Shown piece by piece: positions 1-64,000 of a DNA stretch of 64,000 bases (position 1 is its first letter; each line of letters begins with the position of its first letter). The position numbers and the translations under genes were made by a program. The stretch spans positions 1 through 64,000 of the IMG/VR virus record IMGVR_UViG_3300023179_000017, one strand, 5' to 3'. The DNA is from a virus. The notes beneath the pieces are model-generated. The model did not search any database, was not told the origin of the DNA, and saw only the letters and a list, made by a program, of their open reading frames with translations.

Positions 1-1
1 A

Positions 2-2638
2 TCGATAGCTAGTTACGCCGTTGGAGCTGCTGCCGCAGGCGTCATTAATTCGGCAGCGGGGGCTAGACGAGATATCGATGCTTTTTTAGAGAGCAACAGC
101 TTTAGATTTGTTGGTGCCGGAAGCTCGATGGCAGATCCTCGGTTTGGTCGTGGGATGAACCGTGGCGCAAGACAGCAAGTTGGCGAAATGATTCGGGGTA
201 TGGATATCAAAGACCCCCAATTAAATACCCAAGACCTTACTCAGATTTTACAAGAGGGAACCCAGTTAGGCCTCATGAGTGGCGTTCAGGATATGAACGA
301 CTTTCAAAAGAAATTCAAGGACATAACCGAGAATGTAAAATCGGTTACCAAAATGCTTCATCAGACCTTGTCTGAGGGGCTAAAAACAATCAAAGATTTA
401 AAAGCTATAGGGGTAGAGGGCGGCGATGTAAAAAGTATGCTTGGCACCGCAGATATCTCTGGAAGAATTTCTGGAAGAACCGCAGGAGAGGCGCTTGGTC
501 TTGGTCTTCAGGGTGCTGAAATGTTTAGGGGCACTGGCGTGTCGATGGGGATTGGTGCTCAAGCCACCATGATGAATCTGGCCTCGGTAAGAGCCTCAAG
601 AGACGCAGGTCTTCTATCTCAAGAAGCTATTTCTCAGGCCGGCGGAGAAGAAGCTCTAGCAATGAGGCAAACTGCTGGTGGACTTGCTTTTTCACAGTCT
701 GCTATGGGGCGTGGTTTTGGAGCTGCCTTCTTTAATCCAGCTATGGGAGGGAATGGATTTAATTCTAGCGCCTTTATGGGCAACATGATGGCGGGCGGCG
801 GAAACCTGATTGGCATGGCACAACAAGCTGCCGCAAATATCGGAAGTCCCGCAGCTCTTATCTCTTATCAAGCCAACCAAGAAAAGTTTGTTTCTGAAAT
901 GGGTAAAGCGTTTGGGGGTCGTGGCCTTCAAATGGCCGCAATTGGAACGGCTGCCGCAACAGCTGGGATGCTTACAAGCTCTATTGGCGGTTTGAAGTTT
1001 GAAGATGCGTTTCGGTTTTCAATGAAGCAGCAAGGAAAGAGTGATGCTGAAATTGATGCCACCATTGCGGAAGCTAAGAATGCTGATAAAAATTTTGCCA
1101 CAGGACAAGAGGCTGTGGCGAACGCAAGAGCCAAAGCGATTCAGGAAGATTCTGCTAAAAACAACATCTTTAATAGAGCCTCTGCAAAAATCGGTGACGT
1201 TGTAAAAAATGCAGCCGACGAACTTGGCGGCAGAGCTATTTCTAATTTTATTAGCAGAGCCAGAGAAGCTTTCGTTACCTTTAAAGAAGAAAACATTGAT
1301 GGAATTTCAAGAGTAAGCACAGCACGAATTGATACATCTCTGCGAGATGCGGAGCCAGGAACAAAGGGCGTTCGCGGAGGCGACTTAAGTAAAGGCAACG
1401 CTTTAGGCATCAACAAGACGGCAGGTACGAGTGTTCTTGAGGCCCTATCTCCGCGTTTTGGAGAGCAGTCGGCTTTGGCTAAAGCTTTTGATGTTAAGAC
1501 GGAGTTACTAACTAGAGAAGAAGCTGAAAAGCGAGGGATGACCATCCTGTCTGACCACGGCTCTAAAGTAACGGCGGTTGATTCTGAAAAACTTAAACAG
1601 ATATCTGAGAGCAACTACGGTATGTCCGTGTCTGATGCGGCGGAAATGAAAAAAGCTGGGTTATTAGACAAAGTTTCGATGAAAAAAGATATCGGACAAA
1701 TCCTTAGTTCTGGGTCTAAAATTTCTAGTTTGGATGACGTATCACAGGCCATGTTCGGTAAAAAAGCTACCGAGTTAAGTAAAGCGCAGTACGCAAAAAT
1801 GGTGGATGAAGTAAAAGACACCAGCCTTAAATCCCTGGTAGATGAGGCCAGCGAGGGTGCAAACAAAGTAAAAGCTGGGGTAGAGGCTGTAGATGTAGCA
1901 AATTTAAAAGAAGCCGTTGGAAAATATGAGGATGTTAGAAAGACCCTCGCTAACAAAGCACACGCACCTATTGCTGACGGGGTGATAGAAAGAGTTCAAA
2001 GAGCAAGAGAACTGTCCAAAAAAGGCGATAAAAAAAGTAAAGACGAAGCTGAAAAGCTTTTAGCTGAAGCGCACAAAATGCAAGCTAATGTAGAAATCGA
2101 TGGAAAGAAGATGGACGCCAGTAAGGTTAAATCCGTTATCGATACGATAAAATCCTCTGACAAAGAATTAGATACAGCTAAAGACGCGATCAACACAGTG
2201 GCAGATATTCAAGAGTCTCGCGGCGGCAGGATGTTATCAAGAGCGCTTACTGCTGACATAGAAGGCGAGGCCGGTAAAAAACTCACTTTCGATCAGAAAG
2301 TTGCGCTAAAAGGAGTAAGTAAAAACCTTGAATCCGGGTCTTTAGAGGAAGTTTTAAAAATAGCACACAGCGAAGATGGAAAACTTTTAAAAACAGTGGG
2401 AGCCTCCGGAGCAGCGTTTGCTAAAGAAATCGAAAAAATAGAAAAACTAAATTCAAAAGATCCTGCAGCGGCTAGAGCTGAATTAGAAACCTACAGAAAA
2501 ACGGCAGCAGGAAATACAGCGGTATCTGGAAGTAGCACCGGAGCAGAAGACCCAAATAAAGCTGCAACAACCCAGACCAACATCAACGTTCAGACTTTGG
2601 AAGTCATGAAAGCTCTAGCAAAGAGATTGGGGGTTTAA
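2..2638 (+). CDS. Tape-measure-like tail protein, 5' end outside window
   Basis: The reading frame is open from the first bases of the window, so the gene probably starts off the left edge; an ATG at 128 exists but the 42 codons before it look coding. At least 878 residues are visible. The N-terminal and middle parts are Gly/Ala/Met-rich with hydrophobic stretches (about residues 180-330 of the visible part), and the C-terminal half is charged, helical and Lys/Glu/Ala-rich, as in tape-measure proteins that set tail length and are ejected with DNA. It lies directly upstream of hub-like and baseplate genes, the expected place for a tape measure. No peptidase or lysozyme motif was seen. The family call rests on composition, length and position rather than a signature motif, so a different large virion protein is possible. 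Confidence 0.55.
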   Translation, partial: SIASYAVGAAAAGVINSAAGARRDIDAFLESNSFRFVGAGSSMADPRFGRGMNRGARQQVGEMIRGMDIKDPQLNTQDLTQILQEGTQLGLMSGVQDMNDFQKKFKDITENVKSVTKMLHQTLSEGLKTIKDLKAIGVEGGDVKSMLGTADISGRISGRTAGEALGLGLQGAEMFRGTGVSMGIGAQATMMNLASVRASRDAGLLSQEAISQAGGEEALAMRQTAGGLAFSQSAMGRGFGAAFFNPAMGGNGFNSSAFMGNMMAGGGNLIGMAQQAAANIGSPAALISYQANQEKFVSEMGKAFGGRGLQMAAIGTAAATAGMLTSSIGGLKFEDAFRFSMKQQGKSDAEIDATIAEAKNADKNFATGQEAVANARAKAIQEDSAKNNIFNRASAKIGDVVKNAADELGGRAISNFISRAREAFVTFKEENIDGISRVSTARIDTSLRDAEPGTKGVRGGDLSKGNALGINKTAGTSVLEALSPRFGEQSALAKAFDVKTELLTREEAEKRGMTILSDHGSKVTAVDSEKLKQISESNYGMSVSDAAEMKKAGLLDKVSMKKDIGQILSSGSKISSLDDVSQAMFGKKATELSKAQYAKMVDEVKDTSLKSLVDEASEGANKVKAGVEAVDVANLKEAVGKYEDVRKTLANKAHAPIADGVIERVQRARELSKKGDKKSKDEAEKLLAEAHKMQANVEIDGKKMDASKVKSVIDTIKSSDKELDTAKDAINTVADIQESRGGRMLSRALTADIEGEAGKKLTFDQKVALKGVSKNLESGSLEEVLKIAHSEDGKLLKTVGASGAAFAKEIEKIEKLNSKDPAAARAELETYRKTAAGNTAVSGSSTGAEDPNKAATTQTNINVQTLEVMKALAKRLGV

Positions 2639-2835
2639 TGGGAGTTGTTGATTCAATAAAATCTTTTTTCAAATCTTCTGATGAAGAAAAAAAGTTACTA
2701 GCGCAGAACGAAGAAGTTCTCTCTCAGATGATGGCACTTGCTAAATCCGCACAGGCACCTGTTGAGCCTGACAACTCGGCTGGGGACATGGAAGGTAACT
2801 TAAGAAGAATCAGACAGGAGAGTAGTGGACAATGA
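2638..2835 (+). CDS. Small hypothetical tail-operon protein
   Basis: This 65-residue charged protein is translationally coupled to the tape-measure-like gene through a TAATG overlap and to the next gene by an ATGA overlap. It begins with a short amphipathic stretch (MGVVDSIKSFFKSSDEEKK) and is otherwise Glu/Gln/Lys-rich and probably helical. No family was recognised. Its position between tape measure and hub genes suggests a small baseplate or tail-tip assembly component, but that is inference from context only. Confidence 0.7.
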   Translation: MGVVDSIKSFFKSSDEEKKLLAQNEEVLSQMMALAKSAQAPVEPDNSAGDMEGNLRRIRQESSGQ

Positions 2836-3062
2836 GTAAAATAGAAGCACAAGAATCTTACTTGATTGCTACAGCTCTAGGTAACGTGGTGGTTAGGGAT
2901 AAGCTTGTAAGTGACGCCGATGTTGAAGACGTCGTGAAATCTCAAGCCATTTCTCAAGCAAGGCTTATTCAAATGGTGAATGTGGGAAAACAAATTGATA
3001 AGAACGCTGTTCTTCCAGCTGCGGTTCTTCCATCGGTGTTTAGAGATGCGGGTGATGAATAA
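2832..3062 (+). CDS. Small hypothetical tail-operon protein
   Basis: A 76-residue protein whose ATG overlaps the previous stop (ATGA) and whose stop overlaps the next start (TAATG). It is mostly helical, with alternating hydrophobic and charged residues (for example VVRDKLVSDADVEDVVKSQA), and has no membrane segment, Cys cluster or recognisable motif. The tight coupling on both sides indicates it is made in stoichiometric relation with the tail proteins around it. Function unknown. Confidence 0.7.
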   Translation: MSKIEAQESYLIATALGNVVVRDKLVSDADVEDVVKSQAISQARLIQMVNVGKQIDKNAVLPAAVLPSVFRDAGDE

Positions 3063-4093
3063 TGGGCAGTTTAAGAAAAAAAGCCAACGCTAAGAAGGCC
3101 GCAGGAATTGCCAACACGCTTCTTGGTTATTTAGCGGAAGCCTCTGCTACGCCAGACGGCTCTTTGACAAAAACTGTGACCCCTTCAAAGCAAGACAAAG
3201 TATCCGTACAGATTACCACTCCGCAAGACCTGATGCAGTTTAGGGAGGCTTTTTTATCTGAGGGGTTTGCAAAGCACCCAGTAACTACAAGCCAAACAAA
3301 AGTGGCAGCTGACTTTTATCGAAGAGGTGGGATTAGGAACTCTGATAACCCACAGAACAGCTTCTTTGAATTGCCTAGAAGTGTTGATGATAGCGGTCAG
3401 GATGAACCAGCTTCTATTAGACTGATTGGTAAAAACCCACCAGGAGGTAGCGGAGATGATGTTGATTTGATTCCTCCGTTTAGCAAATTCTTCCTTGAAA
3501 ACGTTCAGGAGCCCCACACAGAGAGATCACAGATTGTTGAGACCTTTGGTAATTTTTATGTTTTCTTTTTTGGGGAAAGGCCCCCGATATATAACTTTAG
3601 TGGAACGCTGCTTAATACAAACAACCTAAACTGGGTTGAAGATTACATGTTTTATTATGAAAACTTTCTTAGAGGAACTAAATGCGTTGACTTGCAAGCC
3701 AAGCTTGTCTTGACTTACGGATATCATCAGGTGGAGGGGTTTTTATTAAACACAAGTCTTAATACCACCGCCGTGATCGAAAAGGGAGTGTCGGTGTCCT
3801 TTCAAGTGCTGGTCATAGACAGGAAGGTTTTAAAGCTTTCGACGGACTTTGGTCTCGTTGAGAGTAACGGCCAGTTTAGTAAAGATATCTCTTTTTTAAA
3901 TTTGTTAGTAAAAGGTTTGTCTAAACCAGAAACCTCTGACGCTACTAAGTTTGGCTCTGGGGCGCTAAACAAGAAGAATAACCCATCGAAGCTAGTTGCA
4001 GCTTTGGGTTCCCAAGTGCAATCTTTATCAAACAAGTTTAAAACAAAATTGGTTTCTGGAGCAAACGGGTTTTTAAGAAAAGTTATAGGATAA
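3062..4093 (+). CDS. Putative tail/baseplate protein, 343 aa
   Basis: The protein has a basic N-terminus and a central beta-rich part containing aromatic motifs (FYVFFFGERPPIYNFSG near residues 160-178, then WVEDYMFYYENFLRGTK). The phrase 'F.F.G.RPP.Y.FSG.L' followed by a Tyr-rich region resembles tail-tube or baseplate proteins that sit between tape measure and hub in myophages. The C-terminal about 60 residues are Lys/Ser/Asn-rich and probably flexible. It starts by TAATG overlap and ends 4 bases before the hub-like gene. I did not recognise a named family with certainty; the structural role is inferred from order and composition. Confidence 0.55.
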   Translation: MGSLRKKANAKKAAGIANTLLGYLAEASATPDGSLTKTVTPSKQDKVSVQITTPQDLMQFREAFLSEGFAKHPVTTSQTKVAADFYRRGGIRNSDNPQNSFFELPRSVDDSGQDEPASIRLIGKNPPGGSGDDVDLIPPFSKFFLENVQEPHTERSQIVETFGNFYVFFFGERPPIYNFSGTLLNTNNLNWVEDYMFYYENFLRGTKCVDLQAKLVLTYGYHQVEGFLLNTSLNTTAVIEKGVSVSFQVLVIDRKVLKLSTDFGLVESNGQFSKDISFLNLLVKGLSKPETSDATKFGSGALNKKNNPSKLVAALGSQVQSLSNKFKTKLVSGANGFLRKVIG

Positions 4094-4097
4094 ACAC

Positions 4098-6155
4098 ATG
4101 GCAACAGGTAGGCCTCTTTCTGCGAAATTATTTCTAGAGGGGATAGAAGTTCCTTTTACTGGGGCTACTATTACTACCACGGTAGGACAGGCTGGGATTG
4201 CCTATATCGATGTTGTTCCGCACGCCACCATCAATAACATCAAACCTCGAACGATGGCCCACATTTTTGTAAGAGACGTCAACAATGAAAAAGAAGGCTT
4301 TCCTTACGTTCTAGCTTTTGAGGGAGAGGTGTTTGGGTACTCGTTCAACAAGACCCCATCGGGAAGAAGCATGTCTTTATCGTGTATTGATTTTTCCTCC
4401 TACTGGGACAATGTTGTAACGTACTTCTTTAATGCCCAGCAGACCATGGGAAAGTCAGCCGAAGAGATTCAAGTGAGCGGCCTAGACCAAGCGGATGCAA
4501 GGAAGAGCCAAACAAAAATAATCCCAGTCACAAACGCCAGGTCGTCTTATTTCATACAAGTTATAAACAAGGTACTTTCTAAACCGGGCACAGACTTTTT
4601 AGATGGGTTTGTTGGGGTTATCAAAGACATCTCCAGCACCAATTCGTTTTATCAATTGGCATCTAAGCGCCTTAGAATAGAAGACAGAATTGTGCTGCAT
4701 TCTTCCAAGTCTCTTTCAAAACTATTAAGGCAGCAAGAAGCTATCGAGTGGTTTTCATCTGTAATCGGAAGAACTACCGGATATCAAACTTTAAGAAATG
4801 TTATCTTAGATTTGTTGGGCTTGATTTATCATGACACGACTTCAATCCCCTTTCCGGCTGTTGTAGATAGCAAGATATCAGGAGCCACGCTTACAAAGAA
4901 TGGGAAGCCAAAAGATACAATCGGGGAGTTTGTTTTTAAACCCAATTTGTTTATGATGCCACCCCCAATCTGTAACACCTTTTTCCCAGACGAGTATTCA
5001 AGCTTCACCTTCTCTCGTAATTTTTTACAAGAACCCACAAGGCTTATTTATAAACCCGAAGTGCCTGTGTTTGGAGGAAGCTCTGTTGCAATGATTCACA
5101 AGTATGAGCCAGAGAGTTTTAGTAACTTTATGGCACCCAATAAAAATTTAACCAACCTATCCGGTGAGGGGGACGTTCAAGTTCCACCCGCCTACAAAGC
5201 TGTAAAGTTTGGTGACCCAGAAGCCAAATTCCCACAGACCGGGCTTGGTAAAAAAAGAGAGCAGCATTTTTTAACTAATGAAGAATTGATGAAAGGTATT
5301 CTTATGGCGCAAGAGGGGATGGTCCCCGCTGCGAGCCAATTCCGTTCAGCTATGTCTGAGATAGGAAAGAACAACTACCTTCAAGGAATCGCAAAGTATC
5401 TTTTCTATAAAAAAAGATACCAGGGCAGACAGTTGGAAATCACGAGCCATCTTAAATTATCAGTAGTGCCAGGATTTCCCGTTTTGATTGTAGATGATAG
5501 CGATGCTAGTCAGACGGTAGTGGCATATTGTAATTCTGTAACGCACCGAATTTATGCAACTCAAGGGGGATATACAAACACCAGTCTTTCGTATGCACGA
5601 ACCGTTGAGGAGCAAGACGCCTCTTCTGGAAAAGCAAACGAGCCACTTATTCCGCCGTGGTTTGCCGAAGAAATTTTTGGCTCCCGAGGGGTTCCTAAGG
5701 CATCCCCCGCCGCTAAAGGTACTCGTAAAAAACAAGAGCAGAAAGCAGCTAAAGCCGGAAGTCAGAACATCATTCCAGATGCGATTTCTAAGTTCTACGC
5801 AACCCTTCTTGGTAAGAGCGGGTCTGATTGTATTACTACTAATACTAAAACCAGCACGCTTCTTGCCGCCTCTTTAGTTCTTGTGGAAGACTACAAAAAA
5901 CAAAGACAGATTGGCCCACAAGCAGTCCACAGTTTTATCGACCAGAAAACCAGACGCAGATACGTCACGATGAAAGAGGCGTTTGGATTCCTTGGTGCAA
6001 CTACTAATGCCGAGGATCTGTCGTTGCCGTTCTTGGAGTTTTCTGGTGCGGGCATTTTAGGCAGCGGAGAAGATAAAACACCTATCAGCAAAAAACGGGC
6101 GGTGGTACTTGCATACCGAGATGCCCTTAAAAAGAATCGAGGCTTCCGTGGATGA
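4098..6155 (+). CDS. Putative baseplate hub protein
   Basis: 685 residues. The N-terminal part is beta-rich (the opening lines resemble the first barrel of hub proteins, with 'EGEVFGYSF' and 'SMSLSCIDFSSYWD'), followed by a long helical insertion and a C-terminal beta segment ('LKLSVVPGFPVLIVDD', then 'VAYCNSVTHRIYA') that resembles the final barrel of gpD/gp27-type hubs, where 'G.pv.v' and a coordinate-change strand occur. The last 120 residues are Ala/Lys-rich linker plus a helical tail. Hub proteins plug the tail tube and carry the spike. No lysozyme domain is visible. The order hub-like, gp25-like, J-like supports the assignment, but sequence similarity is weak. Confidence 0.5.
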   Translation: MATGRPLSAKLFLEGIEVPFTGATITTTVGQAGIAYIDVVPHATINNIKPRTMAHIFVRDVNNEKEGFPYVLAFEGEVFGYSFNKTPSGRSMSLSCIDFSSYWDNVVTYFFNAQQTMGKSAEEIQVSGLDQADARKSQTKIIPVTNARSSYFIQVINKVLSKPGTDFLDGFVGVIKDISSTNSFYQLASKRLRIEDRIVLHSSKSLSKLLRQQEAIEWFSSVIGRTTGYQTLRNVILDLLGLIYHDTTSIPFPAVVDSKISGATLTKNGKPKDTIGEFVFKPNLFMMPPPICNTFFPDEYSSFTFSRNFLQEPTRLIYKPEVPVFGGSSVAMIHKYEPESFSNFMAPNKNLTNLSGEGDVQVPPAYKAVKFGDPEAKFPQTGLGKKREQHFLTNEELMKGILMAQEGMVPAASQFRSAMSEIGKNNYLQGIAKYLFYKKRYQGRQLEITSHLKLSVVPGFPVLIVDDSDASQTVVAYCNSVTHRIYATQGGYTNTSLSYARTVEEQDASSGKANEPLIPPWFAEEIFGSRGVPKASPAAKGTRKKQEQKAAKAGSQNIIPDAISKFYATLLGKSGSDCITTNTKTSTLLAASLVLVEDYKKQRQIGPQAVHSFIDQKTRRRYVTMKEAFGFLGATTNAEDLSLPFLEFSGAGILGSGEDKTPISKKRAVVLAYRDALKKNRGFRG

Positions 6156-6873
6156 TAGAAAAAAACACGAGCAGGACTTATTTAAGAAATGGAAAAAGAC
6201 CCAAGATAAAACGCACTTTCAAAACCTCTACCAGTCGATGAAGAACCTGATTCATACGGCTGCTAGAAAAGCTTCTGTGAAGTCTAACATTCCTGAGAGC
6301 GCGCATAGGATTTGGGCTGCCCAAAACTTTTTGTCGGCTTTGAAAACTTATGACCCATCCAAAGGCACTGCGCTTCAAACCCACGTTTACACAGCCGTGC
6401 ATGAGAAAGCAAAGCGTCTTAATTATCTGCATCAAAACATTGGGGTGATGCCAGAACCGAGAGCTCAGATGGTGGGGCTATACCAAAATGAGTATGACAA
6501 CCTACGAGCCTCTCTGGGTAGAGAGCCCTCGACAGCGGAACTTGCAGATAGGCTTCATATGTCTGTAAAAGATATTGCTGTCATTCAGAAAGAAATCCAA
6601 AAAGACTTGGCGATAGGTGAAGGCACAGAGAGCGTTTCGTTTGCGGAAGGTAATCGAGACGAAGAGCGGGCTACTTACGTTTACTACGATTGCACCCCAG
6701 AAGAAAAAGTGGTGTTTGAGTATTTGTACGGCAGGTACGGTAAACCCAGACTTGTAAAAGCAAACAACAAACCAGACTTTGATGCCATAGCGCAACGAAT
6801 GGGTGTTTCGGTTGCTAAAGTCCGAACCCTTTATAATGGCATTAGAGTGAGAATGGAGAAGGCACTCAGATGA
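6148..6873 (+). CDS. RNA polymerase sigma-70-family factor
   Basis: About 241 residues. Region 2-like sequence spans about residues 35-95, including ALKTYDPSKGTALQTHVY and a following basic helix, the pattern used for core binding and -10 recognition. A region 3-like segment with LGREPSTAELADRLHMS lies near 123-140. A region 4-like helix-turn-helix (FDAIAQRMGVSVAKVRTLY) is at the C-terminus and would read a -35 box. I chose GTG at 6148 because GAGG sits 5 bases upstream and the overlap with the hub gene is then only 8 bases; ATGs at 6109 and 6121 would give longer overlaps without a good ribosome site. It is the only regulator-like gene in an otherwise structural operon and probably redirects host polymerase to a class of phage promoters. 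Confidence 0.8.
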   Translation: MDDRKKHEQDLFKKWKKTQDKTHFQNLYQSMKNLIHTAARKASVKSNIPESAHRIWAAQNFLSALKTYDPSKGTALQTHVYTAVHEKAKRLNYLHQNIGVMPEPRAQMVGLYQNEYDNLRASLGREPSTAELADRLHMSVKDIAVIQKEIQKDLAIGEGTESVSFAEGNRDEERATYVYYDCTPEEKVVFEYLYGRYGKPRLVKANNKPDFDAIAQRMGVSVAKVRTLYNGIRVRMEKALR

Positions 6874-8897
6874 GTCTTTCGCTTGTACTAGAATACATTA
6901 AGAAGGAGAGGGAGAATTTAGCTAAGGATGAAAAAGCCTTAAGCACGCTTTCCAAGATTTCTTCTGCCCCATCTAAGATTCTAGACTCTATCAACTTAAG
7001 CGCCGCCACCAATGCGCTTGTCAGCATTCAAAAGAACCCGCTTGAGCAATTAGGTAAAGACTATATCTCCGAAATGATTTCTAAGAACGGAGCTGGTTTA
7101 ATTAAGAACGTAGATACGTTTGTTGGCAAAGCTGTCGGCAAACAAGTTGAGAACATACAGAACCTCGCGTTTGACACAATCGCAGTTGCGTTAGTGGCTA
7201 AAAACGATTTGTCGATGTACTTCTTAAAGAACCTCGCTAAAAATGCCGTCAGCTCTATTCAAAGAAAACGAACCATTTTATTAAACTTACAAGAAAAGCT
7301 ACGTCAGTTGCATAACGCCCTTCTACTGTTAGTAAATGGTGAGCCGTATTTTTCAAAGTACTTAGTGAAATTAAGAAATGCTCTTCTTCTTATTTTAACG
7401 GCAAGAAACGATGTAGTGACGGTAAGAAACACGCTTTTCTCCACAGACAGGTGGCTTGGAACACGCTTTGAAGAATCTAAAAAGAATCTAAAAAAAGCAG
7501 AAGACCTTATGCAACCTGCAGACGGTAAGCCCCCTGCTAACTACACAGACAAGGGGATTCTTTCAGGTCTTGGGATTACTCCGCCCAATCAACAGCTTGC
7601 GGTTCTTTTAGCGGTGCCACAGCTGGTTCAAGAAGTCTTGGCCGCAGCTAATGGTTATTTTCTAGCCACTCTTCAAACCAATGCGCTGATATCTGCTTTC
7701 TTAGTTGGTTATGCCTCTCTTTCTTCAGCAGGTTCTTCCAGATTAAAACAAACCACTATCAATACCCTAGACAACATCATTTCTAAATTAGATGGCCTTG
7801 TAGATTCTATGTCCACAACGTTGAATGGAGAGGCGGGGGCAATTTCAACTCCAGTTCTTGGTTTCTCACCCGACCCAATTAAATCTTCCGCAAAGTCTCT
7901 CGAGTGGTTATTAGAATTAAAAACAATTATTCAGTATATGGGTTTTGTGCCAAGCCCCACCCTTAAGTCTCTGACCACCAGCAACGATGCCCTAACTAAT
8001 TACCAAAAAGCTGTAGACACCATTAAAAAGAAAAATAATAGAGAGCTGGGCGGAGCCATTTTGATTGCTAAAGAGGGCCAAGAACAAATTGGGCAACTAG
8101 AATCCCAGCTAACTACTTTCACGCTCGCCTGCCTTCAAGCGATTGTGGATGCAAAGGTAGCCTCAAATATCCTTTCGCTTGGAAGAACGATTCAAAACAG
8201 ACTAACTCTTTCGTTAGATCAAGATAAAGAAATTGAGGTGGTTCTTACAGCCTTTGCAAACTCTCCGCTTCCCTTACAGTCTGAACTAACAAAAGTAGGT
8301 ACTGGTGTATTTACTTTATTAAATGACTTGGGACTTGACCGCGCTGCGGCTTTATTACAGCAAGGAAAGTTCTCTGACTTTTTTAACTTAAACCCAAAGA
8401 CCGCAACGTTTGTGGGAGCGGCTTTGGTGGGGATAGGCGCTTTACAAGAATGCTTACACACCACAGAAGACCGGCAGCAGCTTGTCCAAGCTCAACGAGA
8501 ACTTCAAAGAGCCCAGACCGCAAAAGAACTCCTGGCTCAACGCGCCGCCTCTACTGGTTTCGCACAACAAAAAGCCTCCAACACTGACAAAGGTAATAAG
8601 CTTTTAACTATAGAACAACGAGCTGTTTCAGCCTCCAGTAAATGCGCAACACCGGATATACTTAAATCAGACAACTTGCTGGCGGGTGTTGGTGCTACCT
8701 TGGGTATCGGGTTCTTAGGAGGCAAAACACTTCCAGATGCTTACAAAAAAATAGGTAGCGGTGCGTTAAGCGCTGGGGTTTCAGCTTTAGGCGGCAACAC
8801 TTCTTTAGATGCGCTGAATAAAATAAGTGGCAGCGCAAACGCTGCTTTAGCATCGGCAACTAATTCTCTCTCTTCGTTAGGAAAGGGTATTTTATAG
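6870..8897 (+). CDS. Large helical virion protein of unknown function
   Basis: 675 residues, predicted largely alpha-helical with Leu/Ala/Lys repeats. Two moderately hydrophobic parts (about residues 240-285 and 500-520) and a Gly/Ala/Ser-rich C-terminus (from about residue 600, with ALSAGVSALGG and ASATNSLSSLG) are the main landmarks. It overlaps the sigma gene by ATGA and its TAG stop overlaps the next GTG start. No known domain recognised. Its place between hub-like and gp25-like genes suggests a baseplate or tail-associated role, possibly an ejected protein given its amphipathic character; this is inference. Confidence 0.6.
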   Translation: MSLSLVLEYIKKERENLAKDEKALSTLSKISSAPSKILDSINLSAATNALVSIQKNPLEQLGKDYISEMISKNGAGLIKNVDTFVGKAVGKQVENIQNLAFDTIAVALVAKNDLSMYFLKNLAKNAVSSIQRKRTILLNLQEKLRQLHNALLLLVNGEPYFSKYLVKLRNALLLILTARNDVVTVRNTLFSTDRWLGTRFEESKKNLKKAEDLMQPADGKPPANYTDKGILSGLGITPPNQQLAVLLAVPQLVQEVLAAANGYFLATLQTNALISAFLVGYASLSSAGSSRLKQTTINTLDNIISKLDGLVDSMSTTLNGEAGAISTPVLGFSPDPIKSSAKSLEWLLELKTIIQYMGFVPSPTLKSLTTSNDALTNYQKAVDTIKKKNNRELGGAILIAKEGQEQIGQLESQLTTFTLACLQAIVDAKVASNILSLGRTIQNRLTLSLDQDKEIEVVLTAFANSPLPLQSELTKVGTGVFTLLNDLGLDRAAALLQQGKFSDFFNLNPKTATFVGAALVGIGALQECLHTTEDRQQLVQAQRELQRAQTAKELLAQRAASTGFAQQKASNTDKGNKLLTIEQRAVSASSKCATPDILKSDNLLAGVGATLGIGFLGGKTLPDAYKKIGSGALSAGVSALGGNTSLDALNKISGSANAALASATNSLSSLGKGIL

Positions 8898-9304
8898 TGG
8901 ATATTCAAATCATAAACGTCGACCCAGAAACTAACGTGGTGAGCTTTGGGATTAAACCAAAAGTGCTTACAGGTATTTCTAAGCTCATTCAGATCGTGGT
9001 AATCTCTTTATTGACCATCCCAGGCAAGGATGCGCTGAACCCCGATGAGGGCGGTGGTCTTCAGGATTTGTTGGGTAGCAACATCGACCCAGAAGATTCG
9101 ACTTCTATTTTTTCGGAAATAGCAAGAAAAGTAAAAAAATCCGAAACAGAGATTATTAGTAATCAGGTAGGAAGTAATGATCCGCCTGAAGAGAAACTTT
9201 CGGAGATACAGATAGTATCGATAGCCCAAGGGAATATCGATGAGATTTTTGTGACATTAAGAGTAGTTAACCAGGTCAACCAGGCCTCTGTTATAGTTAT
9301 ATAA
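8897..9304 (+). CDS. Baseplate wedge protein, gp25/GpW-like
   Basis: 135 residues. The segment ISLLTIPGKDALNPDEGGG with a following LQDLL matches the core pattern of T4 gp25 and P2 gpW wedge proteins (LLT.PGE....P.fG.GL...L). The position immediately before a J/gp6-like gene is the classic wedge order, and a gp25-like protein is the usual mark of a contractile tail. The start is GTG at 8897, overlapping the preceding TAG stop (TAGTG). The acidic middle (about residues 60-80) is longer than in the smallest family members. Confidence is good from motif plus order. Confidence 0.75.
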   Translation: MDIQIINVDPETNVVSFGIKPKVLTGISKLIQIVVISLLTIPGKDALNPDEGGGLQDLLGSNIDPEDSTSIFSEIARKVKKSETEIISNQVGSNDPPEEKLSEIQIVSIAQGNIDEIFVTLRVVNQVNQASVIVI

Positions 9305-9306
9305 TT

Positions 9307-11757
9307 ATGGCTCAATTACCCATCTCAGCGTTTTTAACGGACCGGCTTGCAGCGTACGATCCAAACTTTGAACTTCGGTTTGGAACAGGCTTCGAGTCCT
9401 TATTTTTTAAACCCATTCAGTTTATTGTTCAGCCCCTTAGAGATGAGGCGAATGAGCTTTTTATTGGGCAGAGTTTTCTTAGAATTCTTCTCACAAGTGA
9501 CCCTGACGCTTTTAATGAAGATTATGTTGATGCACTAGCTAGTAATCTTTTCGTGCTCCGAAGAGAAGGTTCTGGTTCGTCGGGTACAGCAAGGGCTTAC
9601 TTCAACGCCCCTGTGGAAAGGGAGTACCCCGCTGGTGGAGCAGTCTTTACAGGTTCCAACGGTTTAACATATAGCAATCCAGATCCTTATAGCATCTCTT
9701 CAGACCAGATGGCGCTGCAATTAGATAACGGTCTGTATTATATGGATGTCCCTGTCGAGTCTTCCGACACTGGAGCCGATACCGAGCTTGAAGTTGGGCA
9801 GCTTGTTTCTTTGGCAAGCGACAACGATGTGGTTAGAGTAACTAACCCTTCTCCGATTTCTGGTGGTTTAGATAGAGAAAGTAATACCGACTTTATTGAT
9901 AGAATCCAGAACTCAATCGGGGTTCGTGACCTTGTCGCTGGAAAGGGCTTCCGAGCGATTCTTTTTGAAAACTTTGTAAACTCTCTTTCCGAAGTTCAGC
10001 CGATTGGTTTTGGCGATCCGGAGATGATGAGAGATATTTTGTACAACGCCCATGTGGGAGGAAAGGTCGATGGCTACGTAAAGACCGCGGCCATCAAAAG
10101 CGGCTCCAAAGACTTCATGGGAGTTTTGACGGACTACACACGGCAGACCTACACGAGTGCCAATATTCTTTTAGAAGGCACTAGCTGGTCTAGCGTCAAC
10201 AATCCAAATATTGATAGGTCGAACAACAAAGCCCCAATACTCAAACAAATAAAAGTTGCTACCAGCGCTACCTTTACAAGCCCGGTTGACATGTCATCTC
10301 CGATTAACTTATCGGTGAATCAGCATATTAAGATTGGCGTCGATGGGGTATTTAAAACCATTCGGGTGGCCGGCGTAAACCCAGGGGCCACCACAAGAAA
10401 CGAAATCTTTAACATCATCAACGCAGCTTTTGGAGTCAATATCGCTACTGCTGAAGGAAGTTCTTTTAAAATCACTTCTCCGTCTTCTGGTCTTACAAGC
10501 CACATCGTCATTGATAATCCAGATGTCGGTAACTCAGCTCTTCCTCAAGTCTTTAATCTTTTGACCTCGGAAGCACCTTATACTTTTAGTGGCGATGGGC
10601 CTTTGACTTTTATTGAAGGCCAAGACTACGAAGTCGATGATGAGAACGGAAAGATTAGAAGAATCATTGGTTCAGCCATCATTCCTACTTTTACAACGGG
10701 TCAGTACACTGAGAACACCGCAATTTTTACTGATTCAACTCCGAACGTATTTTTGTCTGTAAACGTAAACGACATCTTGACGATATCCAGTGGCGACAAC
10801 TCTGGCGATTATCGAATCATTCAAAAGACTAGCGATAACGTGCTTGTGTTAGATACGACGTTTGATGCTACTGAAACGGATGTGTCTTATTCTATTTCTA
10901 GAACGGGTATCAAAAGTGGCGAGATCGTGTACGTACAGTATTATTACAATCCTCTTTCTATTGATATTGGAAACAACATCATTATAGATGATTTAGGAAG
11001 AGAACGCGGCGTTCGCCCAGGTCGCGATGCGATGACGATTTCTGACTTAGCTTTTTTAAGAATCAACAGTATTGAAGAGATTGATCCGCTAACGAAAGAG
11101 CCGACAGGATTGGTGTTACAAGGCAAAGGCGGATGGGGTCGTGGTGGTTTTGGCAGTGGTGGTTTTGGTGTGGGCTCTAGTGCGGATTACAGGCTAGTCG
11201 TTAATAAACCAGAGCTTCGGTTTTCAATGTATGAAGATAGCTACATTGTTTTAAATACGGGCTATGAGGGTTTAAGTTTTAGAGTGAACTATGACTATGT
11301 GCCAGAAGTTTCTGACTTTCACACTTTTGTGCAATCTGAGAATGAACGTACATTAGATGGCGACATTTTAATTAAACATTTCATTCCAGCTTATGTGAGC
11401 GGAACAATTTATTATAAAGTAAATACGAATGATGCGACCGTTCCGACCAATGACGAGCTACTAGTTTCTTTAAAAAGTTTTATCAATAAGATGAAGTCTG
11501 GTACCTCTTTAGACTACACTGACATCATTCAGTTTATGGTGAGAACAGTAGACCCGTTTGATAGATACGGAACTTCCATCTTACCTTTTAAATTAAGTGC
11601 CACAATTTACAATACGGACGGCAGTGTCAGCACAGTCACAGGCGAGTCTGAAATTACTGTGCCCACACCAGAAGTATTTCCTAAAGTCACGAAACGGCCA
11701 CTAAGCCCAAGGATAGTGCATTGGGTAGCTGACAACATTACGCTTGTGAGGATGTAA
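9307..11757 (+). CDS. Baseplate wedge protein, J/gp6-like
   Basis: 816 residues. The N-terminal half shows the Baseplate_J pattern: a variable beta region, then GGLDRESNTDFIDRI near residue 195 and a segment with FGDPEMMRD followed by HVGGKVDGYV, all typical of J/gp6 wedge proteins. The middle (about residues 320-540) is a beta-rich insertion, including FIEGQDYEVDDENGKI and repeated Asp/Thr/Ser-rich strands that could form an extra surface domain. A Gly-rich loop (GKGGWGRGGFGSGG) is near residue 610. The C-terminal region (from about 690) holds the expected helical VSLKSFINKMK element. It joins wedges around the hub. It begins 2 bases after the gp25-like stop and its stop overlaps the next ATG. 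Confidence 0.85.
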   Translation: MAQLPISAFLTDRLAAYDPNFELRFGTGFESLFFKPIQFIVQPLRDEANELFIGQSFLRILLTSDPDAFNEDYVDALASNLFVLRREGSGSSGTARAYFNAPVEREYPAGGAVFTGSNGLTYSNPDPYSISSDQMALQLDNGLYYMDVPVESSDTGADTELEVGQLVSLASDNDVVRVTNPSPISGGLDRESNTDFIDRIQNSIGVRDLVAGKGFRAILFENFVNSLSEVQPIGFGDPEMMRDILYNAHVGGKVDGYVKTAAIKSGSKDFMGVLTDYTRQTYTSANILLEGTSWSSVNNPNIDRSNNKAPILKQIKVATSATFTSPVDMSSPINLSVNQHIKIGVDGVFKTIRVAGVNPGATTRNEIFNIINAAFGVNIATAEGSSFKITSPSSGLTSHIVIDNPDVGNSALPQVFNLLTSEAPYTFSGDGPLTFIEGQDYEVDDENGKIRRIIGSAIIPTFTTGQYTENTAIFTDSTPNVFLSVNVNDILTISSGDNSGDYRIIQKTSDNVLVLDTTFDATETDVSYSISRTGIKSGEIVYVQYYYNPLSIDIGNNIIIDDLGRERGVRPGRDAMTISDLAFLRINSIEEIDPLTKEPTGLVLQGKGGWGRGGFGSGGFGVGSSADYRLVVNKPELRFSMYEDSYIVLNTGYEGLSFRVNYDYVPEVSDFHTFVQSENERTLDGDILIKHFIPAYVSGTIYYKVNTNDATVPTNDELLVSLKSFINKMKSGTSLDYTDIIQFMVRTVDPFDRYGTSILPFKLSATIYNTDGSVSTVTGESEITVPTPEVFPKVTKRPLSPRIVHWVADNITLVRM

Positions 11758-12134
11758 TGTTTAAATCAAAGTCTCAAAGACGGAAATTTTATGCCCTTAA
11801 GGCTGAAGGGAAAATGGATCAGAAGACCATCGATGAGTGGGAATCTGAAACTCCAGACAAGCTTCCAGAGCGAATTACTAAGAAAGCTTTTTGGTTAGGC
11901 TTTGAGAAGCGCGCCACTAACTACGGTGACGGAGGTTCGTTTGTAGCAGGAGTGGGAAAGGGCCAGCTTCCGGTAGGTCAAATGAATGCTGTAGAAACTG
12001 TAGGCACTGCGGATACGAGCGAGACCATGACCAGTAAAGAGCTTTTAGATAGAGACAGAACAGCAAGAGACTTTAGCCCACATAGTATGGGACCAGAGTT
12101 TGAGGATGAGAATGGCACGCACATTAGGTACTAA
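11757..12134 (+). CDS. Small protein with SKSQRRKFYALK segment and internal GFEKRA motif
   Basis: 125 residues. The N-terminus (KSKSQRRKFYALKAEGKMD, then EWESETP.KLPER) is a short basic helical unit that I have the impression occurs in other phage proteins. At about residues 44-52 it carries AFWLGFEKRA, a copy of a motif that recurs in other small proteins of this window. The C-terminal half is acidic and Gly/Thr/Asp-rich, probably disordered. The start overlaps the J-like stop (TAATG). Function unknown; it may be a small virion or assembly factor whose GFEKRA segment is a targeting or processing signal, which is inference. Confidence 0.65.
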   Translation: MFKSKSQRRKFYALKAEGKMDQKTIDEWESETPDKLPERITKKAFWLGFEKRATNYGDGGSFVAGVGKGQLPVGQMNAVETVGTADTSETMTSKELLDRDRTARDFSPHSMGPEFEDENGTHIRY

Positions 12135-12714
12135 ACGATTAAAGAAAGCCATTCGCCACAACAAGAAAAAGAATGTGGCAAAGCAATCTTTTTTGATTAC
12201 CTATAAGAAAATGAATGGGCGAACCATTAAAAGAAAAGTAAGCCCGAACGATTTGAAGTACGGCCTTCTTTACGGGTATGATCATAAACGAAAGGACCTT
12301 AGGTCTTATAGAATGGACAGGATGGTATCTATGAAAAAAGTAGCATTTTTATCGGGCTTTCAAAAAAGAGCTATCGATATGGACACCTTGAGAAAAGCTA
12401 ATAGGGGACTTAAGCGACATATTATTAGAGGTACCCAGACCCTAACTAAAGATATGAGACTTGGACCAGTTGCAAGAAAAGCCCAAATGGGAGAAAAACT
12501 AAAATTTTGGAAGGGCTTTAAAAAACAATCAAGCCTTACACACGGGCTAGAACTAGCGGGCCTTGGAACACTGGCTGTTCCCTCCGTTCACGCTTTAAGA
12601 GATCCTAAGTCGACTCCTAAAGAGAGGCGACATGCGAAATATGAAATAGGCGGGCTTGGTATCTTGGCAGCTCCAAGTGCTGTTGCATTAGGAAAGAAAT
12701 TCCTTGGCAAGTAA
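12112..12714 (+). CDS. Composite small protein: WYL-like unit plus two GF-K tagged units
   Basis: 200 residues from ATG 12112, with GAGG six bases upstream. Residues about 25-72 resemble a WYL-type beta fold (ITYKKMNGRTIKRKVSP, then LLYGYDHKRKDLRSYRMDRM). At residue 74 there is a Met followed by KKVAFLSGFQKRA, and at residue 126 a Met followed by GEKLKFWKGFKKQ; each resembles the start of the tagged small proteins elsewhere in the window. ATG 12331 also has AGGATGG in front of it, so an internal translation start is possible. The C-terminus has two hydrophobic Gly/Ala/Pro segments (GLGTLAVPS, GLGILAAPS). The gene looks like three formerly separate small genes fused in frame. Function unknown. 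Confidence 0.6.
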   Translation: MARTLGTKRLKKAIRHNKKKNVAKQSFLITYKKMNGRTIKRKVSPNDLKYGLLYGYDHKRKDLRSYRMDRMVSMKKVAFLSGFQKRAIDMDTLRKANRGLKRHIIRGTQTLTKDMRLGPVARKAQMGEKLKFWKGFKKQSSLTHGLELAGLGTLAVPSVHALRDPKSTPKERRHAKYEIGGLGILAAPSAVALGKKFLGK

Positions 12715-14284
12715 TCACTACTTTGATTTTTTGGGCACCTTCTGGGAGCTCCTTCCTGAAGCCGACAAGGAGCGAATGGGAGAGCTCTGGCAAGGCTATG
12801 AACAAGTCTTTGCATCGGTGTATCAAAAATTTGTAGAAGCAGACTTAAATATATCTGTAAGAGACTTACAGCAATACGCCACCGAGAGATGGCTTCCTTA
12901 TACGTTTGACGAAACGACTTCGGTTGCAAAGCCAGCTATCTATACCTCAACCCAAGATTTGTATGCTGGGTGTAATCTTAGCAGTAAATTTTTAATCAAG
13001 TTTCGTATTGATGGCGGCGACCCAATAGAAGTCGACTTAAGGGGGGCGAACCCTTCTTTAACGACCTTGAATGAGATTATTTCTAAAATCAATAAAGCTG
13101 TGGGGTTTAAGTTTGCGTCAGGTATTTTTGAAAACTCGGTCCTTCAATTAGTCTCTCCGACCTCGGGTCCTTCAAGCAGCATTGATATCCTTCTTCCTTC
13201 TTCTAATGACGCCACTGAGTTTGTGTTGGGGTTACAAGAAGAAGACTTGCCGCTTCATTTACCTAAGTACCCTTTTGTGTATCGATTGCCTTACAGCAAG
13301 ATAGTAGATATCCCCTACCTTCAAGACACGGTGCGAGAAGACTCTGTAGAAGTGATTTTAAATAACGGCGCTGACTATGTGCTTGATAAGAGCGGCCTTA
13401 TTACTTTTTTGCAAGAGCCCCCAAAAAAGCCGATGTGGGCTAAGAAAACTTACTTTGATGAAGAAACGCCGTGGAACAACTTTGGCTTTTTAATGGATAT
13501 TTACGGACCTAACGAACCTACCTACCTCTCGGTGATTCAGGGCCTTTGGTTTTCGTTCTGGACAGGGCCCAAGCCAGAGAACATTAAAACTGCGCTCTAT
13601 CTTCTCTTTGGGCTTCCTGTGGCTAAAGAGGACTCGGTCGTTAGTAACGTAACCACCTCCTACATCGAAACGACTAGCCAAACAGGGCTTATTAGAAGAT
13701 TTAATTTACCCCTCAACCTAAAACCTATTGTCGCAGTAGGCCAATCGTTAAGAAGGTTTCAGCCTTTAGTTGATGGTATTGAGGTATTTGATAAAATAAA
13801 CCTACCGGGTTTCATAGCTGGGGAAATTGGCCGAACAGGTATTCAAAGATTTTTAACCGACACCGCCACCAGAGGCATAGGCGATACGGACGAAACCAAG
13901 GCCCTCTCACTACTTGAGGAGCATACCTTTTTACCCCAGATCTCGGTGGATGCCTTCATATCTCCTGATATTAATTTAGGAAATGTGAAGAACTTCTTAG
14001 ACAGTATTAAGCCGTTAAATAAGACGTTTTTGTTTCAGATCATCGTGGGCACTTTTAGAGATGAGCTGCCTTTTGGTGATCGTATTAGTTTTGATGTCTC
14101 AATTGACGTAACGCCCAATTTGGACTCGAACGAAACCACGTTTTGTTTAGAGCAAGATTTAACTGACTATGAATCCACTGAAAACGCTGGGCTTAACATG
14201 GATAGCTATGGCGTTGCCATGCAGGAAAGTATTGAAGTGGAAGTTTATCAGTCCAATGCGTTAATCGACAGCTTTGTTGCTTGA
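12704..14284 (+). CDS. Putative tail/baseplate protein, 526 aa, TTG start
   Basis: The start is taken as TTG 12704 with AGGAAAG upstream; the sequence from there (NHYFDFLGTFWELLPEADKE) reads as a normal tail-protein N-terminus, and the next ATG (12776) would cut into it. Helical N-terminal residues 1-60 are followed by a beta region and then a central aromatic part with LWFSFWTGPKPENIKTALYL and LFGLPVAKEDSVV, a pattern seen in virion proteins that follow J in large phages. The C-terminal part contains IIVGTFRDELPFGD and an acidic end. It overlaps the preceding gene by 11 bases. Position after J suggests an I-like or fibre-attachment role. Confidence 0.6.
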   Translation: MASNHYFDFLGTFWELLPEADKERMGELWQGYEQVFASVYQKFVEADLNISVRDLQQYATERWLPYTFDETTSVAKPAIYTSTQDLYAGCNLSSKFLIKFRIDGGDPIEVDLRGANPSLTTLNEIISKINKAVGFKFASGIFENSVLQLVSPTSGPSSSIDILLPSSNDATEFVLGLQEEDLPLHLPKYPFVYRLPYSKIVDIPYLQDTVREDSVEVILNNGADYVLDKSGLITFLQEPPKKPMWAKKTYFDEETPWNNFGFLMDIYGPNEPTYLSVIQGLWFSFWTGPKPENIKTALYLLFGLPVAKEDSVVSNVTTSYIETTSQTGLIRRFNLPLNLKPIVAVGQSLRRFQPLVDGIEVFDKINLPGFIAGEIGRTGIQRFLTDTATRGIGDTDETKALSLLEEHTFLPQISVDAFISPDINLGNVKNFLDSIKPLNKTFLFQIIVGTFRDELPFGDRISFDVSIDVTPNLDSNETTFCLEQDLTDYESTENAGLNMDSYGVAMQESIEVEVYQSNALIDSFVA

Positions 14285-14326
14285 TGTAACGACTGAAGCT
14301 AAAGTATTATTTAATCTGGAGAAATC

Positions 14327-14980
14327 ATGAAGGTTCGGGAGCTGTTAAAACCTCAGGGAAAAGTAGAGCTTTTTGTCACCAAGGGAAAACCAGAAATAGT
14401 TCCCGGCAAACTGGTTCAACAACATCCTATTAAAGTTTACGATTCTGCTAGCATTGATTTTTCCCACACCGAGACTCTGCATCAGGAAGTTCTTAAAAAT
14501 ATTATTTTAAATTCAGGTAAAGACCGGGTAATTGGGAGTTTAACTTCCGGCTTTTTTAAAACGATTTGTCGCATGGCGATTGGAGATAGAGGGACTTTGC
14601 CTTCTGATTCAACCGTTCCTAAAACTCCGGTTGCTACCATGACCGCTCTTTATAATGAAGTAAGAAGAGAAGACGTTGAAGTGACCGTCGTCAATATCGG
14701 CGTTCCTGGGGTGCATGAAGTAAAGTTTATTAAAACGTTTTCGGCTATTGAAATTCCTCAAACTGCTTTTTCAAATCAAGCAAAACCCGTGGTCAACGAA
14801 GTGGGGCTTGTAATGGCAGACTTGTTTGGTGGTAACCCGCTTCCAAGACCTGCCGTGTCCGCTCCTAACGCACCGAACGCTGACGAAGAAATTTTCTCCA
14901 TCCGAACGTTTAAATCCGTCCCGTTTGAAGCAGCAAACGAGATTTCTATAACCATTAGATATACAATATTTATCGAGTAA
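14327..14980 (+). CDS. Putative tail-fibre-proximal structural protein
   Basis: 217 residues, with a clear ribosome site (GGAGAAA) before ATG 14327. Landmarks are MAIGDRGTLPSD followed by VPKTP and LYNEVRRED, then a C-terminal strand series ending RTFKSVPFEAANEISITIRY. This combination resembles small beta-rich proteins that connect fibres to the baseplate in large phages, where an 'AIGD.GT...D...P...LYNEV.R' phrase is common. A Pro/Ala-rich linker lies near residues 165-185. It heads the first fibre cluster after a 42-base gap. The attachment role is inference from order and resemblance. Confidence 0.55.
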   Translation: MKVRELLKPQGKVELFVTKGKPEIVPGKLVQQHPIKVYDSASIDFSHTETLHQEVLKNIILNSGKDRVIGSLTSGFFKTICRMAIGDRGTLPSDSTVPKTPVATMTALYNEVRREDVEVTVVNIGVPGVHEVKFIKTFSAIEIPQTAFSNQAKPVVNEVGLVMADLFGGNPLPRPAVSAPNAPNADEEIFSIRTFKSVPFEAANEISITIRYTIFIE

Positions 14981-14983
14981 CCT

Positions 14984-16375
14984 ATGGCAGATCAAACAGC
15001 ATTTTTAAAATTAACCCTTCCTGCAAATGGCGAGTACCAAGATACTTGGGACCAGCCTATTAATGAGAACAACCAGAAAGTAGATGCTTGGGCTCAAGCC
15101 GTTCAAGCAGAAATCCAAGATGCTCGTTTTGGAAAAAGCTCCTTACGATTATTTTTAACCGTTGCCCACAATACGGATGGAAGTTTAAAGCCAACTACTG
15201 AAATGGTGAGCTCCAGAAACTCTTATCTCTACGGAGATGAAGACGAAGAGGGTAACGACTTAGATGTTCCACAACGTCTACTGAAATCTGATTTAGAAGT
15301 GTTTGATGCCAGAGCTGGGTACGACTCTTTGTACCAGTCTCTTGCAGCCAGAGCTTTAAATGTAAGCCAAGTTATTTCCGGAGCTAAAGATGCCAACGGC
15401 TATCCAGCTTGGATGGGATACACTGGCGTCAATGTCCATGTGGACGGTTCAGCCACTCCTCTTTGGATGATGATTAACGGCAATCTTTGCCGAGTAAGAG
15501 ATTTACAGCAAGTAGAATTAAGCGGCGTCATTCAAGCAAAGTACATCTACGCAACTTACACTAAAGGTGGGGTTGTCAGAGTGGATGGCGATGCCAGTAC
15601 CGCTCCTCCAGCTGCTAGCGCCGGAACAATTGGTTCTGATGGCAGTAAAGTTAGAATCCTTCAAGACTTGACGGTCGACTTTACAACAAAAGATATTCAA
15701 GTCGGTGACGTTCTGACTATCTTAGGAACGGGCAGTAATGCAGGCGTTTATCAAATTAAAGAAATCGCTCCTAGTGGAAACGTAAATCAACTTAAAATTT
15801 ACGGGGTATTTCCGGGTGGGGTTTCTAGTGGCCTCAACTATACGGTCTCTGATCCGCTCGGAGTTACCTTAGGGTTTGATGATGAGAAGGTAGAGTCGGC
15901 GGACAAACTTTATTTAGGTGAATCAGACTTTGACGGCTTTGGAGCCACGGCTGTCAGACCCCTTCATTTTAAAGATACGTTTGTCAGTGAATGGCGAGCC
16001 GTCGATGTCTCTTCTTCCGCCTCATTTGAAGAAATTTTTAATCATGGCCTTTATAGCGATGCGGTTGATATTAGTGTTCAAGCCTCGCAAGCAGATGATG
16101 GCAGCGCTCCGATTGAAGAGCTGTCATTAGGTTCAAGCACCAATACACTAGGCGTTGTGGTCAGTAATAACCTTGCTGTCAGCTCTGGTGTTTTAAGTGG
16201 TAACATCACAGCCTCTTTAAGTGGGTCTTTGAATCCAGATAGAGCCGTAAGAGTTCAGTGGACTAAGTATAAGGTCTTTGTGAAGAACCTTATAGCCTCA
16301 ACTTTTTATAGAGATTACACAGGGGCAGCAAGACAAAGCGGTTTTATTAGAGTGTTAGTAAAGAAAAGGGTTTAA
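14984..16375 (+). CDS. Tail fibre/appendage protein with conserved virion N-terminus
   Basis: 463 residues. The N-terminal 60 residues (LKLTLPANGEYQDTWD, then INENNQKVDAWAQAVQ and EIQDARFG) follow a pattern I know from phage appendage proteins, in which this segment attaches the protein to the baseplate. After it comes a beta-rich shaft with WMGYTGVNVHVDGSATPLWM near residues 140-165 and a DGDASTAPPAAS linker. The C-terminus is Ser/Asp/Val-rich and ends in a basic tail (FIRVLVKKRV). It begins 3 bases after the previous stop and precedes a GTG-started fibre. No enzyme motif was seen. Confidence 0.6.
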   Translation: MADQTAFLKLTLPANGEYQDTWDQPINENNQKVDAWAQAVQAEIQDARFGKSSLRLFLTVAHNTDGSLKPTTEMVSSRNSYLYGDEDEEGNDLDVPQRLLKSDLEVFDARAGYDSLYQSLAARALNVSQVISGAKDANGYPAWMGYTGVNVHVDGSATPLWMMINGNLCRVRDLQQVELSGVIQAKYIYATYTKGGVVRVDGDASTAPPAASAGTIGSDGSKVRILQDLTVDFTTKDIQVGDVLTILGTGSNAGVYQIKEIAPSGNVNQLKIYGVFPGGVSSGLNYTVSDPLGVTLGFDDEKVESADKLYLGESDFDGFGATAVRPLHFKDTFVSEWRAVDVSSSASFEEIFNHGLYSDAVDISVQASQADDGSAPIEELSLGSSTNTLGVVVSNNLAVSSGVLSGNITASLSGSLNPDRAVRVQWTKYKVFVKNLIASTFYRDYTGAARQSGFIRVLVKKRV

Positions 16376-16378
16376 TAA

Positions 16379-19300
16379 GTGGCTGTAAAGAAAGTAAACG
16401 GGTTTTCCGCTCCTTATCGAAGTGCGACCTTCCAAGCTGAAAGTAACAGCTTAGTTGGACGTAATGGCGTTATTGCCATGAGTGGAACAGTAAGCTCTTC
16501 GGGGGGTGTCGTCACCATCCCAGCTTTTACGGCGATTCAGCAGGGGCTTATCTATTCAAAAGACACAGCTACTACACTAAACATTCCGCCCACCCTGACC
16601 GCTCCTTATTATGTTACTGTCACCGCCCCAACTCCGATTAATACCGATGACTTAATTTTTAGCTTTGCACGAACCCCAAACGACATCACTAACACGGAAG
16701 TTATCTTAGGCGAGTGGGACGGGGTTGAGTGGAGAAACCTAGACAAGGTTTCAATTGATGGGACCATCCTCGATAAAGAATCCGATCACGTTAACCTTTC
16801 TTTTGTTGGTCCAAGAAGCGGTCTTATTACTTCGGTGGTCGGTGGAAACTATCGAAACACCCCAGGCTTTTTAGTTGATAAAAAGGGACACAGCACAGAG
16901 CTTAGCTCGAACGCCATTCTTCCGATTCCTCCAAACGATGTGGATTTTGAGCGTGTCGATAGAATCATTTACCGAAGGCCCAGCGACTCCGTAAACCGGA
17001 TTGGGACGAGAAGGTTTCAATTAGGATGTGCCTATACTTCAGGTGACCCAACTCTTTACGATACGGTTCTTACCTCTACCACTTTAGTTAATCAAAACCC
17101 AAAAGTTTTAGTTGATAGCATCAATAGCGCTCATATGTTCTACGCTCAAGGGTACGGAGCTAGCTTCTCCATAATGTACCAAAAGTATGCAGCGAACAGA
17201 ACAACCAATCTGGTAGCACCCCTTTCAATCGTCACGGCGACTACTCCGAACTTTAGCGTTGCTATTGATAGTAGCAATAACCTCTACGTGGTCTACATCC
17301 AAGACCAAAACGTAAAGTGGGTAAAGACAAACAATGAAGGGTTAATCCTAGCTGGGCCCATCACGATTGATAGCAGGACTACTCCTTGCGACAATCCTCA
17401 AATCGTTATCGACCCACAGAACTTTAAAACGTATATCGTTTATCAGTCTTTATTAAACCCATCAAACAACCAGCTATTTTTTACTACGAGAAGTTTGACG
17501 GGGGCTCAGATAACTCCTGATGTGCGACTTACAAATAATTCAAGTAACCTCATAAACCCCAGCATCTGTATCAATGACGACTTGATGCTCTATGTGGCTT
17601 ACGAGGACAACACTGCAGGGCAGATTTATTACACGGTTTTAAATGATGTGGGAGAAGAATTAGAAGCCCCACAAAGTATTTCAGGTAGCACTTCTAGCGA
17701 ATCGTTTGGAACGCTTTCTCATCAAGCAAGTAAGCCCACAATTCAAGTCGCAGATAACCGAGAGCTCTTTGTTATGTTCTTACAGAAAAAGAGCGCAAAC
17801 TTGACTGGGGTTTCGATTTACCATGAAGGCGCAGCCTATCAAGTAAACCTTCTTAGCCAATCAGAGAACATTTTAAATTACGCAGCTAGAGTCGATTCTC
17901 TGATGAACGATATCCACATCTCTTACGTTCAAGCCTCAAGAGTGGACTACGCGATTGTCGAAGCAGGGGCCAAAGTCCAAAACTGGCAACTTAGCACTTC
18001 AGGTGGTTTTTCAATTGCTTTAGCTAAAGATACTTGTGGAGCAAATGTCCACGTGTGGTCAAGTCCCCTTGCTGGTACTTATAGCCCAATCGGGGCTCTT
18101 CAAACGATTCGACATATTGGCCCAGTGGCGATTGCGGGAGTTTTAAATCCTCTAGTTCTTGGAGCGAATGAGTTTTCACTCTTAGTTGCTGGCCTTACTT
18201 ACACTCCGGTTGTGGGAGATCAGGTTACTATCGCTGGTTCCACTAAAGGAAATAACGGAGCGAAAGTTGTTACTAGGGTGACTTTAAAATCTATCCTAAC
18301 TCCTAACGACACTTATGTCGTTCAAGTGGATAGTAGTTTTGCAGCGGTAGAATCGCCATGTGTTGCCGTGGTCGGACAATTTGCACAGCCCAACGGCAAC
18401 TCAACAAGTTTTGTAAAGTCGGTCGCAAACACCAATGAGGCAAGAGCTCTTAGAACAGAAGAACTCTCAACCGATATAATCCTGTCTCGTTTATCGGTTC
18501 CTGGACCTATTATTTTAAATTACATTCCGATCACAGGCTTTGGAACAAACAGCGACCTCTTTGGGATGTACGGCAATATCAATGTCGATTGGTCAGCGAC
18601 CATGGCAAACGCTCTTACCATGTCGGCAGGTCTTTCTATTGTTGATTTAACGAAGAACTTAATTTACACGGTCACAGGTGGGACATTCCCCATGAATGAG
18701 GGGGATGCAATCTATGTTGTATTAAATGGGGTCAATACCACCATCTCCCCACAAGTTTGCCCGATTCAAAATCTACCCTATGACCAGCCCATTCAGGTCT
18801 TAGGCTTTGTAAAGCTTACAGAATTTAATCCCCATCTATTCTCAGTAGCTGGGATGGGTAACTTAGATGTCGGCGAAGCGATTGTGTTAGGTCAAGACTT
18901 GACCACCGTATTAAGAGCACGCCTTGGAATTACAGGGGAAAGTACCTATCAGCCATACACCTCAACCACCCAGATATCGGCTGGCGATAACTACCCCTCA
19001 GCAATTAGTAAATTAGATCAAGCCCTTTACACCATCATGACGGACCTTCCCAAAGAAGAGTACGTTTTGGTCACAGACCCCGGCGGGCAAACTGTTTTTC
19101 AAGCGCCTACAATAACTTGGAATTCCAGTAATTTAATCCAAGACGTGGAAGTTTACGTCAACGGTCTTAGACAGACCTTAGATACTGCTGGCGGAAACAA
19201 TGAGGACTTTTATAAAATATCCGATACACAGATACAATTTTCTAAAGTTATTCCCAAGAACGCTCGTGTTACATTTAGAACAGAGCGAACAGGTGGTGGG

Positions 19301-19486
19301 GTCAGTGGCATTAATGCGATTGATCTAACCAACATCACGGTGAATCCACAGCCCTTATTAAATGGCACATTTGGAGTAGGAAGTAGCAGCAAAGGATGGA
19401 ACTCACTCTATTTGACGGATGTGATTACGGGAACGATTTATAAGTTAATTATGTCCAACGGTGTGCTACAGGTGGTGCCGGCATGA
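16379..19486 (+). CDS. Large tail fibre with beta-propeller-like middle
   Basis: 1035 residues from GTG 16379. The N-terminal 200 residues are beta-rich and adaptor-like. The region about 240-560 has repeated strands of the type 'P.I.ID..N..YVVY.Q' (for example FSVAIDSSNNLYVVYIQD, PQIVIDPQNFKTYIVYQS), which fits a beta-propeller. A later part (about 870-1035) resembles fibre-tip domains: YPSAISKLDQAL, then VEVYVNGLRQTLD.. and QPLLNGTFGVGSSSKGW ending LIMSNGVLQVVP. It could bind a host glycan or protein. The stop overlaps the next ATG by ATGA. Propeller and tip calls are from repeat pattern only. Confidence 0.6.
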   Translation: MAVKKVNGFSAPYRSATFQAESNSLVGRNGVIAMSGTVSSSGGVVTIPAFTAIQQGLIYSKDTATTLNIPPTLTAPYYVTVTAPTPINTDDLIFSFARTPNDITNTEVILGEWDGVEWRNLDKVSIDGTILDKESDHVNLSFVGPRSGLITSVVGGNYRNTPGFLVDKKGHSTELSSNAILPIPPNDVDFERVDRIIYRRPSDSVNRIGTRRFQLGCAYTSGDPTLYDTVLTSTTLVNQNPKVLVDSINSAHMFYAQGYGASFSIMYQKYAANRTTNLVAPLSIVTATTPNFSVAIDSSNNLYVVYIQDQNVKWVKTNNEGLILAGPITIDSRTTPCDNPQIVIDPQNFKTYIVYQSLLNPSNNQLFFTTRSLTGAQITPDVRLTNNSSNLINPSICINDDLMLYVAYEDNTAGQIYYTVLNDVGEELEAPQSISGSTSSESFGTLSHQASKPTIQVADNRELFVMFLQKKSANLTGVSIYHEGAAYQVNLLSQSENILNYAARVDSLMNDIHISYVQASRVDYAIVEAGAKVQNWQLSTSGGFSIALAKDTCGANVHVWSSPLAGTYSPIGALQTIRHIGPVAIAGVLNPLVLGANEFSLLVAGLTYTPVVGDQVTIAGSTKGNNGAKVVTRVTLKSILTPNDTYVVQVDSSFAAVESPCVAVVGQFAQPNGNSTSFVKSVANTNEARALRTEELSTDIILSRLSVPGPIILNYIPITGFGTNSDLFGMYGNINVDWSATMANALTMSAGLSIVDLTKNLIYTVTGGTFPMNEGDAIYVVLNGVNTTISPQVCPIQNLPYDQPIQVLGFVKLTEFNPHLFSVAGMGNLDVGEAIVLGQDLTTVLRARLGITGESTYQPYTSTTQISAGDNYPSAISKLDQALYTIMTDLPKEEYVLVTDPGGQTVFQAPTITWNSSNLIQDVEVYVNGLRQTLDTAGGNNEDFYKISDTQIQFSKVIPKNARVTFRTERTGGGVSGINAIDLTNITVNPQPLLNGTFGVGSSSKGWNSLYLTDVITGTIYKLIMSNGVLQVVPA

Positions 19487-20037
19487 CACAGCCAGTAAAA
19501 GGAAAAGCGTTTGTTTTAGATCCAGCCACTCCTTCGGAAATTCCGAATGGGTCGGTGTTTATTGATTCGACAAACTTAAATCAGCTTTCCTTAAAAGATA
19601 CATCAGGAAATGTTTCTGTGATTGGAGCTGGTATTAACCAAAACCTTTTTGTGAAACAAATGCAGGCGGGCGGATCATTTGGAATAAACCAACCACTATC
19701 AAAACGACCAGATGGTCGAGTGGTTCTTGCCGATTCGGATGGGGCCAATACCCAACAGCTTATCGGCTACTCACTCCAGATATCTCCTGGCAATAACGCT
19801 TTAGTAAATGTGCTCTTAGTAGGCGCGAACATTCTCGGGGCCGTGAATGGGCTAGGATTTGCCCCAGGTGACGATGTCTATATTAGCGAGACAGGAGGAT
19901 ATACGAACAATGTATCTTCCTTTAGCGGGGACAACGACAGCATCGTCAAAGTTGGAATCGCCGATTGTTCAGCAGGGGTGTCAAGCTCTGTGGCGACTGA
20001 TCTGGTAGTGTTCCCAGAAGTAATCGCTAAACCTTAA
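19483..20037 (+). CDS. Small fibre-associated beta-rich protein
   Basis: 184 residues starting by ATGA overlap with the long fibre. The N-terminus (GKAFVLDPATPSEIPNGSVFIDS) reads as an attachment segment with short beta strands, and the second half contains GLGFAPGDDVYISETGGYTN, a turn-rich strand motif used in fibre knobs and collar-like domains. No catalytic residues seen. The tight coupling to the fibre upstream and the fibre downstream (13-base gap with GGAGAAAG ribosome site) suggests a fibre accessory or tip protein. Function not otherwise recognised. Confidence 0.55.
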   Translation: MTQPVKGKAFVLDPATPSEIPNGSVFIDSTNLNQLSLKDTSGNVSVIGAGINQNLFVKQMQAGGSFGINQPLSKRPDGRVVLADSDGANTQQLIGYSLQISPGNNALVNVLLVGANILGAVNGLGFAPGDDVYISETGGYTNNVSSFSGDNDSIVKVGIADCSAGVSSSVATDLVVFPEVIAKP

Positions 20038-20050
20038 TTAGGAGAAAGAA

Positions 20051-21631
20051 ATGGCTAGCTTTGATTTATTAGTAGTAGAAGGAGGAAAGCAAAAGCGACG
20101 CTCTTCTAGTGCTCAAACAATCGATTTTGCCGCAATTAGACTTGGTTCAAGTAACCTCTTAGTAAAAGAAACAGGCGGAAAACTAGACCTTGGAAGTACA
20201 GAAATTGTTACTACCGCAGCACCTAGTTCTGACAATTCCGTCGTTACAAAATCTTACGTAGACTCTTTAGGATTTGGATTAAGAGACTTCAAAGAGTCAG
20301 TCAGAGTCCTTGCAACCAGTAACGTTCCCCTAACAGGTGGAGCCGCCCTTCAGATTGACGGAGTATTTGTCCAGAACGGAAACAGAATTTTATTAAACGG
20401 ACAAAACAGCGCTGATCAAAACGGAATTTATGTAGTGAGTGGAATTGGGACCGCTTACTCTTTAACCAGAGCCTCTGACGCTAATCAGAACTCTGGCGTC
20501 TCTACAACTTCTAGCGTATCAGCCGGCATGTTCTGTTTTGTCGAAGAAGGCGATACTTACTACACAAGCGGTTGGGTGCTATCCACTCAAAATCCGATTG
20601 TGTTAGGAACATCGAGCTTAGTCTTCGTACAGTTCTCTGGCGCAGGAATGATTGTTGCCGGAAACGGGTTAACCAAAAACGGAAACGTGATTGATGCCAA
20701 TCCTAGCGACGCTTCTATCACGGTAGGAGCCGATGGCTTTAATGTGACAAGAGACCCGGCAGGAGCAATCGCTCTTGGGAACTCGGGGATTAAAGTAAAT
20801 CTAGAATTAATCAACCCATCTCTTCAAATCGCTACTAACCAGCTTGGAGTAAAATTAGACGGTGCTGGCGCAGTTGTTGCCGGTGCTAGCGGTGTTGGTA
20901 TCAATCTCGAACAACTTAACCCATCTCTTCAAATCGCTACTAACCAGCTTGGAGTAAAATTAGACGGTGCTGGCGCAGTCGTTGCCGGTGCTAGCGGTGT
21001 TGGAGTCAACGTAGATGGCAGTTCATTAGCTATTTCGACAAATGCCCTTACATTAAAAATCAAATCAGGGGCCCCTCTTGCAAAAGACGTCAACGGCGTT
21101 TCTGTAACGGTAGACGGGCGGTCTGTAGATGTAAGCTCAAGCCAACTTGTTGTAAAAACAGACCCCGCAAGCGTTCTTTCTAAAAGTGATTTAGGTCTTT
21201 CGGTGGGTGTGGACAACGACACCGTACAAGTAAGCTCTAACTCCCTTGCAGTCAAATACACAAAGTCTGTTCTTAATAGCACAGGAAGTTCGATAGGGTC
21301 TAACAAGCTTGTATCGCTCTCTTTGTCTGGAACAGATATCGTAGGTGAACTCTCTTCAAGGCAGGATTCAAGCCTTTGGCAAAAAAGTGTGGGGATTACT
21401 GCTAGCACTATCTCTAATGGGGCCTCAGGTCCAGTGGTCGTTAGAAGGGGTGCGATTGTAGGTGGGTTTACTGGGTTAGACACAGGAAAAAAATATTACG
21501 TGAATGCATCTGGAAATATTGGTCTTTATTCAGATATATCCTATTCGGAAGGGGAAATAGTCTACTCAGTCGGTAGAGCTTATAGCCCAACAGAATTGGT
21601 CTTTGATCCACAATTTGAGTTTGAATATTAA
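20051..21631 (+). CDS. Tail fibre with tandem 35-residue repeats
   Basis: 526 residues. Residues 70-200 contain YVDSLGFGLRDFKESVRVLA followed by IDGVFVQNGNRILLNGQ and NGIYVVSG, the phage fibre domain often written 'VR.AT..N..L.G...IDGV....GDRVLL..Q....NGIY'. Residues about 250-320 hold two near-identical 35-residue units (NPSLQIATNQLGVKLDG, then AGAVVAGASGVG), encoded by an 86-base repeat at 20813-20898 and 20918-21003. More diverged units follow. The C-terminus is a beta tip with GKKYYVNASGNIGLY. This is a trimer-type shaft with a small head; receptor not predictable. Confidence 0.7.
   Translation: MASFDLLVVEGGKQKRRSSSAQTIDFAAIRLGSSNLLVKETGGKLDLGSTEIVTTAAPSSDNSVVTKSYVDSLGFGLRDFKESVRVLATSNVPLTGGAALQIDGVFVQNGNRILLNGQNSADQNGIYVVSGIGTAYSLTRASDANQNSGVSTTSSVSAGMFCFVEEGDTYYTSGWVLSTQNPIVLGTSSLVFVQFSGAGMIVAGNGLTKNGNVIDANPSDASITVGADGFNVTRDPAGAIALGNSGIKVNLELINPSLQIATNQLGVKLDGAGAVVAGASGVGINLEQLNPSLQIATNQLGVKLDGAGAVVAGASGVGVNVDGSSLAISTNALTLKIKSGAPLAKDVNGVSVTVDGRSVDVSSSQLVVKTDPASVLSKSDLGLSVGVDNDTVQVSSNSLAVKYTKSVLNSTGSSIGSNKLVSLSLSGTDIVGELSSRQDSSLWQKSVGITASTISNGASGPVVVRRGAIVGGFTGLDTGKKYYVNASGNIGLYSDISYSEGEIVYSVGRAYSPTELVFDPQFEFEY
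20813..21003 (+). repeat. Tandem 105-base-period repeat in fibre gene
   Basis: An 86-base segment at 20813-20898 recurs at 20918-21003 with one visible difference (gcagttgtt versus gcagtcgtt), giving a 105-base period that matches 35 codons. It encodes the repeated shaft unit of the fibre. The near-identity at DNA level suggests recent duplication or homogenisation, and a site where unit number could vary. Confidence 0.85.
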
Positions 21632-21639
21632 GGATTAAA

Positions 21640-22023
21640 ATGGCTTTCAAGGTTCTTCTCATAGACGAGGTTACGGGTAAATTGAAGCGAGGTGAAAACC
21701 TGCCTTCTACGTACTTGTCTTTAGGGGGGAAAATGGTTTTAAGCGCAAGATCAATTTCTGTTAATGCAATTATTGAATCTTCCGATTATTATATAGGGGT
21801 AAATTCTTCTAATAGTCCAATTACAGTCACGTTACCAGATTTATCCGAAGTTGAGCCCGGACAAGAATTCGTTATCAAAGACGAAGGTGGGCAAGCGGGG
21901 ATAAATAAAATCACCGTCGATGGAAATGGCGCCCTGATCGATGGCAGCTCCAGCTTCCAGATTGCGGCTCCCAGAGATGCGATTAAATGCATCGCTCGGG
22001 ATTCGTTCTGGTCGATTATTTAA
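21640..22023 (+). CDS. Short fibre-tip protein
   Basis: 127 residues. The second half (VTLPDLSEVEPGQEFVIKDEG, then INKITVDGNGALIDGSSSFQI and a final strand ending FWSII) is a small beta domain that recurs at the extreme C-terminus of the two long coiled-coil fibres downstream (TIDGASSFQLKAP and TIDGAAYFDMKAP). Here it exists almost alone behind a short N-terminal segment. It could be a detachable or exchangeable fibre tip or a chaperone-like copy. Ribosome site AAGGA upstream of ATG 21640. Confidence 0.6.
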   Translation: MAFKVLLIDEVTGKLKRGENLPSTYLSLGGKMVLSARSISVNAIIESSDYYIGVNSSNSPITVTLPDLSEVEPGQEFVIKDEGGQAGINKITVDGNGALIDGSSSFQIAAPRDAIKCIARDSFWSII

Positions 22024-22047
22024 AACTAAAAATAAAAGGAATAAAAA

Positions 22048-24786
22048 ATGGCCTTTATTAAAAATACTGATGTCCTCGTAGAGGGCCTTAGTAATAAATT
22101 CTTCACGAATGAGCGCGCAAAAAGTGCCGTTCAGACGGATTTGAATTCGTTAAGCGGGTCTATTACAGGGGAACAAGCTGCCAGACAATCGGCTGTCTCT
22201 GGTATTAATTCTCGTTTGGGTTCACTCGAAGCAGATTCGGTAACTAGAACTTATGTCGACGGACAAGCTTCCGGACTCGATGCTCGTTTAGATTCTTTAG
22301 AATCTGACTCGGTCACTAAAACATATGTCGATGGCCAGGTCTCCGGACTTGACTCTCGATTGGATATTATCGAAGGACCAAGCGGGCAAGCAGGGTCAAT
22401 CGCAAAAGCATTGGTCGATGCTAAGTCTTACACCGATCAAGAAATCTCGGCCCTTGTTGATTCCGCTCCTGAAGTATTAAATACTTTAAAAGAATTAGCT
22501 GATGCTCTGTCAGGCGATGCAAGCTTTGCTTCTACCATCGCTGGACAGATTGGTTCCTTAAGTGGAGCTATCAGCACAGAAATTGGTAACAGACAGTCTG
22601 ATGTATCTGGTCTTGATGCAAGACTGGATTCTTTAGAAGCTGATCCAGTTACTAAATCTTATGTAGACGGACAAGCCTCAGGTCTTGATGCAAGACTTGA
22701 TTCTTTAGAAGCTGATGCAACCACCAAAGCTTACGTTGATGGACAGGTCTCAGGACTTGATGCAAGACTGGATTCTTTAGAAGCTGATCCAGTTACTAAA
22801 GCTTATGTCGATGGCGCAGTCAGCGGAGAACAGTCTGCTCGTCAATCGGCAGACCAAGCATTGAGCGGAGCAATCACTGGTGAGCAAGCTGCTCGTCAAG
22901 CTGATGTCTCAGGACTCGATTCCCGTATCGATGCTCTCGAAGCAGATCCAGTTACAAAAGCATACGTAGATGGAGCTATCTCTGGTGAGCAGTCGGCTCG
23001 TCAATCAGCAGACCAAGCTCTTTCTGGGGCCATCACTGGTGAGATTGCCGCTCGCCAAGCAGATGTATCAGGTCTCGATGCAAGACTCGATGTCATCGAA
23101 GGGCCAAGCGGACAAGCCGGATCTATTGCTAAAGCATTAGTTGATGCTAAAGCATATACCGATCAGGAAGTCTCAGCTCTGGTTGACTCTGCACCAGAAG
23201 TGCTAAACACATTGAAAGAATTGGCAGATGCCCTTTCTGGAGATGCGCATTTTGCATCGACCGTTGCAGGACAGATTGGTTCCTTAAGTGGGGCGATTAG
23301 TTCTGAAATCGGAAACCGACAATCGGATGTCTCAGGTCTCGATGCAAGACTCGATGCACTTGAAGCTGATCCAGTTACAAGAGCATACGTAGATGGAGCT
23401 ATCTCTGGTGAGCAGTCCGCAAGAGTGGCAGCAGATCTAACTTTCTTTAAATTAGATGGCAGCCGAACAATTACTGGTAAATCAACCATTCAGTATTCTT
23501 CTTCTTCAAGCTCCGAAAGAGCTTTTTTAGTAGACGGGCTAAGTGGTTCTCAAGTTATGAGCTCAGTAAGAGCAAGCAGTAATTCAGGAGTTCCTACTCT
23601 TGGAATTGAAAGATCCAGAGACAACGCTGGAACACCAGATTACCTCTTAAACGGAGATGCGATTGGTCAAGTTGGTTTTAGAGCGTGGGATGGAAGTGGT
23701 TATAGCACTGGCGCAGCAAGAATTTTTGCTTATGCCATTGAAAACCACACCTCTTCTGCCCGTGGAACCAAAATGCTATTCCAAGCAACAGCAGCTGGTG
23801 GGACTACTAAATCGGATGTAATGGCTTTGTTTGGCGACAAAGTAGAAATGTACAAAGACGTATCCGTGTCTGGTAACGTATCCGTGTCTGGTAAACAAAC
23901 CGTATCTTATTCCACTAACAGCTCATCGGAATACCAGCTATTGGTTGACAGTCTAACTGGTCAAAGAGCAAACATGGCTCTTAGAAATAGCCAGAATGCA
24001 GCAGCCGATGGTAGTATTTTGATTGCTTTTGAGCGTTCAAGAGATAACTCAGGAACCCCAGACTACCTTCAGTCAGGTGACTCTTTAGGAAATTTTGCCT
24101 TCAGAGTGTGGACTGGAAGCGGTTATTCTGGAAGAGCCCAAGTAGCTGGATTGGCAACCGAACAACATACTAATGCTGCTCAAGGAGCTAAGCTAGTTCT
24201 TAGAGCTACTCCAAGTGGTAGTACAACTAGAGCAGATGTTTTGGAAATTTACGGTGATAAAGTAAATTTCTTAAAATCTGCTGAAGTTCCAGTAGACTGG
24301 TCTCTTTCTCGTCCAGCTGACAACGCAAACGCTCGTGGATATGCAAAAATGATTTTTGCAGATTTCACTGATCCTTCTTCAAACAATCAAACTCAAATCA
24401 AGTTTGATTTAAGAAGAAATTCAAGCGATGCGACAGAGCGGCTACCTTTAACTCTACAGACTGATCACGCCATTTTTGGTCGTGGTTTTTCTTATAGAAT
24501 TATTCGCAAATCTGCGAATTACACAGTACCTAACAGCGAACCTATGCAAGTAGCTCAAGCCGTAAACATCACTTACACGCTGCCAGTAGCCCCTATTCAG
24601 GGCCAAGTACATGCGTTTAAGGACGGCACTGGAAGCTGCAACAATAGTAATCGAATTACTATTCAAGCAAACTCCGGTTTAGTAGGATCGACGATTGATG
24701 GTGCTTCGTCATTCCAACTAAAAGCTCCTTATGAGTCTGTTAGTATGATGTACGACAGCACATTAAATATGTGGCTGTTAATGTAA
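22048..24786 (+). CDS. Long coiled-coil tail fibre A
   Basis: 912 residues. The N-terminus (FIKNTDVLVEGLSNKFFTNE) is shared with fibre B at 25492. Residues about 30-470 are trimeric-coiled-coil type repeats of SGLDARLDSLEAD.. followed by TKAYVDGQ, with seven YVDG units, plus two GEQSARQSADQALSGAITGE units and two copies of an ALVDAKAYTDQE / LKELADALSGD segment. Residues about 480-730 contain two tandem copies of a beta domain with ERSRDNAGTPDYL / ERSRDNSGTPDYL and a GDKVEMYKD-type end. The C-terminal about 70 residues are the shared tip (IDGASSFQLKAPYESVSMM). A strong terminator follows. Confidence 0.8.
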   Translation: MAFIKNTDVLVEGLSNKFFTNERAKSAVQTDLNSLSGSITGEQAARQSAVSGINSRLGSLEADSVTRTYVDGQASGLDARLDSLESDSVTKTYVDGQVSGLDSRLDIIEGPSGQAGSIAKALVDAKSYTDQEISALVDSAPEVLNTLKELADALSGDASFASTIAGQIGSLSGAISTEIGNRQSDVSGLDARLDSLEADPVTKSYVDGQASGLDARLDSLEADATTKAYVDGQVSGLDARLDSLEADPVTKAYVDGAVSGEQSARQSADQALSGAITGEQAARQADVSGLDSRIDALEADPVTKAYVDGAISGEQSARQSADQALSGAITGEIAARQADVSGLDARLDVIEGPSGQAGSIAKALVDAKAYTDQEVSALVDSAPEVLNTLKELADALSGDAHFASTVAGQIGSLSGAISSEIGNRQSDVSGLDARLDALEADPVTRAYVDGAISGEQSARVAADLTFFKLDGSRTITGKSTIQYSSSSSSERAFLVDGLSGSQVMSSVRASSNSGVPTLGIERSRDNAGTPDYLLNGDAIGQVGFRAWDGSGYSTGAARIFAYAIENHTSSARGTKMLFQATAAGGTTKSDVMALFGDKVEMYKDVSVSGNVSVSGKQTVSYSTNSSSEYQLLVDSLTGQRANMALRNSQNAAADGSILIAFERSRDNSGTPDYLQSGDSLGNFAFRVWTGSGYSGRAQVAGLATEQHTNAAQGAKLVLRATPSGSTTRADVLEIYGDKVNFLKSAEVPVDWSLSRPADNANARGYAKMIFADFTDPSSNNQTQIKFDLRRNSSDATERLPLTLQTDHAIFGRGFSYRIIRKSANYTVPNSEPMQVAQAVNITYTLPVAPIQGQVHAFKDGTGSCNNSNRITIQANSGLVGSTIDGASSFQLKAPYESVSMMYDSTLNMWLLM
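23071..23372 (+). repeat. 302-base near-identical copy shared with fibre B (copy 1)
   Basis: This segment of fibre A is repeated at 27823-28124 in fibre B (offset 4752) with a single difference that I could find by eye, at 23166 (g) versus 27918 (a). Flanking parts of the two genes encode similar proteins but differ at many synonymous positions, so the identical block is best explained by a recent recombination or gene-conversion event. Confidence 0.9.
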
Positions 24787-24796
24787 TAGACCATTC

Positions 24797-24832
24797 TCCC
24801 GGGGCCGCAATACGCAGCCCCGGGGGTTTTTA
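24797..24832 (+). terminator. Rho-independent terminator after fibre A
   Basis: The stem TCCCGGGGC pairs with GCCCCGGGG around a loop of about 11 bases (cgcaatacgca) and is followed by TTTTT at 24827-24831. The GC-rich stem with U-tract is a typical intrinsic terminator and closes the tail/fibre transcript that runs from the left edge. Confidence 0.9.
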
Positions 24833-24833
24833 T

Positions 24834-24953
24834 ATGGATATAGAAAAAACAATCAGAATGGCTTACCATTTAAGTGGTATTATTACTTTTTTTGTTTTTA
24901 TTTTTGGTGTTTTTAAGTTTTTAAAAATAATAGAAGGAAACCACTTACCATGA
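24834..24953 (+). CDS. 39-residue single-span membrane protein
   Basis: A short frame starts at ATG 24834, just after the terminator U-tract, and ends with an ATGA overlap on the next gene. The product begins MDIEKTIRMAYH and then has one clear membrane segment (about residues 13-34: LSGIITFFVFIFGVFKFLKII). There is no good ribosome site other than G's in the terminator stem, which would be blocked on read-through RNA. The ATGA coupling and the intact membrane helix support a real gene. Function unknown; small single-span proteins of this type can be lysis regulators or membrane anchors. Confidence 0.5.
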   Translation: MDIEKTIRMAYHLSGIITFFVFIFGVFKFLKIIEGNHLP

Positions 24954-25327
24954 AGCTGGCATCAATAGTTAATCCAAAGTTCACAGTTTGTTTTGATAAA
25001 CTATTAAAAGAAGAATTACCAATTCTGACTGCTTACAAACTAAAAAAAATAACCTCTATTGTTGAGTCAGAACAAAAAAAGTTTGAAGAGCTACGACAAG
25101 AATTAGTAAAAAAGTTTTCCAAAAAAAACAAAAAAGGAGAACCCCACAAAAATGAAGGCGGGTTTTATTCTGTAGATAAAGATAAAATGGAAGATTTTTT
25201 AAAAGAATTAAAAACTTTGTTAGATGTTGAAGTGGAAGTTCCAAAAATAAAAATTTCTGATCTTGGAAACGAGCTCAAAATAAGCGCAGAGCAAGCGATT
25301 GCTTTAGATGGTATTTTAGAAGAATAA
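24950..25327 (+). CDS. DUF1617-like phage protein
   Basis: 125 residues, Lys/Glu-rich, helical. The pattern 'F..LL...LP...AYKL.KI...VE.E...FE..R..L..K', followed by GGFYSVD and a terminal segment with VEVEVPKIKISDLGNELKIS, agrees with my memory of the DUF1617 phage family, which is linked to tail genes in other phages. It starts by ATGA overlap with the small membrane protein. A/T-rich codon use (long runs of A) differs from the neighbouring fibre genes and may indicate separate acquisition. Biochemical role not known. Confidence 0.55.
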   Translation: MKLASIVNPKFTVCFDKLLKEELPILTAYKLKKITSIVESEQKKFEELRQELVKKFSKKNKKGEPHKNEGGFYSVDKDKMEDFLKELKTLLDVEVEVPKIKISDLGNELKISAEQAIALDGILEE

Positions 25328-25343
25328 AGTTTTATTGTAGTCT

Positions 25344-25491
25344 TGCTAAATAATTCGCACTGTCAGTAAAGATGCGTGGCTGTCCACTTTATAGTGAACA
25401 TAGCGAAATGGTAAAGTTGATGTGTATTATAACTGCCGGTTATAAAATTGTTTTTATTTTTTACTGGTAAAAAAAATAAAAGGAAAAATAA
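25344..25491 (+). other. Untranslated gap with possible promoter and small hairpins
   Basis: The gap before fibre B holds a weak extended -10 candidate (TGCTAAATA at 25344-25352). After it come several short inverted repeats: GTGG/CCAC and CACT/AGTG near 25375-25397, and TATAAC/GTTATA at 25428-25444. The last is followed by a T-rich run, which could be a weak AU-rich terminator. A ribosome site AAGGAAAAA precedes ATG 25492. No coding frame or tRNA seen. Confidence 0.35.
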
Positions 25492-28400
25492 ATGTCTTTT
25501 ATAAAAAATACCGATGATTTTTTTGAGGGGCTTAGTAATAAATTTTTTACAAATGAGCGCGTTAAAAGCGCGGTTGAATCTGATTTAAACTCGTTAAGCG
25601 GTTCTATTACTGGCGAACAAGCCGCACGTCAATCAGATGTGTCAGGGCTTGATTCGAGACTTGATATTATCGAAGGGCCGAGTGGACAAGAGGGGTCAAT
25701 TGCAAAGGCATTAGTTGATGCCAAGTCTTACACTGATCAAGAAATTTCTGCTCTTGTGGGATCTGCTCCTGAAATTTTAGATACCCTTCAAGAACTATCC
25801 GAAGCTCTCTCTGGTGATGCAAGCTTTGCTCAAACTATCGCAGGTCAGATTAGCTCCTTAAGTGGTGCAATCGGAAGCGAAAGTGGAGCACGAGAAGCCG
25901 CTATCACTGGTCTTGACGCACGATTGGATATTATCGAAGGTCCAAGTGGACAAGCCGGATCAATTGAGAAGGCTCTGGCCGATGCAAAGTCTTACGCTGA
26001 TACTGGGCTTGCTGGAAAAGTAGACGTTACTGTCAACTATGATATCCGGCCTGGTATTTATAGTGGCGGTAGCAAAAGCGCAAACTTCCAGATTGATTTT
26101 GCAAACGGACCGACTCAAAAATTTACTCTGCAATCTAACGTCACGGTCACATTTGCAAATCCAGTAGCTGGCGGTATTTATACTTTACAACTAGTTCAAG
26201 ACGGAACTGGTAGCAGACAAATTACATGGCCTCAAATTACTTGGGCTAATGGTTCTGCACCACACTTGTCATCTGCTGGTAAAGTTGACTTCATTCAAAT
26301 GTGGTATGACGGCACCACCTATTATGGTGACTACCAACTAGCTGACGTTACGTTTGCTACAACAGCTGCATTGTCAGCTGAAGCAAGCGGACTTGATGCT
26401 CGTTTAGATTTGTTGGAAGCTGACCCGACTACCAAGAGTTATGTAGACGAAGCTATCTCCGGTGAACAATCTGCAAGAGCTGCTGATGTCTCAGGACTTG
26501 ATGCACGAATCGACGCGCTTGAAGCAGATCCTACTACGAAGGCGTATGTAGACGGTGTTGCTTCTGGTCTCGATGCAAGACTCGATTCTTTAGAAGCTGA
26601 CCCAACTACTAAAGCATACGTAGATGGTGCAGTCTCTGGTGAGCAGTCCGCCCGTCAATCGGCAGACCAAGCTCTTTCTGGAGCCATCACTGGCGAGATT
26701 GCTGCTCGTGAAGCGGCAGTTTCTGGTCTTGATTCCAGAATCGATGCTCTTGAAGCCGATCCTACTACTAAAGCATATGTAGACGGTGTTGCTTCCGGAC
26801 TTGATGCGAGATTGGATTCTCTCGAAGCTGACCCTGTTACAAAAGCTTATGTTGATGGTCAAGCTTCTGGTTTAGATGCAAGACTCGATGTCATCGAGGG
26901 ACCAAGTGGACAAGCCGGATCGATTGCTAAAGCGTTAGTAGACGCTAAAGCTTACACCGATCAGGAAGTCTCGGCTCTTGTAAATTCTGCACCTGAAGTT
27001 CTTAACACTTTAAAAGAGTTGGCAGATGCCCTCTCTGGTGATGCAAGTTTTGCATCGACCATTGCAGGACAAATCGGCTCTTTGAGTGGCGCTATCAGCA
27101 CTGAGATTGGAAACCGCCAATCGGATGTTTCAGGTCTTGATGCAAGACTAGACGCTCTCGAAGCTGACCCGACTACCAAGTCTTATGTCGACGGACAAGT
27201 ATCTGGGCTCGATTCACGAATTGATTCGTTGGAATTCGACTCAGTAACTAAAGCCTACGTCGACGGAGCTATCTCCGGAGAACAAGCCGCTCGTGTAGCG
27301 GATGTTTCCGGTTTAGATGCTCGTTTGGATGCCCTAGAAGCTGATCCTACTACAAAAGCATATGTAGATGGCGCAGTCTCTGGCGAACAAACACGGGCTC
27401 AGGGAGTTGAGCAATCGCTTAGCGGCGCAATCACTGGGGAACAAGCAGCTAGAGAAGCTGCAGTCTCCGGTCTTGATGCTCGCTTAGATGCTCTTGAGTC
27501 TGATCCAACTACGAAAGCGTATGTAGACGGTCAGGTATCAGGACTCGATTCCCGTATCGATGCTCTTGAAGCAGATCCGGTAACTAAAGCGTATGTAGAC
27601 GGAGCTATCTCTGGTGAGCAGTCAGCTCGTCAAGCAGACGTCTCTGGACTGGATGCTCGCTTAGATGCTCTCGAAGCAGATCCTACTACGAAGTCTTACG
27701 TCGACGGAGCTATCTCTGGTGAGCAATCCGCTCGCCAAGCAGATGTCTCAGGTCTTGATGCAAGACTTGATTCCTTGGAAGCTGACCCAGTAACCAAGTC
27801 ATACGTAGATGGACAGGCTTCGGGTCTCGATGCAAGACTCGATGTCATCGAAGGGCCAAGCGGACAAGCCGGATCTATTGCTAAAGCATTAGTTGATGCT
27901 AAAGCATATACCGATCAAGAAGTCTCAGCTCTGGTTGACTCTGCACCAGAAGTGCTAAACACATTGAAAGAATTGGCAGATGCCCTTTCTGGAGATGCGC
28001 ATTTTGCATCGACCGTTGCAGGACAGATTGGTTCCTTAAGTGGGGCGATTAGTTCTGAAATCGGAAACCGACAATCGGATGTCTCAGGTCTCGATGCAAG
28101 ACTCGATGCACTTGAAGCTGATCCGACTACTAAGGCATATGTTGACGGTGTTGCTTCAGGACTTGATGCGAGATTGGATTCGCTTGAAGCTGATCCGACT
28201 ACTAAAGCATACGTAGATGGACAGGTCTCCGGACTCGATTCCAGAATCGATGCTCTTGAAGGTGTCACTGGAATGGCAACGGAAGCTTATGTCGATGCCG
28301 AGGTACTTGAACAAGCGAAGTTCTTCGTTTCTGGTCAAGTAAGCTCGTTCTCTTCGAACACAAGCATCCAGTTCGGAACTTCGATGAGCCCTGGAACGCA

Positions 28401-28653
28401 CTTTAACATGATGCTTGCTATGGTTGATTGTTCAGGCGGTACAGTTACCATGACGCTTCCTTCAGCTTCGGCTGCAGGATCGGAAGGTAGACGCTTGAAA
28501 TTCAAAGACATGGGCAACGCGTCAATGAGCGGCTATGTAAGAGTTAGCGCTCAGGCGGGACAGACCATCGACGGCGCAGCATACTTCGATATGAAGGCTC
28601 CTTTTGAGTCTATCGAAGTTTACTGTGACGGAGATGAGTGGTTCATACTCTAA
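25492..28653 (+). CDS. Long coiled-coil tail fibre B
   Basis: 1053 residues, paralogue of fibre A: N-terminus FIKNTDDFFEGLSNKFFTNE, then about fourteen YVDG-type repeats (SGLDARLDALEADPTTKAYV), three ALVDAK.YTDQE units with E(I/V)L(D/N)TL(Q/K)EL, and a shared C-terminal tip (TIDGAAYFDMKAPFESIEVY). At about residues 175-285 it has an inserted beta domain (KVDVTVNYDIRPG to YYGDYQL) that is also found alone in the protein at 35970. Unlike fibre A, it lacks the tandem ERSRDN domains; the shaft runs almost to the tip. A terminator follows at 28662. Confidence 0.8.
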   Translation: MSFIKNTDDFFEGLSNKFFTNERVKSAVESDLNSLSGSITGEQAARQSDVSGLDSRLDIIEGPSGQEGSIAKALVDAKSYTDQEISALVGSAPEILDTLQELSEALSGDASFAQTIAGQISSLSGAIGSESGAREAAITGLDARLDIIEGPSGQAGSIEKALADAKSYADTGLAGKVDVTVNYDIRPGIYSGGSKSANFQIDFANGPTQKFTLQSNVTVTFANPVAGGIYTLQLVQDGTGSRQITWPQITWANGSAPHLSSAGKVDFIQMWYDGTTYYGDYQLADVTFATTAALSAEASGLDARLDLLEADPTTKSYVDEAISGEQSARAADVSGLDARIDALEADPTTKAYVDGVASGLDARLDSLEADPTTKAYVDGAVSGEQSARQSADQALSGAITGEIAAREAAVSGLDSRIDALEADPTTKAYVDGVASGLDARLDSLEADPVTKAYVDGQASGLDARLDVIEGPSGQAGSIAKALVDAKAYTDQEVSALVNSAPEVLNTLKELADALSGDASFASTIAGQIGSLSGAISTEIGNRQSDVSGLDARLDALEADPTTKSYVDGQVSGLDSRIDSLEFDSVTKAYVDGAISGEQAARVADVSGLDARLDALEADPTTKAYVDGAVSGEQTRAQGVEQSLSGAITGEQAAREAAVSGLDARLDALESDPTTKAYVDGQVSGLDSRIDALEADPVTKAYVDGAISGEQSARQADVSGLDARLDALEADPTTKSYVDGAISGEQSARQADVSGLDARLDSLEADPVTKSYVDGQASGLDARLDVIEGPSGQAGSIAKALVDAKAYTDQEVSALVDSAPEVLNTLKELADALSGDAHFASTVAGQIGSLSGAISSEIGNRQSDVSGLDARLDALEADPTTKAYVDGVASGLDARLDSLEADPTTKAYVDGQVSGLDSRIDALEGVTGMATEAYVDAEVLEQAKFFVSGQVSSFSSNTSIQFGTSMSPGTHFNMMLAMVDCSGGTVTMTLPSASAAGSEGRRLKFKDMGNASMSGYVRVSAQAGQTIDGAAYFDMKAPFESIEVYCDGDEWFIL
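27823..28124 (+). repeat. 302-base near-identical copy shared with fibre A (copy 2)
   Basis: Partner of 23071-23372. The two blocks encode the DARLDVIEGPSGQAGSIAKA to LDALEAD portion of the shaft. The only mismatch seen is at 27918. The edges are abrupt: on the left TCA GGT versus TCG GGT, on the right GATCCAGTT versus GATCCGACT. This marks the limits of the shared tract. Confidence 0.9.
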
Positions 28654-28661
28654 TATAAATG

Positions 28662-28695
28662 AGTGGCCCTCTACAAAAGTGGGGGGCCACTTTTT
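28662..28695 (+). terminator. Rho-independent terminator after fibre B
   Basis: AGTGGCCC pairs with GGGCCACT around a 14-base loop, with TTTTT at 28691-28695. It separates fibre B from the promoter and lipoprotein gene that follow, so the latter has its own transcript. Confidence 0.9.
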
Positions 28696-28727
28696 ATTAC
28701 TCTTAATAAATTCAACCCAAAGTTGTA

Positions 28728-28736
28728 TGATATAAT
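28728..28736 (+). promoter_or_regulatory. Extended -10 promoter for His/Cys-rich lipoprotein
   Basis: TGATATAAT (TG at 28728-28729, TATAAT at 28731-28736) lies just after the terminator. No convincing -35 is present 16-18 bases upstream. Transcription would begin near 28743, giving a 15-base leader containing GGAGAAG before ATG 28758. The same 9-mer occurs before rmlB and before the minus-strand glycosyltransferase. Confidence 0.65.
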
Positions 28737-28757
28737 TACCTAATCTTGGAGAAGACC

Positions 28758-28925
28758 ATGAAAAAATTATTTTTAGCTTTGATCTTAGCTTTCGCAGTAA
28801 CAGGGTGTAACCCAATGGCCCACCACGAGTGCTGCCACCACGAACACCACCACTGCTGTGAGCACCATTGCAAGTGCGAACATCACCACTGCAAGCACCA
28901 CCACTGTGAGTGCGAACACCACTAA
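28758..28925 (+). CDS. Tiny His/Cys-rich lipoprotein, likely metal-binding
   Basis: A 55-residue protein with ribosome site GGAGAAG. Residues 1-16 are a lipoprotein signal (MKKLFLALILAFAVTG) and Cys17 follows in a lipobox (AVTGC). Of the 38 residues after Cys17, 17 are His and 9 are Cys, in short blocks such as HHEHHHCCEHHCKC and CEHH. This composition predicts strong binding of Zn, Cu, Ni or similar ions at the membrane face where it is anchored. It is a single gene with its own extended -10 promoter, flanked by a terminator and the giant adhesin gene. I know no family for it. Roles could be metal sequestration, protection from host metal stress, or superinfection exclusion; all are inference. 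Confidence 0.85.
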   Translation: MKKLFLALILAFAVTGCNPMAHHECCHHEHHHCCEHHCKCEHHHCKHHHCECEHH

Positions 28926-28963
28926 GTAATTAGTTTTTATACCTTTTTATTTAAGGGATCAGA

Positions 28964-31900
28964 ATGAAACGTAGACTAGTTCTTATTAAAAAGGCTGCAA
29001 GTGGTAATTTAAGTCCTGTAATTACCATCTCTGCTCAACCCACAAATCAATCAACATCAGACGGAAATGCAAGCTTCTCAGTAACGGCAAGCGTTACGGA
29101 GGGGGCAACACTTTCGTATCAGTGGCAACGAAGTACCGACGCAGGAACAACTTTCTCGGCTTTGTCTGGAGAGACTTCGAATAGCTTATCCCTAAGTTCA
29201 ATTACGGTTTTGTCTGATCAATATCAATATCGTTGCGTAGTATCTGCTACGGGCGGTGCTGCGAGTGTCAATTCGTCTTCAGCTACTCTTTCGGTTGTTC
29301 CAGCTATTACGGTTTCTGCTCAACCACAAGCTTCGACAACATCGGAAGCATTAGGCACATCTTCCTTCTCAGTTACAGCAAGCGCATCGGTTGGTGGAAC
29401 TATATCTTATCAGTGGCAACGAAGTACAGATGGGACTAGCTTTTCAAACCTAAGTGGAGAAACCAATAGTTCTTTAAGTTTGAGCAGTCTCACATACGCT
29501 ACCAACAATCAAAACCAATATCGTTGCGTGGTGTCTGGCAATTACAACGCATCTTCTGTCACTTCAAGCGCAGCAGTTTTGACTGTTTATGATTCGACAA
29601 CTGCGATGGCCACATGGACATCGGCAACACTAAGCGGTTCTTATGGTGGTCTTACTTATGCTAAAGAACTGGGATTGTTTGTAGCAGTCGGGGGCAGTAC
29701 CACTAGGGCCAGCGTATCAAATGATGGAACGAATTGGAGTGATACAACTGGAGCAGTAGTAAATCTACAGACAGTAGCATGGTCTCCTGAGCTTGGAATG
29801 TTCGCAGCAGTGGGAAACATTGGTGGGATTGCTACTTCTTATGATGGTTACAACTGGACACAGAGAACATCTCCAACAACAAACAATTTAAAAAGGGTTC
29901 GTTGGATTCCAGAAAAAGGATTTTTTCTAGCCTGTTCTACAGCCGTTTCCGCTTCTAATAAATTTGTTAAATCCACAGATGGTATTACTTGGACTGGATT
30001 TAGTGGGCCATCAACCGAAGCCGTTTATGACTTTGACTATGCTCCAAGTTTAAATTCATTTTTCGCTCTTGGTTACAGTTCAAATAAGATTTTTACATCT
30101 TCAGATGGTGAAACTTGGACAACAAGTGCATCCACAATGCCTAGTTCTGGAACTTGGTATGCAATTAAATGGTCTTCTCAAAAATCCTTATTTGTCGCTG
30201 GGGCGTGGGATGGTGGATATTTAGCAACATCTCCAGATGGTGCGAATTGGACAACTAGAACCAAAGTAGACACAACCCAGTCTGGTGTTACGGCTATTGA
30301 TTATTCACCAGAGTTGGGCTACTTCGCAATGAGCATAAATGGCAATGCTGGCTATAATAGAGTTCACATATCACCAGATGGCATCAACTGGACTGGAAAA
30401 ATATCTTCTAGTGCAGCTAACTGGGATGTTTGCTGGTCTTCTGATGTGGGAAAATTTGTCTGTATCGGTGGTAGCGGGTTCACTGCAACATCGACCAGTG
30501 TTTACAGTGCATCCAATGTCATTAAGCTTACTGCTTTCACATTACCATCTACATACAGAAACGATACTGCAAGCTCATCTTATATTGCGACAGCATCAAT
30601 AGCTTCTGGCAGCATCTCTTATCAATGGGAAAAGAGTACAAATTCTGGTGTAAGTTTTTCAAGCGTAGCTGGTGCAACGGCTGGAACGCTAACCCTTACC
30701 CAAACAGAACGAAATGCTGCGGTCGATGGATCTCATTTTTACAGATTAAAAATGACATCTGCGACAGCCAAGTACAGTCCAGTCTATGCTGGATATTTTG
30801 TACCATCAGCAAATGATGCAATTTACTATGTCAGTAATTGGTCTTCGTCTTCCCTAACCAACCAAAACTGGTATTCTATCTGTTATGCCAAAGAGCTTGG
30901 TCTTTTTGTTGCTGTATCTTCTACTGGTACAAACAGAATTGCAGTTTCAAACAATGGAACAACTTGGACAGAGCTAACAGGACAAGCTGCATCGGCCTAC
31001 GCACTTAACTATGTCGCATGGTCGCCAACATTAGGAATGTTTGTAGCCGTGGGATCTTCTGGTTCAATTTTCACTTCTTATGATGGGTATAACTGGACAC
31101 AGAGAACTTCACCCACTACCTCAAATCAGCTTTATACTGTCAAATGGATTGCAGAAAAAAGCTTCTTTTTGATTACATCAAATAGTGCTGGGACGGCTAA
31201 TAAGATTTTAAAATCCACAGATGGTATTACTTGGACTGGGTATTCTTCCCTAAGCACTACCGCTCTTTCGGACTTTGATTATTCACCATCTCTTGATTTG
31301 ATAGTTGTGCAAGTTTATGGTGCCAGCAATTTTATCACTTCTTCGGATGGTCAAAACTGGTCATCTGTTTCGGTAGGATCGGGTACAAATAGAAACTGGG
31401 ACGGGATAAAATGGTCTGCCTCGCAAGGCAAGTTCGTGGCGACTTCATCAAATAGCAATTCCGTTGCAACATCGACAGATGGAACTAACTGGACGATAGT
31501 TTCTACTGGTGTTTCGCTAAACAAAATTGATTATTCTCCAGAGTTTAATTTATATGTTTCAAACACTGTAAATACGGGAGGCTCGACAAAAGTTTGGAGT
31601 TCTCCAGATGGTGTTACTTGGACTGCCCGTGGCCCCTCTCTTGGCACTTCAGTAACATTTAGAAACATTCTGTGGGTTCCTGATTATAAAAAGTTTTATG
31701 CCATATCACAAGACGGGGCGCAGTTAACTTCTGCCACTGTTTCAGATCCAGAAAATGTTATTAAATTGTCTTCGTTCTCTCTGCCTACAATCACATATAG
31801 AAATAATACTGCGAATACAACTTATGTAACTACTTCAACAATCGCTTCTGGTTCAATTTCTTATCAGTGGCAGTTGAGTACAAACTCAGGATCAACTTTC

Positions 31901-34900
31901 TCAGATGTTGCTGGAGCTACGAGCAGCACCCTAACGCTTTCTCAGGCTGATAGAAATGCAGCCCTAGACGCAGGTAATTATGTCTACAGATTAAAAATGA
32001 CATCTGCCACAGCTAAGTATAGTCCAGTTTATGCTGGATATTACGATGCTAGGGTTCAAGAAAATAATATTTATGCGCTAAATAATTACAACTTAGGATC
32101 TATTTCTGACTCAAGTTGGGCTGGGCTTGTTTGGTCTTCTAAGCGTGGCGTTTTTGTAACCGCATCTTTTAGTGGTAACGACAAAATCGCAGTATCAGCA
32201 AACGGCCTGAATTGGCAGTATGTTAATACCGACACCTCTGGGGCTACTATAACCCCAGGAAACGCAGAATTGGTATATTCAGAAGAAAAAGATCTGTTTG
32301 TGCAATCTGGGCCATCTAGTTATGTTTATACTTCAACAGACGGTTTGAATTGGACTCAAAGAGCATCTTCAACAACCCAAACATTAGCGAGCGGTGCCTA
32401 CTCCCCTTCCTTGGGGCTTTTTGTTTATGTATCGAGAACTGCTACGTCTAACGTAGTGGTAACATCGTCTAATGGAACTACTTGGTCAAACTCCTCTACT
32501 GGGGTTTCACAAGCCATGTGGGGTGTCGCATGGTCTCCCACATTAGGATTATTCGCAGCAGTAGGGGACAATGGGACAATCATCACTTCAACTAATGGAA
32601 CTTCTTGGACAACAAGAACCTCTCCCAACACGAACGCATACAAGTCTATCGCATGGTCTCCCACATTAGGAATGTTCGCAGCAGTATCAAATGGTGGAAC
32701 CAATAGGGTCATGACATCTACGGATGGCATCACTTGGACTGCAAGGACTTCAGCAGCAGAAACCTACGCATGGAGAAGAATAATTTGGGTTTCCGATCTG
32801 GGGATGTTTGTCGCAGGGTCAGAGTCAACTGGAGTGAGTTGTGTTATGTACTCTGCCAATGGCACATCTTGGACTTTAAGCGCAATCAACAACAGATCGA
32901 CCACTTCTTCAGTGACTGGGTTGGCTTGGTCTTCAGAGCTAAAACGCTTGGGTCAAGTTGGTTTTTATGGAACAGGAGTTAGAAACTACGCAACTGCTGA
33001 TATTTACACCAACAAAACAACCGTTGCAGGATTTACTGCGCTACCAAAATTAACAACCACAAACTACCTGTCTTCGACAGCAGATGTCACCCTGTCTTCA
33101 ACTGCACTTGTTTCGGACGGAAGCTCCCCAAGCTATCAGTGGCAACGAAGTTCTGACAACGGATCTACTTGGGCTGATTTGTCTGAAAAAACATCTGCAA
33201 ACCTTGTTTTAACTGATGCCGAATCAGAAACCGCTTCAACAAGTAATTACAAGTATCGAGTTAAAGTTTTAAACGGCACAAACAACTTAATAAGTACCAC
33301 ATTTTCTGTTGTCGTACAGTCTGATGGCGTTTATGCCGTCAACAACTGGACGGTTTCATCACCAGGAGATCGCTACTGGTGTGGTGTCGCATGGTCTCCT
33401 AAGTTAGGCTTATTCGCAGCAGTGTCTTATGCAGATGCCTCTTCGGCCACGACTTTACAAAGAGTTAGGATTGGAATTTCAAAAGACGGGGTTAATTGGA
33501 CTTACCCAACCTACTGGTCTACTAGCGGATTTTTTCCAAACGACATTTTGTGGGTTGGTGGTTCTGTAAATATGTTTGTAGTTGTTGGCCAAGTTTGTAT
33601 TTTAACCTCTCCAGACGGTATCAACTGGACTTCAAGAAAAAACACAAATATGTTGATTTGGGAAACAGCCGCATATTCTTCTACCCAAGGAATTGTTGCC
33701 GTTTTTAATGGCACCTATGCCGCAAACGCTGTTTTAAAAAGCACCAACGGTATTACTTGGACGACAAGTGCTGGGCTTGGTTTTACGCAAGCTATGTGGG
33801 GTATCGCATGGTCTCCTTCTCTTAGCTTGTTTGTAATGGTTGGAGCGGGTGGAAGAATTATGTCGTCACCAGATGGTACGACATGGACTCAAAGAACTAG
33901 CAATACGACCAACACTCTAACTTCGATTGCTTGGTCTCCAGAACTAAGTCTTTTTGTAGCTGTTGCAAACACTGGAACGAGCCGAGTGGTCACATCACCA
34001 GACGGTATCAACTGGACGACAAGGACTTCGGCAGCAGAAACCTACTCATGGAGAAAAGTAATTTGGGTTTCTGATCTGGGATTGTTTATAGCTGGAGCAC
34101 AAACCACAGTAGCAAATAACTTAATGTATTCTTCAGATGGAATTAACTGGAGTATTGCATCAATGTCACCATCGGCTACGGCTGCTTGGAGAGTGCCGAT
34201 GGCATGGTCTCCAGAGTTAAAACGACTTTTAGTTCTTTCTCAAAGCACCACACAGAACGCAGTTGGAACTGCGGCGTTAAGTGCTGACATATTTGCTGGC
34301 AAGACAAGCTATATGTCAATCACGGCTGCTCCTTCAAACTACGAAACATGGCTTGATAACACTGCAAGCACCACGCTTACTGCGGCAGCATCGGTTTCGA
34401 CGGGGGCTACACCAAGCTATCAGTGGCAACGAAGTTCTGACAATGGAACGAATTGGAGTGACTTAGCAGGACAAACTTCAACAAGCCTTGTTTTAACTGA
34501 TGCAGAAACAGAAACGGCTTCCACAAATAGTTATAAGTATCGTTTCAGTGCATCATCGGCTGGAATTTCGAACTCACCAGTAGTAAGTGATAAGGTTTCT
34601 CTAACAGTAAGAAGCACTACAAAAGATTACTGTGTTGAAAATTGGACGATGTATTCGGCTGCCAATAGCAATCAATTAAGATCTGTTGTTTGGGCTCCGA
34701 GCTTGTCACTCTTTTGTGCAATTGGGGATAGTGGAACTAATAACAGAGCGCAAACATCTCCAGATGGTATCACTTGGACTGTGAGAACTACTCCGTCTGC
34801 TGCAAACAATAACTGGCAAGGTTTGGCCTGGTCTCCAGAGCTAAGTCTTTTTGTAGCTGTTGCTGGATCTGGAACCAATAACAGAGTCATGACATCTCCA

Positions 34901-35818
34901 GACGGTATTACTTGGACTGCAAGGACTTCGGCAGCAGACAATAACTGGCAAAGCGTATGCTGGTCTAAAGAAAAAACTTTATTTGTAGCTGTTGCTGGAT
35001 CTGGAACCAATAACAGAGTCATGACATCTCCAGACGGTATTGCTTGGACTGCAAGGACTTCGGCACAAGACAATAATTGGACATCGGTGTGTTGGTCGCC
35101 AACCGCCAATGGTACTGGTCTTTTTGTGGCAGTATCAAATGGTGGAACCAATAGGGTTATGACATCCCCTGATGGTATCAACTGGACAGTAAGAACATCG
35201 TCTATCACCACATATTGCGTGTGCTGGTCGGCAGAAGTGGGATTGTTTGTGGCTGCTGGATTTAATAGCATGGCCACATCTCCAGACGGTATTAACTGGA
35301 CTTTAAGAAATCCAGCAGCGATCGCTGCGGGGGCTTTCGTATCTGTCTGCTGGTCAAAAGAACTTGGGCTCTTTTGTGCCTTCCCATCTGCAACGTCAAA
35401 TGGAAAAGTGGTCACATCACCAGACGGTATCAACTGGACTGCAAGAATGTCACAACAAGATGTATTTTTCCAATCACAGTTTTTTGGAAATGGTATCGCA
35501 TGGTCTCCAGGCGTAGGTCGTTTCGTCCAAGTTGGTTTGTATGCTAACATGAGCGCAATAGTTTCAAACGTCTATATGGCAACACCCGCTTTCAGTTTAG
35601 CTGCTGGCACCTATACAGGAACTCAGTCAGTTACACTTAGCGTGGCAAATTCTGGGGCAACAATTTACTACACAACCGACGGTAGTACGCCAACAACGTC
35701 GTCTACGGTATATTCGGGGGCTATTTCTGTACCAAGCAGCAGAACCATAAAAGCGATTGCAGTTAAATCGGGATACCCAGATTCAACTATCGCCTCGGCT
35801 GCTTATACAATTAACTAG
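28964..35818 (+). CDS. Giant adhesin-like protein: six Ig-like, five Asp-box propellers, chitobiase-type C-terminus
   Basis: 2284 residues. Two Ig-like domains (YQWQRSTDAGTTF near 29117; YQWQRSTDGTSF near 29410) start the protein. Then five propeller modules alternate with four more Ig-like domains (YQW motifs near 30619, 31861, 33136, 34420). Each propeller has about seven blades of the form 'W.P.LGLFVAV....TS.DG.NWT', where S-x-D-G-x-x-W is an Asp-box. The final about 75 residues (GATIYYTTDGSTPTTSSTVY) look like the chitobiase/hexosaminidase C-terminal domain. There is no signal peptide, so a virion adhesin or fibre is more likely than a secreted protein. No catalytic sialidase Arg triad was sought beyond the Asp-boxes. 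It likely binds or processes host surface sugar. Start ATG 28964 has AAGGG upstream. Confidence 0.75.
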   Translation: MKRRLVLIKKAASGNLSPVITISAQPTNQSTSDGNASFSVTASVTEGATLSYQWQRSTDAGTTFSALSGETSNSLSLSSITVLSDQYQYRCVVSATGGAASVNSSSATLSVVPAITVSAQPQASTTSEALGTSSFSVTASASVGGTISYQWQRSTDGTSFSNLSGETNSSLSLSSLTYATNNQNQYRCVVSGNYNASSVTSSAAVLTVYDSTTAMATWTSATLSGSYGGLTYAKELGLFVAVGGSTTRASVSNDGTNWSDTTGAVVNLQTVAWSPELGMFAAVGNIGGIATSYDGYNWTQRTSPTTNNLKRVRWIPEKGFFLACSTAVSASNKFVKSTDGITWTGFSGPSTEAVYDFDYAPSLNSFFALGYSSNKIFTSSDGETWTTSASTMPSSGTWYAIKWSSQKSLFVAGAWDGGYLATSPDGANWTTRTKVDTTQSGVTAIDYSPELGYFAMSINGNAGYNRVHISPDGINWTGKISSSAANWDVCWSSDVGKFVCIGGSGFTATSTSVYSASNVIKLTAFTLPSTYRNDTASSSYIATASIASGSISYQWEKSTNSGVSFSSVAGATAGTLTLTQTERNAAVDGSHFYRLKMTSATAKYSPVYAGYFVPSANDAIYYVSNWSSSSLTNQNWYSICYAKELGLFVAVSSTGTNRIAVSNNGTTWTELTGQAASAYALNYVAWSPTLGMFVAVGSSGSIFTSYDGYNWTQRTSPTTSNQLYTVKWIAEKSFFLITSNSAGTANKILKSTDGITWTGYSSLSTTALSDFDYSPSLDLIVVQVYGASNFITSSDGQNWSSVSVGSGTNRNWDGIKWSASQGKFVATSSNSNSVATSTDGTNWTIVSTGVSLNKIDYSPEFNLYVSNTVNTGGSTKVWSSPDGVTWTARGPSLGTSVTFRNILWVPDYKKFYAISQDGAQLTSATVSDPENVIKLSSFSLPTITYRNNTANTTYVTTSTIASGSISYQWQLSTNSGSTFSDVAGATSSTLTLSQADRNAALDAGNYVYRLKMTSATAKYSPVYAGYYDARVQENNIYALNNYNLGSISDSSWAGLVWSSKRGVFVTASFSGNDKIAVSANGLNWQYVNTDTSGATITPGNAELVYSEEKDLFVQSGPSSYVYTSTDGLNWTQRASSTTQTLASGAYSPSLGLFVYVSRTATSNVVVTSSNGTTWSNSSTGVSQAMWGVAWSPTLGLFAAVGDNGTIITSTNGTSWTTRTSPNTNAYKSIAWSPTLGMFAAVSNGGTNRVMTSTDGITWTARTSAAETYAWRRIIWVSDLGMFVAGSESTGVSCVMYSANGTSWTLSAINNRSTTSSVTGLAWSSELKRLGQVGFYGTGVRNYATADIYTNKTTVAGFTALPKLTTTNYLSSTADVTLSSTALVSDGSSPSYQWQRSSDNGSTWADLSEKTSANLVLTDAESETASTSNYKYRVKVLNGTNNLISTTFSVVVQSDGVYAVNNWTVSSPGDRYWCGVAWSPKLGLFAAVSYADASSATTLQRVRIGISKDGVNWTYPTYWSTSGFFPNDILWVGGSVNMFVVVGQVCILTSPDGINWTSRKNTNMLIWETAAYSSTQGIVAVFNGTYAANAVLKSTNGITWTTSAGLGFTQAMWGIAWSPSLSLFVMVGAGGRIMSSPDGTTWTQRTSNTTNTLTSIAWSPELSLFVAVANTGTSRVVTSPDGINWTTRTSAAETYSWRKVIWVSDLGLFIAGAQTTVANNLMYSSDGINWSIASMSPSATAAWRVPMAWSPELKRLLVLSQSTTQNAVGTAALSADIFAGKTSYMSITAAPSNYETWLDNTASTTLTAAASVSTGATPSYQWQRSSDNGTNWSDLAGQTSTSLVLTDAETETASTNSYKYRFSASSAGISNSPVVSDKVSLTVRSTTKDYCVENWTMYSAANSNQLRSVVWAPSLSLFCAIGDSGTNNRAQTSPDGITWTVRTTPSAANNNWQGLAWSPELSLFVAVAGSGTNNRVMTSPDGITWTARTSAADNNWQSVCWSKEKTLFVAVAGSGTNNRVMTSPDGIAWTARTSAQDNNWTSVCWSPTANGTGLFVAVSNGGTNRVMTSPDGINWTVRTSSITTYCVCWSAEVGLFVAAGFNSMATSPDGINWTLRNPAAIAAGAFVSVCWSKELGLFCAFPSATSNGKVVTSPDGINWTARMSQQDVFFQSQFFGNGIAWSPGVGRFVQVGLYANMSAIVSNVYMATPAFSLAAGTYTGTQSVTLSVANSGATIYYTTDGSTPTTSSTVYSGAISVPSSRTIKAIAVKSGYPDSTIASAAYTIN
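34850..35082 (+). repeat. 132-base-period blade repeat in the last propeller
   Basis: The about 100 bases from 34850 recur from 34982 almost unchanged, with the main difference attact/attgct in the DGI.W motif. This is a recent duplication of one 44-codon blade. Similar but older blade copies occur throughout 29600-35500, for example 32729-32820 versus 34009-34098. Confidence 0.8.
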
Positions 35819-35870
35819 CACTTCGACTAAGCCTGTTTATTAGGTAAAATAAATTAACAGCTATCTCTTG

Positions 35871-35914
35871 AGATACAATCCTCTCGTCAAGACCTGATCG
35901 ATCTTGGCGAGGGG
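35871..35914 (+). promoter_or_regulatory. Promoter AGATACAAT with 13-bp hairpin at the start site
   Basis: AGATACAAT (-10 hexamer TACAAT at 35874-35879) matches the promoter at 44642-44650. Directly after it, 35880-35892 pairs with 35902-35914 over 13 base pairs (two G-U) around a 9-base loop, so the 5' end of the message would fold at once. There is no U-tract, so it is more likely a stabilising or regulatory 5' structure than a terminator. It leads into the gene at 35970. Confidence 0.5.
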
Positions 35915-35969
35915 GCTGGGAAATTAAACAAACAGTATCAAAACCGATAGATGGGCATAAGGAATCATT

Positions 35970-36401
35970 ATGGCCTATAAACCGCCTAGCCAGAACATCA
36001 TTGATAACGAGACTGGAGCAATACCGAGCTCTGAGGCGGTATTTGAGGCCTTACGACAAAAGGTAGATGTCACAAGTGGTTACGATATCAACCCCCAATT
36101 CTATAACGCTGGAAGCGTTACCGGGAGCTTTGCCGTAGATTTTGCCTTAGGCCCGGTTCAGCAGGTCACTTTATCCGCAAGTGGCGAGCACCAAGCCTCC
36201 TTTAGTAACCCAGTTCTAGGCGGCGTATATATGCTTAAAATCGTCCACGATGGGTTAAGCGGAACGATTAGCTGGCCTGAGACCGTCAGGTGGCCCGCAG
36301 AAGGGGAACCCACCCTAAGCGCCTCCTCAGGCACTATAGACCTCGTTAGCTTTGTCTACGATGGCAGCGATTACTTTGGTTCCTATTCCTTAGGTTATTG
36401 A
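35970..36401 (+). CDS. Stand-alone copy of a fibre beta domain
   Basis: 143 residues. From about residue 27 (KVDVTSGYDINPQFYNAG) to the end (YDGSDYFGSYSLGY) it follows the same plan as the inserted domain of fibre B (KVDVTVNYDIRPGIYSGG to YDGTTYYGDYQL): an initial Tyr-Asp strand, a central 'F.NPV.GG.Y.L..V.DG', an 'ITWP'/'ISWP' turn, and a final YDG..Y.G strand. The N-terminal 26 residues are a short attachment-like segment (SQNIIDNETGAIPSSEAVFE). It may be a separate small fibre or an exchangeable binding head. Confidence 0.65.
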   Translation: MAYKPPSQNIIDNETGAIPSSEAVFEALRQKVDVTSGYDINPQFYNAGSVTGSFAVDFALGPVQQVTLSASGEHQASFSNPVLGGVYMLKIVHDGLSGTISWPETVRWPAEGEPTLSASSGTIDLVSFVYDGSDYFGSYSLGY

Positions 36402-36510
36402 TCGCTCAACTACTCTGGTAAATACTCCGATAAGAAGTACACGCCCACTTCTACTCTCTCGAGTCCGCCGATTAGCTGGCTGACTAACACATTAAACAAA
36501 AGGTAAAACT

Positions 36511-37212
36511 ATGAAATACTTAATGGCCCTACTTATAGGGACTTTTGCGCTTTCTCCTGAATATCAAAAAGGCTACGAAGAAATCCACGGCACTGGCAAA
36601 TATACAAGGGCGCAGCTTGAAGAGGCGGAGCCTAAAATCAGAATGGCAGAACAAAATCTTCAAACGCTAGAAGACGTCGCTATTCAGTCGAACCTTGCTC
36701 TACGAACCATCTTCTCGGTTGCAGTTAAAAACCTACACCGAAAAGGATATACACGAACAGCAAGAGAAATCGAATCTGGCTGGGAAGAACGAGACGGCGA
36801 GATAGTCAGACTTGCCTATAGAGGTGAAAGAAACATCGGGGATTTTGAACCGCTATCGAAATGGCTTGCTGACGCATACGATAAAATCGAATCGAAGTTA
36901 GGATATCAACTATGCCTAGCGTTACGCCTGTCAGATATCAAAACCATCAACTTCGGTCTTGTCGTTGTATTTAGGCCATGTAAGTATGGCGAGGAAGAAT
37001 TTAAGAAGCATTTTATTCATGATGAAAAATACCGAGGGCTTGCTCCGGTAGTCGCCTACTGGACGACTATTGTGGCTTGTTCGTTTGGTACTTACGGGAT
37101 TGGATATTTCTTTATCTGCTCTCCGATAGGAATGATAGTGGAGCTTGGAGTAGATAAAAAAATAGCGCCGTATCTGGCCCCTAAAATTTATAATCTTGCT
37201 TGTGAGGAATAA
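36511..37212 (+). CDS. Exported or membrane protein of unknown function
   Basis: 233 residues. The N-terminus MKYLMALLIGTFALS is a plausible cleavable signal peptide. A charged helical region follows (about 20-110), then a hydrophobic stretch near residues 180-215 (VVAYWTTIVACSFGTYGIGYFFICSP). Ribosome site AAAGGTAAAA upstream. An exported phage protein beside the adhesin cluster could be an envelope-modifying or exclusion protein. No known domain recognised. It starts a four-gene string of small genes ending at 37912. Confidence 0.6.
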   Translation: MKYLMALLIGTFALSPEYQKGYEEIHGTGKYTRAQLEEAEPKIRMAEQNLQTLEDVAIQSNLALRTIFSVAVKNLHRKGYTRTAREIESGWEERDGEIVRLAYRGERNIGDFEPLSKWLADAYDKIESKLGYQLCLALRLSDIKTINFGLVVVFRPCKYGEEEFKKHFIHDEKYRGLAPVVAYWTTIVACSFGTYGIGYFFICSPIGMIVELGVDKKIAPYLAPKIYNLACEE

Positions 37213-37416
37213 ATGACAAGAGAACAATGTCTCGACAGACTCGATGCCATACAACGTGCATTAGAGTTTTTCAAAAACAAAGAAAACTACGAAATTGGCG
37301 AAGTCATAAGCTCGGTCGAAATGCGAGGAATAGAAACGGCCAAAGAAGCCTTAGACGAAGTTTTAAAACTAAGGCTTTATTTGGTATCGATTGCTTTTCC
37401 AGAAGGTAAACTGTGA
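37213..37416 (+). CDS. Small hypothetical protein
   Basis: 67 residues, helical, with alternating acidic and hydrophobic residues; no motif recognised. GAGGAA precedes its ATG, which directly abuts the previous stop. It overlaps the next small frame by TGATG. Coupled to its neighbours, it is probably expressed with them. Confidence 0.55.
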   Translation: MTREQCLDRLDAIQRALEFFKNKENYEIGEVISSVEMRGIETAKEALDEVLKLRLYLVSIAFPEGKL

Positions 37417-37511
37417 TGGACCCTATCGTAGTAGAGCTGTTCGCGCTTGGAGTTTTTATGGTTTTGGTAACGCTTATCATGGTTGCCATTTATGGGGAAT
37501 TTAAAAAATGA
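37416..37511 (+). CDS. 31-residue single-span membrane protein
   Basis: The frame MDPIVVELFALGVFMVLVTL... has one hydrophobic helix (about residues 5-27, ending MVAIYG) and a basic tail (GEFKK). It begins by TGATG overlap with the upstream gene and ends by ATGA overlap with the gene at 37508. Such exact coupling at both ends is strong evidence for translation despite its size. Function unknown. Confidence 0.55.
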   Translation: MDPIVVELFALGVFMVLVTLIMVAIYGEFKK

Positions 37512-37912
37512 AATACAAAATATTGAAAGACGGCCTTGTGCAAGGCGGGTCAGCTCAATACCTGTATGACGAAGACGGACAAATATTCTGGGAGGCGAGC
37601 ATTAAAGTGGGGATGGGTTTTTTAGCTAAAACCTATTCTAAAAAGGGTACCCTTCTTTTAGAGGACCCCGACTTAATGCTTTCTGAAAACCTAAAAGAAG
37701 GCATGGAGCATATCTTTGGCCCCGTCCTTATTAAAACCATTAAGCGTGGGGAAGACGGGCTTATGGAATGTCTCATCAGCGTCGAAGGCGGGGCTATAGA
37801 AGGTCCCGTCTTTGTCGACTACTCAGACCACTATATCAATCCTCGGCACGCTGAAATCGTAGCGAAGGTATCCGGCCTTACCCTAAATATTAAACTGGTG
37901 CCTGAAGAATGA
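37508..37912 (+). CDS. Hypothetical protein, 134 aa
   Basis: A soluble, mixed alpha/beta protein with acidic C-terminus (NIKLVPEE). Strand-like segments QYLYDEDGQIFWEASIKV and EGPVFVDYSDHYINPRHAE are the clearest landmarks; no catalytic or metal motif is evident. The rmlB promoter overlaps its last codons. Function not recognised. Confidence 0.5.
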   Translation: MKYKILKDGLVQGGSAQYLYDEDGQIFWEASIKVGMGFLAKTYSKKGTLLLEDPDLMLSENLKEGMEHIFGPVLIKTIKRGEDGLMECLISVEGGAIEGPVFVDYSDHYINPRHAEIVAKVSGLTLNIKLVPEE

Positions 37913-37918
37913 TATAAT
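37910..37918 (+). promoter_or_regulatory. Extended -10 promoter for the sugar operon
   Basis: TGATATAAT (TATAAT at 37913-37918), with a weak TTAAAC at 37890-37895 that is 17 bases upstream. The leader of about 26 bases contains GGGGGA before ATG 37951. It probably drives rmlB, rmlC and the aminotransferase as one transcript. Confidence 0.6.
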
Positions 37919-37950
37919 TCAAAAAACCTTAAATTTGGGGGAGCGTACAA

Positions 37951-38928
37951 ATGAAGTACATGGTCACCGGCGGTCACGGCTTTATTGGATCAAACCTTTG
38001 TAGGCTCCTTCTAGAACAAAATAAAGATATCGTTGTTGTCGATTCCCTCACCTACGCCTCAAACCAAGCCTACTTAAAGAATTGGGCCAAAGAGAATAAT
38101 AAAAAGTTTGAAGAAGAAATCCTAGATATCAGAGACCACGTTTCTGTCGCAAGGATGATGCAAAAACATAAGCCCGATGTCATTTTTCATTTAGCCGCTG
38201 AAAGCCATGTTTGCCGAAGCATCTCTGGGCCCAAAGACTTTGTCACAACAAACGTTCTAGGCACCTTTCATTTGATTGAAGAGTTTCGGCAGCTTTGGGG
38301 AGATAACGCTTCTAAAAAGTTTGTTCACGTTTCAACTGATGAGGTCTACGGGGAGCTTGAGCTAAACGAGCCGCCTTTTTGTGAATATACTCCAATCAAA
38401 CCTAGAAGCCCCTATTCCGCCACAAAAGCCGGAAGCGATCACATCGTCCAGTCTTACTTTCACACCTACGGTGTTTCGACCATCATTACGAATTGCTCGA
38501 ACAACTTTGGTCCCAACCAGCATAAAGAAAAACTAATTCCTGCAACCATTCAACGCCTTCATAGAAATAAACCTGTAAGGCTTTATGGCAACGGCCAGAA
38601 TATCCGCGACTGGCTCTGGGTGGAAGACCATGCAAGAGGCCTTATGCTTCTTGCTGAAAAAGGAACGCCTGGTCAAAAGTATTGCATTGGGGGTGAGTGT
38701 GAAAAAACTAACCTCCAAATTATCAACGCTGTCTTTGACGCTATGGCTACAAGATTTGGAAAATTAGAACTTACTATTGAATTTACAAACGACAGGCCGA
38801 CAGATGATAAAAGATATGCTATTAATTGCGACAGACTAAAAGCACTGGGCTGGGCCCCGTCCAGCAATTTAAAAGAAAATCTCTTGAAGACAGTCGATTA
38901 TTATTTGGTAGAATTTAAACGGGGTTGA
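37951..38928 (+). CDS. rmlB: dTDP-glucose 4,6-dehydratase
   Basis: 325 residues, the usual family length. The NAD-binding TGGHGFIG is at residues 6-13, the catalytic Thr-Asp-Glu at 129-131 (STDEVYG), and the Tyr-x3-Lys pair at Y155/K159 (PYSATKAG). NNFGP.QH.EKLIP and IRDWLWVEDHARG are also present. It converts dTDP-glucose to dTDP-4-keto-6-deoxyglucose. Differences from typical RmlB are Cys instead of Asp in HVCRS and DRPTDD for DRPGHD, which may affect substrate preference. It heads a rmlB-rmlC-degT string. RmlA and RmlD are not in the window, so dTDP-glucose is presumably taken from the host. Confidence 0.9.
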   Translation: MKYMVTGGHGFIGSNLCRLLLEQNKDIVVVDSLTYASNQAYLKNWAKENNKKFEEEILDIRDHVSVARMMQKHKPDVIFHLAAESHVCRSISGPKDFVTTNVLGTFHLIEEFRQLWGDNASKKFVHVSTDEVYGELELNEPPFCEYTPIKPRSPYSATKAGSDHIVQSYFHTYGVSTIITNCSNNFGPNQHKEKLIPATIQRLHRNKPVRLYGNGQNIRDWLWVEDHARGLMLLAEKGTPGQKYCIGGECEKTNLQIINAVFDAMATRFGKLELTIEFTNDRPTDDKRYAINCDRLKALGWAPSSNLKENLLKTVDYYLVEFKRG

Positions 38929-38976
38929 GTCAGCGCTTCATTTAACATTAACCGTGTTAAGAGAGAGCAAAGAACT

Positions 38977-39507
38977 ATGGAGTGCCGTGATACAACCCCA
39001 ATCATCAACTGCTACACACTCAAGAGAGAAGTCTACAACGACCCAAGAGGGCACTTCTCAGAGCTCTTTCGAGCTTGTGACTTCGATGAGAAGTTCGTCC
39101 AAAGAAACGTCTCCCTATCTAAAAAGAATGTTCTAAGAGGGATGCACACCATGACTAGGCAACCCCAAGGAAAGCTTGTGACCTGTGTCTATGGCAGTGT
39201 GTGGGATGTGGTTTTTGACGCAAGGCCCATGAGCCCCACCTTTATGAAAGGATATGCAATCGAGCTAGATCACAAGAAGCTAAACGCTATCTACGTGCCG
39301 CCAGGCTGCCTACACGGATTTTTCACGCTTTCAGATATCGCAGTCGTGGAGTATGATTGCACTACTTATTACCAACAAAAATTTGACGGGGGTGTTAAAT
39401 GGACTTCTTCGGAAATCAAAAAACTTTTTCCACCGAGTATCAATCCGGTTTTGAGTTCTAAAGATGATGGGCTTCCATCTCTTCAGGAATTTTTAAGATC
39501 AAAATGA
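38977..39507 (+). CDS. rmlC: dTDP-4-keto-6-deoxyglucose 3,5-epimerase, RmlC-type
   Basis: 176 residues. Catalytic His57 is in LRGMH, Lys66 in QGKLV, Tyr131/132 in the TTYY segment, and the partner Asp163 in LSSKD, all matching RmlC rather than the RGxHAH pattern of 3,4-ketoisomerases. The cupin barrel motifs PTFMKGYAIEL and VPPGCLHGF are present. Product would be dTDP-4-keto-L-rhamnose (or a mono-epimer). Its stop overlaps the next ATG by ATGA. There is no RmlD-like reductase after it; an aminotransferase takes that place. Confidence 0.85.
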   Translation: MECRDTTPIINCYTLKREVYNDPRGHFSELFRACDFDEKFVQRNVSLSKKNVLRGMHTMTRQPQGKLVTCVYGSVWDVVFDARPMSPTFMKGYAIELDHKKLNAIYVPPGCLHGFFTLSDIAVVEYDCTTYYQQKFDGGVKWTSSEIKKLFPPSINPVLSSKDDGLPSLQEFLRSK

Positions 39508-40541
39508 TACCACTTCTAAGACCAGATTTTCCAAGTCTTGATTTAGTAAACCAGTATTTTTCGTCTTGCTACGACAAGAAGATATTTACTAACTTTGGCT
39601 CCGTCTTTGATGAGTCCGTAAAACAACTTTCAAAACTAATGAACGGGGAAGCGCTTCCCTGCACTTCAGGAACGACAGCTATTCAAGCCGCTCTTTCTGT
39701 TATGTCAGCTAAAGGAAAAAGAGTCGCTATCCCAGACTACACCCACTCAGGAACGATGCTTGCTGTAATTGGCGCACAAGCTACTCCAGTTCTTTTTGCC
39801 GTCAATCCTAAAACTTGGGTCATTTCAATTGATGACTTAAAAGCAAACTTTGACCAATACGACATGGTCGTTGTGGTTTCTCCCTTTGGTTATGAAATTG
39901 ATTTCCAAGCTTTTGAAACATTATCGTATGAATTAAAAAAACCCATCGTTTACGACATGGCAGGATGCTTTGGGAGCTTCCCAGATACCATTAACCCCAG
40001 AGCTTATTCTTTTCATGCCACAAAAAACTTTGCGGTCGGTGAAGGGGGATGCCTTGTTCTTCCTGACACCAAAATGTGGGAGCACGCTAGAAAAATTATC
40101 AACTTTGGAACGAACCTAGACAGATCCCTTTTTAGTGATGTGGGCTTTAATGGAAAGGTAGATGAGCTTCGATGCGCTATTATTTTAGCTATGCTCCACG
40201 AAGAGAACTTGTCGAAAGTGTGGGCCAGGATCAAGAACAAAAAAGCAACGCTTCAGTTCTACCAAGAGCAACTAAAGGGGGTTGTACCTGAAGGAGAGAA
40301 ATACACTTCTCTTTGTGTGGTGGGCGGCGTTCCTGCTAAAGAGCTGGAAGAGCACTGCCTTAAAAACGACATCATTAGTAAATCCTACTACCCACTTCTT
40401 TCTAAGATGCCAGGTCTTGCGCACATCGAACGGGTAACTACGAGCGGCCCTGAAATGGAAAAGTGCCTTGCACTTCCGTCTGATGTTTCAATCGCGGAAG
40501 CTTACGAAGTCGTTGAGTGTATATCCGAGTATCGTCCTTAA
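39504..40541 (+). CDS. DegT/DnrJ-type sugar aminotransferase
   Basis: 345 residues. Pyridoxal-phosphate Lys174 lies in FHATKNFAVGEGG, and the ring-nitrogen Asp151 in YDMAGCFG. The early TSGTTAIQAAL motif binds phosphate. The family aminates keto-sugars on nucleotides (C3 or C4). Following RmlB and RmlC, the likely product is a dTDP-4-amino-4,6-dideoxy sugar, though C3 amination cannot be excluded from sequence. It ends tail-to-tail with the minus-strand acetyltransferase, the two stops sharing TTAA at 40538-40541. Confidence 0.85.
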   Translation: MIPLLRPDFPSLDLVNQYFSSCYDKKIFTNFGSVFDESVKQLSKLMNGEALPCTSGTTAIQAALSVMSAKGKRVAIPDYTHSGTMLAVIGAQATPVLFAVNPKTWVISIDDLKANFDQYDMVVVVSPFGYEIDFQAFETLSYELKKPIVYDMAGCFGSFPDTINPRAYSFHATKNFAVGEGGCLVLPDTKMWEHARKIINFGTNLDRSLFSDVGFNGKVDELRCAIILAMLHEENLSKVWARIKNKKATLQFYQEQLKGVVPEGEKYTSLCVVGGVPAKELEEHCLKNDIISKSYYPLLSKMPGLAHIERVTTSGPEMEKCLALPSDVSIAEAYEVVECISEYRP

Positions 40542-41086
40542 ACTAGTTCAAGAACGCCTTTTTTTCTTTCTTTCTTTTCTTCGGCAGGATTTCCCCAAGC
40601 AAACATCCAAGGAGATATCTTTTGATTAGCTCTGGTCTGGCTCATGGCCCCAAGAACCGAGCCCTCCCCAAAGTGGGTTCCCGGCATCACGCAACAGTGG
40701 GCTGTGATGTGGGAATGGTCTTCCATGACGATTGGGGCGTAATAGACATTGGTAAATTCTTTAGGGTTTTGAGGACCAATTAAGTAGTCCCCTGAGAAAT
40801 TATCAGAAGAGGAAATAAGGGTAGAACCAAAACTAATCGTGCAGTTATCGCCTATCCGAATCCCCCCGCCACAGGATAGGGTCACACGGGAGGCGATGTG
40901 GATATTGCTACCTATTTTTAAATATCCTTTTAAACAAAGTAGGATACAGCCAGCATCGATTCTAACATTACTACCTAGCTCAATCTGTTCAGCCCCCATG
41001 ACGATAACGCTTCTATCTACAAGGACTTTCTCCCCTATTCGTTTAAAACCACACAGAAAGAGTTCTTCTTTAGTTAAAAAGGCCAT
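40538..41086 (-). CDS. Left-handed-beta-helix acetyltransferase
   Basis: About 182 residues from ATG at 41086; an earlier possible start (41110) lacks a ribosome site. Hexapeptide repeats are clear: IELGSNVRIDAGC, LKIGSNIHIASRVT, IRIGDNCTISFGS, followed by IVMEDHSHITAHCCVMPG and the terminal WMFAWGNPAEE. The family O- or N-acetylates sugars; with the amino-sugar genes beside it, N-acetylation of a 4-amino- or 3-amino-deoxy sugar is likely. It is divergent from the glycosyltransferase at 41137, with only 50 bases between starts. Confidence 0.8.
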   Translation of the reverse strand: MAFLTKEELFLCGFKRIGEKVLVDRSVIVMGAEQIELGSNVRIDAGCILLCLKGYLKIGSNIHIASRVTLSCGGGIRIGDNCTISFGSTLISSSDNFSGDYLIGPQNPKEFTNVYYAPIVMEDHSHITAHCCVMPGTHFGEGSVLGAMSQTRANQKISPWMFAWGNPAEEKKERKKGVLELV

Positions 41087-41116
41087 AGGTAATCTATTTT
41101 GGTTACGCACCCTTAA

Positions 41117-41125
41117 TGGTATCTT
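41117..41125 (+). promoter_or_regulatory. Extended -10 promoter, near-leaderless glycosyltransferase
   Basis: TGGTATCTT (TATCTT at 41120-41125) is 11 bases before ATG 41137. The start site would be about 41132, leaving a leader of only about 4 bases and no room for a ribosome site. On the opposite strand, CAAAAT (41096-41101) sits 9 bases before the acetyltransferase ATG, suggesting a similar arrangement, less certain. Confidence 0.45.
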
Positions 41126-41136
41126 ATTTAGTATAT

Positions 41137-41874
41137 ATGAGCAAAATATGCGTAGTCACATTGGGGTTTATGAATTGGCGTGTAATGGCTAGTTCCTTTA
41201 AACAGCTTTATCAAACCAAGATTTTAAATTGGGAGCACCACGTTTTAGACCAGCACTACCCACTTAATGAAAAAGAAAACCGAGATAGCCTAAAGGCCAT
41301 GTGTAAGGACTACGGAGCTATCTTACATGACGCTGGAAAAAACTTAGGCCTCCACGAAGGGGTCAACTACTTAATTAGACAATCAAAACCAGATATCGTC
41401 ATTGGATATGACCCAGACTCTTTCCCCAATAGAATTTGCTGGGATGAAGCCCTGACCAAAGTCATTGATGAGAATGTGGTCTGGTCCACACTAGCAAACC
41501 CACGAACAATGGGAGATATTAAAGCAAGAGGATATACAGAGTTTACCTCTAATGGAGTAAAGCTCTGGAAGACCAAAACGGCCATTACAAACTCAGTTTG
41601 CGCTTGGTCCGTTCCTTGGTTAGAATCAGTAGGATTTGTTTCTGAATCTAGGCCGTTTTACGGGCATCTAGAAACTACCATGTTTGGTAGGCTAAAAAAC
41701 AAAAGTTGGGTTGTACTTCCTGAATACAGCGAATCTGATCACTTACGGCACGACCACGACAAAGACTACGCGCTCTACAAGTGGGCTCATGCCATCTTAA
41801 GAATCTGGGACGGTGACTTTAAAAGCTGGCTCGAAGCTGGAAAACCGCACGAAGAAAAAATAAAAATAAGTTAA
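41137..41874 (+). CDS. Glycosyltransferase, GT-A fold
   Basis: About 245 residues starting MSKICVVTLG. Residues 66-80 (AGKNLGLHEGVNYLI) and the DPDS at 92-95 (a DxD-type metal site) are the typical donor-binding elements of family 2-like transferases. The C-terminal half has CAWSVPWLESVGF and GHLETTMFGRL. It is the first of two glycosyltransferases bracketing the lysis genes and may use the amino-sugar nucleotide made upstream. An ATG 21 bases upstream lies on the promoter and is not preferred. Confidence 0.75.
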   Translation: MSKICVVTLGFMNWRVMASSFKQLYQTKILNWEHHVLDQHYPLNEKENRDSLKAMCKDYGAILHDAGKNLGLHEGVNYLIRQSKPDIVIGYDPDSFPNRICWDEALTKVIDENVVWSTLANPRTMGDIKARGYTEFTSNGVKLWKTKTAITNSVCAWSVPWLESVGFVSESRPFYGHLETTMFGRLKNKSWVVLPEYSESDHLRHDHDKDYALYKWAHAILRIWDGDFKSWLEAGKPHEEKIKIS

Positions 41875-41883
41875 GGAGAAAGC

Positions 41884-42225
41884 ATGAATCCTACACCCGA
41901 ACAATGGGGAACAGTTGTCGTTAATTTAACCAAGGGCGAACTGGGGATTTTAGCTGCTGTTGGAATTGCCGTTCAATTTTTGATGCTATTATTAAAAGGC
42001 CCCTTAGGAGAAAAAGCAGGTAAGTGGAGGCTTATGGCGGTCTCTGGGCTTACAATGGTGGGCTGTGTACTCGCTCTAAGAACGCAGGGAATGGACTGGG
42101 CGTCTATTTTAGCCCACTCTTCTACCCTTGCTGCATCACAAGTTTTTATTCATCAAATTTTTAAACAAAGCTCTGAACAGCCTGTTAATGAGGTGGCAGA
42201 GCCAAAAAGAAGAAAAAGAAAATGA
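41884..42225 (+). CDS. Holin-like membrane protein
   Basis: 113 residues. Hydrophobic segments lie at about residues 20-38 (GILAAVGIAVQFLMLLL), 50-66 (LMAVSGLTMVGCVLAL) and a weaker one at 72-92 ending VFIHQIF. The basic tail (EPKRRKRK) fits a holin C-terminus facing the cytosol. The ribosome site is AAGGAGAAAG. It is followed by the spanin-like pair and the amidase, giving a complete lysis cassette. A similar plan is seen in the protein at 55341. Confidence 0.6.
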   Translation: MNPTPEQWGTVVVNLTKGELGILAAVGIAVQFLMLLLKGPLGEKAGKWRLMAVSGLTMVGCVLALRTQGMDWASILAHSSTLAASQVFIHQIFKQSSEQPVNEVAEPKRRKRK

Positions 42226-42560
42226 ACGACTTATTTAAGGAGCTGGTTTTTGATGTGGTCATAAAAGAAGCGATTAGGCGTCTTTTTTTAGCAGTTCCGT
42301 TTCTAGAAATGGGGCCAATTGGATACATTGTAAGCCTTCTTTTGACCCGATTTGCTGATAGCCTTTATGAGTATCAAAAGACGGTTGTTCGGTTTTACAA
42401 GTTTGAGTTTGTTAATTCCAAGAATCAAAAACAATTTGATCAAGAAATGAAAAACTTGCAAACATTACAAAAAAACCCAAATGCCACACCAGAGGAAATA
42501 AATGAAGCCATTCAAAAAGCTAAAGAACGCTTGGCCGATCTTGTTCGTTATTCTAGCTAG
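42222..42560 (+). CDS. Inner-membrane spanin-like protein
   Basis: 112 residues, ATGA overlap with the holin-like gene. A hydrophobic region (about 20-47: LFLAVPFLEMGPIGYIVSLLLTRFA in parts) is followed by a long charged helix (about 50-108: QFDQEMKNLQTL, NEAIQKAKERLADL), the plan of Rz-type i-spanins. The last 58 bases overlap the lipoprotein gene in another frame, as in Rz/Rz1 pairs. The hydrophobic part is longer than a single span, which is unusual for Rz. Confidence 0.6.
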   Translation: MNDLFKELVFDVVIKEAIRRLFLAVPFLEMGPIGYIVSLLLTRFADSLYEYQKTVVRFYKFEFVNSKNQKQFDQEMKNLQTLQKNPNATPEEINEAIQKAKERLADLVRYSS

Positions 42561-42843
42561 TTGTTCAACAACTGTAACAATTCCTGATGTGGAGTGGTGC
42601 ACTTCTACTGGAAACCACGGGGCTATATGCCAGAACTCTTCTTCAGATACCAACCGTACCCTAACTGATAAAGAGTGGATTGATTTTTTAGAAAATGGGC
42701 CCGCACTTTGTACTTCTTCGAAAGACTTTTCAAGAATTAAGACTGCTATCCAGCAGCTCTGCAATGAAAACTCCAAATGCAAATTTGAGACGTTGAAGGC
42801 AACTTTTAAAAGGCTTGATAAACTTAGTTCTCGAAACCGTTAA
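42502..42843 (+). CDS. Outer-membrane lipoprotein, o-spanin-like
   Basis: 113 residues; AGAGGAA upstream of ATG 42502. Lipobox VILASC with Cys21 after a short signal. The mature part has several Cys (W-C, AIC, ALC, QLC, SKC) and an amphipathic C-terminus. Overlap with the i-spanin-like frame and the lysis context support the o-spanin role, but it is longer than lambda Rz1. Its last 20 bases overlap the end of the opposite-strand amidase. Confidence 0.65.
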   Translation: MKPFKKLKNAWPILFVILASCSTTVTIPDVEWCTSTGNHGAICQNSSSDTNRTLTDKEWIDFLENGPALCTSSKDFSRIKTAIQQLCNENSKCKFETLKATFKRLDKLSSRNR

Positions 42844-43555
42844 AGCCTTCTGCCAAATGCTCGACAGAGTAGAACTTAAGGCCATTTCTAAACATCTCCA
42901 TAGATAAGGACAGTGATCCACCAGGGCCAGTCTTTCCACCTCTTGGAAACACAGGACCACCCGAAACTTCGTGGTGTCCAAAAATGTTTTCTATTTTAAA
43001 CCTATCGTGCGGGTCGTTTGCTTGAAGCCAAACTAAAAGCGACCAGAGCGCTCTTTCTTGTTCGATACTAAACGTATGATAGTAGCCAGGCTCACATCCG
43101 TAAGAGCCTTCTACTTTTCTAACTTCATACTGGGGAACGATAATTCCGTTTTTATTTTTATAAAGGCCATTTCGGTGCGGCTCTACTTTTCCTGCCCCAC
43201 AAAGAGATATCCCGATGAGTTTTGAAGAGAGGCTCTTTCCTAACGACGGCCAGTAGCTTTGGCCGGCATGATATCCCCATTCATTTAAAGAGTGGGCTTG
43301 GACGAGTTTACCGTCCCTACTAATACACAAGAACGTATACTCATCAGATATACCAGCTTGCACAGCGTCGAGAGCGTCTTGAAGACCTTTCTGGCTTGAG
43401 CCTCCGGTTGCGTGAATAATAGCCCCTGCCGGATATCCGTCGGCGTAAAGTCCGCGGGTCGGCATTGTTTCACGTGGAACAATGGCTTTAGGGTGCCACA
43501 AAAACAAGTGCCCAGGCTCATCATCCGTAGGTCGATGCTTTTCTTTTTTCGACAT
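42824..43555 (-). CDS. N-acetylmuramoyl-L-alanine amidase (endolysin), Amidase_2 type
   Basis: 243 residues. The fold is marked by IIHATGG (zinc ligand His48), EWGYHAGQSYW, LIGISLCGAG and FGHHEVSGG (His194/195). It would cleave the amide between muramic acid and the peptide. At the usual third-ligand position (K-T-D/C-P-G) it has K208-T-G210-P-G, so Asp/Cys is replaced by Gly. It lies on the minus strand opposite the lysis genes. The start has no good ribosome site; upstream bases are TTAATTTTTTAAACT. Another Met (residue 31) would remove the conserved HLFLWHPKA. Confidence 0.8.
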   Translation of the reverse strand: MSKKEKHRPTDDEPGHLFLWHPKAIVPRETMPTRGLYADGYPAGAIIHATGGSSQKGLQDALDAVQAGISDEYTFLCISRDGKLVQAHSLNEWGYHAGQSYWPSLGKSLSSKLIGISLCGAGKVEPHRNGLYKNKNGIIVPQYEVRKVEGSYGCEPGYYHTFSIEQERALWSLLVWLQANDPHDRFKIENIFGHHEVSGGPVFPRGGKTGPGGSLSLSMEMFRNGLKFYSVEHLAEGFNGFEN

Positions 43556-43581
43556 AGTTTAAAAAATTAAACTAGCGCGAA

Positions 43582-44619
43582 CTAACCCCACATTTTTTGT
43601 AAGATATCTTTTCGAAGAACGTTTACTTTTTCTAAGGTCAGGGTGTCTTGAACAAATTCCCAGCCCTCTTGGGCAAGTTTTAAGGTGTCTACTTCACCTC
43701 GCATAACTAAATCGAGTTTATCCGCAAAGTCTTTTTGGTCCTTGTAGTTGATAATACCAGGCCTTCGCCACTCTTCCCAATCTGGACCCAAACACGCAGC
43801 GCCCGCATGAATGCCCTCAATCCAAGCAATGTTGGACTTAGAGTGGTTGAATGGACAATTCCAAAGGGGAACAAACACCAGGCTCGGATTAAAATTATTA
43901 AGGGCTTTCCAATAATCAACGGGATCTAGTGGATTGGTAAGCTTTAACTGTTCTATACTAAATCCCTCAATCGACAACATTTGTTCGACAGTGTACCAAA
44001 AGTGATGGCCCACAAAATTAATCGACCAATCTTTGAAGTGTCTGGCATAGGCGTGCTTTAAAGCTGCCGTATATACCCACAAATCTTTGTCATGCGTGTT
44101 GCTGCCTCGCCACAAAATCATCTTATTTTGTTTAGTTGTTGGGGTTCTGCCCACCGCAAAGGCTTGATTATAGGCATTTGGAATTACTTGTATTTTGTCC
44201 GGGTTTGAACTGCTTTTAATCTGGTTTAACACCCAGCGCATTCTATTTGCAAGCGCTGCAGTAGAAACCGAGACATGGTCTGCCGTATCAATCATCCGTC
44301 CCACAAGTTGTCTTACCGAAGATTGCGAATAAAGCTTAAAAGCCCTATTTTCAAAGGGAACTGCAAACAGGTCGTCATCGTAATCAATCCAAACCTTTTT
44401 CCCATTAGCTTTTGCCATATTCATGATGTTTAGGTGCGCCCCCGAATAGGGGCGCTGCATAAAGATTGCGTCCACATAAGAAAGCTTCACCCAATCAATC
44501 GAATCTCCCTTTTCCATATAAAAGTCACATTCTTTCATTAAAGGAGAAAGAGGGCCGAAAGCTCTATAAAACGAGGTTGAATCAGTCGGGTGCGGGGCAA
44601 AAACTAGAAGGGTTTTCAT
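43582..44619 (-). CDS. Glycosyltransferase, GT-B fold
   Basis: 345 residues. MKTLLVFAPHPTDSTSFYRA opens the N-terminal Rossmann domain; KVWIDYDDDLF lies mid-domain; ILWRGSNTH starts the second domain; and FNHSKSNIAWIEGIHAGAACLG is the donor-binding loop with the conserved Glu. The pattern fits family 4/1-type transferases. The ATG at 44619 is only 7 bases after a TATAAT on the minus strand. It is divergent from the fibre gene at 44657 and may add the sugar made upstream to virion or host targets. Confidence 0.75.
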   Translation of the reverse strand: MKTLLVFAPHPTDSTSFYRAFGPLSPLMKECDFYMEKGDSIDWVKLSYVDAIFMQRPYSGAHLNIMNMAKANGKKVWIDYDDDLFAVPFENRAFKLYSQSSVRQLVGRMIDTADHVSVSTAALANRMRWVLNQIKSSSNPDKIQVIPNAYNQAFAVGRTPTTKQNKMILWRGSNTHDKDLWVYTAALKHAYARHFKDWSINFVGHHFWYTVEQMLSIEGFSIEQLKLTNPLDPVDYWKALNNFNPSLVFVPLWNCPFNHSKSNIAWIEGIHAGAACLGPDWEEWRRPGIINYKDQKDFADKLDLVMRGEVDTLKLAQEGWEFVQDTLTLEKVNVLRKDILQKMWG

Positions 44620-44626
44620 GGTTTTT

Positions 44627-44635
44627 ATTATATCA
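44627..44635 (-). promoter_or_regulatory. Extended -10 promoter of minus-strand glycosyltransferase (leaderless)
   Basis: Reading the minus strand, TGATATAAT spans 44635-44627 and is followed after 7 bases by ATG. Transcription would start at or within one base of the start codon. The hexamer lies inside the spacer/-35 area of the opposite promoter at 44642-44650. Confidence 0.6.
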
Positions 44636-44641
44636 TTTCTT

Positions 44642-44650
44642 AGATACAAT
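44642..44650 (+). promoter_or_regulatory. Promoter AGATACAAT of fibre gene (leaderless)
   Basis: AGATACAAT (TACAAT 44645-44650) is followed by ACCTCT and then ATG 44657. The expected start site falls on the A of ATG. Only 12 bases separate its hexamer from the opposite-strand TATAAT (44627-44632). Confidence 0.55.
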
Positions 44651-44656
44651 ACCTCT

Positions 44657-47020
44657 ATGCCAAAAACGCAAATTCAAAGCACGCAAGAAGTAAATGATGC
44701 GGAACTCCCTAGACTGGGTCTTGCGGCTAGATCCACTGACGCAGATATCGAAGGCCTAACCGATCAGGAGCTTGATTTCCCTTTAAGACTCTCGGCAGCC
44801 TTTCCAACTGCAAATTCAAGACTTTATATTAGAAGCTCTCTAATTGCCTCTGCTGACGGCTCTAAAAAAAGTGCGCCCCCCATCGCTTCTCAGATTTTTG
44901 ATATCGCTGACTCCTATATTGACTTTCAAACCAAAACCACAAGCGGGCCCATTTTAATTACCTGGCCGACGGTTACAAGCGGCCAATACATTAAAGCAGG
45001 CCTTACCCTCCTACCTAGCGGATTCATTCAAGTTATTTTTAGCCCCAGCGGTGCTACGAACTCCAGCACCTTACCAGCCAACCCAGGGACGTTATTTATT
45101 AACGGCGGTCAGCCTATTGGTTGGGTCAACCTGCAATCTACAGGAAGCGGATTTAAAACCGCCGATTCCGTTACCAATATTATTGAAGCAAGCGGCATCA
45201 ACCGATTTGGAGTAGGCGGCGCACCTTCCGCCTCTGGCAACGCCAACGAAGTTCTTGAGAGATTAAAAGACTGGCACTTAAGTAGCGTTTATTCGTGGAT
45301 GGATACCAATGTCTTTTCTATCGATACCATCACTAAAGTAGATTCGGGAACTGCTACTTATGATGTCGCTTCTCAGAGCTACAAATTTCAAGCAGGACAA
45401 ACCTTAATTTCTAAAAACTGCCTTGATGAAGATTTTAAATCAGAAGGCGTTGAAGTTCTTCAAGCAGAAGTCAGCGTTGTAAGAGACACAGCGCTTTCAT
45501 CAGATAAAGTTGAGCTTTCAAGAGACGGTGTCAACTACGTGACGGTCACAACGTCCAAAGTTGGAAATGATACCCTTGTTGGCAACGCCACTTTTTCTGA
45601 TCCAACTTATCCTGAACAGCTTGTTGCAAATACCTCAAACAATATCAACCAAGCTTACACTTCTTTTAAAGTTACGTTTTCAAATCAAACGGTAAGTTCG
45701 ATTGGTCTTTTCATGTACAGACTTGGAACACCGGCGGGTACACTCACTTTGCAAATCCGACCCGATAACGCTGGCGTTCCCTCAAATACTATTACTGCCA
45801 CTTCTGCTGGCGTTTCAGCAGCCACACTTACCACTGGCTTAACTAGGTTTTCTTTTTCTGATGTTGCTCTAAACGGTGTCTATCATTTAATTTTGGTTGC
45901 AGATAATCAGTACTTAAATTCTGTAGTGCTTGGAACCACCAACGTAGGTTTGATGTCGAGCTCCTTAAGTTCTGGCATCTCTGGCACAAGCTCCAACGGA
46001 ACGACTTGGGTTTCTGGCACCTTAGCTTATTCCTTCTCGGTAATGCCAAAACCAGAACTCTCTCAGTACCTAAATGAGAGCACAGTCTACAAACTTTTAG
46101 GCTCTGGTTCAGGCACAATTCGAGCACAGCAATTTACTATCACAGAAGCCATGGCGGTCGAGTATGTGACCTTAAGAACTACTCGGGCGGGAAGTGCAAA
46201 CGGAAGCCTCTATGCTACGCTTGTTAAATCTGTTTCTAATAATCCTTCAAGCTCAAGCTTAGATATCTTATCTACTACTAGCTCTCGTCCTATCGCAAAC
46301 AATGTAATGAACTTATCGTTCCCCTCTCCGGTTCTTCTAACCCCGGGAAGTTACTTTTTAGTTTTCTATACAGATGCCACTTATAAAACAAATTTTAATA
46401 CCAACACCAACTACCTAGGGCTTTTAGGAAACTCGGTTGCTATAGCTGGGGTGGGGCTTGGAAAAGAAAGCACTACCGGAGATAGCTGGACGACGGTGCC
46501 GCCTCTTAGTTATTCCCTAGTTGGATACAAAAGAGATTTAAGAGTGAGAATCACCGCTAACGAAGGTGCGGTATTAGGATACGGGGTTCTTTACGGAGCA
46601 AAGACAGGTCTTGTGACCGGCGTCTTAAATAAAGAAACTCAGTGGGCCTCGATTAACCAAACGACATTTACTGTCAGTAAGTTCCTGCCCAGTTCCGATT
46701 TATTAAAAGTCTACGACACAAGCGGTCGATGTTTTGTATCTCCATTTTTTACTATTCAAGGACAACAGGTTATATTTCCAGCAGGTACTTTTACAGTAGC
46801 TGGTCCTATTGTATTTGACCAAACACAAGGAAGTAGTTTCGATAATTCCGATAGAAACGCTTCCTTACTAGCTGCTAATTTCTTAGGCTCGTTAGATGGA
46901 AACATCGACAAGTCAGCTCCTGGACGGGGTATTCTATTAAGAGACCCCACAGGTCAGCTTTATGAAATCACAGTAAGAACTGGCGGAACAGGTTTTGATA
47001 TCTACATGGTGACAGCGTGA
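44657..47020 (+). CDS. Tail fibre / appendage protein, second cluster
   Basis: About 787 residues beginning MPKTQIQSTQEVNDAELPRLG. I prefer ATG 44657 over an ATG at 44618, which lies before the -10 box. The N-terminal 200 residues include PILITWP and a KDWHLSSVYSWMD helix that may attach to the tail. The rest is Ser/Thr/Asn-rich beta, with two similar blocks (about 310-440 and 455-600) containing a SIGLFMYRLGTPAGTL-type strand and a GVYHLILVADNQYL / GSYFLVFYTDATYK pair. C-terminus ends LYEITVRTGGTGFDIYMV. It leads a chain of five fibre genes. The receptor is not predictable. Confidence 0.6.
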   Translation: MPKTQIQSTQEVNDAELPRLGLAARSTDADIEGLTDQELDFPLRLSAAFPTANSRLYIRSSLIASADGSKKSAPPIASQIFDIADSYIDFQTKTTSGPILITWPTVTSGQYIKAGLTLLPSGFIQVIFSPSGATNSSTLPANPGTLFINGGQPIGWVNLQSTGSGFKTADSVTNIIEASGINRFGVGGAPSASGNANEVLERLKDWHLSSVYSWMDTNVFSIDTITKVDSGTATYDVASQSYKFQAGQTLISKNCLDEDFKSEGVEVLQAEVSVVRDTALSSDKVELSRDGVNYVTVTTSKVGNDTLVGNATFSDPTYPEQLVANTSNNINQAYTSFKVTFSNQTVSSIGLFMYRLGTPAGTLTLQIRPDNAGVPSNTITATSAGVSAATLTTGLTRFSFSDVALNGVYHLILVADNQYLNSVVLGTTNVGLMSSSLSSGISGTSSNGTTWVSGTLAYSFSVMPKPELSQYLNESTVYKLLGSGSGTIRAQQFTITEAMAVEYVTLRTTRAGSANGSLYATLVKSVSNNPSSSSLDILSTTSSRPIANNVMNLSFPSPVLLTPGSYFLVFYTDATYKTNFNTNTNYLGLLGNSVAIAGVGLGKESTTGDSWTTVPPLSYSLVGYKRDLRVRITANEGAVLGYGVLYGAKTGLVTGVLNKETQWASINQTTFTVSKFLPSSDLLKVYDTSGRCFVSPFFTIQGQQVIFPAGTFTVAGPIVFDQTQGSSFDNSDRNASLLAANFLGSLDGNIDKSAPGRGILLRDPTGQLYEITVRTGGTGFDIYMVTA

Positions 47021-49833
47021 TCATTTCTAAAGGCAAACAAAGTTATAAAAAGAAAGACACCGATACCCAGCTTCCTATTGCAGTCGGTGCTACAAGAATT
47101 TCTTTTATGCATCTAGCAATGGGTGGTGAGACAAGTCTCGACCTCTATGCTTTGTCCGCTCCCACAAGTGCTGTCAATTTAGGCTTTGTACAACCGGGGG
47201 TGCAAACCCTTCTTGCAGCCAACATCTATCAAAATAGAAACAATTTAAACTTAACTAGAAACTCAACGCCGCTTGTTCCTTTTGTAGATTACGTTGTTTT
47301 ATCTAACTCTAAGATTTCTTTTCTTTCTTTTACAGCAGCCCCAGGCGATGTTTTTTATGGCTCGATTACTCCGATTGTCGCTTCAGGTCTTAATGTTGTA
47401 AGCGGCCAAGTTATCAACACAACAGGAACCCTTGCAGTCGGCGCTACCGAGTTTACGGTGTCAGTTCCTTTTGAAACTAATAAATACCCAGGCTCTCAAA
47501 TTGGGGCGGTCCTTGTATATCGAGACGGCGTTCTTCAAATGAGAAACACTGGGAACGTGACAGCAGATCCATCCGCAGATGGTAACTATCAAGAAGTGCC
47601 TGGCGCAAATGGGATGAGTACGGTTATTAAATTTAATAGCCCGTCTGTCATTAGCTCCTCTGCTATCATCGTGATTAGTAATGGGCTTTTAGTAAATAAT
47701 CCAACCGACTCTTTGCAATCTCAAATTGAATCTATCAGTAACGTTGCTAATAACGCCTACAACGAGGCGATGAGCGTTGATACGAATCAAATAGTAGATT
47801 CAGCCGTCACAGAACCAAAGATTGCCGCAGACTCTGTCACTACCACAAAGATTAAAGACTTAAACGTTACGGGAGCTAAGCTTAAAGATGCGAGCGTTTC
47901 TTATGCAAAGCTTGCAAGTGACGTAACAAACAAATTTGTCGCAAGCTACATCGCAAACGGAAGTGCCGAAGTAGATACAGCCGGATGGCTTACTTACAAT
48001 GATGGCGGAGCCACTCCTACCGATGGTATTGGCGGGTCTCCACAAACAAATCTGTGGATTAGAAACACCTCCTCTCCTTTAAGAGGAGCAGCAAGTTTTA
48101 ATCTTTCAAAAACAGGAAGTGCCTCTCGTATTGGGCAAGGAGTTGCTTACGACTTTACGATTGAAAAAGCCGACCAAGCAAAAGTTTTATCTATTAGCTT
48201 TGATTATGAAGTATTAACCGGAACCTACGCGAATAACGACATTGCTGTTTGGGTTTATGACAAAACAAACTTGGCGATGATTCAACCTGCCGGCTATCAA
48301 CTAAAAAACGTTGCAATAGGAACAAGAAATAAATTCATTGCGACTTTTCAGACGGCTTTTAATTCCACAAGCTACCGCCTTTGCCTCCATATCGCTTCTA
48401 ACAGCGCTTTAGACTACAGTTTAGGAATAGACAACGTTATTGTTAGTCAACAAAATGTAATAGTAGGTGAAATTAAAAATCCAGTAGGAACTATTATATC
48501 GTTTGGTAGTTTAACACCGCCTCGTGGTTATTTGTATTGCGATGGCTCGGCAATATCTAGGTCGCAATTTTCGGATCTTTTTTCCGCCATAGGAACTACT
48601 TATGGTAGTGGAGATGGTTCAACTACTTTTAATATACCTGATTTAAGAGGGATATTTGCTAGAGGTGCCGGCACACAAACCATTAACGGAATTACCTACT
48701 CACGATCACTCGATGGTACAAAACAAGGAGACCAATATCAAGGCCACACTCACGGCGTTGGGTCAACCATCTCTGGCTCAGGGGGGATAGTTTATTTACA
48801 ACCTCCCGGATTAAGTAACGATCAGCCAGGTGGTTACGTTACTAAAGGAAATTTTAATGATGGCACAAATGGCACTCCTAGAACAGGCTCAGAAACCAGA
48901 CCTGCTAACCAAGCTGTTGCTTATCATATTTGTTTTTCCTCTGGTAATGTTCAGCTAAGTGATTCGACGGATACGAGAGTCGTGGCTGCTCATGTGCACA
49001 CTACTTCTGCACAAACCGTATCGAATAGCGTATATACTAAATTCGTACCCACCAACATCGAGTATGATACGCACGGGGCATTCTCTATCGCCAATAGCCG
49101 ATATATCTGCCCTGTTCCTGGATTTTACAGAATTACTGGCGCAGTAAGCTTTAATGCAAGTCCTATTGGGATTCGCTCTTTAGCTTTATATCAAAACGGG
49201 TCTATTAAAAAAACAATGGGAGAGATATGCCCCAGCAGTAACAATACAACCGCTGTGTCTGGAGCTACTGTCGTTTATTGTAATGCCGGAGATTATTTAG
49301 AAGCCTTTATATGGCAGGGTAGCGGATCAAACTTAAACACCTATGCTGGTCAATCCTCGTCTTGGCTGTCTTTTGAACGCTTGTCTGGCCCATCAACGAT
49401 TGCTGCGAGTGAGACGGTGGCGATGAGCTGCATGAAAACCGCCACTCAGTCAATAGGCCCTGGCGGAACTGTCATTATTTTAAATTGGGATTCTCCGATG
49501 GTTGATACCCACGGTGCTTTCGTTAACTCGACAGGTGTGTATACAGTGCCGGTTAGTGGAATCTACGACATGTACGCGTTCATAATGTACAGCCCCTTCG
49601 CTGCCACCGCCAGTGCCGAAATGTATATTATGGTAGACGGGTCGGCAGTCGCTTACGATTCGGATTCCAAAAACACAAACGGAAGCTCTACTTTTTGGTG
49701 TACCAAAGCACAAGCTACACTGAGGTTAGTAGCCGGCCAGAAAATAAACGTGGTTGTACAGCAAAATAGCGGCGCCTCTCGCAGCACTTACAACGCCTAT
49801 AACACCCTCCAGATAAAACGAATTGGTAACTAA
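47017..49833 (+). CDS. Mosaic fibre: CBM-like, tail collar and two C1q-like domains
   Basis: 938 residues from GTG 47017 (overlaps the prior stop). Residues about 265-310 form a trigger segment (VTEPKIAADSVTTTKIKDL), then a jelly-roll resembling carbohydrate-binding modules (about 310-480: IANGSAEVDTAGW to SYRLCLHIAS). The tail collar domain follows (about 490-560: PVGTIISFGSLTPPRGYLYC and FNIPDLRGIFARGAG) with GHTHG and a TRPANQAVAYHI end. Two C1q-like domains finish the protein (about 690-790 DTHGAFSIANSRY, and 800-938 DTHGAFVNSTGVY). Shares parts with the next two genes. Likely a receptor-binding fibre. Confidence 0.7.
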   Translation: MIISKGKQSYKKKDTDTQLPIAVGATRISFMHLAMGGETSLDLYALSAPTSAVNLGFVQPGVQTLLAANIYQNRNNLNLTRNSTPLVPFVDYVVLSNSKISFLSFTAAPGDVFYGSITPIVASGLNVVSGQVINTTGTLAVGATEFTVSVPFETNKYPGSQIGAVLVYRDGVLQMRNTGNVTADPSADGNYQEVPGANGMSTVIKFNSPSVISSSAIIVISNGLLVNNPTDSLQSQIESISNVANNAYNEAMSVDTNQIVDSAVTEPKIAADSVTTTKIKDLNVTGAKLKDASVSYAKLASDVTNKFVASYIANGSAEVDTAGWLTYNDGGATPTDGIGGSPQTNLWIRNTSSPLRGAASFNLSKTGSASRIGQGVAYDFTIEKADQAKVLSISFDYEVLTGTYANNDIAVWVYDKTNLAMIQPAGYQLKNVAIGTRNKFIATFQTAFNSTSYRLCLHIASNSALDYSLGIDNVIVSQQNVIVGEIKNPVGTIISFGSLTPPRGYLYCDGSAISRSQFSDLFSAIGTTYGSGDGSTTFNIPDLRGIFARGAGTQTINGITYSRSLDGTKQGDQYQGHTHGVGSTISGSGGIVYLQPPGLSNDQPGGYVTKGNFNDGTNGTPRTGSETRPANQAVAYHICFSSGNVQLSDSTDTRVVAAHVHTTSAQTVSNSVYTKFVPTNIEYDTHGAFSIANSRYICPVPGFYRITGAVSFNASPIGIRSLALYQNGSIKKTMGEICPSSNNTTAVSGATVVYCNAGDYLEAFIWQGSGSNLNTYAGQSSSWLSFERLSGPSTIAASETVAMSCMKTATQSIGPGGTVIILNWDSPMVDTHGAFVNSTGVYTVPVSGIYDMYAFIMYSPFAATASAEMYIMVDGSAVAYDSDSKNTNGSSTFWCTKAQATLRLVAGQKINVVVQQNSGASRSTYNAYNTLQIKRIGN

Positions 49834-49835
49834 CT

Positions 49836-51995
49836 ATGCCAAAAACACCAGACATAAATACGATTATCAATCCGGTCGTAGATAACACCACGCTTGAGCT
49901 CAGCGCCCAAACGATTAAAGTTAAAGACCAGGGGATTAGCGGCGATAAGATTCAAGACAACATTATTAGTACCAATAAGCTTAGTAGCGACGTTAGGGAT
50001 CTCATTCTTCCTGGCTACGTCAGTAACGGAAGTGCGGACGCGGATACTTCTTTGTGGAATGTCTACCGAGGTGCTGCGACGGATGCAGCTCCTTCAAGCG
50101 GGTCTGGGAATAGCCCTACTCCTACGGTAACCTGGACAAGAACAACGACAAATCCTCTTCGAGGACAAGGAAGCTTTTTATTTACAAAAACGGCTATCGA
50201 TTCTCGTGGACAAGGAGTCGCTTACGATTTCACGGTTGAGAAAGCAGACCTTGGAAAAGTTTTAAGTATTACCTTTGATTATGAAGTCAGGTCTGCTGTT
50301 GGAACCTCTGGTTACGAAACTGGAGATTTAATCGTATATATCATTCAAAACCCAACTGGCACATCAGTTCAAATTCAGCCGACTGGATACCAAATTGTAA
50401 GTGGCTCGATAAGAATGCAGCACATCGCCACTTTTCAAACCGACTCTTCTATCCAGACGTATCGGCTTTGTATCCATGTTGCCACCCAAAAAACGGCTAT
50501 CTACTCTTTAGCTTTTGACAAAGTAAGAATCGAACCACAAAAAGCGGTTGTTGCTCCGGGTGGGTTTGTAGGGGAGATTATTGCTTTCGGAAGTAAAACT
50601 TCTCCCCCAGGTTTTTTGTACTGTGATGGAAGCCCAGTTCTTATTTCTCAGTATCAAGATCTTTACAATGTCGTCGGACAAAGTTTTGGAGACGGTACTA
50701 AAAAAGCTGACGGCACTTCTTCTGGATATACTTCAAGCCAAGCTTTTAATCTTCCCAACTTGTGCGGCGTGTTTTTGCGCGGCTCTGATAGCCGAAACAT
50801 CACAGTCGGAAGCACAACGCTTACTTATGCTGGCGGGAATGTGGGTCGAGAACAGCAGGATCAAACCCAAGGACATAAACACAACTATACCGATCCAACT
50901 ATTCCGATGGTCGCTGGATCTTTAATTGGTGTGGTTTATGATGGAACTGGAAACACAGCAGAATATGTTGCTGGTAATGCGGGTACTACCACAAACCCAA
51001 TAACCGATGGCACCAACGGCACACCACGCACCGGCACTCAAACCCACCCAGCTAACGTCACCGTCGCCTATCACATTCGATTCAGGTCTACCTTTGTTAT
51101 GTCTAGTGAGGCGGATACGAGGGTTGTGGCTTTTCAGTCTAGCCTTCTTAACACCGTATCTTGTACCGGGAACAGCTTGGGAACACCTGTAAAAGTCAAC
51201 GGAATAACATCCACACTAGATACGCATGGACAATGGTCAAACGCAAACAATAGATACACCATAAGCGTTCCTGGTATTTATCAAATCAACGCTTCTGTAT
51301 CAACAGATGTGCAAGTGGCCACGAAACAGTTATATATTACTAAAAATGGCACAACGGTAAATTTGGGGGAGATGACCCAAGCCTACGCACAATTATCTCC
51401 CACAGCAATCGTCAGTTGTGTGGCTGGTGATCAGATAGAGTTTTATTTAGCGTGTTCCGGAGTAGCGGCCAACTGGACTTGGCGTGGAGCCTCCATTCAA
51501 AGAATTTCTGGTCCAACAGCGATTGCTGCGAGTGAGAAGATAGCGGCTAGATACAAGGCGGTTTCAACAAGCACTACTTGCGCCACCGGGTCTTTTACAA
51601 ATATTAACTTTAACACCAAAGACATCGACACCCACAACGCTGTTACAACGGGTTCCGGGGTTTGGAAATTTACTGCGCCCGCAGTCGGCATTTACCGAGT
51701 TTCTGCTTTAGTAACTATGACAACCGCGGATTATAATGGGAGCTCCGGGTTTTATTGCACCCTATACAAAACAAGCAGCGGGGTTGCTACACAATACTGT
51801 GATGGAAAAAGAGACTTCGACCAAAGCACAGGCATTCCCTGGACCCCATCTTCTTCACTGGATACGTTGGTGAATCTGTTAGCTGGAGAATCTATTGATA
51901 TTAGAATGTTTCAGGGGTCGGGTAGCAACGCCACTACTCTTAACGACACTAATGGGTGGTCTACCTATGTAGCGATTGAAAGAATCGGGAACTAA
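49836..51995 (+). CDS. Mosaic fibre paralogue: CBM-like, collar and two C1q-like domains
   Basis: 719 residues. It keeps the KVKDQGISGDKIQ trigger, a CBM-like jelly roll (NGSADADTSLWNVY to YRLCIHVATQ), the tail collar (GEIIAFGSKTSPPGFLYC, FNLPNLCGVFLRG), GHKHN and PANVTVAYHI, then two C1q-like domains (DTHGQWSNANNRY and DTHNAVTTGSGVW). It lacks the long N-terminal extension of the gene at 47017. The 3 bases between genes indicate coupled translation. It is probably an alternative receptor-binding protein or a co-fibre of the same complex. Confidence 0.7.
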   Translation: MPKTPDINTIINPVVDNTTLELSAQTIKVKDQGISGDKIQDNIISTNKLSSDVRDLILPGYVSNGSADADTSLWNVYRGAATDAAPSSGSGNSPTPTVTWTRTTTNPLRGQGSFLFTKTAIDSRGQGVAYDFTVEKADLGKVLSITFDYEVRSAVGTSGYETGDLIVYIIQNPTGTSVQIQPTGYQIVSGSIRMQHIATFQTDSSIQTYRLCIHVATQKTAIYSLAFDKVRIEPQKAVVAPGGFVGEIIAFGSKTSPPGFLYCDGSPVLISQYQDLYNVVGQSFGDGTKKADGTSSGYTSSQAFNLPNLCGVFLRGSDSRNITVGSTTLTYAGGNVGREQQDQTQGHKHNYTDPTIPMVAGSLIGVVYDGTGNTAEYVAGNAGTTTNPITDGTNGTPRTGTQTHPANVTVAYHIRFRSTFVMSSEADTRVVAFQSSLLNTVSCTGNSLGTPVKVNGITSTLDTHGQWSNANNRYTISVPGIYQINASVSTDVQVATKQLYITKNGTTVNLGEMTQAYAQLSPTAIVSCVAGDQIEFYLACSGVAANWTWRGASIQRISGPTAIAASEKIAARYKAVSTSTTCATGSFTNINFNTKDIDTHNAVTTGSGVWKFTAPAVGIYRVSALVTMTTADYNGSSGFYCTLYKTSSGVATQYCDGKRDFDQSTGIPWTPSSSLDTLVNLLAGESIDIRMFQGSGSNATTLNDTNGWSTYVAIERIGN

Positions 51996-51997
51996 CT

Positions 51998-54238
51998 ATG
52001 GCACGCACACTAGTCACAAGTATTTCAGCAGTCGGTGGAAGAAACCTCATCAAAGATGTTTTTTCTGGTAACGGCGTACAAAAAGTTTTCACTTTAAGTA
52101 TCGACCCAGCCGCTCAGTCAAACACCATGGTCTATGTTTCTGGGGTCTACCAAAACCAAGACACCTACACTCTTGTTGGAACGACCTTGACCTTTAGTGA
52201 AGCGCCCCCTCTTGGTACCAACAACATCGAGGTCATGAGCGGGGAACAACTAGATATTAACGTTCCTGGAAACGACACGGTCAGTACGATTAAGATAAAA
52301 GACTTAAACGTTACTGGAGCGAAACTTGCTGATGGCAACGTTTCGTATGCAAAGCTAGCAAGCGATGTCACTAACAAATTTTCTGCCGGATATATTGCGA
52401 ACGGCAGCGCTGAAGTGGACACCGCAGGATGGGCTAGCTATAACGATGGCGCAGTGGCGATGCCCGTGGACGGTACGGGCGGTGCTGCGACACTCACATG
52501 GACACGATCTACTTCTTCTCCAATAAGAGGCGTTGCAAGTTTTAGATTAACAAAAACGGCTGCGAATTCTCAAGGACAGGGCGTTTCTTATCCATTCACC
52601 ATTGAAAAAGCAGATCAGGCCAAGGTTTTAACTATTAGTTTTGATTATGAAGTGGTGAGTGGCACCTATGCTGATGGGGATGTGACGGTTTATATTTACG
52701 ATGTAACCAATTCTCAAATTATTCAACCTGCTGGTTATACAATTCAGAATGTTGCTAGCGGAATTGAAAACAAACACATTGCCACATTTCAAACTTCAGC
52801 AACGGGCACAAGCTACCGTCTTGTATTCCATGTCGCTTCAACAAGCGCATCTGCTTATGTTTTAGGAATAGATAATGTAGTGGTGGGCCCACAAACAGTT
52901 CAGTACGGTGCTCCTATAACAGATTGGGTAACTGAAACCAGAGTCGCCTGGGCCGGATCTTTAACTTCTTTGGGGAATGGCACTGCTGTTTATAAATCAA
53001 GAAGGGTTGGAGATTCTTTAGAAATTGAAGCATCGTTAAATGTTGGATCTACGACTGCTACTACAAGCACGGCAGCATTACGACTTGATTTAACTGGGAT
53101 CACAATAGATGGGAACAAGGGAACCGAATATTACGGGAATTCTGCGTTGGGCGGATCTGGTTACTTTTTAGATTCTTCTACAAATATTAGATACGTTTTG
53201 TCTCCATACAGAGCAAGTACATCACAAATAACATTTCACTCCTCTGCCAACTCAAATGATGTTTTTAAATCCGGAATACCAGTGGCATTTGCCAGTGGAG
53301 ATGTGGTCACAGTTAGAGCTTTAATACCGATTACTGGCTGGTCTAGTTCACTTCAGCTAAGTGACTCTACTGATACGAGAGTTGTGGCTACGCGGGCTTT
53401 TAGAAGTGGAACAGATCAATCTATCGCATCTACACTTAACGCTTACACAAAAATTCAATTTAATGGCGCAAGTTTTGATGAAACCGGAAGTTTTAATACT
53501 ACCGATAGTAGGTTTTCAGTTCCGGTCCCGGGCGTCTTTAAAATTAGCGGAACCGTAATGTTAAGGGCAACCACAGCAACGGGAGAATTGGGGATAGTTC
53601 TTTACAAAAACGGAGTTCAAGTAAGCAATGTCTACGGTTCTAAACAGAGCGCCTCAAGTTTATCTACTAGTTACCTCTTTGTTTTTTACGAAAAAGCAAA
53701 CGCGGGGGATTACTTTGAGATTTTTATTTTAAATGCTACCTCGTCTGCTCTAAGCATTGCCGGATCAAACGCAATAGCCGGAGGAAGTTATGTAAATTTT
53801 CAACGAATCTCCGGCCCATCAACGATTGCTGCGACAGAAACAGTTGTGGCTCAGTTTGGAGCAAGTACAGCAAACTTATCTGTTTCTGGTGCTGCTGGTG
53901 CGGTAATTGTGTGGCCGAGCGTGGCCTACGACACTCACGGATGCTACAACCCATCAACAGGAGTTTATACTGTCCCTGTTAGCGGCTATTATAATGTCAG
54001 AATTACAGAAGCCTATACAGTAACGGCTGGTTCGCATTATCTAAATTTATTTAAAAATGGATCGTACCTTCAAAATGTCATCATGTATTGCCCAACTGCT
54101 GCAACGGTAGAAAGCGGATTTACTCAGGCATACTTTAATGCTGGTGATTTGATAACGATCAGATCGTCTTCAAATCACACAATTCAATACATAAATCAAG
54201 GCTATCAGGCCAAGGTATTTATAGAACGAGTTAAATAA
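51998..54238 (+). CDS. Mosaic fibre paralogue with collar replaced by another beta domain
   Basis: 746 residues. The trigger (STIKIKDLNVTGAKLADGN), CBM-like region (NGSAEVDTAGWASYNDG to YRLVFHVAS) and the two C1q-like domains (near DETGSFNTTDSRF and DTHGCYNPSTGVY) agree with the two genes before it. Between them, where a collar would stand, is an unrelated segment (TETRVAWAGSLTSLGNG to VTVRALIPITGW). The swap boundaries fall at IDNVVVGPQ and LQLSDSTDTRVVA, both shared with 47017. This shows domain shuffling in the family. Confidence 0.7.
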   Translation: MARTLVTSISAVGGRNLIKDVFSGNGVQKVFTLSIDPAAQSNTMVYVSGVYQNQDTYTLVGTTLTFSEAPPLGTNNIEVMSGEQLDINVPGNDTVSTIKIKDLNVTGAKLADGNVSYAKLASDVTNKFSAGYIANGSAEVDTAGWASYNDGAVAMPVDGTGGAATLTWTRSTSSPIRGVASFRLTKTAANSQGQGVSYPFTIEKADQAKVLTISFDYEVVSGTYADGDVTVYIYDVTNSQIIQPAGYTIQNVASGIENKHIATFQTSATGTSYRLVFHVASTSASAYVLGIDNVVVGPQTVQYGAPITDWVTETRVAWAGSLTSLGNGTAVYKSRRVGDSLEIEASLNVGSTTATTSTAALRLDLTGITIDGNKGTEYYGNSALGGSGYFLDSSTNIRYVLSPYRASTSQITFHSSANSNDVFKSGIPVAFASGDVVTVRALIPITGWSSSLQLSDSTDTRVVATRAFRSGTDQSIASTLNAYTKIQFNGASFDETGSFNTTDSRFSVPVPGVFKISGTVMLRATTATGELGIVLYKNGVQVSNVYGSKQSASSLSTSYLFVFYEKANAGDYFEIFILNATSSALSIAGSNAIAGGSYVNFQRISGPSTIAATETVVAQFGASTANLSVSGAAGAVIVWPSVAYDTHGCYNPSTGVYTVPVSGYYNVRITEAYTVTAGSHYLNLFKNGSYLQNVIMYCPTAATVESGFTQAYFNAGDLITIRSSSNHTIQYINQGYQAKVFIERVK

Positions 54239-54249
54239 GGGGTTAGCCT

Positions 54250-54786
54250 ATGGCACTAACAAAAGTACAAAAAGAACTGGTAAAACCTGCTGATTCTTTA
54301 AATCCCGCTGGGGCTATTTTAATGTTTGCTGGTAGCGTTGCTCCAACTGGGTGGCTTCTTTGTGACGGGACCGAGTATTCAAAAACTCTATATCCAGACT
54401 TAGACGCTATATTATCAGTAGGCGGAACGTACCCACACGGCCAAACAAACGGCTCAGGTGGTGCTGGTACATCTCATTTTAAAGTGCCAGATTGTCGTGG
54501 AGTTTTTGTTAGAGGTGTCGGATCTCAAACCATAAGTGGAACTTCTTATACTGGTGCTCTTGGTACAAAACAGGGCGATCAGATGCAGGGGCATATTCAC
54601 AAAACATCTAGCGTGGCTCAGGCGGGACTTGCTGGAGCAAACAACTATGGCACTGGGCCGTACCCCGTAAATAACACCGAACTAAGCTCTGCCGCCCCCG
54701 CATCGGACGGCACCAACGGCACGCCACGCACAGGTGCAGAGACTAGACCTGCAAACATAGCTTTAAACTACATCATCAAATACTAA
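54250..54786 (+). CDS. Tail collar domain protein
   Basis: 178 residues. PAGAILMFAGSVAPTGWLLC and FKVPDCRGVFVRGVG identify a collar fold, followed by a GHIHK turn and NGTPRTGAETRPANIALNYI. It is the collar unit of the larger mosaic fibres without C1q domains. It ends at the ATG overlap of the zinc-ribbon gene. It could be a short fibre, or an exchange reservoir for collar sequences. Confidence 0.75.
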   Translation: MALTKVQKELVKPADSLNPAGAILMFAGSVAPTGWLLCDGTEYSKTLYPDLDAILSVGGTYPHGQTNGSGGAGTSHFKVPDCRGVFVRGVGSQTISGTSYTGALGTKQGDQMQGHIHKTSSVAQAGLAGANNYGTGPYPVNNTELSSAAPASDGTNGTPRTGAETRPANIALNYIIKY

Positions 54787-54971
54787 TGAATCCTCAATGC
54801 ACAGGCGGCATTCACGTATTCATCAACTCCAAGCAGATTTGTGTCTGCGGTGAGGAGAGAAAAGATTTAAAGTCTTTAAAAGATTGGGGATGGGTTTGCC
54901 CCATGTGTGGCAAATCTAACTCCCCTACCATCGCTCAATGCCATTGCGAGAATATTGTAAAAACAGATTAA
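54786..54971 (+). CDS. Small zinc-ribbon protein
   Basis: 61 residues with seven Cys (positions 5, 19, 21, 38, 41, 52, 54). WVCPMCGKSNSPT supplies a CxxC ribbon, and ICVCGEE and QCHCEN add others; His10 and His53 are also near. Probably binds one or two zinc ions. Its ATG overlaps the collar protein stop (TAATG). Small ribbons of this sort often bind protein or nucleic acid. Function unknown. Confidence 0.65.
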   Translation: MNPQCTGGIHVFINSKQICVCGEERKDLKSLKDWGWVCPMCGKSNSPTIAQCHCENIVKTD

Positions 54972-55007
54972 GGGCTTACAGATATACGTAGCGTCAATTT
55001 ACGGCTA

Positions 55008-55016
55008 TGCTATACT
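55008..55016 (+). promoter_or_regulatory. Extended -10 promoter
   Basis: TGCTATACT (TATACT 55011-55016) lies in a 100-base gap after the zinc-ribbon gene; no -35 element is apparent. It would direct transcription of the XhlA-like and second holin-like genes. Confidence 0.5.
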
Positions 55017-55086
55017 AGTTCTTGTTCTTCTTTAGTCCTTGTGCATAATACCTAACATTTCGGAGGAGCTCGTGAGGGAGCCATCA

Positions 55087-55317
55087 ATGAAGGAACGTAT
55101 TGCACGTATTGAGGAAATTACGAAACACCTAAAAGACGGCCAAGAAAAAATGCAGTCTAAACTAGACGAGCATTTTCACTTCATCAATGAAAAGGCTATC
55201 GTATGGCTTCAAACCCACGACAAGGAAATCACTAACCTTAAACGTGACCGCTGGTGGGTAATTAGTATCTGCAGCACTTTTTTTGCAATTGCTTTGGCAA
55301 TGATTAAACGCGGGTAA
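55087..55317 (+). CDS. XhlA-like coiled-coil protein with C-terminal membrane helix
   Basis: About 76 residues from ATG 55087, with GAGGGAG upstream. A GTG at 55072, behind GGAGG, would add five residues and is equally possible. The N-terminal half is a charged coiled coil (RIARIEEITKHLKDGQEKMQ), then WWVISICSTFFAIALAMIK is a single membrane helix. This plan resembles XhlA-type haemolysin-like lysis accessory proteins. It precedes a holin-like gene by 23 bases. Confidence 0.55.
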   Translation: MKERIARIEEITKHLKDGQEKMQSKLDEHFHFINEKAIVWLQTHDKEITNLKRDRWWVISICSTFFAIALAMIKRG

Positions 55318-55340
55318 CCGCTTTTTAAGAGGAAAACATT

Positions 55341-55706
55341 ATGTCTATGATGGAATTTATTTTTCAAATCATTAAATCTTTTGGTCAATTTCAAGGCATG
55401 CAAGCAAGCATCATCGCTTCTACCATGCTGACCCTTCTTATCTCTTCTATTAAAGTTTCCCCACTCTCTGGCCTTTGGGACAGGCTTGGTCAATTTAAAG
55501 TACTTGCCGCCCCCATCATGAGTATGGCAATCGCAGCTTTGGCTATTAAGCCCTTTAGCATGGAAGCCATGATGACCGCCTTTATTACGGGCGCCGGCTC
55601 CGTAGCTGTTCACGAATTCCTAAGCGCTGCCAAATCTATTCCAGGCATGTCAAAAATTGCAGATATGTTGGAATCGCTTCTTGATATGCTAACCCCAAAA
55701 AAATAA
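55341..55706 (+). CDS. Second holin-like membrane protein
   Basis: 121 residues. Hydrophobic segments at about 22-36 (IIASTMLTLLISSI), 53-70 (LAAPIMSMAIAALAI) and a third around 75-93 ending in AVHEFL. The order and the final '(V/A)(F/V)(I/H)(H/E)' element resemble the holin-like protein at 41884, suggesting paralogues. Ribosome site AAGAGGAAAA. With the XhlA-like gene it could form a second lysis or membrane-permeability unit. Confidence 0.5.
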   Translation: MSMMEFIFQIIKSFGQFQGMQASIIASTMLTLLISSIKVSPLSGLWDRLGQFKVLAAPIMSMAIAALAIKPFSMEAMMTAFITGAGSVAVHEFLSAAKSIPGMSKIADMLESLLDMLTPKK

Positions 55707-55742
55707 AAAGCCCGAAAACCCGCACGGCGCACCGCCTTTACG

Positions 55743-55826
55743 CGACGGTCAATATAAGTTGTTTTTGATTTTTTTAAAACCGTCGTACAATTAGTACGTT
55801 CTTTACGCTTCACTTTAAAAACGTAC
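55743..55826 (+). promoter_or_regulatory. Cluster of inverted repeats before metallophosphoesterase
   Basis: CGACGGT (55743-55749) pairs with ACCGTCG (55779-55785). CGTAC-aatta-GTACG spans 55784-55798 and contains a possible -10 TACAAT (55786-55791). GTACGTT (55794-55800) is inverted as AACGTAC at 55820-55826. Such nested repeats around a hexamer suggest an operator. No protein is assigned to bind it. Confidence 0.4.
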
Positions 55827-55842
55827 AACATGGCGGTGTATA

Positions 55843-56595
55843 TTGGCTTCGCTAAAACGAGTCTTACACGTTTCTGATTGCCATCATCCATTTGTAAATA
55901 AAGCCTCCTGGCAACTTCTTCTTGATGTGGGAAAACAACTCAAACCCCATCTCATAGTGGTGCACGGAGATTTTTTTGATTTTTACTCTGTAAGCCGGCA
56001 CGCAAAAGATCCGATGGTTGATTTCAAAACTTGGAAAGATGAAATGCAAGAGGCAAGGGGCGCACTTGATGAGCTCATCTCTAAAGTGCCTCACCGAGAA
56101 TTGGTTTTCCTAGAGGGAAATCACGAAAAAAGGCTTGTAAGATATATTAACGATCATGCTCCAAAACTTGCTGGTATTTTTAAACCAGAAGAAATCATGG
56201 GGCTTCCTAAAGACATCAAATACATCAACTACGGGCAAAACGGAAAATTCGTCATTGGAGATTTGGTCTGTGTGCACGGATCACGTGCTGGAGAAAACCC
56301 AGCAGCTTCAATGGTTAAAAAATTTAGAAGCTCCGTTATTTTTGGACACACTCACAAAATCCAAGAATACCATATACAAAACGCTCATGGACAAGACTTC
56401 GTCGCTCTGAATATTGGCTGGCTAGGAAATCAATCAAAAGCCGCCGAATATATCATGGATATCTCCGACTGGACGCAAGGTTTCGGTATCACGTGGCATA
56501 GACCCAACGGTGGATTTTTCCACCAGCTCATTCAAATCTATGCGCATAGGGGAGTTCACGAATGTCAGTTTCAAGACGTCGTCTTCCGAAAGTAA
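55843..56595 (+). CDS. Calcineurin-like metallophosphoesterase
   Basis: 250 residues from TTG 55843, chosen because it lies in frame just before LKRVLHVSD and has GGCGGTG 4 bases upstream. All metal motifs are present: DCH (D12, H14), GDFFD (D43, D46), GNHE (92-95), VHGS (H145) and GHTH (168-171). The family hydrolyses phosphodiesters or phosphoesters, including nucleic acid ends and cyclic nucleotides. Substrate unknown. The next gene starts inside its last 34 bases. An ATG at 55830 opens a 15-codon frame in another phase. Confidence 0.85.
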   Translation: MASLKRVLHVSDCHHPFVNKASWQLLLDVGKQLKPHLIVVHGDFFDFYSVSRHAKDPMVDFKTWKDEMQEARGALDELISKVPHRELVFLEGNHEKRLVRYINDHAPKLAGIFKPEEIMGLPKDIKYINYGQNGKFVIGDLVCVHGSRAGENPAASMVKKFRSSVIFGHTHKIQEYHIQNAHGQDFVALNIGWLGNQSKAAEYIMDISDWTQGFGITWHRPNGGFFHQLIQIYAHRGVHECQFQDVVFRK

Positions 56596-56825
56596 AACGG
56601 GGCGACTTATTAGAGATTGTTTTCTTAGACCACGCCTGCACAGTGGGGGGCCTGTCTTCCCCCATTCTTTGTAGGGCCATCGGAGAGCTTGTCAATGAAG
56701 ATAAGCAAGCCTACTACCTAGCAAGCTGGATGACCGAAGAGAATGACGTTACTAACCTAGATTCCCACACCGTATTAAAATCCACTATTAAAACCATAGT
56801 AAAAATCAGAAGCAAAAAGAGGTAA
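56562..56825 (+). CDS. Small hypothetical basic protein
   Basis: 87 residues, start ATG 56562 with GGGGAG upstream, overlapping the metallophosphoesterase by 34 bases. Basic ends (SRRRLPKVKRGD and KIRSKKR) flank a central part with IVFLDHACTVGG and AYYLASWM. No family recognised. The spacing suggests co-expression with the phosphoesterase and possible nucleic-acid contact through its basic ends. Confidence 0.5.
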   Translation: MSVSRRRLPKVKRGDLLEIVFLDHACTVGGLSSPILCRAIGELVNEDKQAYYLASWMTEENDVTNLDSHTVLKSTIKTIVKIRSKKR

Positions 56826-56868
56826 TTTCTTTTATAAAACAAGAAGAAGAGCACAATCTAAAAAAACC

Positions 56869-56877
56869 TGATATTCT
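56869..56877 (+). promoter_or_regulatory. Extended -10 promoter before head-proximal genes
   Basis: TGATATTCT (TATTCT 56872-56877), 41 bases before ATG 56918; AAAGGA precedes the ATG. No -35. It opens the right-hand operon. Confidence 0.45.
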
Positions 56878-56917
56878 ATGCGTTGAAACTACAATGAAAA
56901 GAAAGGATACTTAAGCC

Positions 56918-57289
56918 ATGTATCAATATGTATCTGTAGAACCCACAGCTGTTGTTCACCAAATGAACGCTGGAGCTGCCCTAGATGGGGCACTTCCTGG
57001 CACAAATCCTTCAGTCTCTTCTGGGGAAATGAAGTGGGCTTCTCTTACACACGGCGGGCTTTTTTCCTTTCAAGGGCAACCAGTTATTGTCGAGAGCTTG
57101 TCAGCTCAAAACTCAACCGTCACTTGGTCTATTATTGACAGCGACGGCAACTCTTTAAGAGCTGTCCCACAAACACCTTTTTTACTCTCAGCTAACGAAT
57201 CTTTAAAAGCTACAGGCAACGCCTCGAGCCCTTCTAGTAAAGCCACCGCAAGAGTCATTGCCAGACTTGCAGGTCAAAAGGTGCTCTAA
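56918..57289 (+). CDS. Hypothetical head/neck protein, 123 aa
   Basis: A beta-rich small protein with HQMNAGAALDGALPGTNP and a Ser/Ala-rich C-terminus. No motif matched. It opens a chain of genes that ends in the portal, so a neck or decoration role is possible. Its stop overlaps the next ATG (TAATG). Confidence 0.5.
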   Translation: MYQYVSVEPTAVVHQMNAGAALDGALPGTNPSVSSGEMKWASLTHGGLFSFQGQPVIVESLSAQNSTVTWSIIDSDGNSLRAVPQTPFLLSANESLKATGNASSPSSKATARVIARLAGQKVL

Positions 57290-57861
57290 TGTTTCAAGGA
57301 CAAGGCTACGAAACGGTTATTCAATTAAGCGCAGAAGGCGTTTCAAATAGCTCTGTCGAAATGAAATATTGGAAACAAGGCGACACAGCCCTTACGACTA
57401 GGCCTGTCAATTCTAGCGAATGGACCGAACTAGAAGCAGGTCTATATATCTTAAAACTTCCCAATGACCTTTTTACAACACTTGGTTCCTTTGCGCTCTA
57501 CCTCACGGGGCCCTTCGAACCCATCTTAATAAAAGAATACGTCGAGCCGGCCCCTGTGGGGTTGCTCACCACCCCAGACCATTGCATAGTGTCTGGGAAC
57601 CTTGCCGACTTAGGCGGTAATCCCGCCCAAAGCCATAGAATCGTTTTTAGAATTGCGGGCTTTCCAAGAAGGTCCGGAAGCAGCCTTTTAGTGTCAGATA
57701 GACTGGTTACCTATGCTGACGCCCAGGGCAATTTTAGTGCGAGATTAGTTAGGGGTTCTACTGTTATAATCGAGATAGATCAGGCAGGAATCAAGAACCA
57801 GATAGAAGTACCAAATCAACCAACAGCTCTACTTCTTGATTTGCTACCCTCTATCCCCTAA
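57289..57861 (+). CDS. Beta-sandwich neck-like protein with transthyretin-type module
   Basis: 190 residues. The first half has YWKQGDTALTTRPVN and LNITL-like strands. The second half (about 95-190: CIVSGNLADLGGNPAQSH, then TYADAQGNFSARLVRG and IEVPNQP) is a transthyretin/carboxypeptidase-regulatory type module that recurs at the end of the protein at 60214. Start by TAATG overlap. Role probably structural. Confidence 0.55.
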   Translation: MFQGQGYETVIQLSAEGVSNSSVEMKYWKQGDTALTTRPVNSSEWTELEAGLYILKLPNDLFTTLGSFALYLTGPFEPILIKEYVEPAPVGLLTTPDHCIVSGNLADLGGNPAQSHRIVFRIAGFPRRSGSSLLVSDRLVTYADAQGNFSARLVRGSTVIIEIDQAGIKNQIEVPNQPTALLLDLLPSIP

Positions 57862-57883
57862 GCTTATGTATTAGGAGAACATC

Positions 57884-58963
57884 ATGTTCAAGATAGCTAA
57901 CCAGGTCTTAGACGCGTATGACGACGTAGACCACAAAATTTTAAGAAAGGTCGCTAAACTCGATCCGAAGATCTACCTTATGTCCAACGACGAGCGACAA
58001 AAGCTATCTGACAACGACTTTGCTCTTTCCGTCATTACTAAGAAGGCCTCTAAGCTTAATAAGTTTCCTGTAGATACTTACGACAACGCCTGGCTTTCAA
58101 ATCAATACTTTAATGAAACTCACTTAAGGCTTCCTAAAGAGGCCGCAGAAATCGCAGCCTACCACATTAAAAAGGCTTGCGAACAACACGAGATTGAAAC
58201 CACCCCAGCCGTTGAGGGAATGGCTAAAGAGGCTTACTCCAACGTGTACTACGAAGGGGATTTAACCAGTAACGACAAAACCCAAAAAGTCGTTGATGTC
58301 GATTTAAGTAAGTTTGCAGAAGTCGAAAAAATTTCTGATAGCTACACCTTTGCTCAATACGCTTTTCCCACACAAGCCCATGTGAAGCTTGCCAATATGT
58401 ACTTTGATAAGTACGCAGAAGCTATGCCGCTTGAAGTAAGACATGGATACGCTTCTAACCTGCAAAAGCGAGCAGGCGAGCTTGGAATTAACCTCAAAGG
58501 CAAAATCAGCAAGTACGCTGCTAATGCTTACGGCGCTCATGTAAATGCTCACCTATCGAGCCGAAAGTCCCTACTCGAAGTAGCAGACCCAAAATACGCT
58601 GCCGCTTTAGAAAAACTAGGGCACATGAAAGATTCTTTGTCCCCAAGCGAGTTCGCAAAGCTCCTTCACGGATTTGATAAAAGAGCTGGCCTTGATAAGT
58701 ACTACGGCGGCTACCTCTTAAATCCTTACGAAGCAACCTTTGCCAATCAGCACAACCCAAGCTATGAGTACAAGAGTGCTTCATACAACAGTTTAAGTGC
58801 TGACATGATTGGTAAGATTTCTTCTGAAAAGTACGCAAAGATTAAAGAATATTTCGGAAGCAGTGTTGCTGACGCTCTTAAAAAAGAAGGCGCCCCTGTT
58901 TTTGAATCCCTGCCTAACGATGCCAAAGAGATTATAGCGGGTATTGCAGATGGCTCGCTATGA
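57884..58963 (+). CDS. Conserved-looking head-associated protein with KRA motifs
   Basis: 359 residues, AGGAG upstream of ATG 57884. A helical protein with LPLEVRHGYA-like (PLEVRHGYASNLQKRAGE) and EFAKLLHGFDKRAGLDKYYG segments; the second matches the recurring GF-x-KRA motif. It ends NDAKEIIAGIADG. Next to the portal-gene string, so a scaffold, protease or portal-associated role is possible. No catalytic motif was identified. Confidence 0.5.
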   Translation: MFKIANQVLDAYDDVDHKILRKVAKLDPKIYLMSNDERQKLSDNDFALSVITKKASKLNKFPVDTYDNAWLSNQYFNETHLRLPKEAAEIAAYHIKKACEQHEIETTPAVEGMAKEAYSNVYYEGDLTSNDKTQKVVDVDLSKFAEVEKISDSYTFAQYAFPTQAHVKLANMYFDKYAEAMPLEVRHGYASNLQKRAGELGINLKGKISKYAANAYGAHVNAHLSSRKSLLEVADPKYAAALEKLGHMKDSLSPSEFAKLLHGFDKRAGLDKYYGGYLLNPYEATFANQHNPSYEYKSASYNSLSADMIGKISSEKYAKIKEYFGSSVADALKKEGAPVFESLPNDAKEIIAGIADGSL

Positions 58964-59693
58964 TGAAGACACGCAGAAATTCATAGACGAAGTTTCTGAC
59001 GATAGAAGCACCAAAGAAAAACTCATCCGAGGCGCAGTCAACGTTGCTAAAGACGTAGCAAGAAAACAGCCTCTTGTTCCCACAATCGCAAGGCGAGCCG
59101 TACAAGCTGGAACCCACAAGGTACTTGAAAAAGAAAGTAACGTCCCAGTCCTTAAACTCTTTGAGGAACTAAACGACGAATTTAAAGATGGCTGGTGGGA
59201 TTGGGAACCAGAAACCCTTTGGCAAACCTTTGAGGGCATTAGGCCCTCTGACGAATTAAAGAACATGATTCAAGCACTCCAAGTGGTCGTTAAAACAAAC
59301 GCCGCTTTTGAGAACTGGCATGTCTTTGAAAAAGTCTCTCACGCCTTTAACGAAAACCCCGTCCTCTTTAGCGCCATCCAACCACTAGAGCTTGATGAGA
59401 TTGCCTACACCCACAAGATTTTAAAAACCATTAGGCCAAAAGAAGAATACGAAGACGAAGTTTTGGGCTACATCGCCTCCTGTGCTAAACGGTCTGGCGT
59501 TGTATATCTTCCAGAGGGGGTCTTTCCTAAAGGGTGCCAGAAGTTTCTAGATGACTTAGGAAATGACCTAAGCCTTAAAAATGAAGTAGCCAAAATCTGG
59601 CCAAAGTGCGAAGACGGAGAAGAAGCTGCAGGAGTTCAGTGCTCAAGGCTTTCTGAAATCGTCCAGTACGTCGCACGAAGAATCAGAGACTAA
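58950..59693 (+). CDS. Hypothetical head-region protein, 247 aa
   Basis: Start ATG 58950, overlapping the previous stop by 14 bases; TTG 58944 is the alternative. Features are WWDWEPETLWQTFEG, LKNMIQALQVVVKTNAAFEN and IRPKEEYEDEVLGYIASCA. The pattern gives me an impression of a conserved phage protein near portals, with no named family. A helical, acidic protein. A short gap with promoter and palindrome follows. Confidence 0.5.
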   Translation: MARYDEDTQKFIDEVSDDRSTKEKLIRGAVNVAKDVARKQPLVPTIARRAVQAGTHKVLEKESNVPVLKLFEELNDEFKDGWWDWEPETLWQTFEGIRPSDELKNMIQALQVVVKTNAAFENWHVFEKVSHAFNENPVLFSAIQPLELDEIAYTHKILKTIRPKEEYEDEVLGYIASCAKRSGVVYLPEGVFPKGCQKFLDDLGNDLSLKNEVAKIWPKCEDGEEAAGVQCSRLSEIVQYVARRIRD

Positions 59694-59707
59694 CGCGCTG
59701 CTTACTG

Positions 59708-59725
59708 ACAGCTGTGTGCTAAAAT
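59708..59725 (+). promoter_or_regulatory. Extended -10 promoter with adjacent palindrome (near-leaderless)
   Basis: TGCTAAAAT (TAAAAT 59720-59725) is followed by AACCTCGAT and ATG 59735, so the message would have at most a few leader bases. ACAGCTGT (59708-59715) is a perfect 8-base palindrome immediately upstream and could be an operator. Confidence 0.5.
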
Positions 59726-59734
59726 AACCTCGAT

Positions 59735-60001
59735 ATGGATCTAACTAACAACGACATTTTAGTAACCTCTTGGGAAATCGATGAGCTTGATAATACGCTC
59801 ACTTTGACCTTCAAAGATGTGACAGAAGCCACAACCCTTGGCACAATGGTAGTTGATACAACAAAGTTTAGAAGCCTGGTCGACGCACTCAATCAAGTGG
59901 GGCAAGCTCTGTTCCCAACAGAACAAAACCTCACCACCAGAGAAAAACACCGAACCAGCTTCAATACAAAAACACAGAAATCAACGACAGAGTTTTTATG
60001 A
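59735..60001 (+). CDS. Small hypothetical protein translated from near-leaderless message
   Basis: 88 residues with acidic N-terminal strands (DILVTSWEIDELDNTLTLTF) and a polar C-terminus. No ribosome site, consistent with the adjacent -10. Ends by ATGA overlap with the next short frame. Function unknown. Confidence 0.55.
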   Translation: MDLTNNDILVTSWEIDELDNTLTLTFKDVTEATTLGTMVVDTTKFRSLVDALNQVGQALFPTEQNLTTREKHRTSFNTKTQKSTTEFL

Positions 60002-60078
60002 CACCACAAGCGGTACTTCAAGTAACGGGCACGCTGAACCCACCGAAGGTGGTAGGATTTTATGGTTATGAAGAATAA
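59998..60078 (+). CDS. 26-residue possible protein
   Basis: MTPQAVLQVTGTLNPPKVVG... ends with FYGYEE. Its ATG overlaps the upstream stop (ATGA) and its end overlaps the next start by 17 bases. It fills what would otherwise be the only gap in this string. No good ribosome site, so translation would rely on coupling. May not be expressed. Confidence 0.4.
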   Translation: MTPQAVLQVTGTLNPPKVVGFYGYEE

Positions 60079-60217
60079 CTTTTGGAACGGCTTTGAGAAG
60101 AAGGCTTCTTTTAAAAGAATGCTCCTTCACAGCATCATGACGGGGAAACCACTTCGCATGAAAGGGCATAGCCGAAAAAGTATTTTTAGAACAAGTGTTG
60201 GAAAGTCGACCCGATGA
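60062..60217 (+). CDS. 51-residue basic protein with N-terminal GFEKKA tag
   Basis: Begins MVMKNNFWNGFEKKASFKR with AGGA upstream of ATG 60062. The N-terminal tag matches the recurring motif at a fixed distance from Met. The rest is basic (MKGHSRKSIFRTSVGKSTR). The stop overlaps the next ATG (ATGA). A highly basic tail suggests nucleic-acid or membrane binding. Possibly packaged or processed in the virion. Confidence 0.6.
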   Translation: MVMKNNFWNGFEKKASFKRMLLHSIMTGKPLRMKGHSRKSIFRTSVGKSTR

Positions 60218-61023
60218 TTACTTTAAAGTGGCAAAAATATCCAGGTAGCACCGTTGGTAGTTTTAAAATATACCGAAGCATTATGGGTTTTATGGCACCT
60301 TTAAGTGGCGTAACCTACGGCGCAACTTTAATTTTAAAAATAAACGGCAAGCCACAACAGACTGTCACCTTTGAAGATGATCCGGTAGCAGATATCAATG
60401 CTGCCATCACAGGCGGTAAAGCCTTTCTTTCAAATTCCGGCACACACTTTATTTTTAGATCAGATATCCGACAAGCTCCGGGGTCTGTGGAGATTGTGGG
60501 GGGAACTGCAATGGGTCCTTTGGGACTTACTGCACGGCTTATCACCCAGACCTCGGAAGATACCCTAGTCGCCACACTCTCTGACACGACAACTGAATAT
60601 ACAGACCTAGACGGAGTGCTCTGCGATTACTACGCTATCTCAACCGTCACAGACGGGGTTGAGAGCGACAAGTCAGGCTACCAACGACCTATTGAGGCAA
60701 CAGGTCCCATCTGCGTCATTGAAGGGACTATCACAAACTTACAAGGCACAGCAGCCTCCGATGTCGAGGTCAAAGCTACCATTCAAGTGCCTACAGAAAT
60801 CGTGAGTGGTACAGCCATTACTTTAAAGCCCATTACGACACGCACCGACAAATTTGGAAAATTCAGTCTTCCTCTTTTACAAAAGGCCCTAATTAAACTA
60901 GAAATACCAGATATAGGGTTTATGCAATTATTTAAAGTTCCAGAACAGACTTGTGTATTCTTATCTGATTTAGTGTCGGACGAGGATGCCTATTATCCAA
61001 TCGGATATAGAGGGGCAACCTGA
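60214..61023 (+). CDS. Fibronectin-like / transthyretin-like neck-region protein
   Basis: 269 residues. LKWQKYPGSTVGSFKIYRS and a later YYAISTVTDGVES are the outer strands of a fibronectin-type III fold, split by an inserted beta region (about 30-125: TLILKINGKPQQTV, RSDIRQAPGSVEIVGG). C-terminal residues 165-269 (CVIEGTITNLQG, then RTDKFGKFSLPL) form a transthyretin-like module as in the gene at 57289. Its stop overlaps the portal ATG. Probably a structural protein of the neck or head. Confidence 0.6.
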   Translation: MITLKWQKYPGSTVGSFKIYRSIMGFMAPLSGVTYGATLILKINGKPQQTVTFEDDPVADINAAITGGKAFLSNSGTHFIFRSDIRQAPGSVEIVGGTAMGPLGLTARLITQTSEDTLVATLSDTTTEYTDLDGVLCDYYAISTVTDGVESDKSGYQRPIEATGPICVIEGTITNLQGTAASDVEVKATIQVPTEIVSGTAITLKPITTRTDKFGKFSLPLLQKALIKLEIPDIGFMQLFKVPEQTCVFLSDLVSDEDAYYPIGYRGAT

Positions 61024-62948
61024 TGGCAGATTTACTGACAGGGAGCGAAGGCGCGCTTGATCCGAGTTTATCTATCGGCAGCAGCATGGTCGGTCAAAGA
61101 TATCCGAACCAGTTCTTTGACTTGGCTCAACAGTACATGCCCCCAACGATTAAAGAGCTTTTTCGTTGGTGTACCTTTTACTATTACAACTCTCCGCTTA
61201 TCGGAAGCACGATTAGTAAAATCAGCAGATATCCAATTACAGACCTCATTTTTGAATCCCACTTAGAGAGTACTAGACACCTTTGGGATAAAATCTTTAA
61301 TCATGAACTAAAGATTAAAAACCAGCTCATGGAAATAAACCTTGATTACCACGCTTATGGAAATGCTTTTGTTTCAGTTCACCTTCCCTTCACAAGATTT
61401 CTTATTTGTAAAAGCTGTAAATCCAGAGAGACCATCCAAAACGCCGACTGGTCTTTTAATACTTCAGCCTATGACTTTAATCTGAATTGCTCCAAATGCG
61501 GTACCAACGCAGCAGCCGAAGTAAAAGACGTTCCCTACAAAGACCGAAAAGGGATTCGTATCATTCGTTGGAACCCAGAAAATATTCAAGTTAAATACAA
61601 CGAGTACACCGGAAAAAGAATCTACATGTACTCGATTCCTTACCGACTTAAAAACGCTATCCAAAGAGGCGACAAAGACATCGTAGAAGATGTGCCTCTT
61701 ATTGTTCTTCAAGCGCTAAAAAGCCGAAGGCTCATTAGGTTTAACAGCGACAACTTCATGCACCTAAGAAGACCCTCTCTGGCAGAACAAGACCAGGGTT
61801 GGGGTAAGCCGCTTATTATCCATGTCCTAAAAGACATGTACTACCTCTACACTTTAAGAAGAGCGCAAGAAGCTATCGCCATGGAACACATTGTTCCGTT
61901 CGATATCATCTACCCTCTTCCTAACGCCCAACAAGACCCCTACCTGCACTTAGACCTTGCAAACTGGAGGGTTCAGATTGAGGGGATCATCCGAAAGCAC
62001 AGGCGTGATCCAAACTTCAAAGGCGTTATTCCGATTCCTGTTGGCTTTGGACGGCTTGGCGGCGATGGCAAGGCTATGCTCCTTACCCCAGAGCTTAACT
62101 ACTTAACACAGACCATTGTGGGCGGTATGGGGATTCCTCAGGAGTTCCTATTTGGGGGACTTAACTGGACTGGCAGTAGCATCAGCTTACGCACCCTTGA
62201 AAACGACTTTATTCAAAACAGATCCCAACTTTTAGATTTCGTAAACTGGATTAAAAATAAAATTCGAGTCTGGCAAAACTTACCTGATTTAGAAGAAATA
62301 AGATTTGCTGACTTTAGAATGGCTGATGACGTTCAAAGAAACCAGCAACTCATTGGACTAAATGCTTCTTTCAAAGTCTCAGACCAAACACTTCTGACTG
62401 AACTTGGGTTTGATTACGACCAAGAGATTAAAAAGATGGTCGAAGAGGTTTACTTACAAAACTACTTAAATGACATGAGAGCGAAAGCTTCAGCACGAAG
62501 CCAAGGCGAGTCTCAGCTCATTCAGTACAACTATCAAAACAAGATTCAGGAGCTAGCTCAAAAGGCTCAAGAAAAAGTTCAGCAGACGATGCCACAGATG
62601 GATCAAATGGAACAGCAAGCACCACAAGGATGGCAGCAAGCCATGCCAGAAGCGCTCCCTCAACAGGGAGACCCTTCTACTCAAGGAGTCGAGCAAGATA
62701 TCAAAGTAAGAGTGCGAAGATGGGCTAACAAGTTAATGAACTTTGCTCCCACAGAAGCTAGAACCGCCATCAATGAATTAAAATCTAAGATGCCAGATAT
62801 CGGAAGCGCTGTAGAACAAGAATACAACGCCCTAACAGCTGCTGAAACCCAAGGCGGTGGAAAAAGCATGGACAACGCTAAAAGCGTAATGCCAAACATG
62901 GCACCCTTACCAGAAAAGGGAGCGCCAACAAGAGCTGGAATGGTCTAG
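61023..62948 (+). CDS. Portal protein with inserted zinc ribbon
   Basis: 641 residues. The portal signature is the wing-to-clip region: ALEAIAMEHIVPFDII-like (QEAIAMEHIVPFDIIYPLP), GVIPIPVGFGRLGGDG, and the GGMGIPQEFLFGG segment followed by SLRTLENDFIQNRS. The early RYPITDLIF and YHAYGNAFVSV helices are typical. Between residues 129 and 159 CKSC and CSKC form a CxxC-x23-CxxC zinc-ribbon-like insertion. The C-terminal about 150 residues are Gln/Ala-rich and helical. It forms the dodecameric DNA channel and docks terminase. Coupled to the preceding gene by overlap. Confidence 0.85.
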   Translation: MADLLTGSEGALDPSLSIGSSMVGQRYPNQFFDLAQQYMPPTIKELFRWCTFYYYNSPLIGSTISKISRYPITDLIFESHLESTRHLWDKIFNHELKIKNQLMEINLDYHAYGNAFVSVHLPFTRFLICKSCKSRETIQNADWSFNTSAYDFNLNCSKCGTNAAAEVKDVPYKDRKGIRIIRWNPENIQVKYNEYTGKRIYMYSIPYRLKNAIQRGDKDIVEDVPLIVLQALKSRRLIRFNSDNFMHLRRPSLAEQDQGWGKPLIIHVLKDMYYLYTLRRAQEAIAMEHIVPFDIIYPLPNAQQDPYLHLDLANWRVQIEGIIRKHRRDPNFKGVIPIPVGFGRLGGDGKAMLLTPELNYLTQTIVGGMGIPQEFLFGGLNWTGSSISLRTLENDFIQNRSQLLDFVNWIKNKIRVWQNLPDLEEIRFADFRMADDVQRNQQLIGLNASFKVSDQTLLTELGFDYDQEIKKMVEEVYLQNYLNDMRAKASARSQGESQLIQYNYQNKIQELAQKAQEKVQQTMPQMDQMEQQAPQGWQQAMPEALPQQGDPSTQGVEQDIKVRVRRWANKLMNFAPTEARTAINELKSKMPDIGSAVEQEYNALTAAETQGGGKSMDNAKSVMPNMAPLPEKGAPTRAGMV

Positions 62949-62949
62949 T

Positions 62950-63162
62950 ATGTATGACATACAGCGACATACCCGCAGGTTTAATACGGAAAATACTTTG
63001 GACATGCAGTCGTATGACACTATCCTAAATAACCCTCTGTGCAGTATCATTAGAGAGGCGAGCGAAAAAATAACCGAAAAAGACTTTCAAGACGGCCAAA
63101 TGGTGAACGTACACGAGATGGTCATACTGGTGGTGACATGGGACGAAAAGATTCTTTTATAG
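62950..63162 (+). CDS. Small hypothetical protein after portal
   Basis: 70 residues; N-terminal MYDIQRHTRRFNTENTLDMQ and a hydrophobic-leaning end (VHEMVILVVTWDEKILL). It starts 1 base after the portal stop and overlaps the next gene by 25 bases. No family recognised. Confidence 0.5.
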   Translation: MYDIQRHTRRFNTENTLDMQSYDTILNNPLCSIIREASEKITEKDFQDGQMVNVHEMVILVVTWDEKILL

Positions 63163-63365
63163 CGGGCTTTGAAAAACGCGCTGCTTTTAAGTGGTATGAA
63201 AACCTAAAAGCACAACAAGCAAAGCCCATCTCTAAATTAAAACGTACGCTTGGGTGGGGTGCCATAGGAGGCGCCGCAGGGTTTTACGGTGTTCATAAGC
63301 TGACGCAAGATCCAGAGGAGAAAATGCTTAGTGACCAACAAAGACAAAATCAGGCAAGACATTAA
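63138..63365 (+). CDS. 75-residue protein with N-terminal GFEKRA tag and Gly/Ala hydrophobic segment
   Basis: MGRKDSFIAGFEKRAAFKWY, then a basic linker and WGAIGGAAGFYGVHKL, a Gly/Ala-rich hydrophobic stretch. The tag is the clearest example of the recurring motif. GGTGGTG precedes the ATG. It overlaps the previous gene by 25 bases and the next by 35. May be a virion membrane-active or ejected protein; inference. Confidence 0.6.
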   Translation: MGRKDSFIAGFEKRAAFKWYENLKAQQAKPISKLKRTLGWGAIGGAAGFYGVHKLTQDPEEKMLSDQQRQNQARH

Positions 63366-64000
63366 GACGTACGAGAAGTATAAGCGTCTTAAAAACTTGG
63401 GTAATGTCGGCCTTGTGGGCAGCTTGGGCGGACTTCCAATCGCGGGTTATAAACAAAACAAACCTGCAGCAGCAGCTCTTTTGGGAACGAGTTTTCTATC
63501 CGGATTTGTAGCTAAAAGATCCGAAAGAGAAGAGCGGGCTGCGCTAAACAGAATTAAAAGATTCTACGATTTAAGAGACACTAACCCCATGTTTAACTTA
63601 CCGGAGATTTTGCCTCTTCAAGAAAAGCGAGCCGCCACTGGAATTGTTGGGGCAGCTGCTATGGGGCTGGGGCACGCGTTGGGAATTAATGTTACGCCAG
63701 CAGAAGCAGTGGCAGCGGATTTTTTAGCTACTCCGGCCATGTTAGGTTTGGGTCTCTGGGCCACAAAACAAGGTATTAGAGTGTCCGCTAAAAGACATCT
63801 TGGTCAAAAGTTATCACCACACGGAAAAGCATATGCTCTAAGCATTGCTCCGCTTGGGGGTTTGAAGACTTTGTGGAATAAAAAGGTTGTTGATAGATTT
63901 ATAAGATATAAACCTAAGTCCGAAAGGGTTTTAAACGAGATTATTGAAAAACAAAACTTGGGCCAAGAGTTAACCCCACCACAAAAAATACTTTATGGCC
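63331..64000 (+). CDS. Hydrophobic basic protein, 3' end outside window
   Basis: Starts at GTG 63331, the only start after the in-frame stop at 63301; GAGGAG lies at 63315-63320. At least 223 residues: TNKDKIRQDIKTYEKYKRLK, Gly/Ala-rich hydrophobic segments (VGLVGSLGGLPIAGY, AAALLGTSFLSGF), then LQEKRAATGIVGAAAMGLG and a membrane-like AVAADFLATPAMLGLGLW. The KRA element again precedes a hydrophobic segment. It resembles an extended version of the preceding protein. Function unknown. Confidence 0.6.
   Translation, partial: MTNKDKIRQDIKTYEKYKRLKNLGNVGLVGSLGGLPIAGYKQNKPAAAALLGTSFLSGFVAKRSEREERAALNRIKRFYDLRDTNPMFNLPEILPLQEKRAATGIVGAAAMGLGHALGINVTPAEAVAADFLATPAMLGLGLWATKQGIRVSAKRHLGQKLSPHGKAYALSIAPLGGLKTLWNKKVVDRFIRYKPKSERVLNEIIEKQNLGQELTPPQKILYG

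Follow-up and report, generated by a model that had tools for sequence, protein, structure and literature searches.

A predicted His/Cys-rich lipoprotein encoded in the variable fibre/cargo island of a phage genome

A 55-codon gene at 28758-28925 (+) of the window, by which we mean the whole 64-kb stretch of DNA analysed, itself part of a 152,336-base virus record, encodes a predicted lipoprotein whose mature part is exceptionally rich in histidine and cysteine. Judged from its sequence, the gene is a real phage gene for a lipoprotein with a metal-ligand-rich mature part, and it is an unusual orphan with a predicted function. Signal, expression elements and setting together indicate that it is a genuine accessory (cargo) gene of the phage. 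With middling confidence, we favour a tethered metal chelator on the envelope, resembling Hpn and metallothioneins, over a receptor-masking lipoprotein.

The translation of the gene, MKKLFLALILAFAVTGCNPMAHHECCHHEHHHCCEHHCKCEHHHCKHHHCECEHH followed by a stop codon, starts with MKKLFLALILAFAVTGC and continues into a 38-residue tail. The gene and the elements around it are as follows.

25492-28653: upstream fibre gene, 1053 aa, adjoining the lipoprotein gene on its 5' side
28661..28692, + strand: intrinsic terminator of the upstream fibre gene (14-bp stem with 8 GC pairs, T-run)
28728..28736, + strand: putative extended -10 promoter element, exact sequence TGATATAAT
28748..28751, + strand: Shine-Dalgarno GGAG, 6 nt before the ATG of the lipoprotein gene
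28758..28925, + strand: lipoprotein gene, with signal peptide 1-16, predicted lipidated Cys17 and the 38-residue His/Cys-rich tail
28758..28808, + strand: signal peptide and lipobox VTG/C, matched by Pfam LPAM_1
28842..28922, + strand: tandem 36-nt (12-residue) repeat, 2.3 copies, EHHHCCEHHCKC / EHHHCKHHHCEC / EHH
28964..35818, + strand: 2284-aa fibre-like/adhesin gene, 38 nt downstream of the lipoprotein gene

Lipoproteins were recognized by an N-terminal signal with the lipobox [LVI][ASTVI][GAS]C, which in this protein reads V-T-G-C. The Pfam model for the lipoprotein lipid attachment site, LPAM_1, covers residues 1-18 at 22.8 bits against a cut-off of 20, and the residue at position +2 is Asn, not Asp. 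Lipidation and envelope localization are predicted on this basis. According to the initial annotation, a lipobox signal precedes 38 residues, 17 of them His and 9 Cys; the translation bears out both counts exactly. With Cys17 included, 27 of the 39 residues of the mature part are His or Cys (69%), the share of Cys being 26%; the remainder includes 6 Glu, 2 Lys and a single Pro. Potential ligands are arranged as CC and CxC pairs and HHHC blocks. From this composition, the mature peptide would be expected to bind metal. A compact metal-chelating patch, as initially proposed, was not recovered: the AlphaFold2 model (mean pLDDT 52.6, pTM 0.21) is ordered in the signal helix and nowhere beyond it.

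Such a composition lies far outside what the other frames of this phage or simulated sequence reach; it had been claimed to be far outside that of normal phage lipoproteins. The richest 34-residue stretch of the lipoprotein reading frame holds 26 His and Cys, compared with 11 in the next open reading frame of the 152-kb phage and a peak of 7-10 in 12 simulated first-order Markov genomes of 152 kb each. A 12-residue unit, EHHHC[CK][EH]HHC[KE]C, repeated 2.3 times, makes up much of the tail. The two full 36-nt copies differ in 6 codons, 3 of which are synonymous in the His/Cys frame, and the differences mostly preserve the ligand pattern. Among codons changed at a single base, three of four are synonymous in that frame, against an expected fraction of 0.12-0.26 (P about 0.006-0.05, depending on transition bias), a weak pointer to selection on the His/Cys frame. 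An origin of the repeat from other DNA of this phage was rejected, as the only matches were of 15 nt or less.

The gene had also been credited with its own extended -10 promoter, a good ribosome site and a preceding terminator, all of which were located (see the list above). The TGATATAAT element at 28728 has no good -35 element at 17 bp, and transcription is expected to start near 28743. Counted over both strands of the 152 kb, there are 4 exact copies of TGATATAAT and 6 of TGNTATAAT. The terminator at 28661-28692 is predicted to fold at -26.4 kcal/mol (z -6.4). Expression independent of the fibres, a further claim, stands on the upstream side, where this terminator isolates the fibre gene, but not on the downstream side. 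Because no terminator was found in the 38-nt gap (28926-28963) before the 2284-aa gene, that gene and the lipoprotein gene probably share one transcript from the 28728 promoter. After the 2284-aa gene, at about 35879-35918, there is a strong hairpin that lacks a T-run (-23.1 kcal/mol, z -4.5).

The phage encodes a contractile-tail baseplate wedge, a gpA-type terminase with an intein and a family-A DNA polymerase. Named phages are distant, Salmonella phage Arash and Vibrio phages D69, D148 and D181 showing about 30% identity, and five relatives from IMG/VR have 39-56% identity in the wedge protein. A tail backbone (window 128-20037 and 56918-63162) is common to these five and is found in order within their contigs. 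Its two parts flank a 37-kb island (about 20050-56900) that encodes fibres, an amidase and enzymes of sugar modification and is nearly without counterpart in the five relatives; their matching interval is shorter and different. The lipoprotein gene sits inside this variable fibre/cargo island and is absent from the relatives, but because the whole island is absent there, this counts neither for nor against the gene.

Other parts of the island and record were also annotated. The 2284-aa protein ends in Fn3_assoc and CHB_HEX_C_1 domains (Pfam), its N terminus appears Ig-like by eye, and its repeats match proteins of jumbo Stenotrophomonas and Xanthomonas phages, Limnohabitans phage DC31 and cyanophages. 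A sugar-modifying cassette (37951-41874) encodes a GDP-mannose dehydratase/epimerase, a dTDP-4-dehydrorhamnose 3,5-epimerase, a DegT aminotransferase and a candidate glycosyltransferase 2, the last scoring under the Pfam cut-off; the cassette could serve to change the surface of the host or to decorate virions. A further TGATATAAT element lies ahead of it, at 37910. As this element precedes both the cassette and the lipoprotein gene, transcription of two cargo units within the island seems to begin at the same kind of host-type promoter. Two island cargo genes (window 36511-37212 and 43582-44649) recur at 58-63% identity in a 104-kb viral contig (10001-10708 and 18767-19810) that is otherwise without recognized similarity over the 20 kb read. 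As this unrelated-looking contig carries two of them, genes of the island appear to be mobile among phages. Elsewhere in the record, the terminase large subunit (record 80552-83122) is interrupted by an intein with similarity to LAGLIDADG homing endonucleases, and a 1025-aa protein (record 102152-105229) gives a second intein-like and LAGLIDADG match. An AEP primase of the TOTE-conflict type adjoins an SNF2-type helicase on the minus strand (record 146233-150695), a pair that is apparently part of phage replication, and a 2511-aa open reading frame follows a portal-like gene (record 65102-72637).

No homologue of the lipoprotein was found by BLAST in phage or plasmid collections, a search in which the low-complexity filter may mask the tail; four motif scans were therefore added. 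None was found in IMG/VR, in a peptide-pattern search of 84,980 genomes, in six related viral contigs or, at E<=0.001, in about 1,150 sampled bacterial genomes, where one weak match was rejected for having an internal stop and no His/Cys-rich reading frame; in these collections, entries very close to this genome may be missing. Homologues of the giant fibre-like gene (28964-35818) had no comparable lipoprotein gene as a neighbour. Across the four motif scans of public collections, at least about 276 frames were recovered, none of those listed having a lipobox signal. This holds among the matches listed for HHHCxHHH in viral contigs and CxHHHCxHH in genomes, and for every match in complete scans of viral contigs with CxCxHHHCxH and HHHCCxHH. 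The frames listed lie mostly in Arg, Leu, Pro or Tyr contexts and are short or shadow-like. Repetitive genes rich in Thr, Ser, Ala and Val do, judging by such sequences, give rise to shadow frames rich in His and Cys.

Profile searches gave a similar picture. There was no match to a metallothionein family in Pfam (E<=1) or NCBIfam (E<=10), nor to any metal-binding family in these databases at the same thresholds or in PHROGs (E<=10). The sole PDB match was dismissed as chance (E 0.53) and an LptM match in NCBIfam (E 0.086) as reflecting the signal only. The earlier view that the protein belongs to no described family thus agrees with Pfam, NCBIfam, PHROGs and the PDB, and a literature search found no phage His/Cys-rich lipoprotein.

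In the chelator model, host RNA polymerase would transcribe the lipoprotein gene along with the downstream fibre-like gene, and the Sec and lipoprotein pathways would anchor the product in the envelope. If the host is Gram-negative, its destination would be the outer membrane, because residue +2 is Asn and not Asp. The tail would stay unfolded until it had bound several metal ions of soft or borderline character (Zn, Cu, Ni or Co), with imidazole and thiolate groups both serving as ligands. The resulting membrane-tethered sponge would lower free metal at the surface or in the periplasm of the infected cell, which would either shield the cell from metal stress or withhold metal from metal-dependent envelope processes. 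Consistent with this model are a ligand content beyond the range of this phage's other reading frames and of simulated sequence, the CC and CxC pairs and HHHC blocks, a lipobox above the Pfam cut-off, rightly placed promoter, ribosome site and terminator, a ligand pattern mostly preserved between repeat copies, a predicted structure that is disordered in the absence of metal, and parallels with Hpn and with the nickel-linked lipoprotein Hrl (see below). Against it, unloaded cysteines could form disulfides in an oxidizing periplasm, and the lack of a homologue leaves it without support from conservation. No other metal-handling gene was recognized among the phage proteins scanned. A variant in which the anchored chelator acts on envelope metal during infection, for example by starving zinc-dependent cell-wall hydrolases or metal-dependent receptors at the surface, and so brings about superinfection exclusion or lysis control, seems quite unlikely; to our knowledge, such a mechanism has not been described for a phage.

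Among the alternatives, the one that survives best is a superinfection-exclusion lipoprotein like T5 Llp, Cor or Rtp45, in which an outer-membrane protein made from a host promoter would shield the phage's own receptor, perhaps with metal ions linking it to an outer-membrane transporter that is His-rich or loaded with metal. The setting suits this idea: the small lipoprotein gene lies directly between the fibre genes at 25492-28653 and 28964-35818, whose products presumably bind the receptor, it has a host-type promoter, and its top PHROGs match is Cor (phrog_1119, E 5e-4). However, that match is to the signal peptide only; the first 21 residues joined to an unrelated tail scored the same, whereas the mature part alone gave no match. 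Membership of Cor was rejected, as there is no similarity over the mature Cor domain. The 38-residue low-complexity tail is also unlike the compact domain of Llp or Cor, and the phage has many fibres and no identified receptor. We consider receptor masking doubtful.

Alternatively, the lipoprotein may be real but its tail a simple repeat that expanded recently and plays no specific part in handling metal, the gene being neutral or decaying cargo. The 36-nt tandem repeat and the location of an orphan gene in a variable island would be expected under this explanation, but the copies have diverged mostly with their His/Cys ligands retained, and neither the frame nor the signal, promoter or ribosome site is damaged. 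We consider this explanation unlikely.

That the His/Cys reading is itself the shadow of a Thr/Ser-rich +1 frame, QGVTQWPTTSAATTNTTTAVSTIASANITTASTTTVSANTTK followed by a stop codon, we regard as very improbable. The +1 frame is open across the repeat, and same-motif frames elsewhere are short or shadow-like and, among those listed, devoid of a lipobox. However, it is open over the repeat only, with stops just upstream, has no start before an internal GTG and, matches of at most 15 nt aside, resembles no other protein or DNA sequence of the phage. The His/Cys frame, by contrast, opens with a complete lipoprotein signal behind a promoter and ribosome site, and repeat differences are partly synonymous in that frame only. 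An Rz1-like outer-membrane spanin, suggested by the shortness of the lipoprotein and by a candidate endolysin (Amidase_2, 42824-43555) that the island also encodes, is extremely unlikely and was rejected, as the tail has no proline-rich region, no inner-spanin reading frame overlaps or adjoins the gene, the amidase lies 14 kb away on the opposite strand and the full-length protein has no spanin match in PHROGs.

Small phage lipoproteins that alter the cell surface are known, as are His/Cys-rich metal-storage peptides, and we found no described combination of the two. If metal is bound at the envelope, metal availability would become a directly testable target of phage-host conflict, and the 39-residue mature peptide is simple to synthesize and assay.

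Metallothioneins are small unstructured peptides with CxC and CC thiolate motifs, and the phage protein resembles them in having such motifs in a small peptide predicted to be unstructured. They are typically cytosolic and mostly Cys, whereas the phage protein is a predicted His/Cys lipoprotein. As a small phage lipoprotein encoded beside putative receptor-binding genes, it also resembles Llp, Cor and Rtp45 (PMC9586334, PMC12685063): llp adjoins the gene for the receptor-binding protein pb5, similar lipoproteins lie downstream of gpJ in other phages (PMC9586334), and Rtp45 is only about 6 kDa in size (PMC12685063). It differs from Llp and Cor in having no domain like theirs, the Cor match being confined to the signal peptide. 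On these sequence grounds, we class the protein as a lipoprotein and not as Cor, and, because sequence homology is absent, not as Hpn or a metallothionein. A likeness in description is offered by Hrl (MG149) of Mycoplasma genitalium, a Fur-regulated histidine-rich lipoprotein linked to nickel acquisition (PMC6968530); both are His-rich lipoproteins in a metal context, but Hrl is a cellular gene with an assigned metal-responsive operator, whereas the phage protein is 55 aa long and Cys-rich too. Hpn of Helicobacter pylori is a His-rich metal (nickel) storage protein with 28 His (46.7%) and EEGCC motifs (PMC5312948). The phage protein shares no detected sequence homology with Hpn, but it is likewise small, with His making up almost half of it alongside acidic residues and paired Cys; it differs in its lipoprotein signal, larger share of Cys, 12-residue repeat and place in a phage genome.
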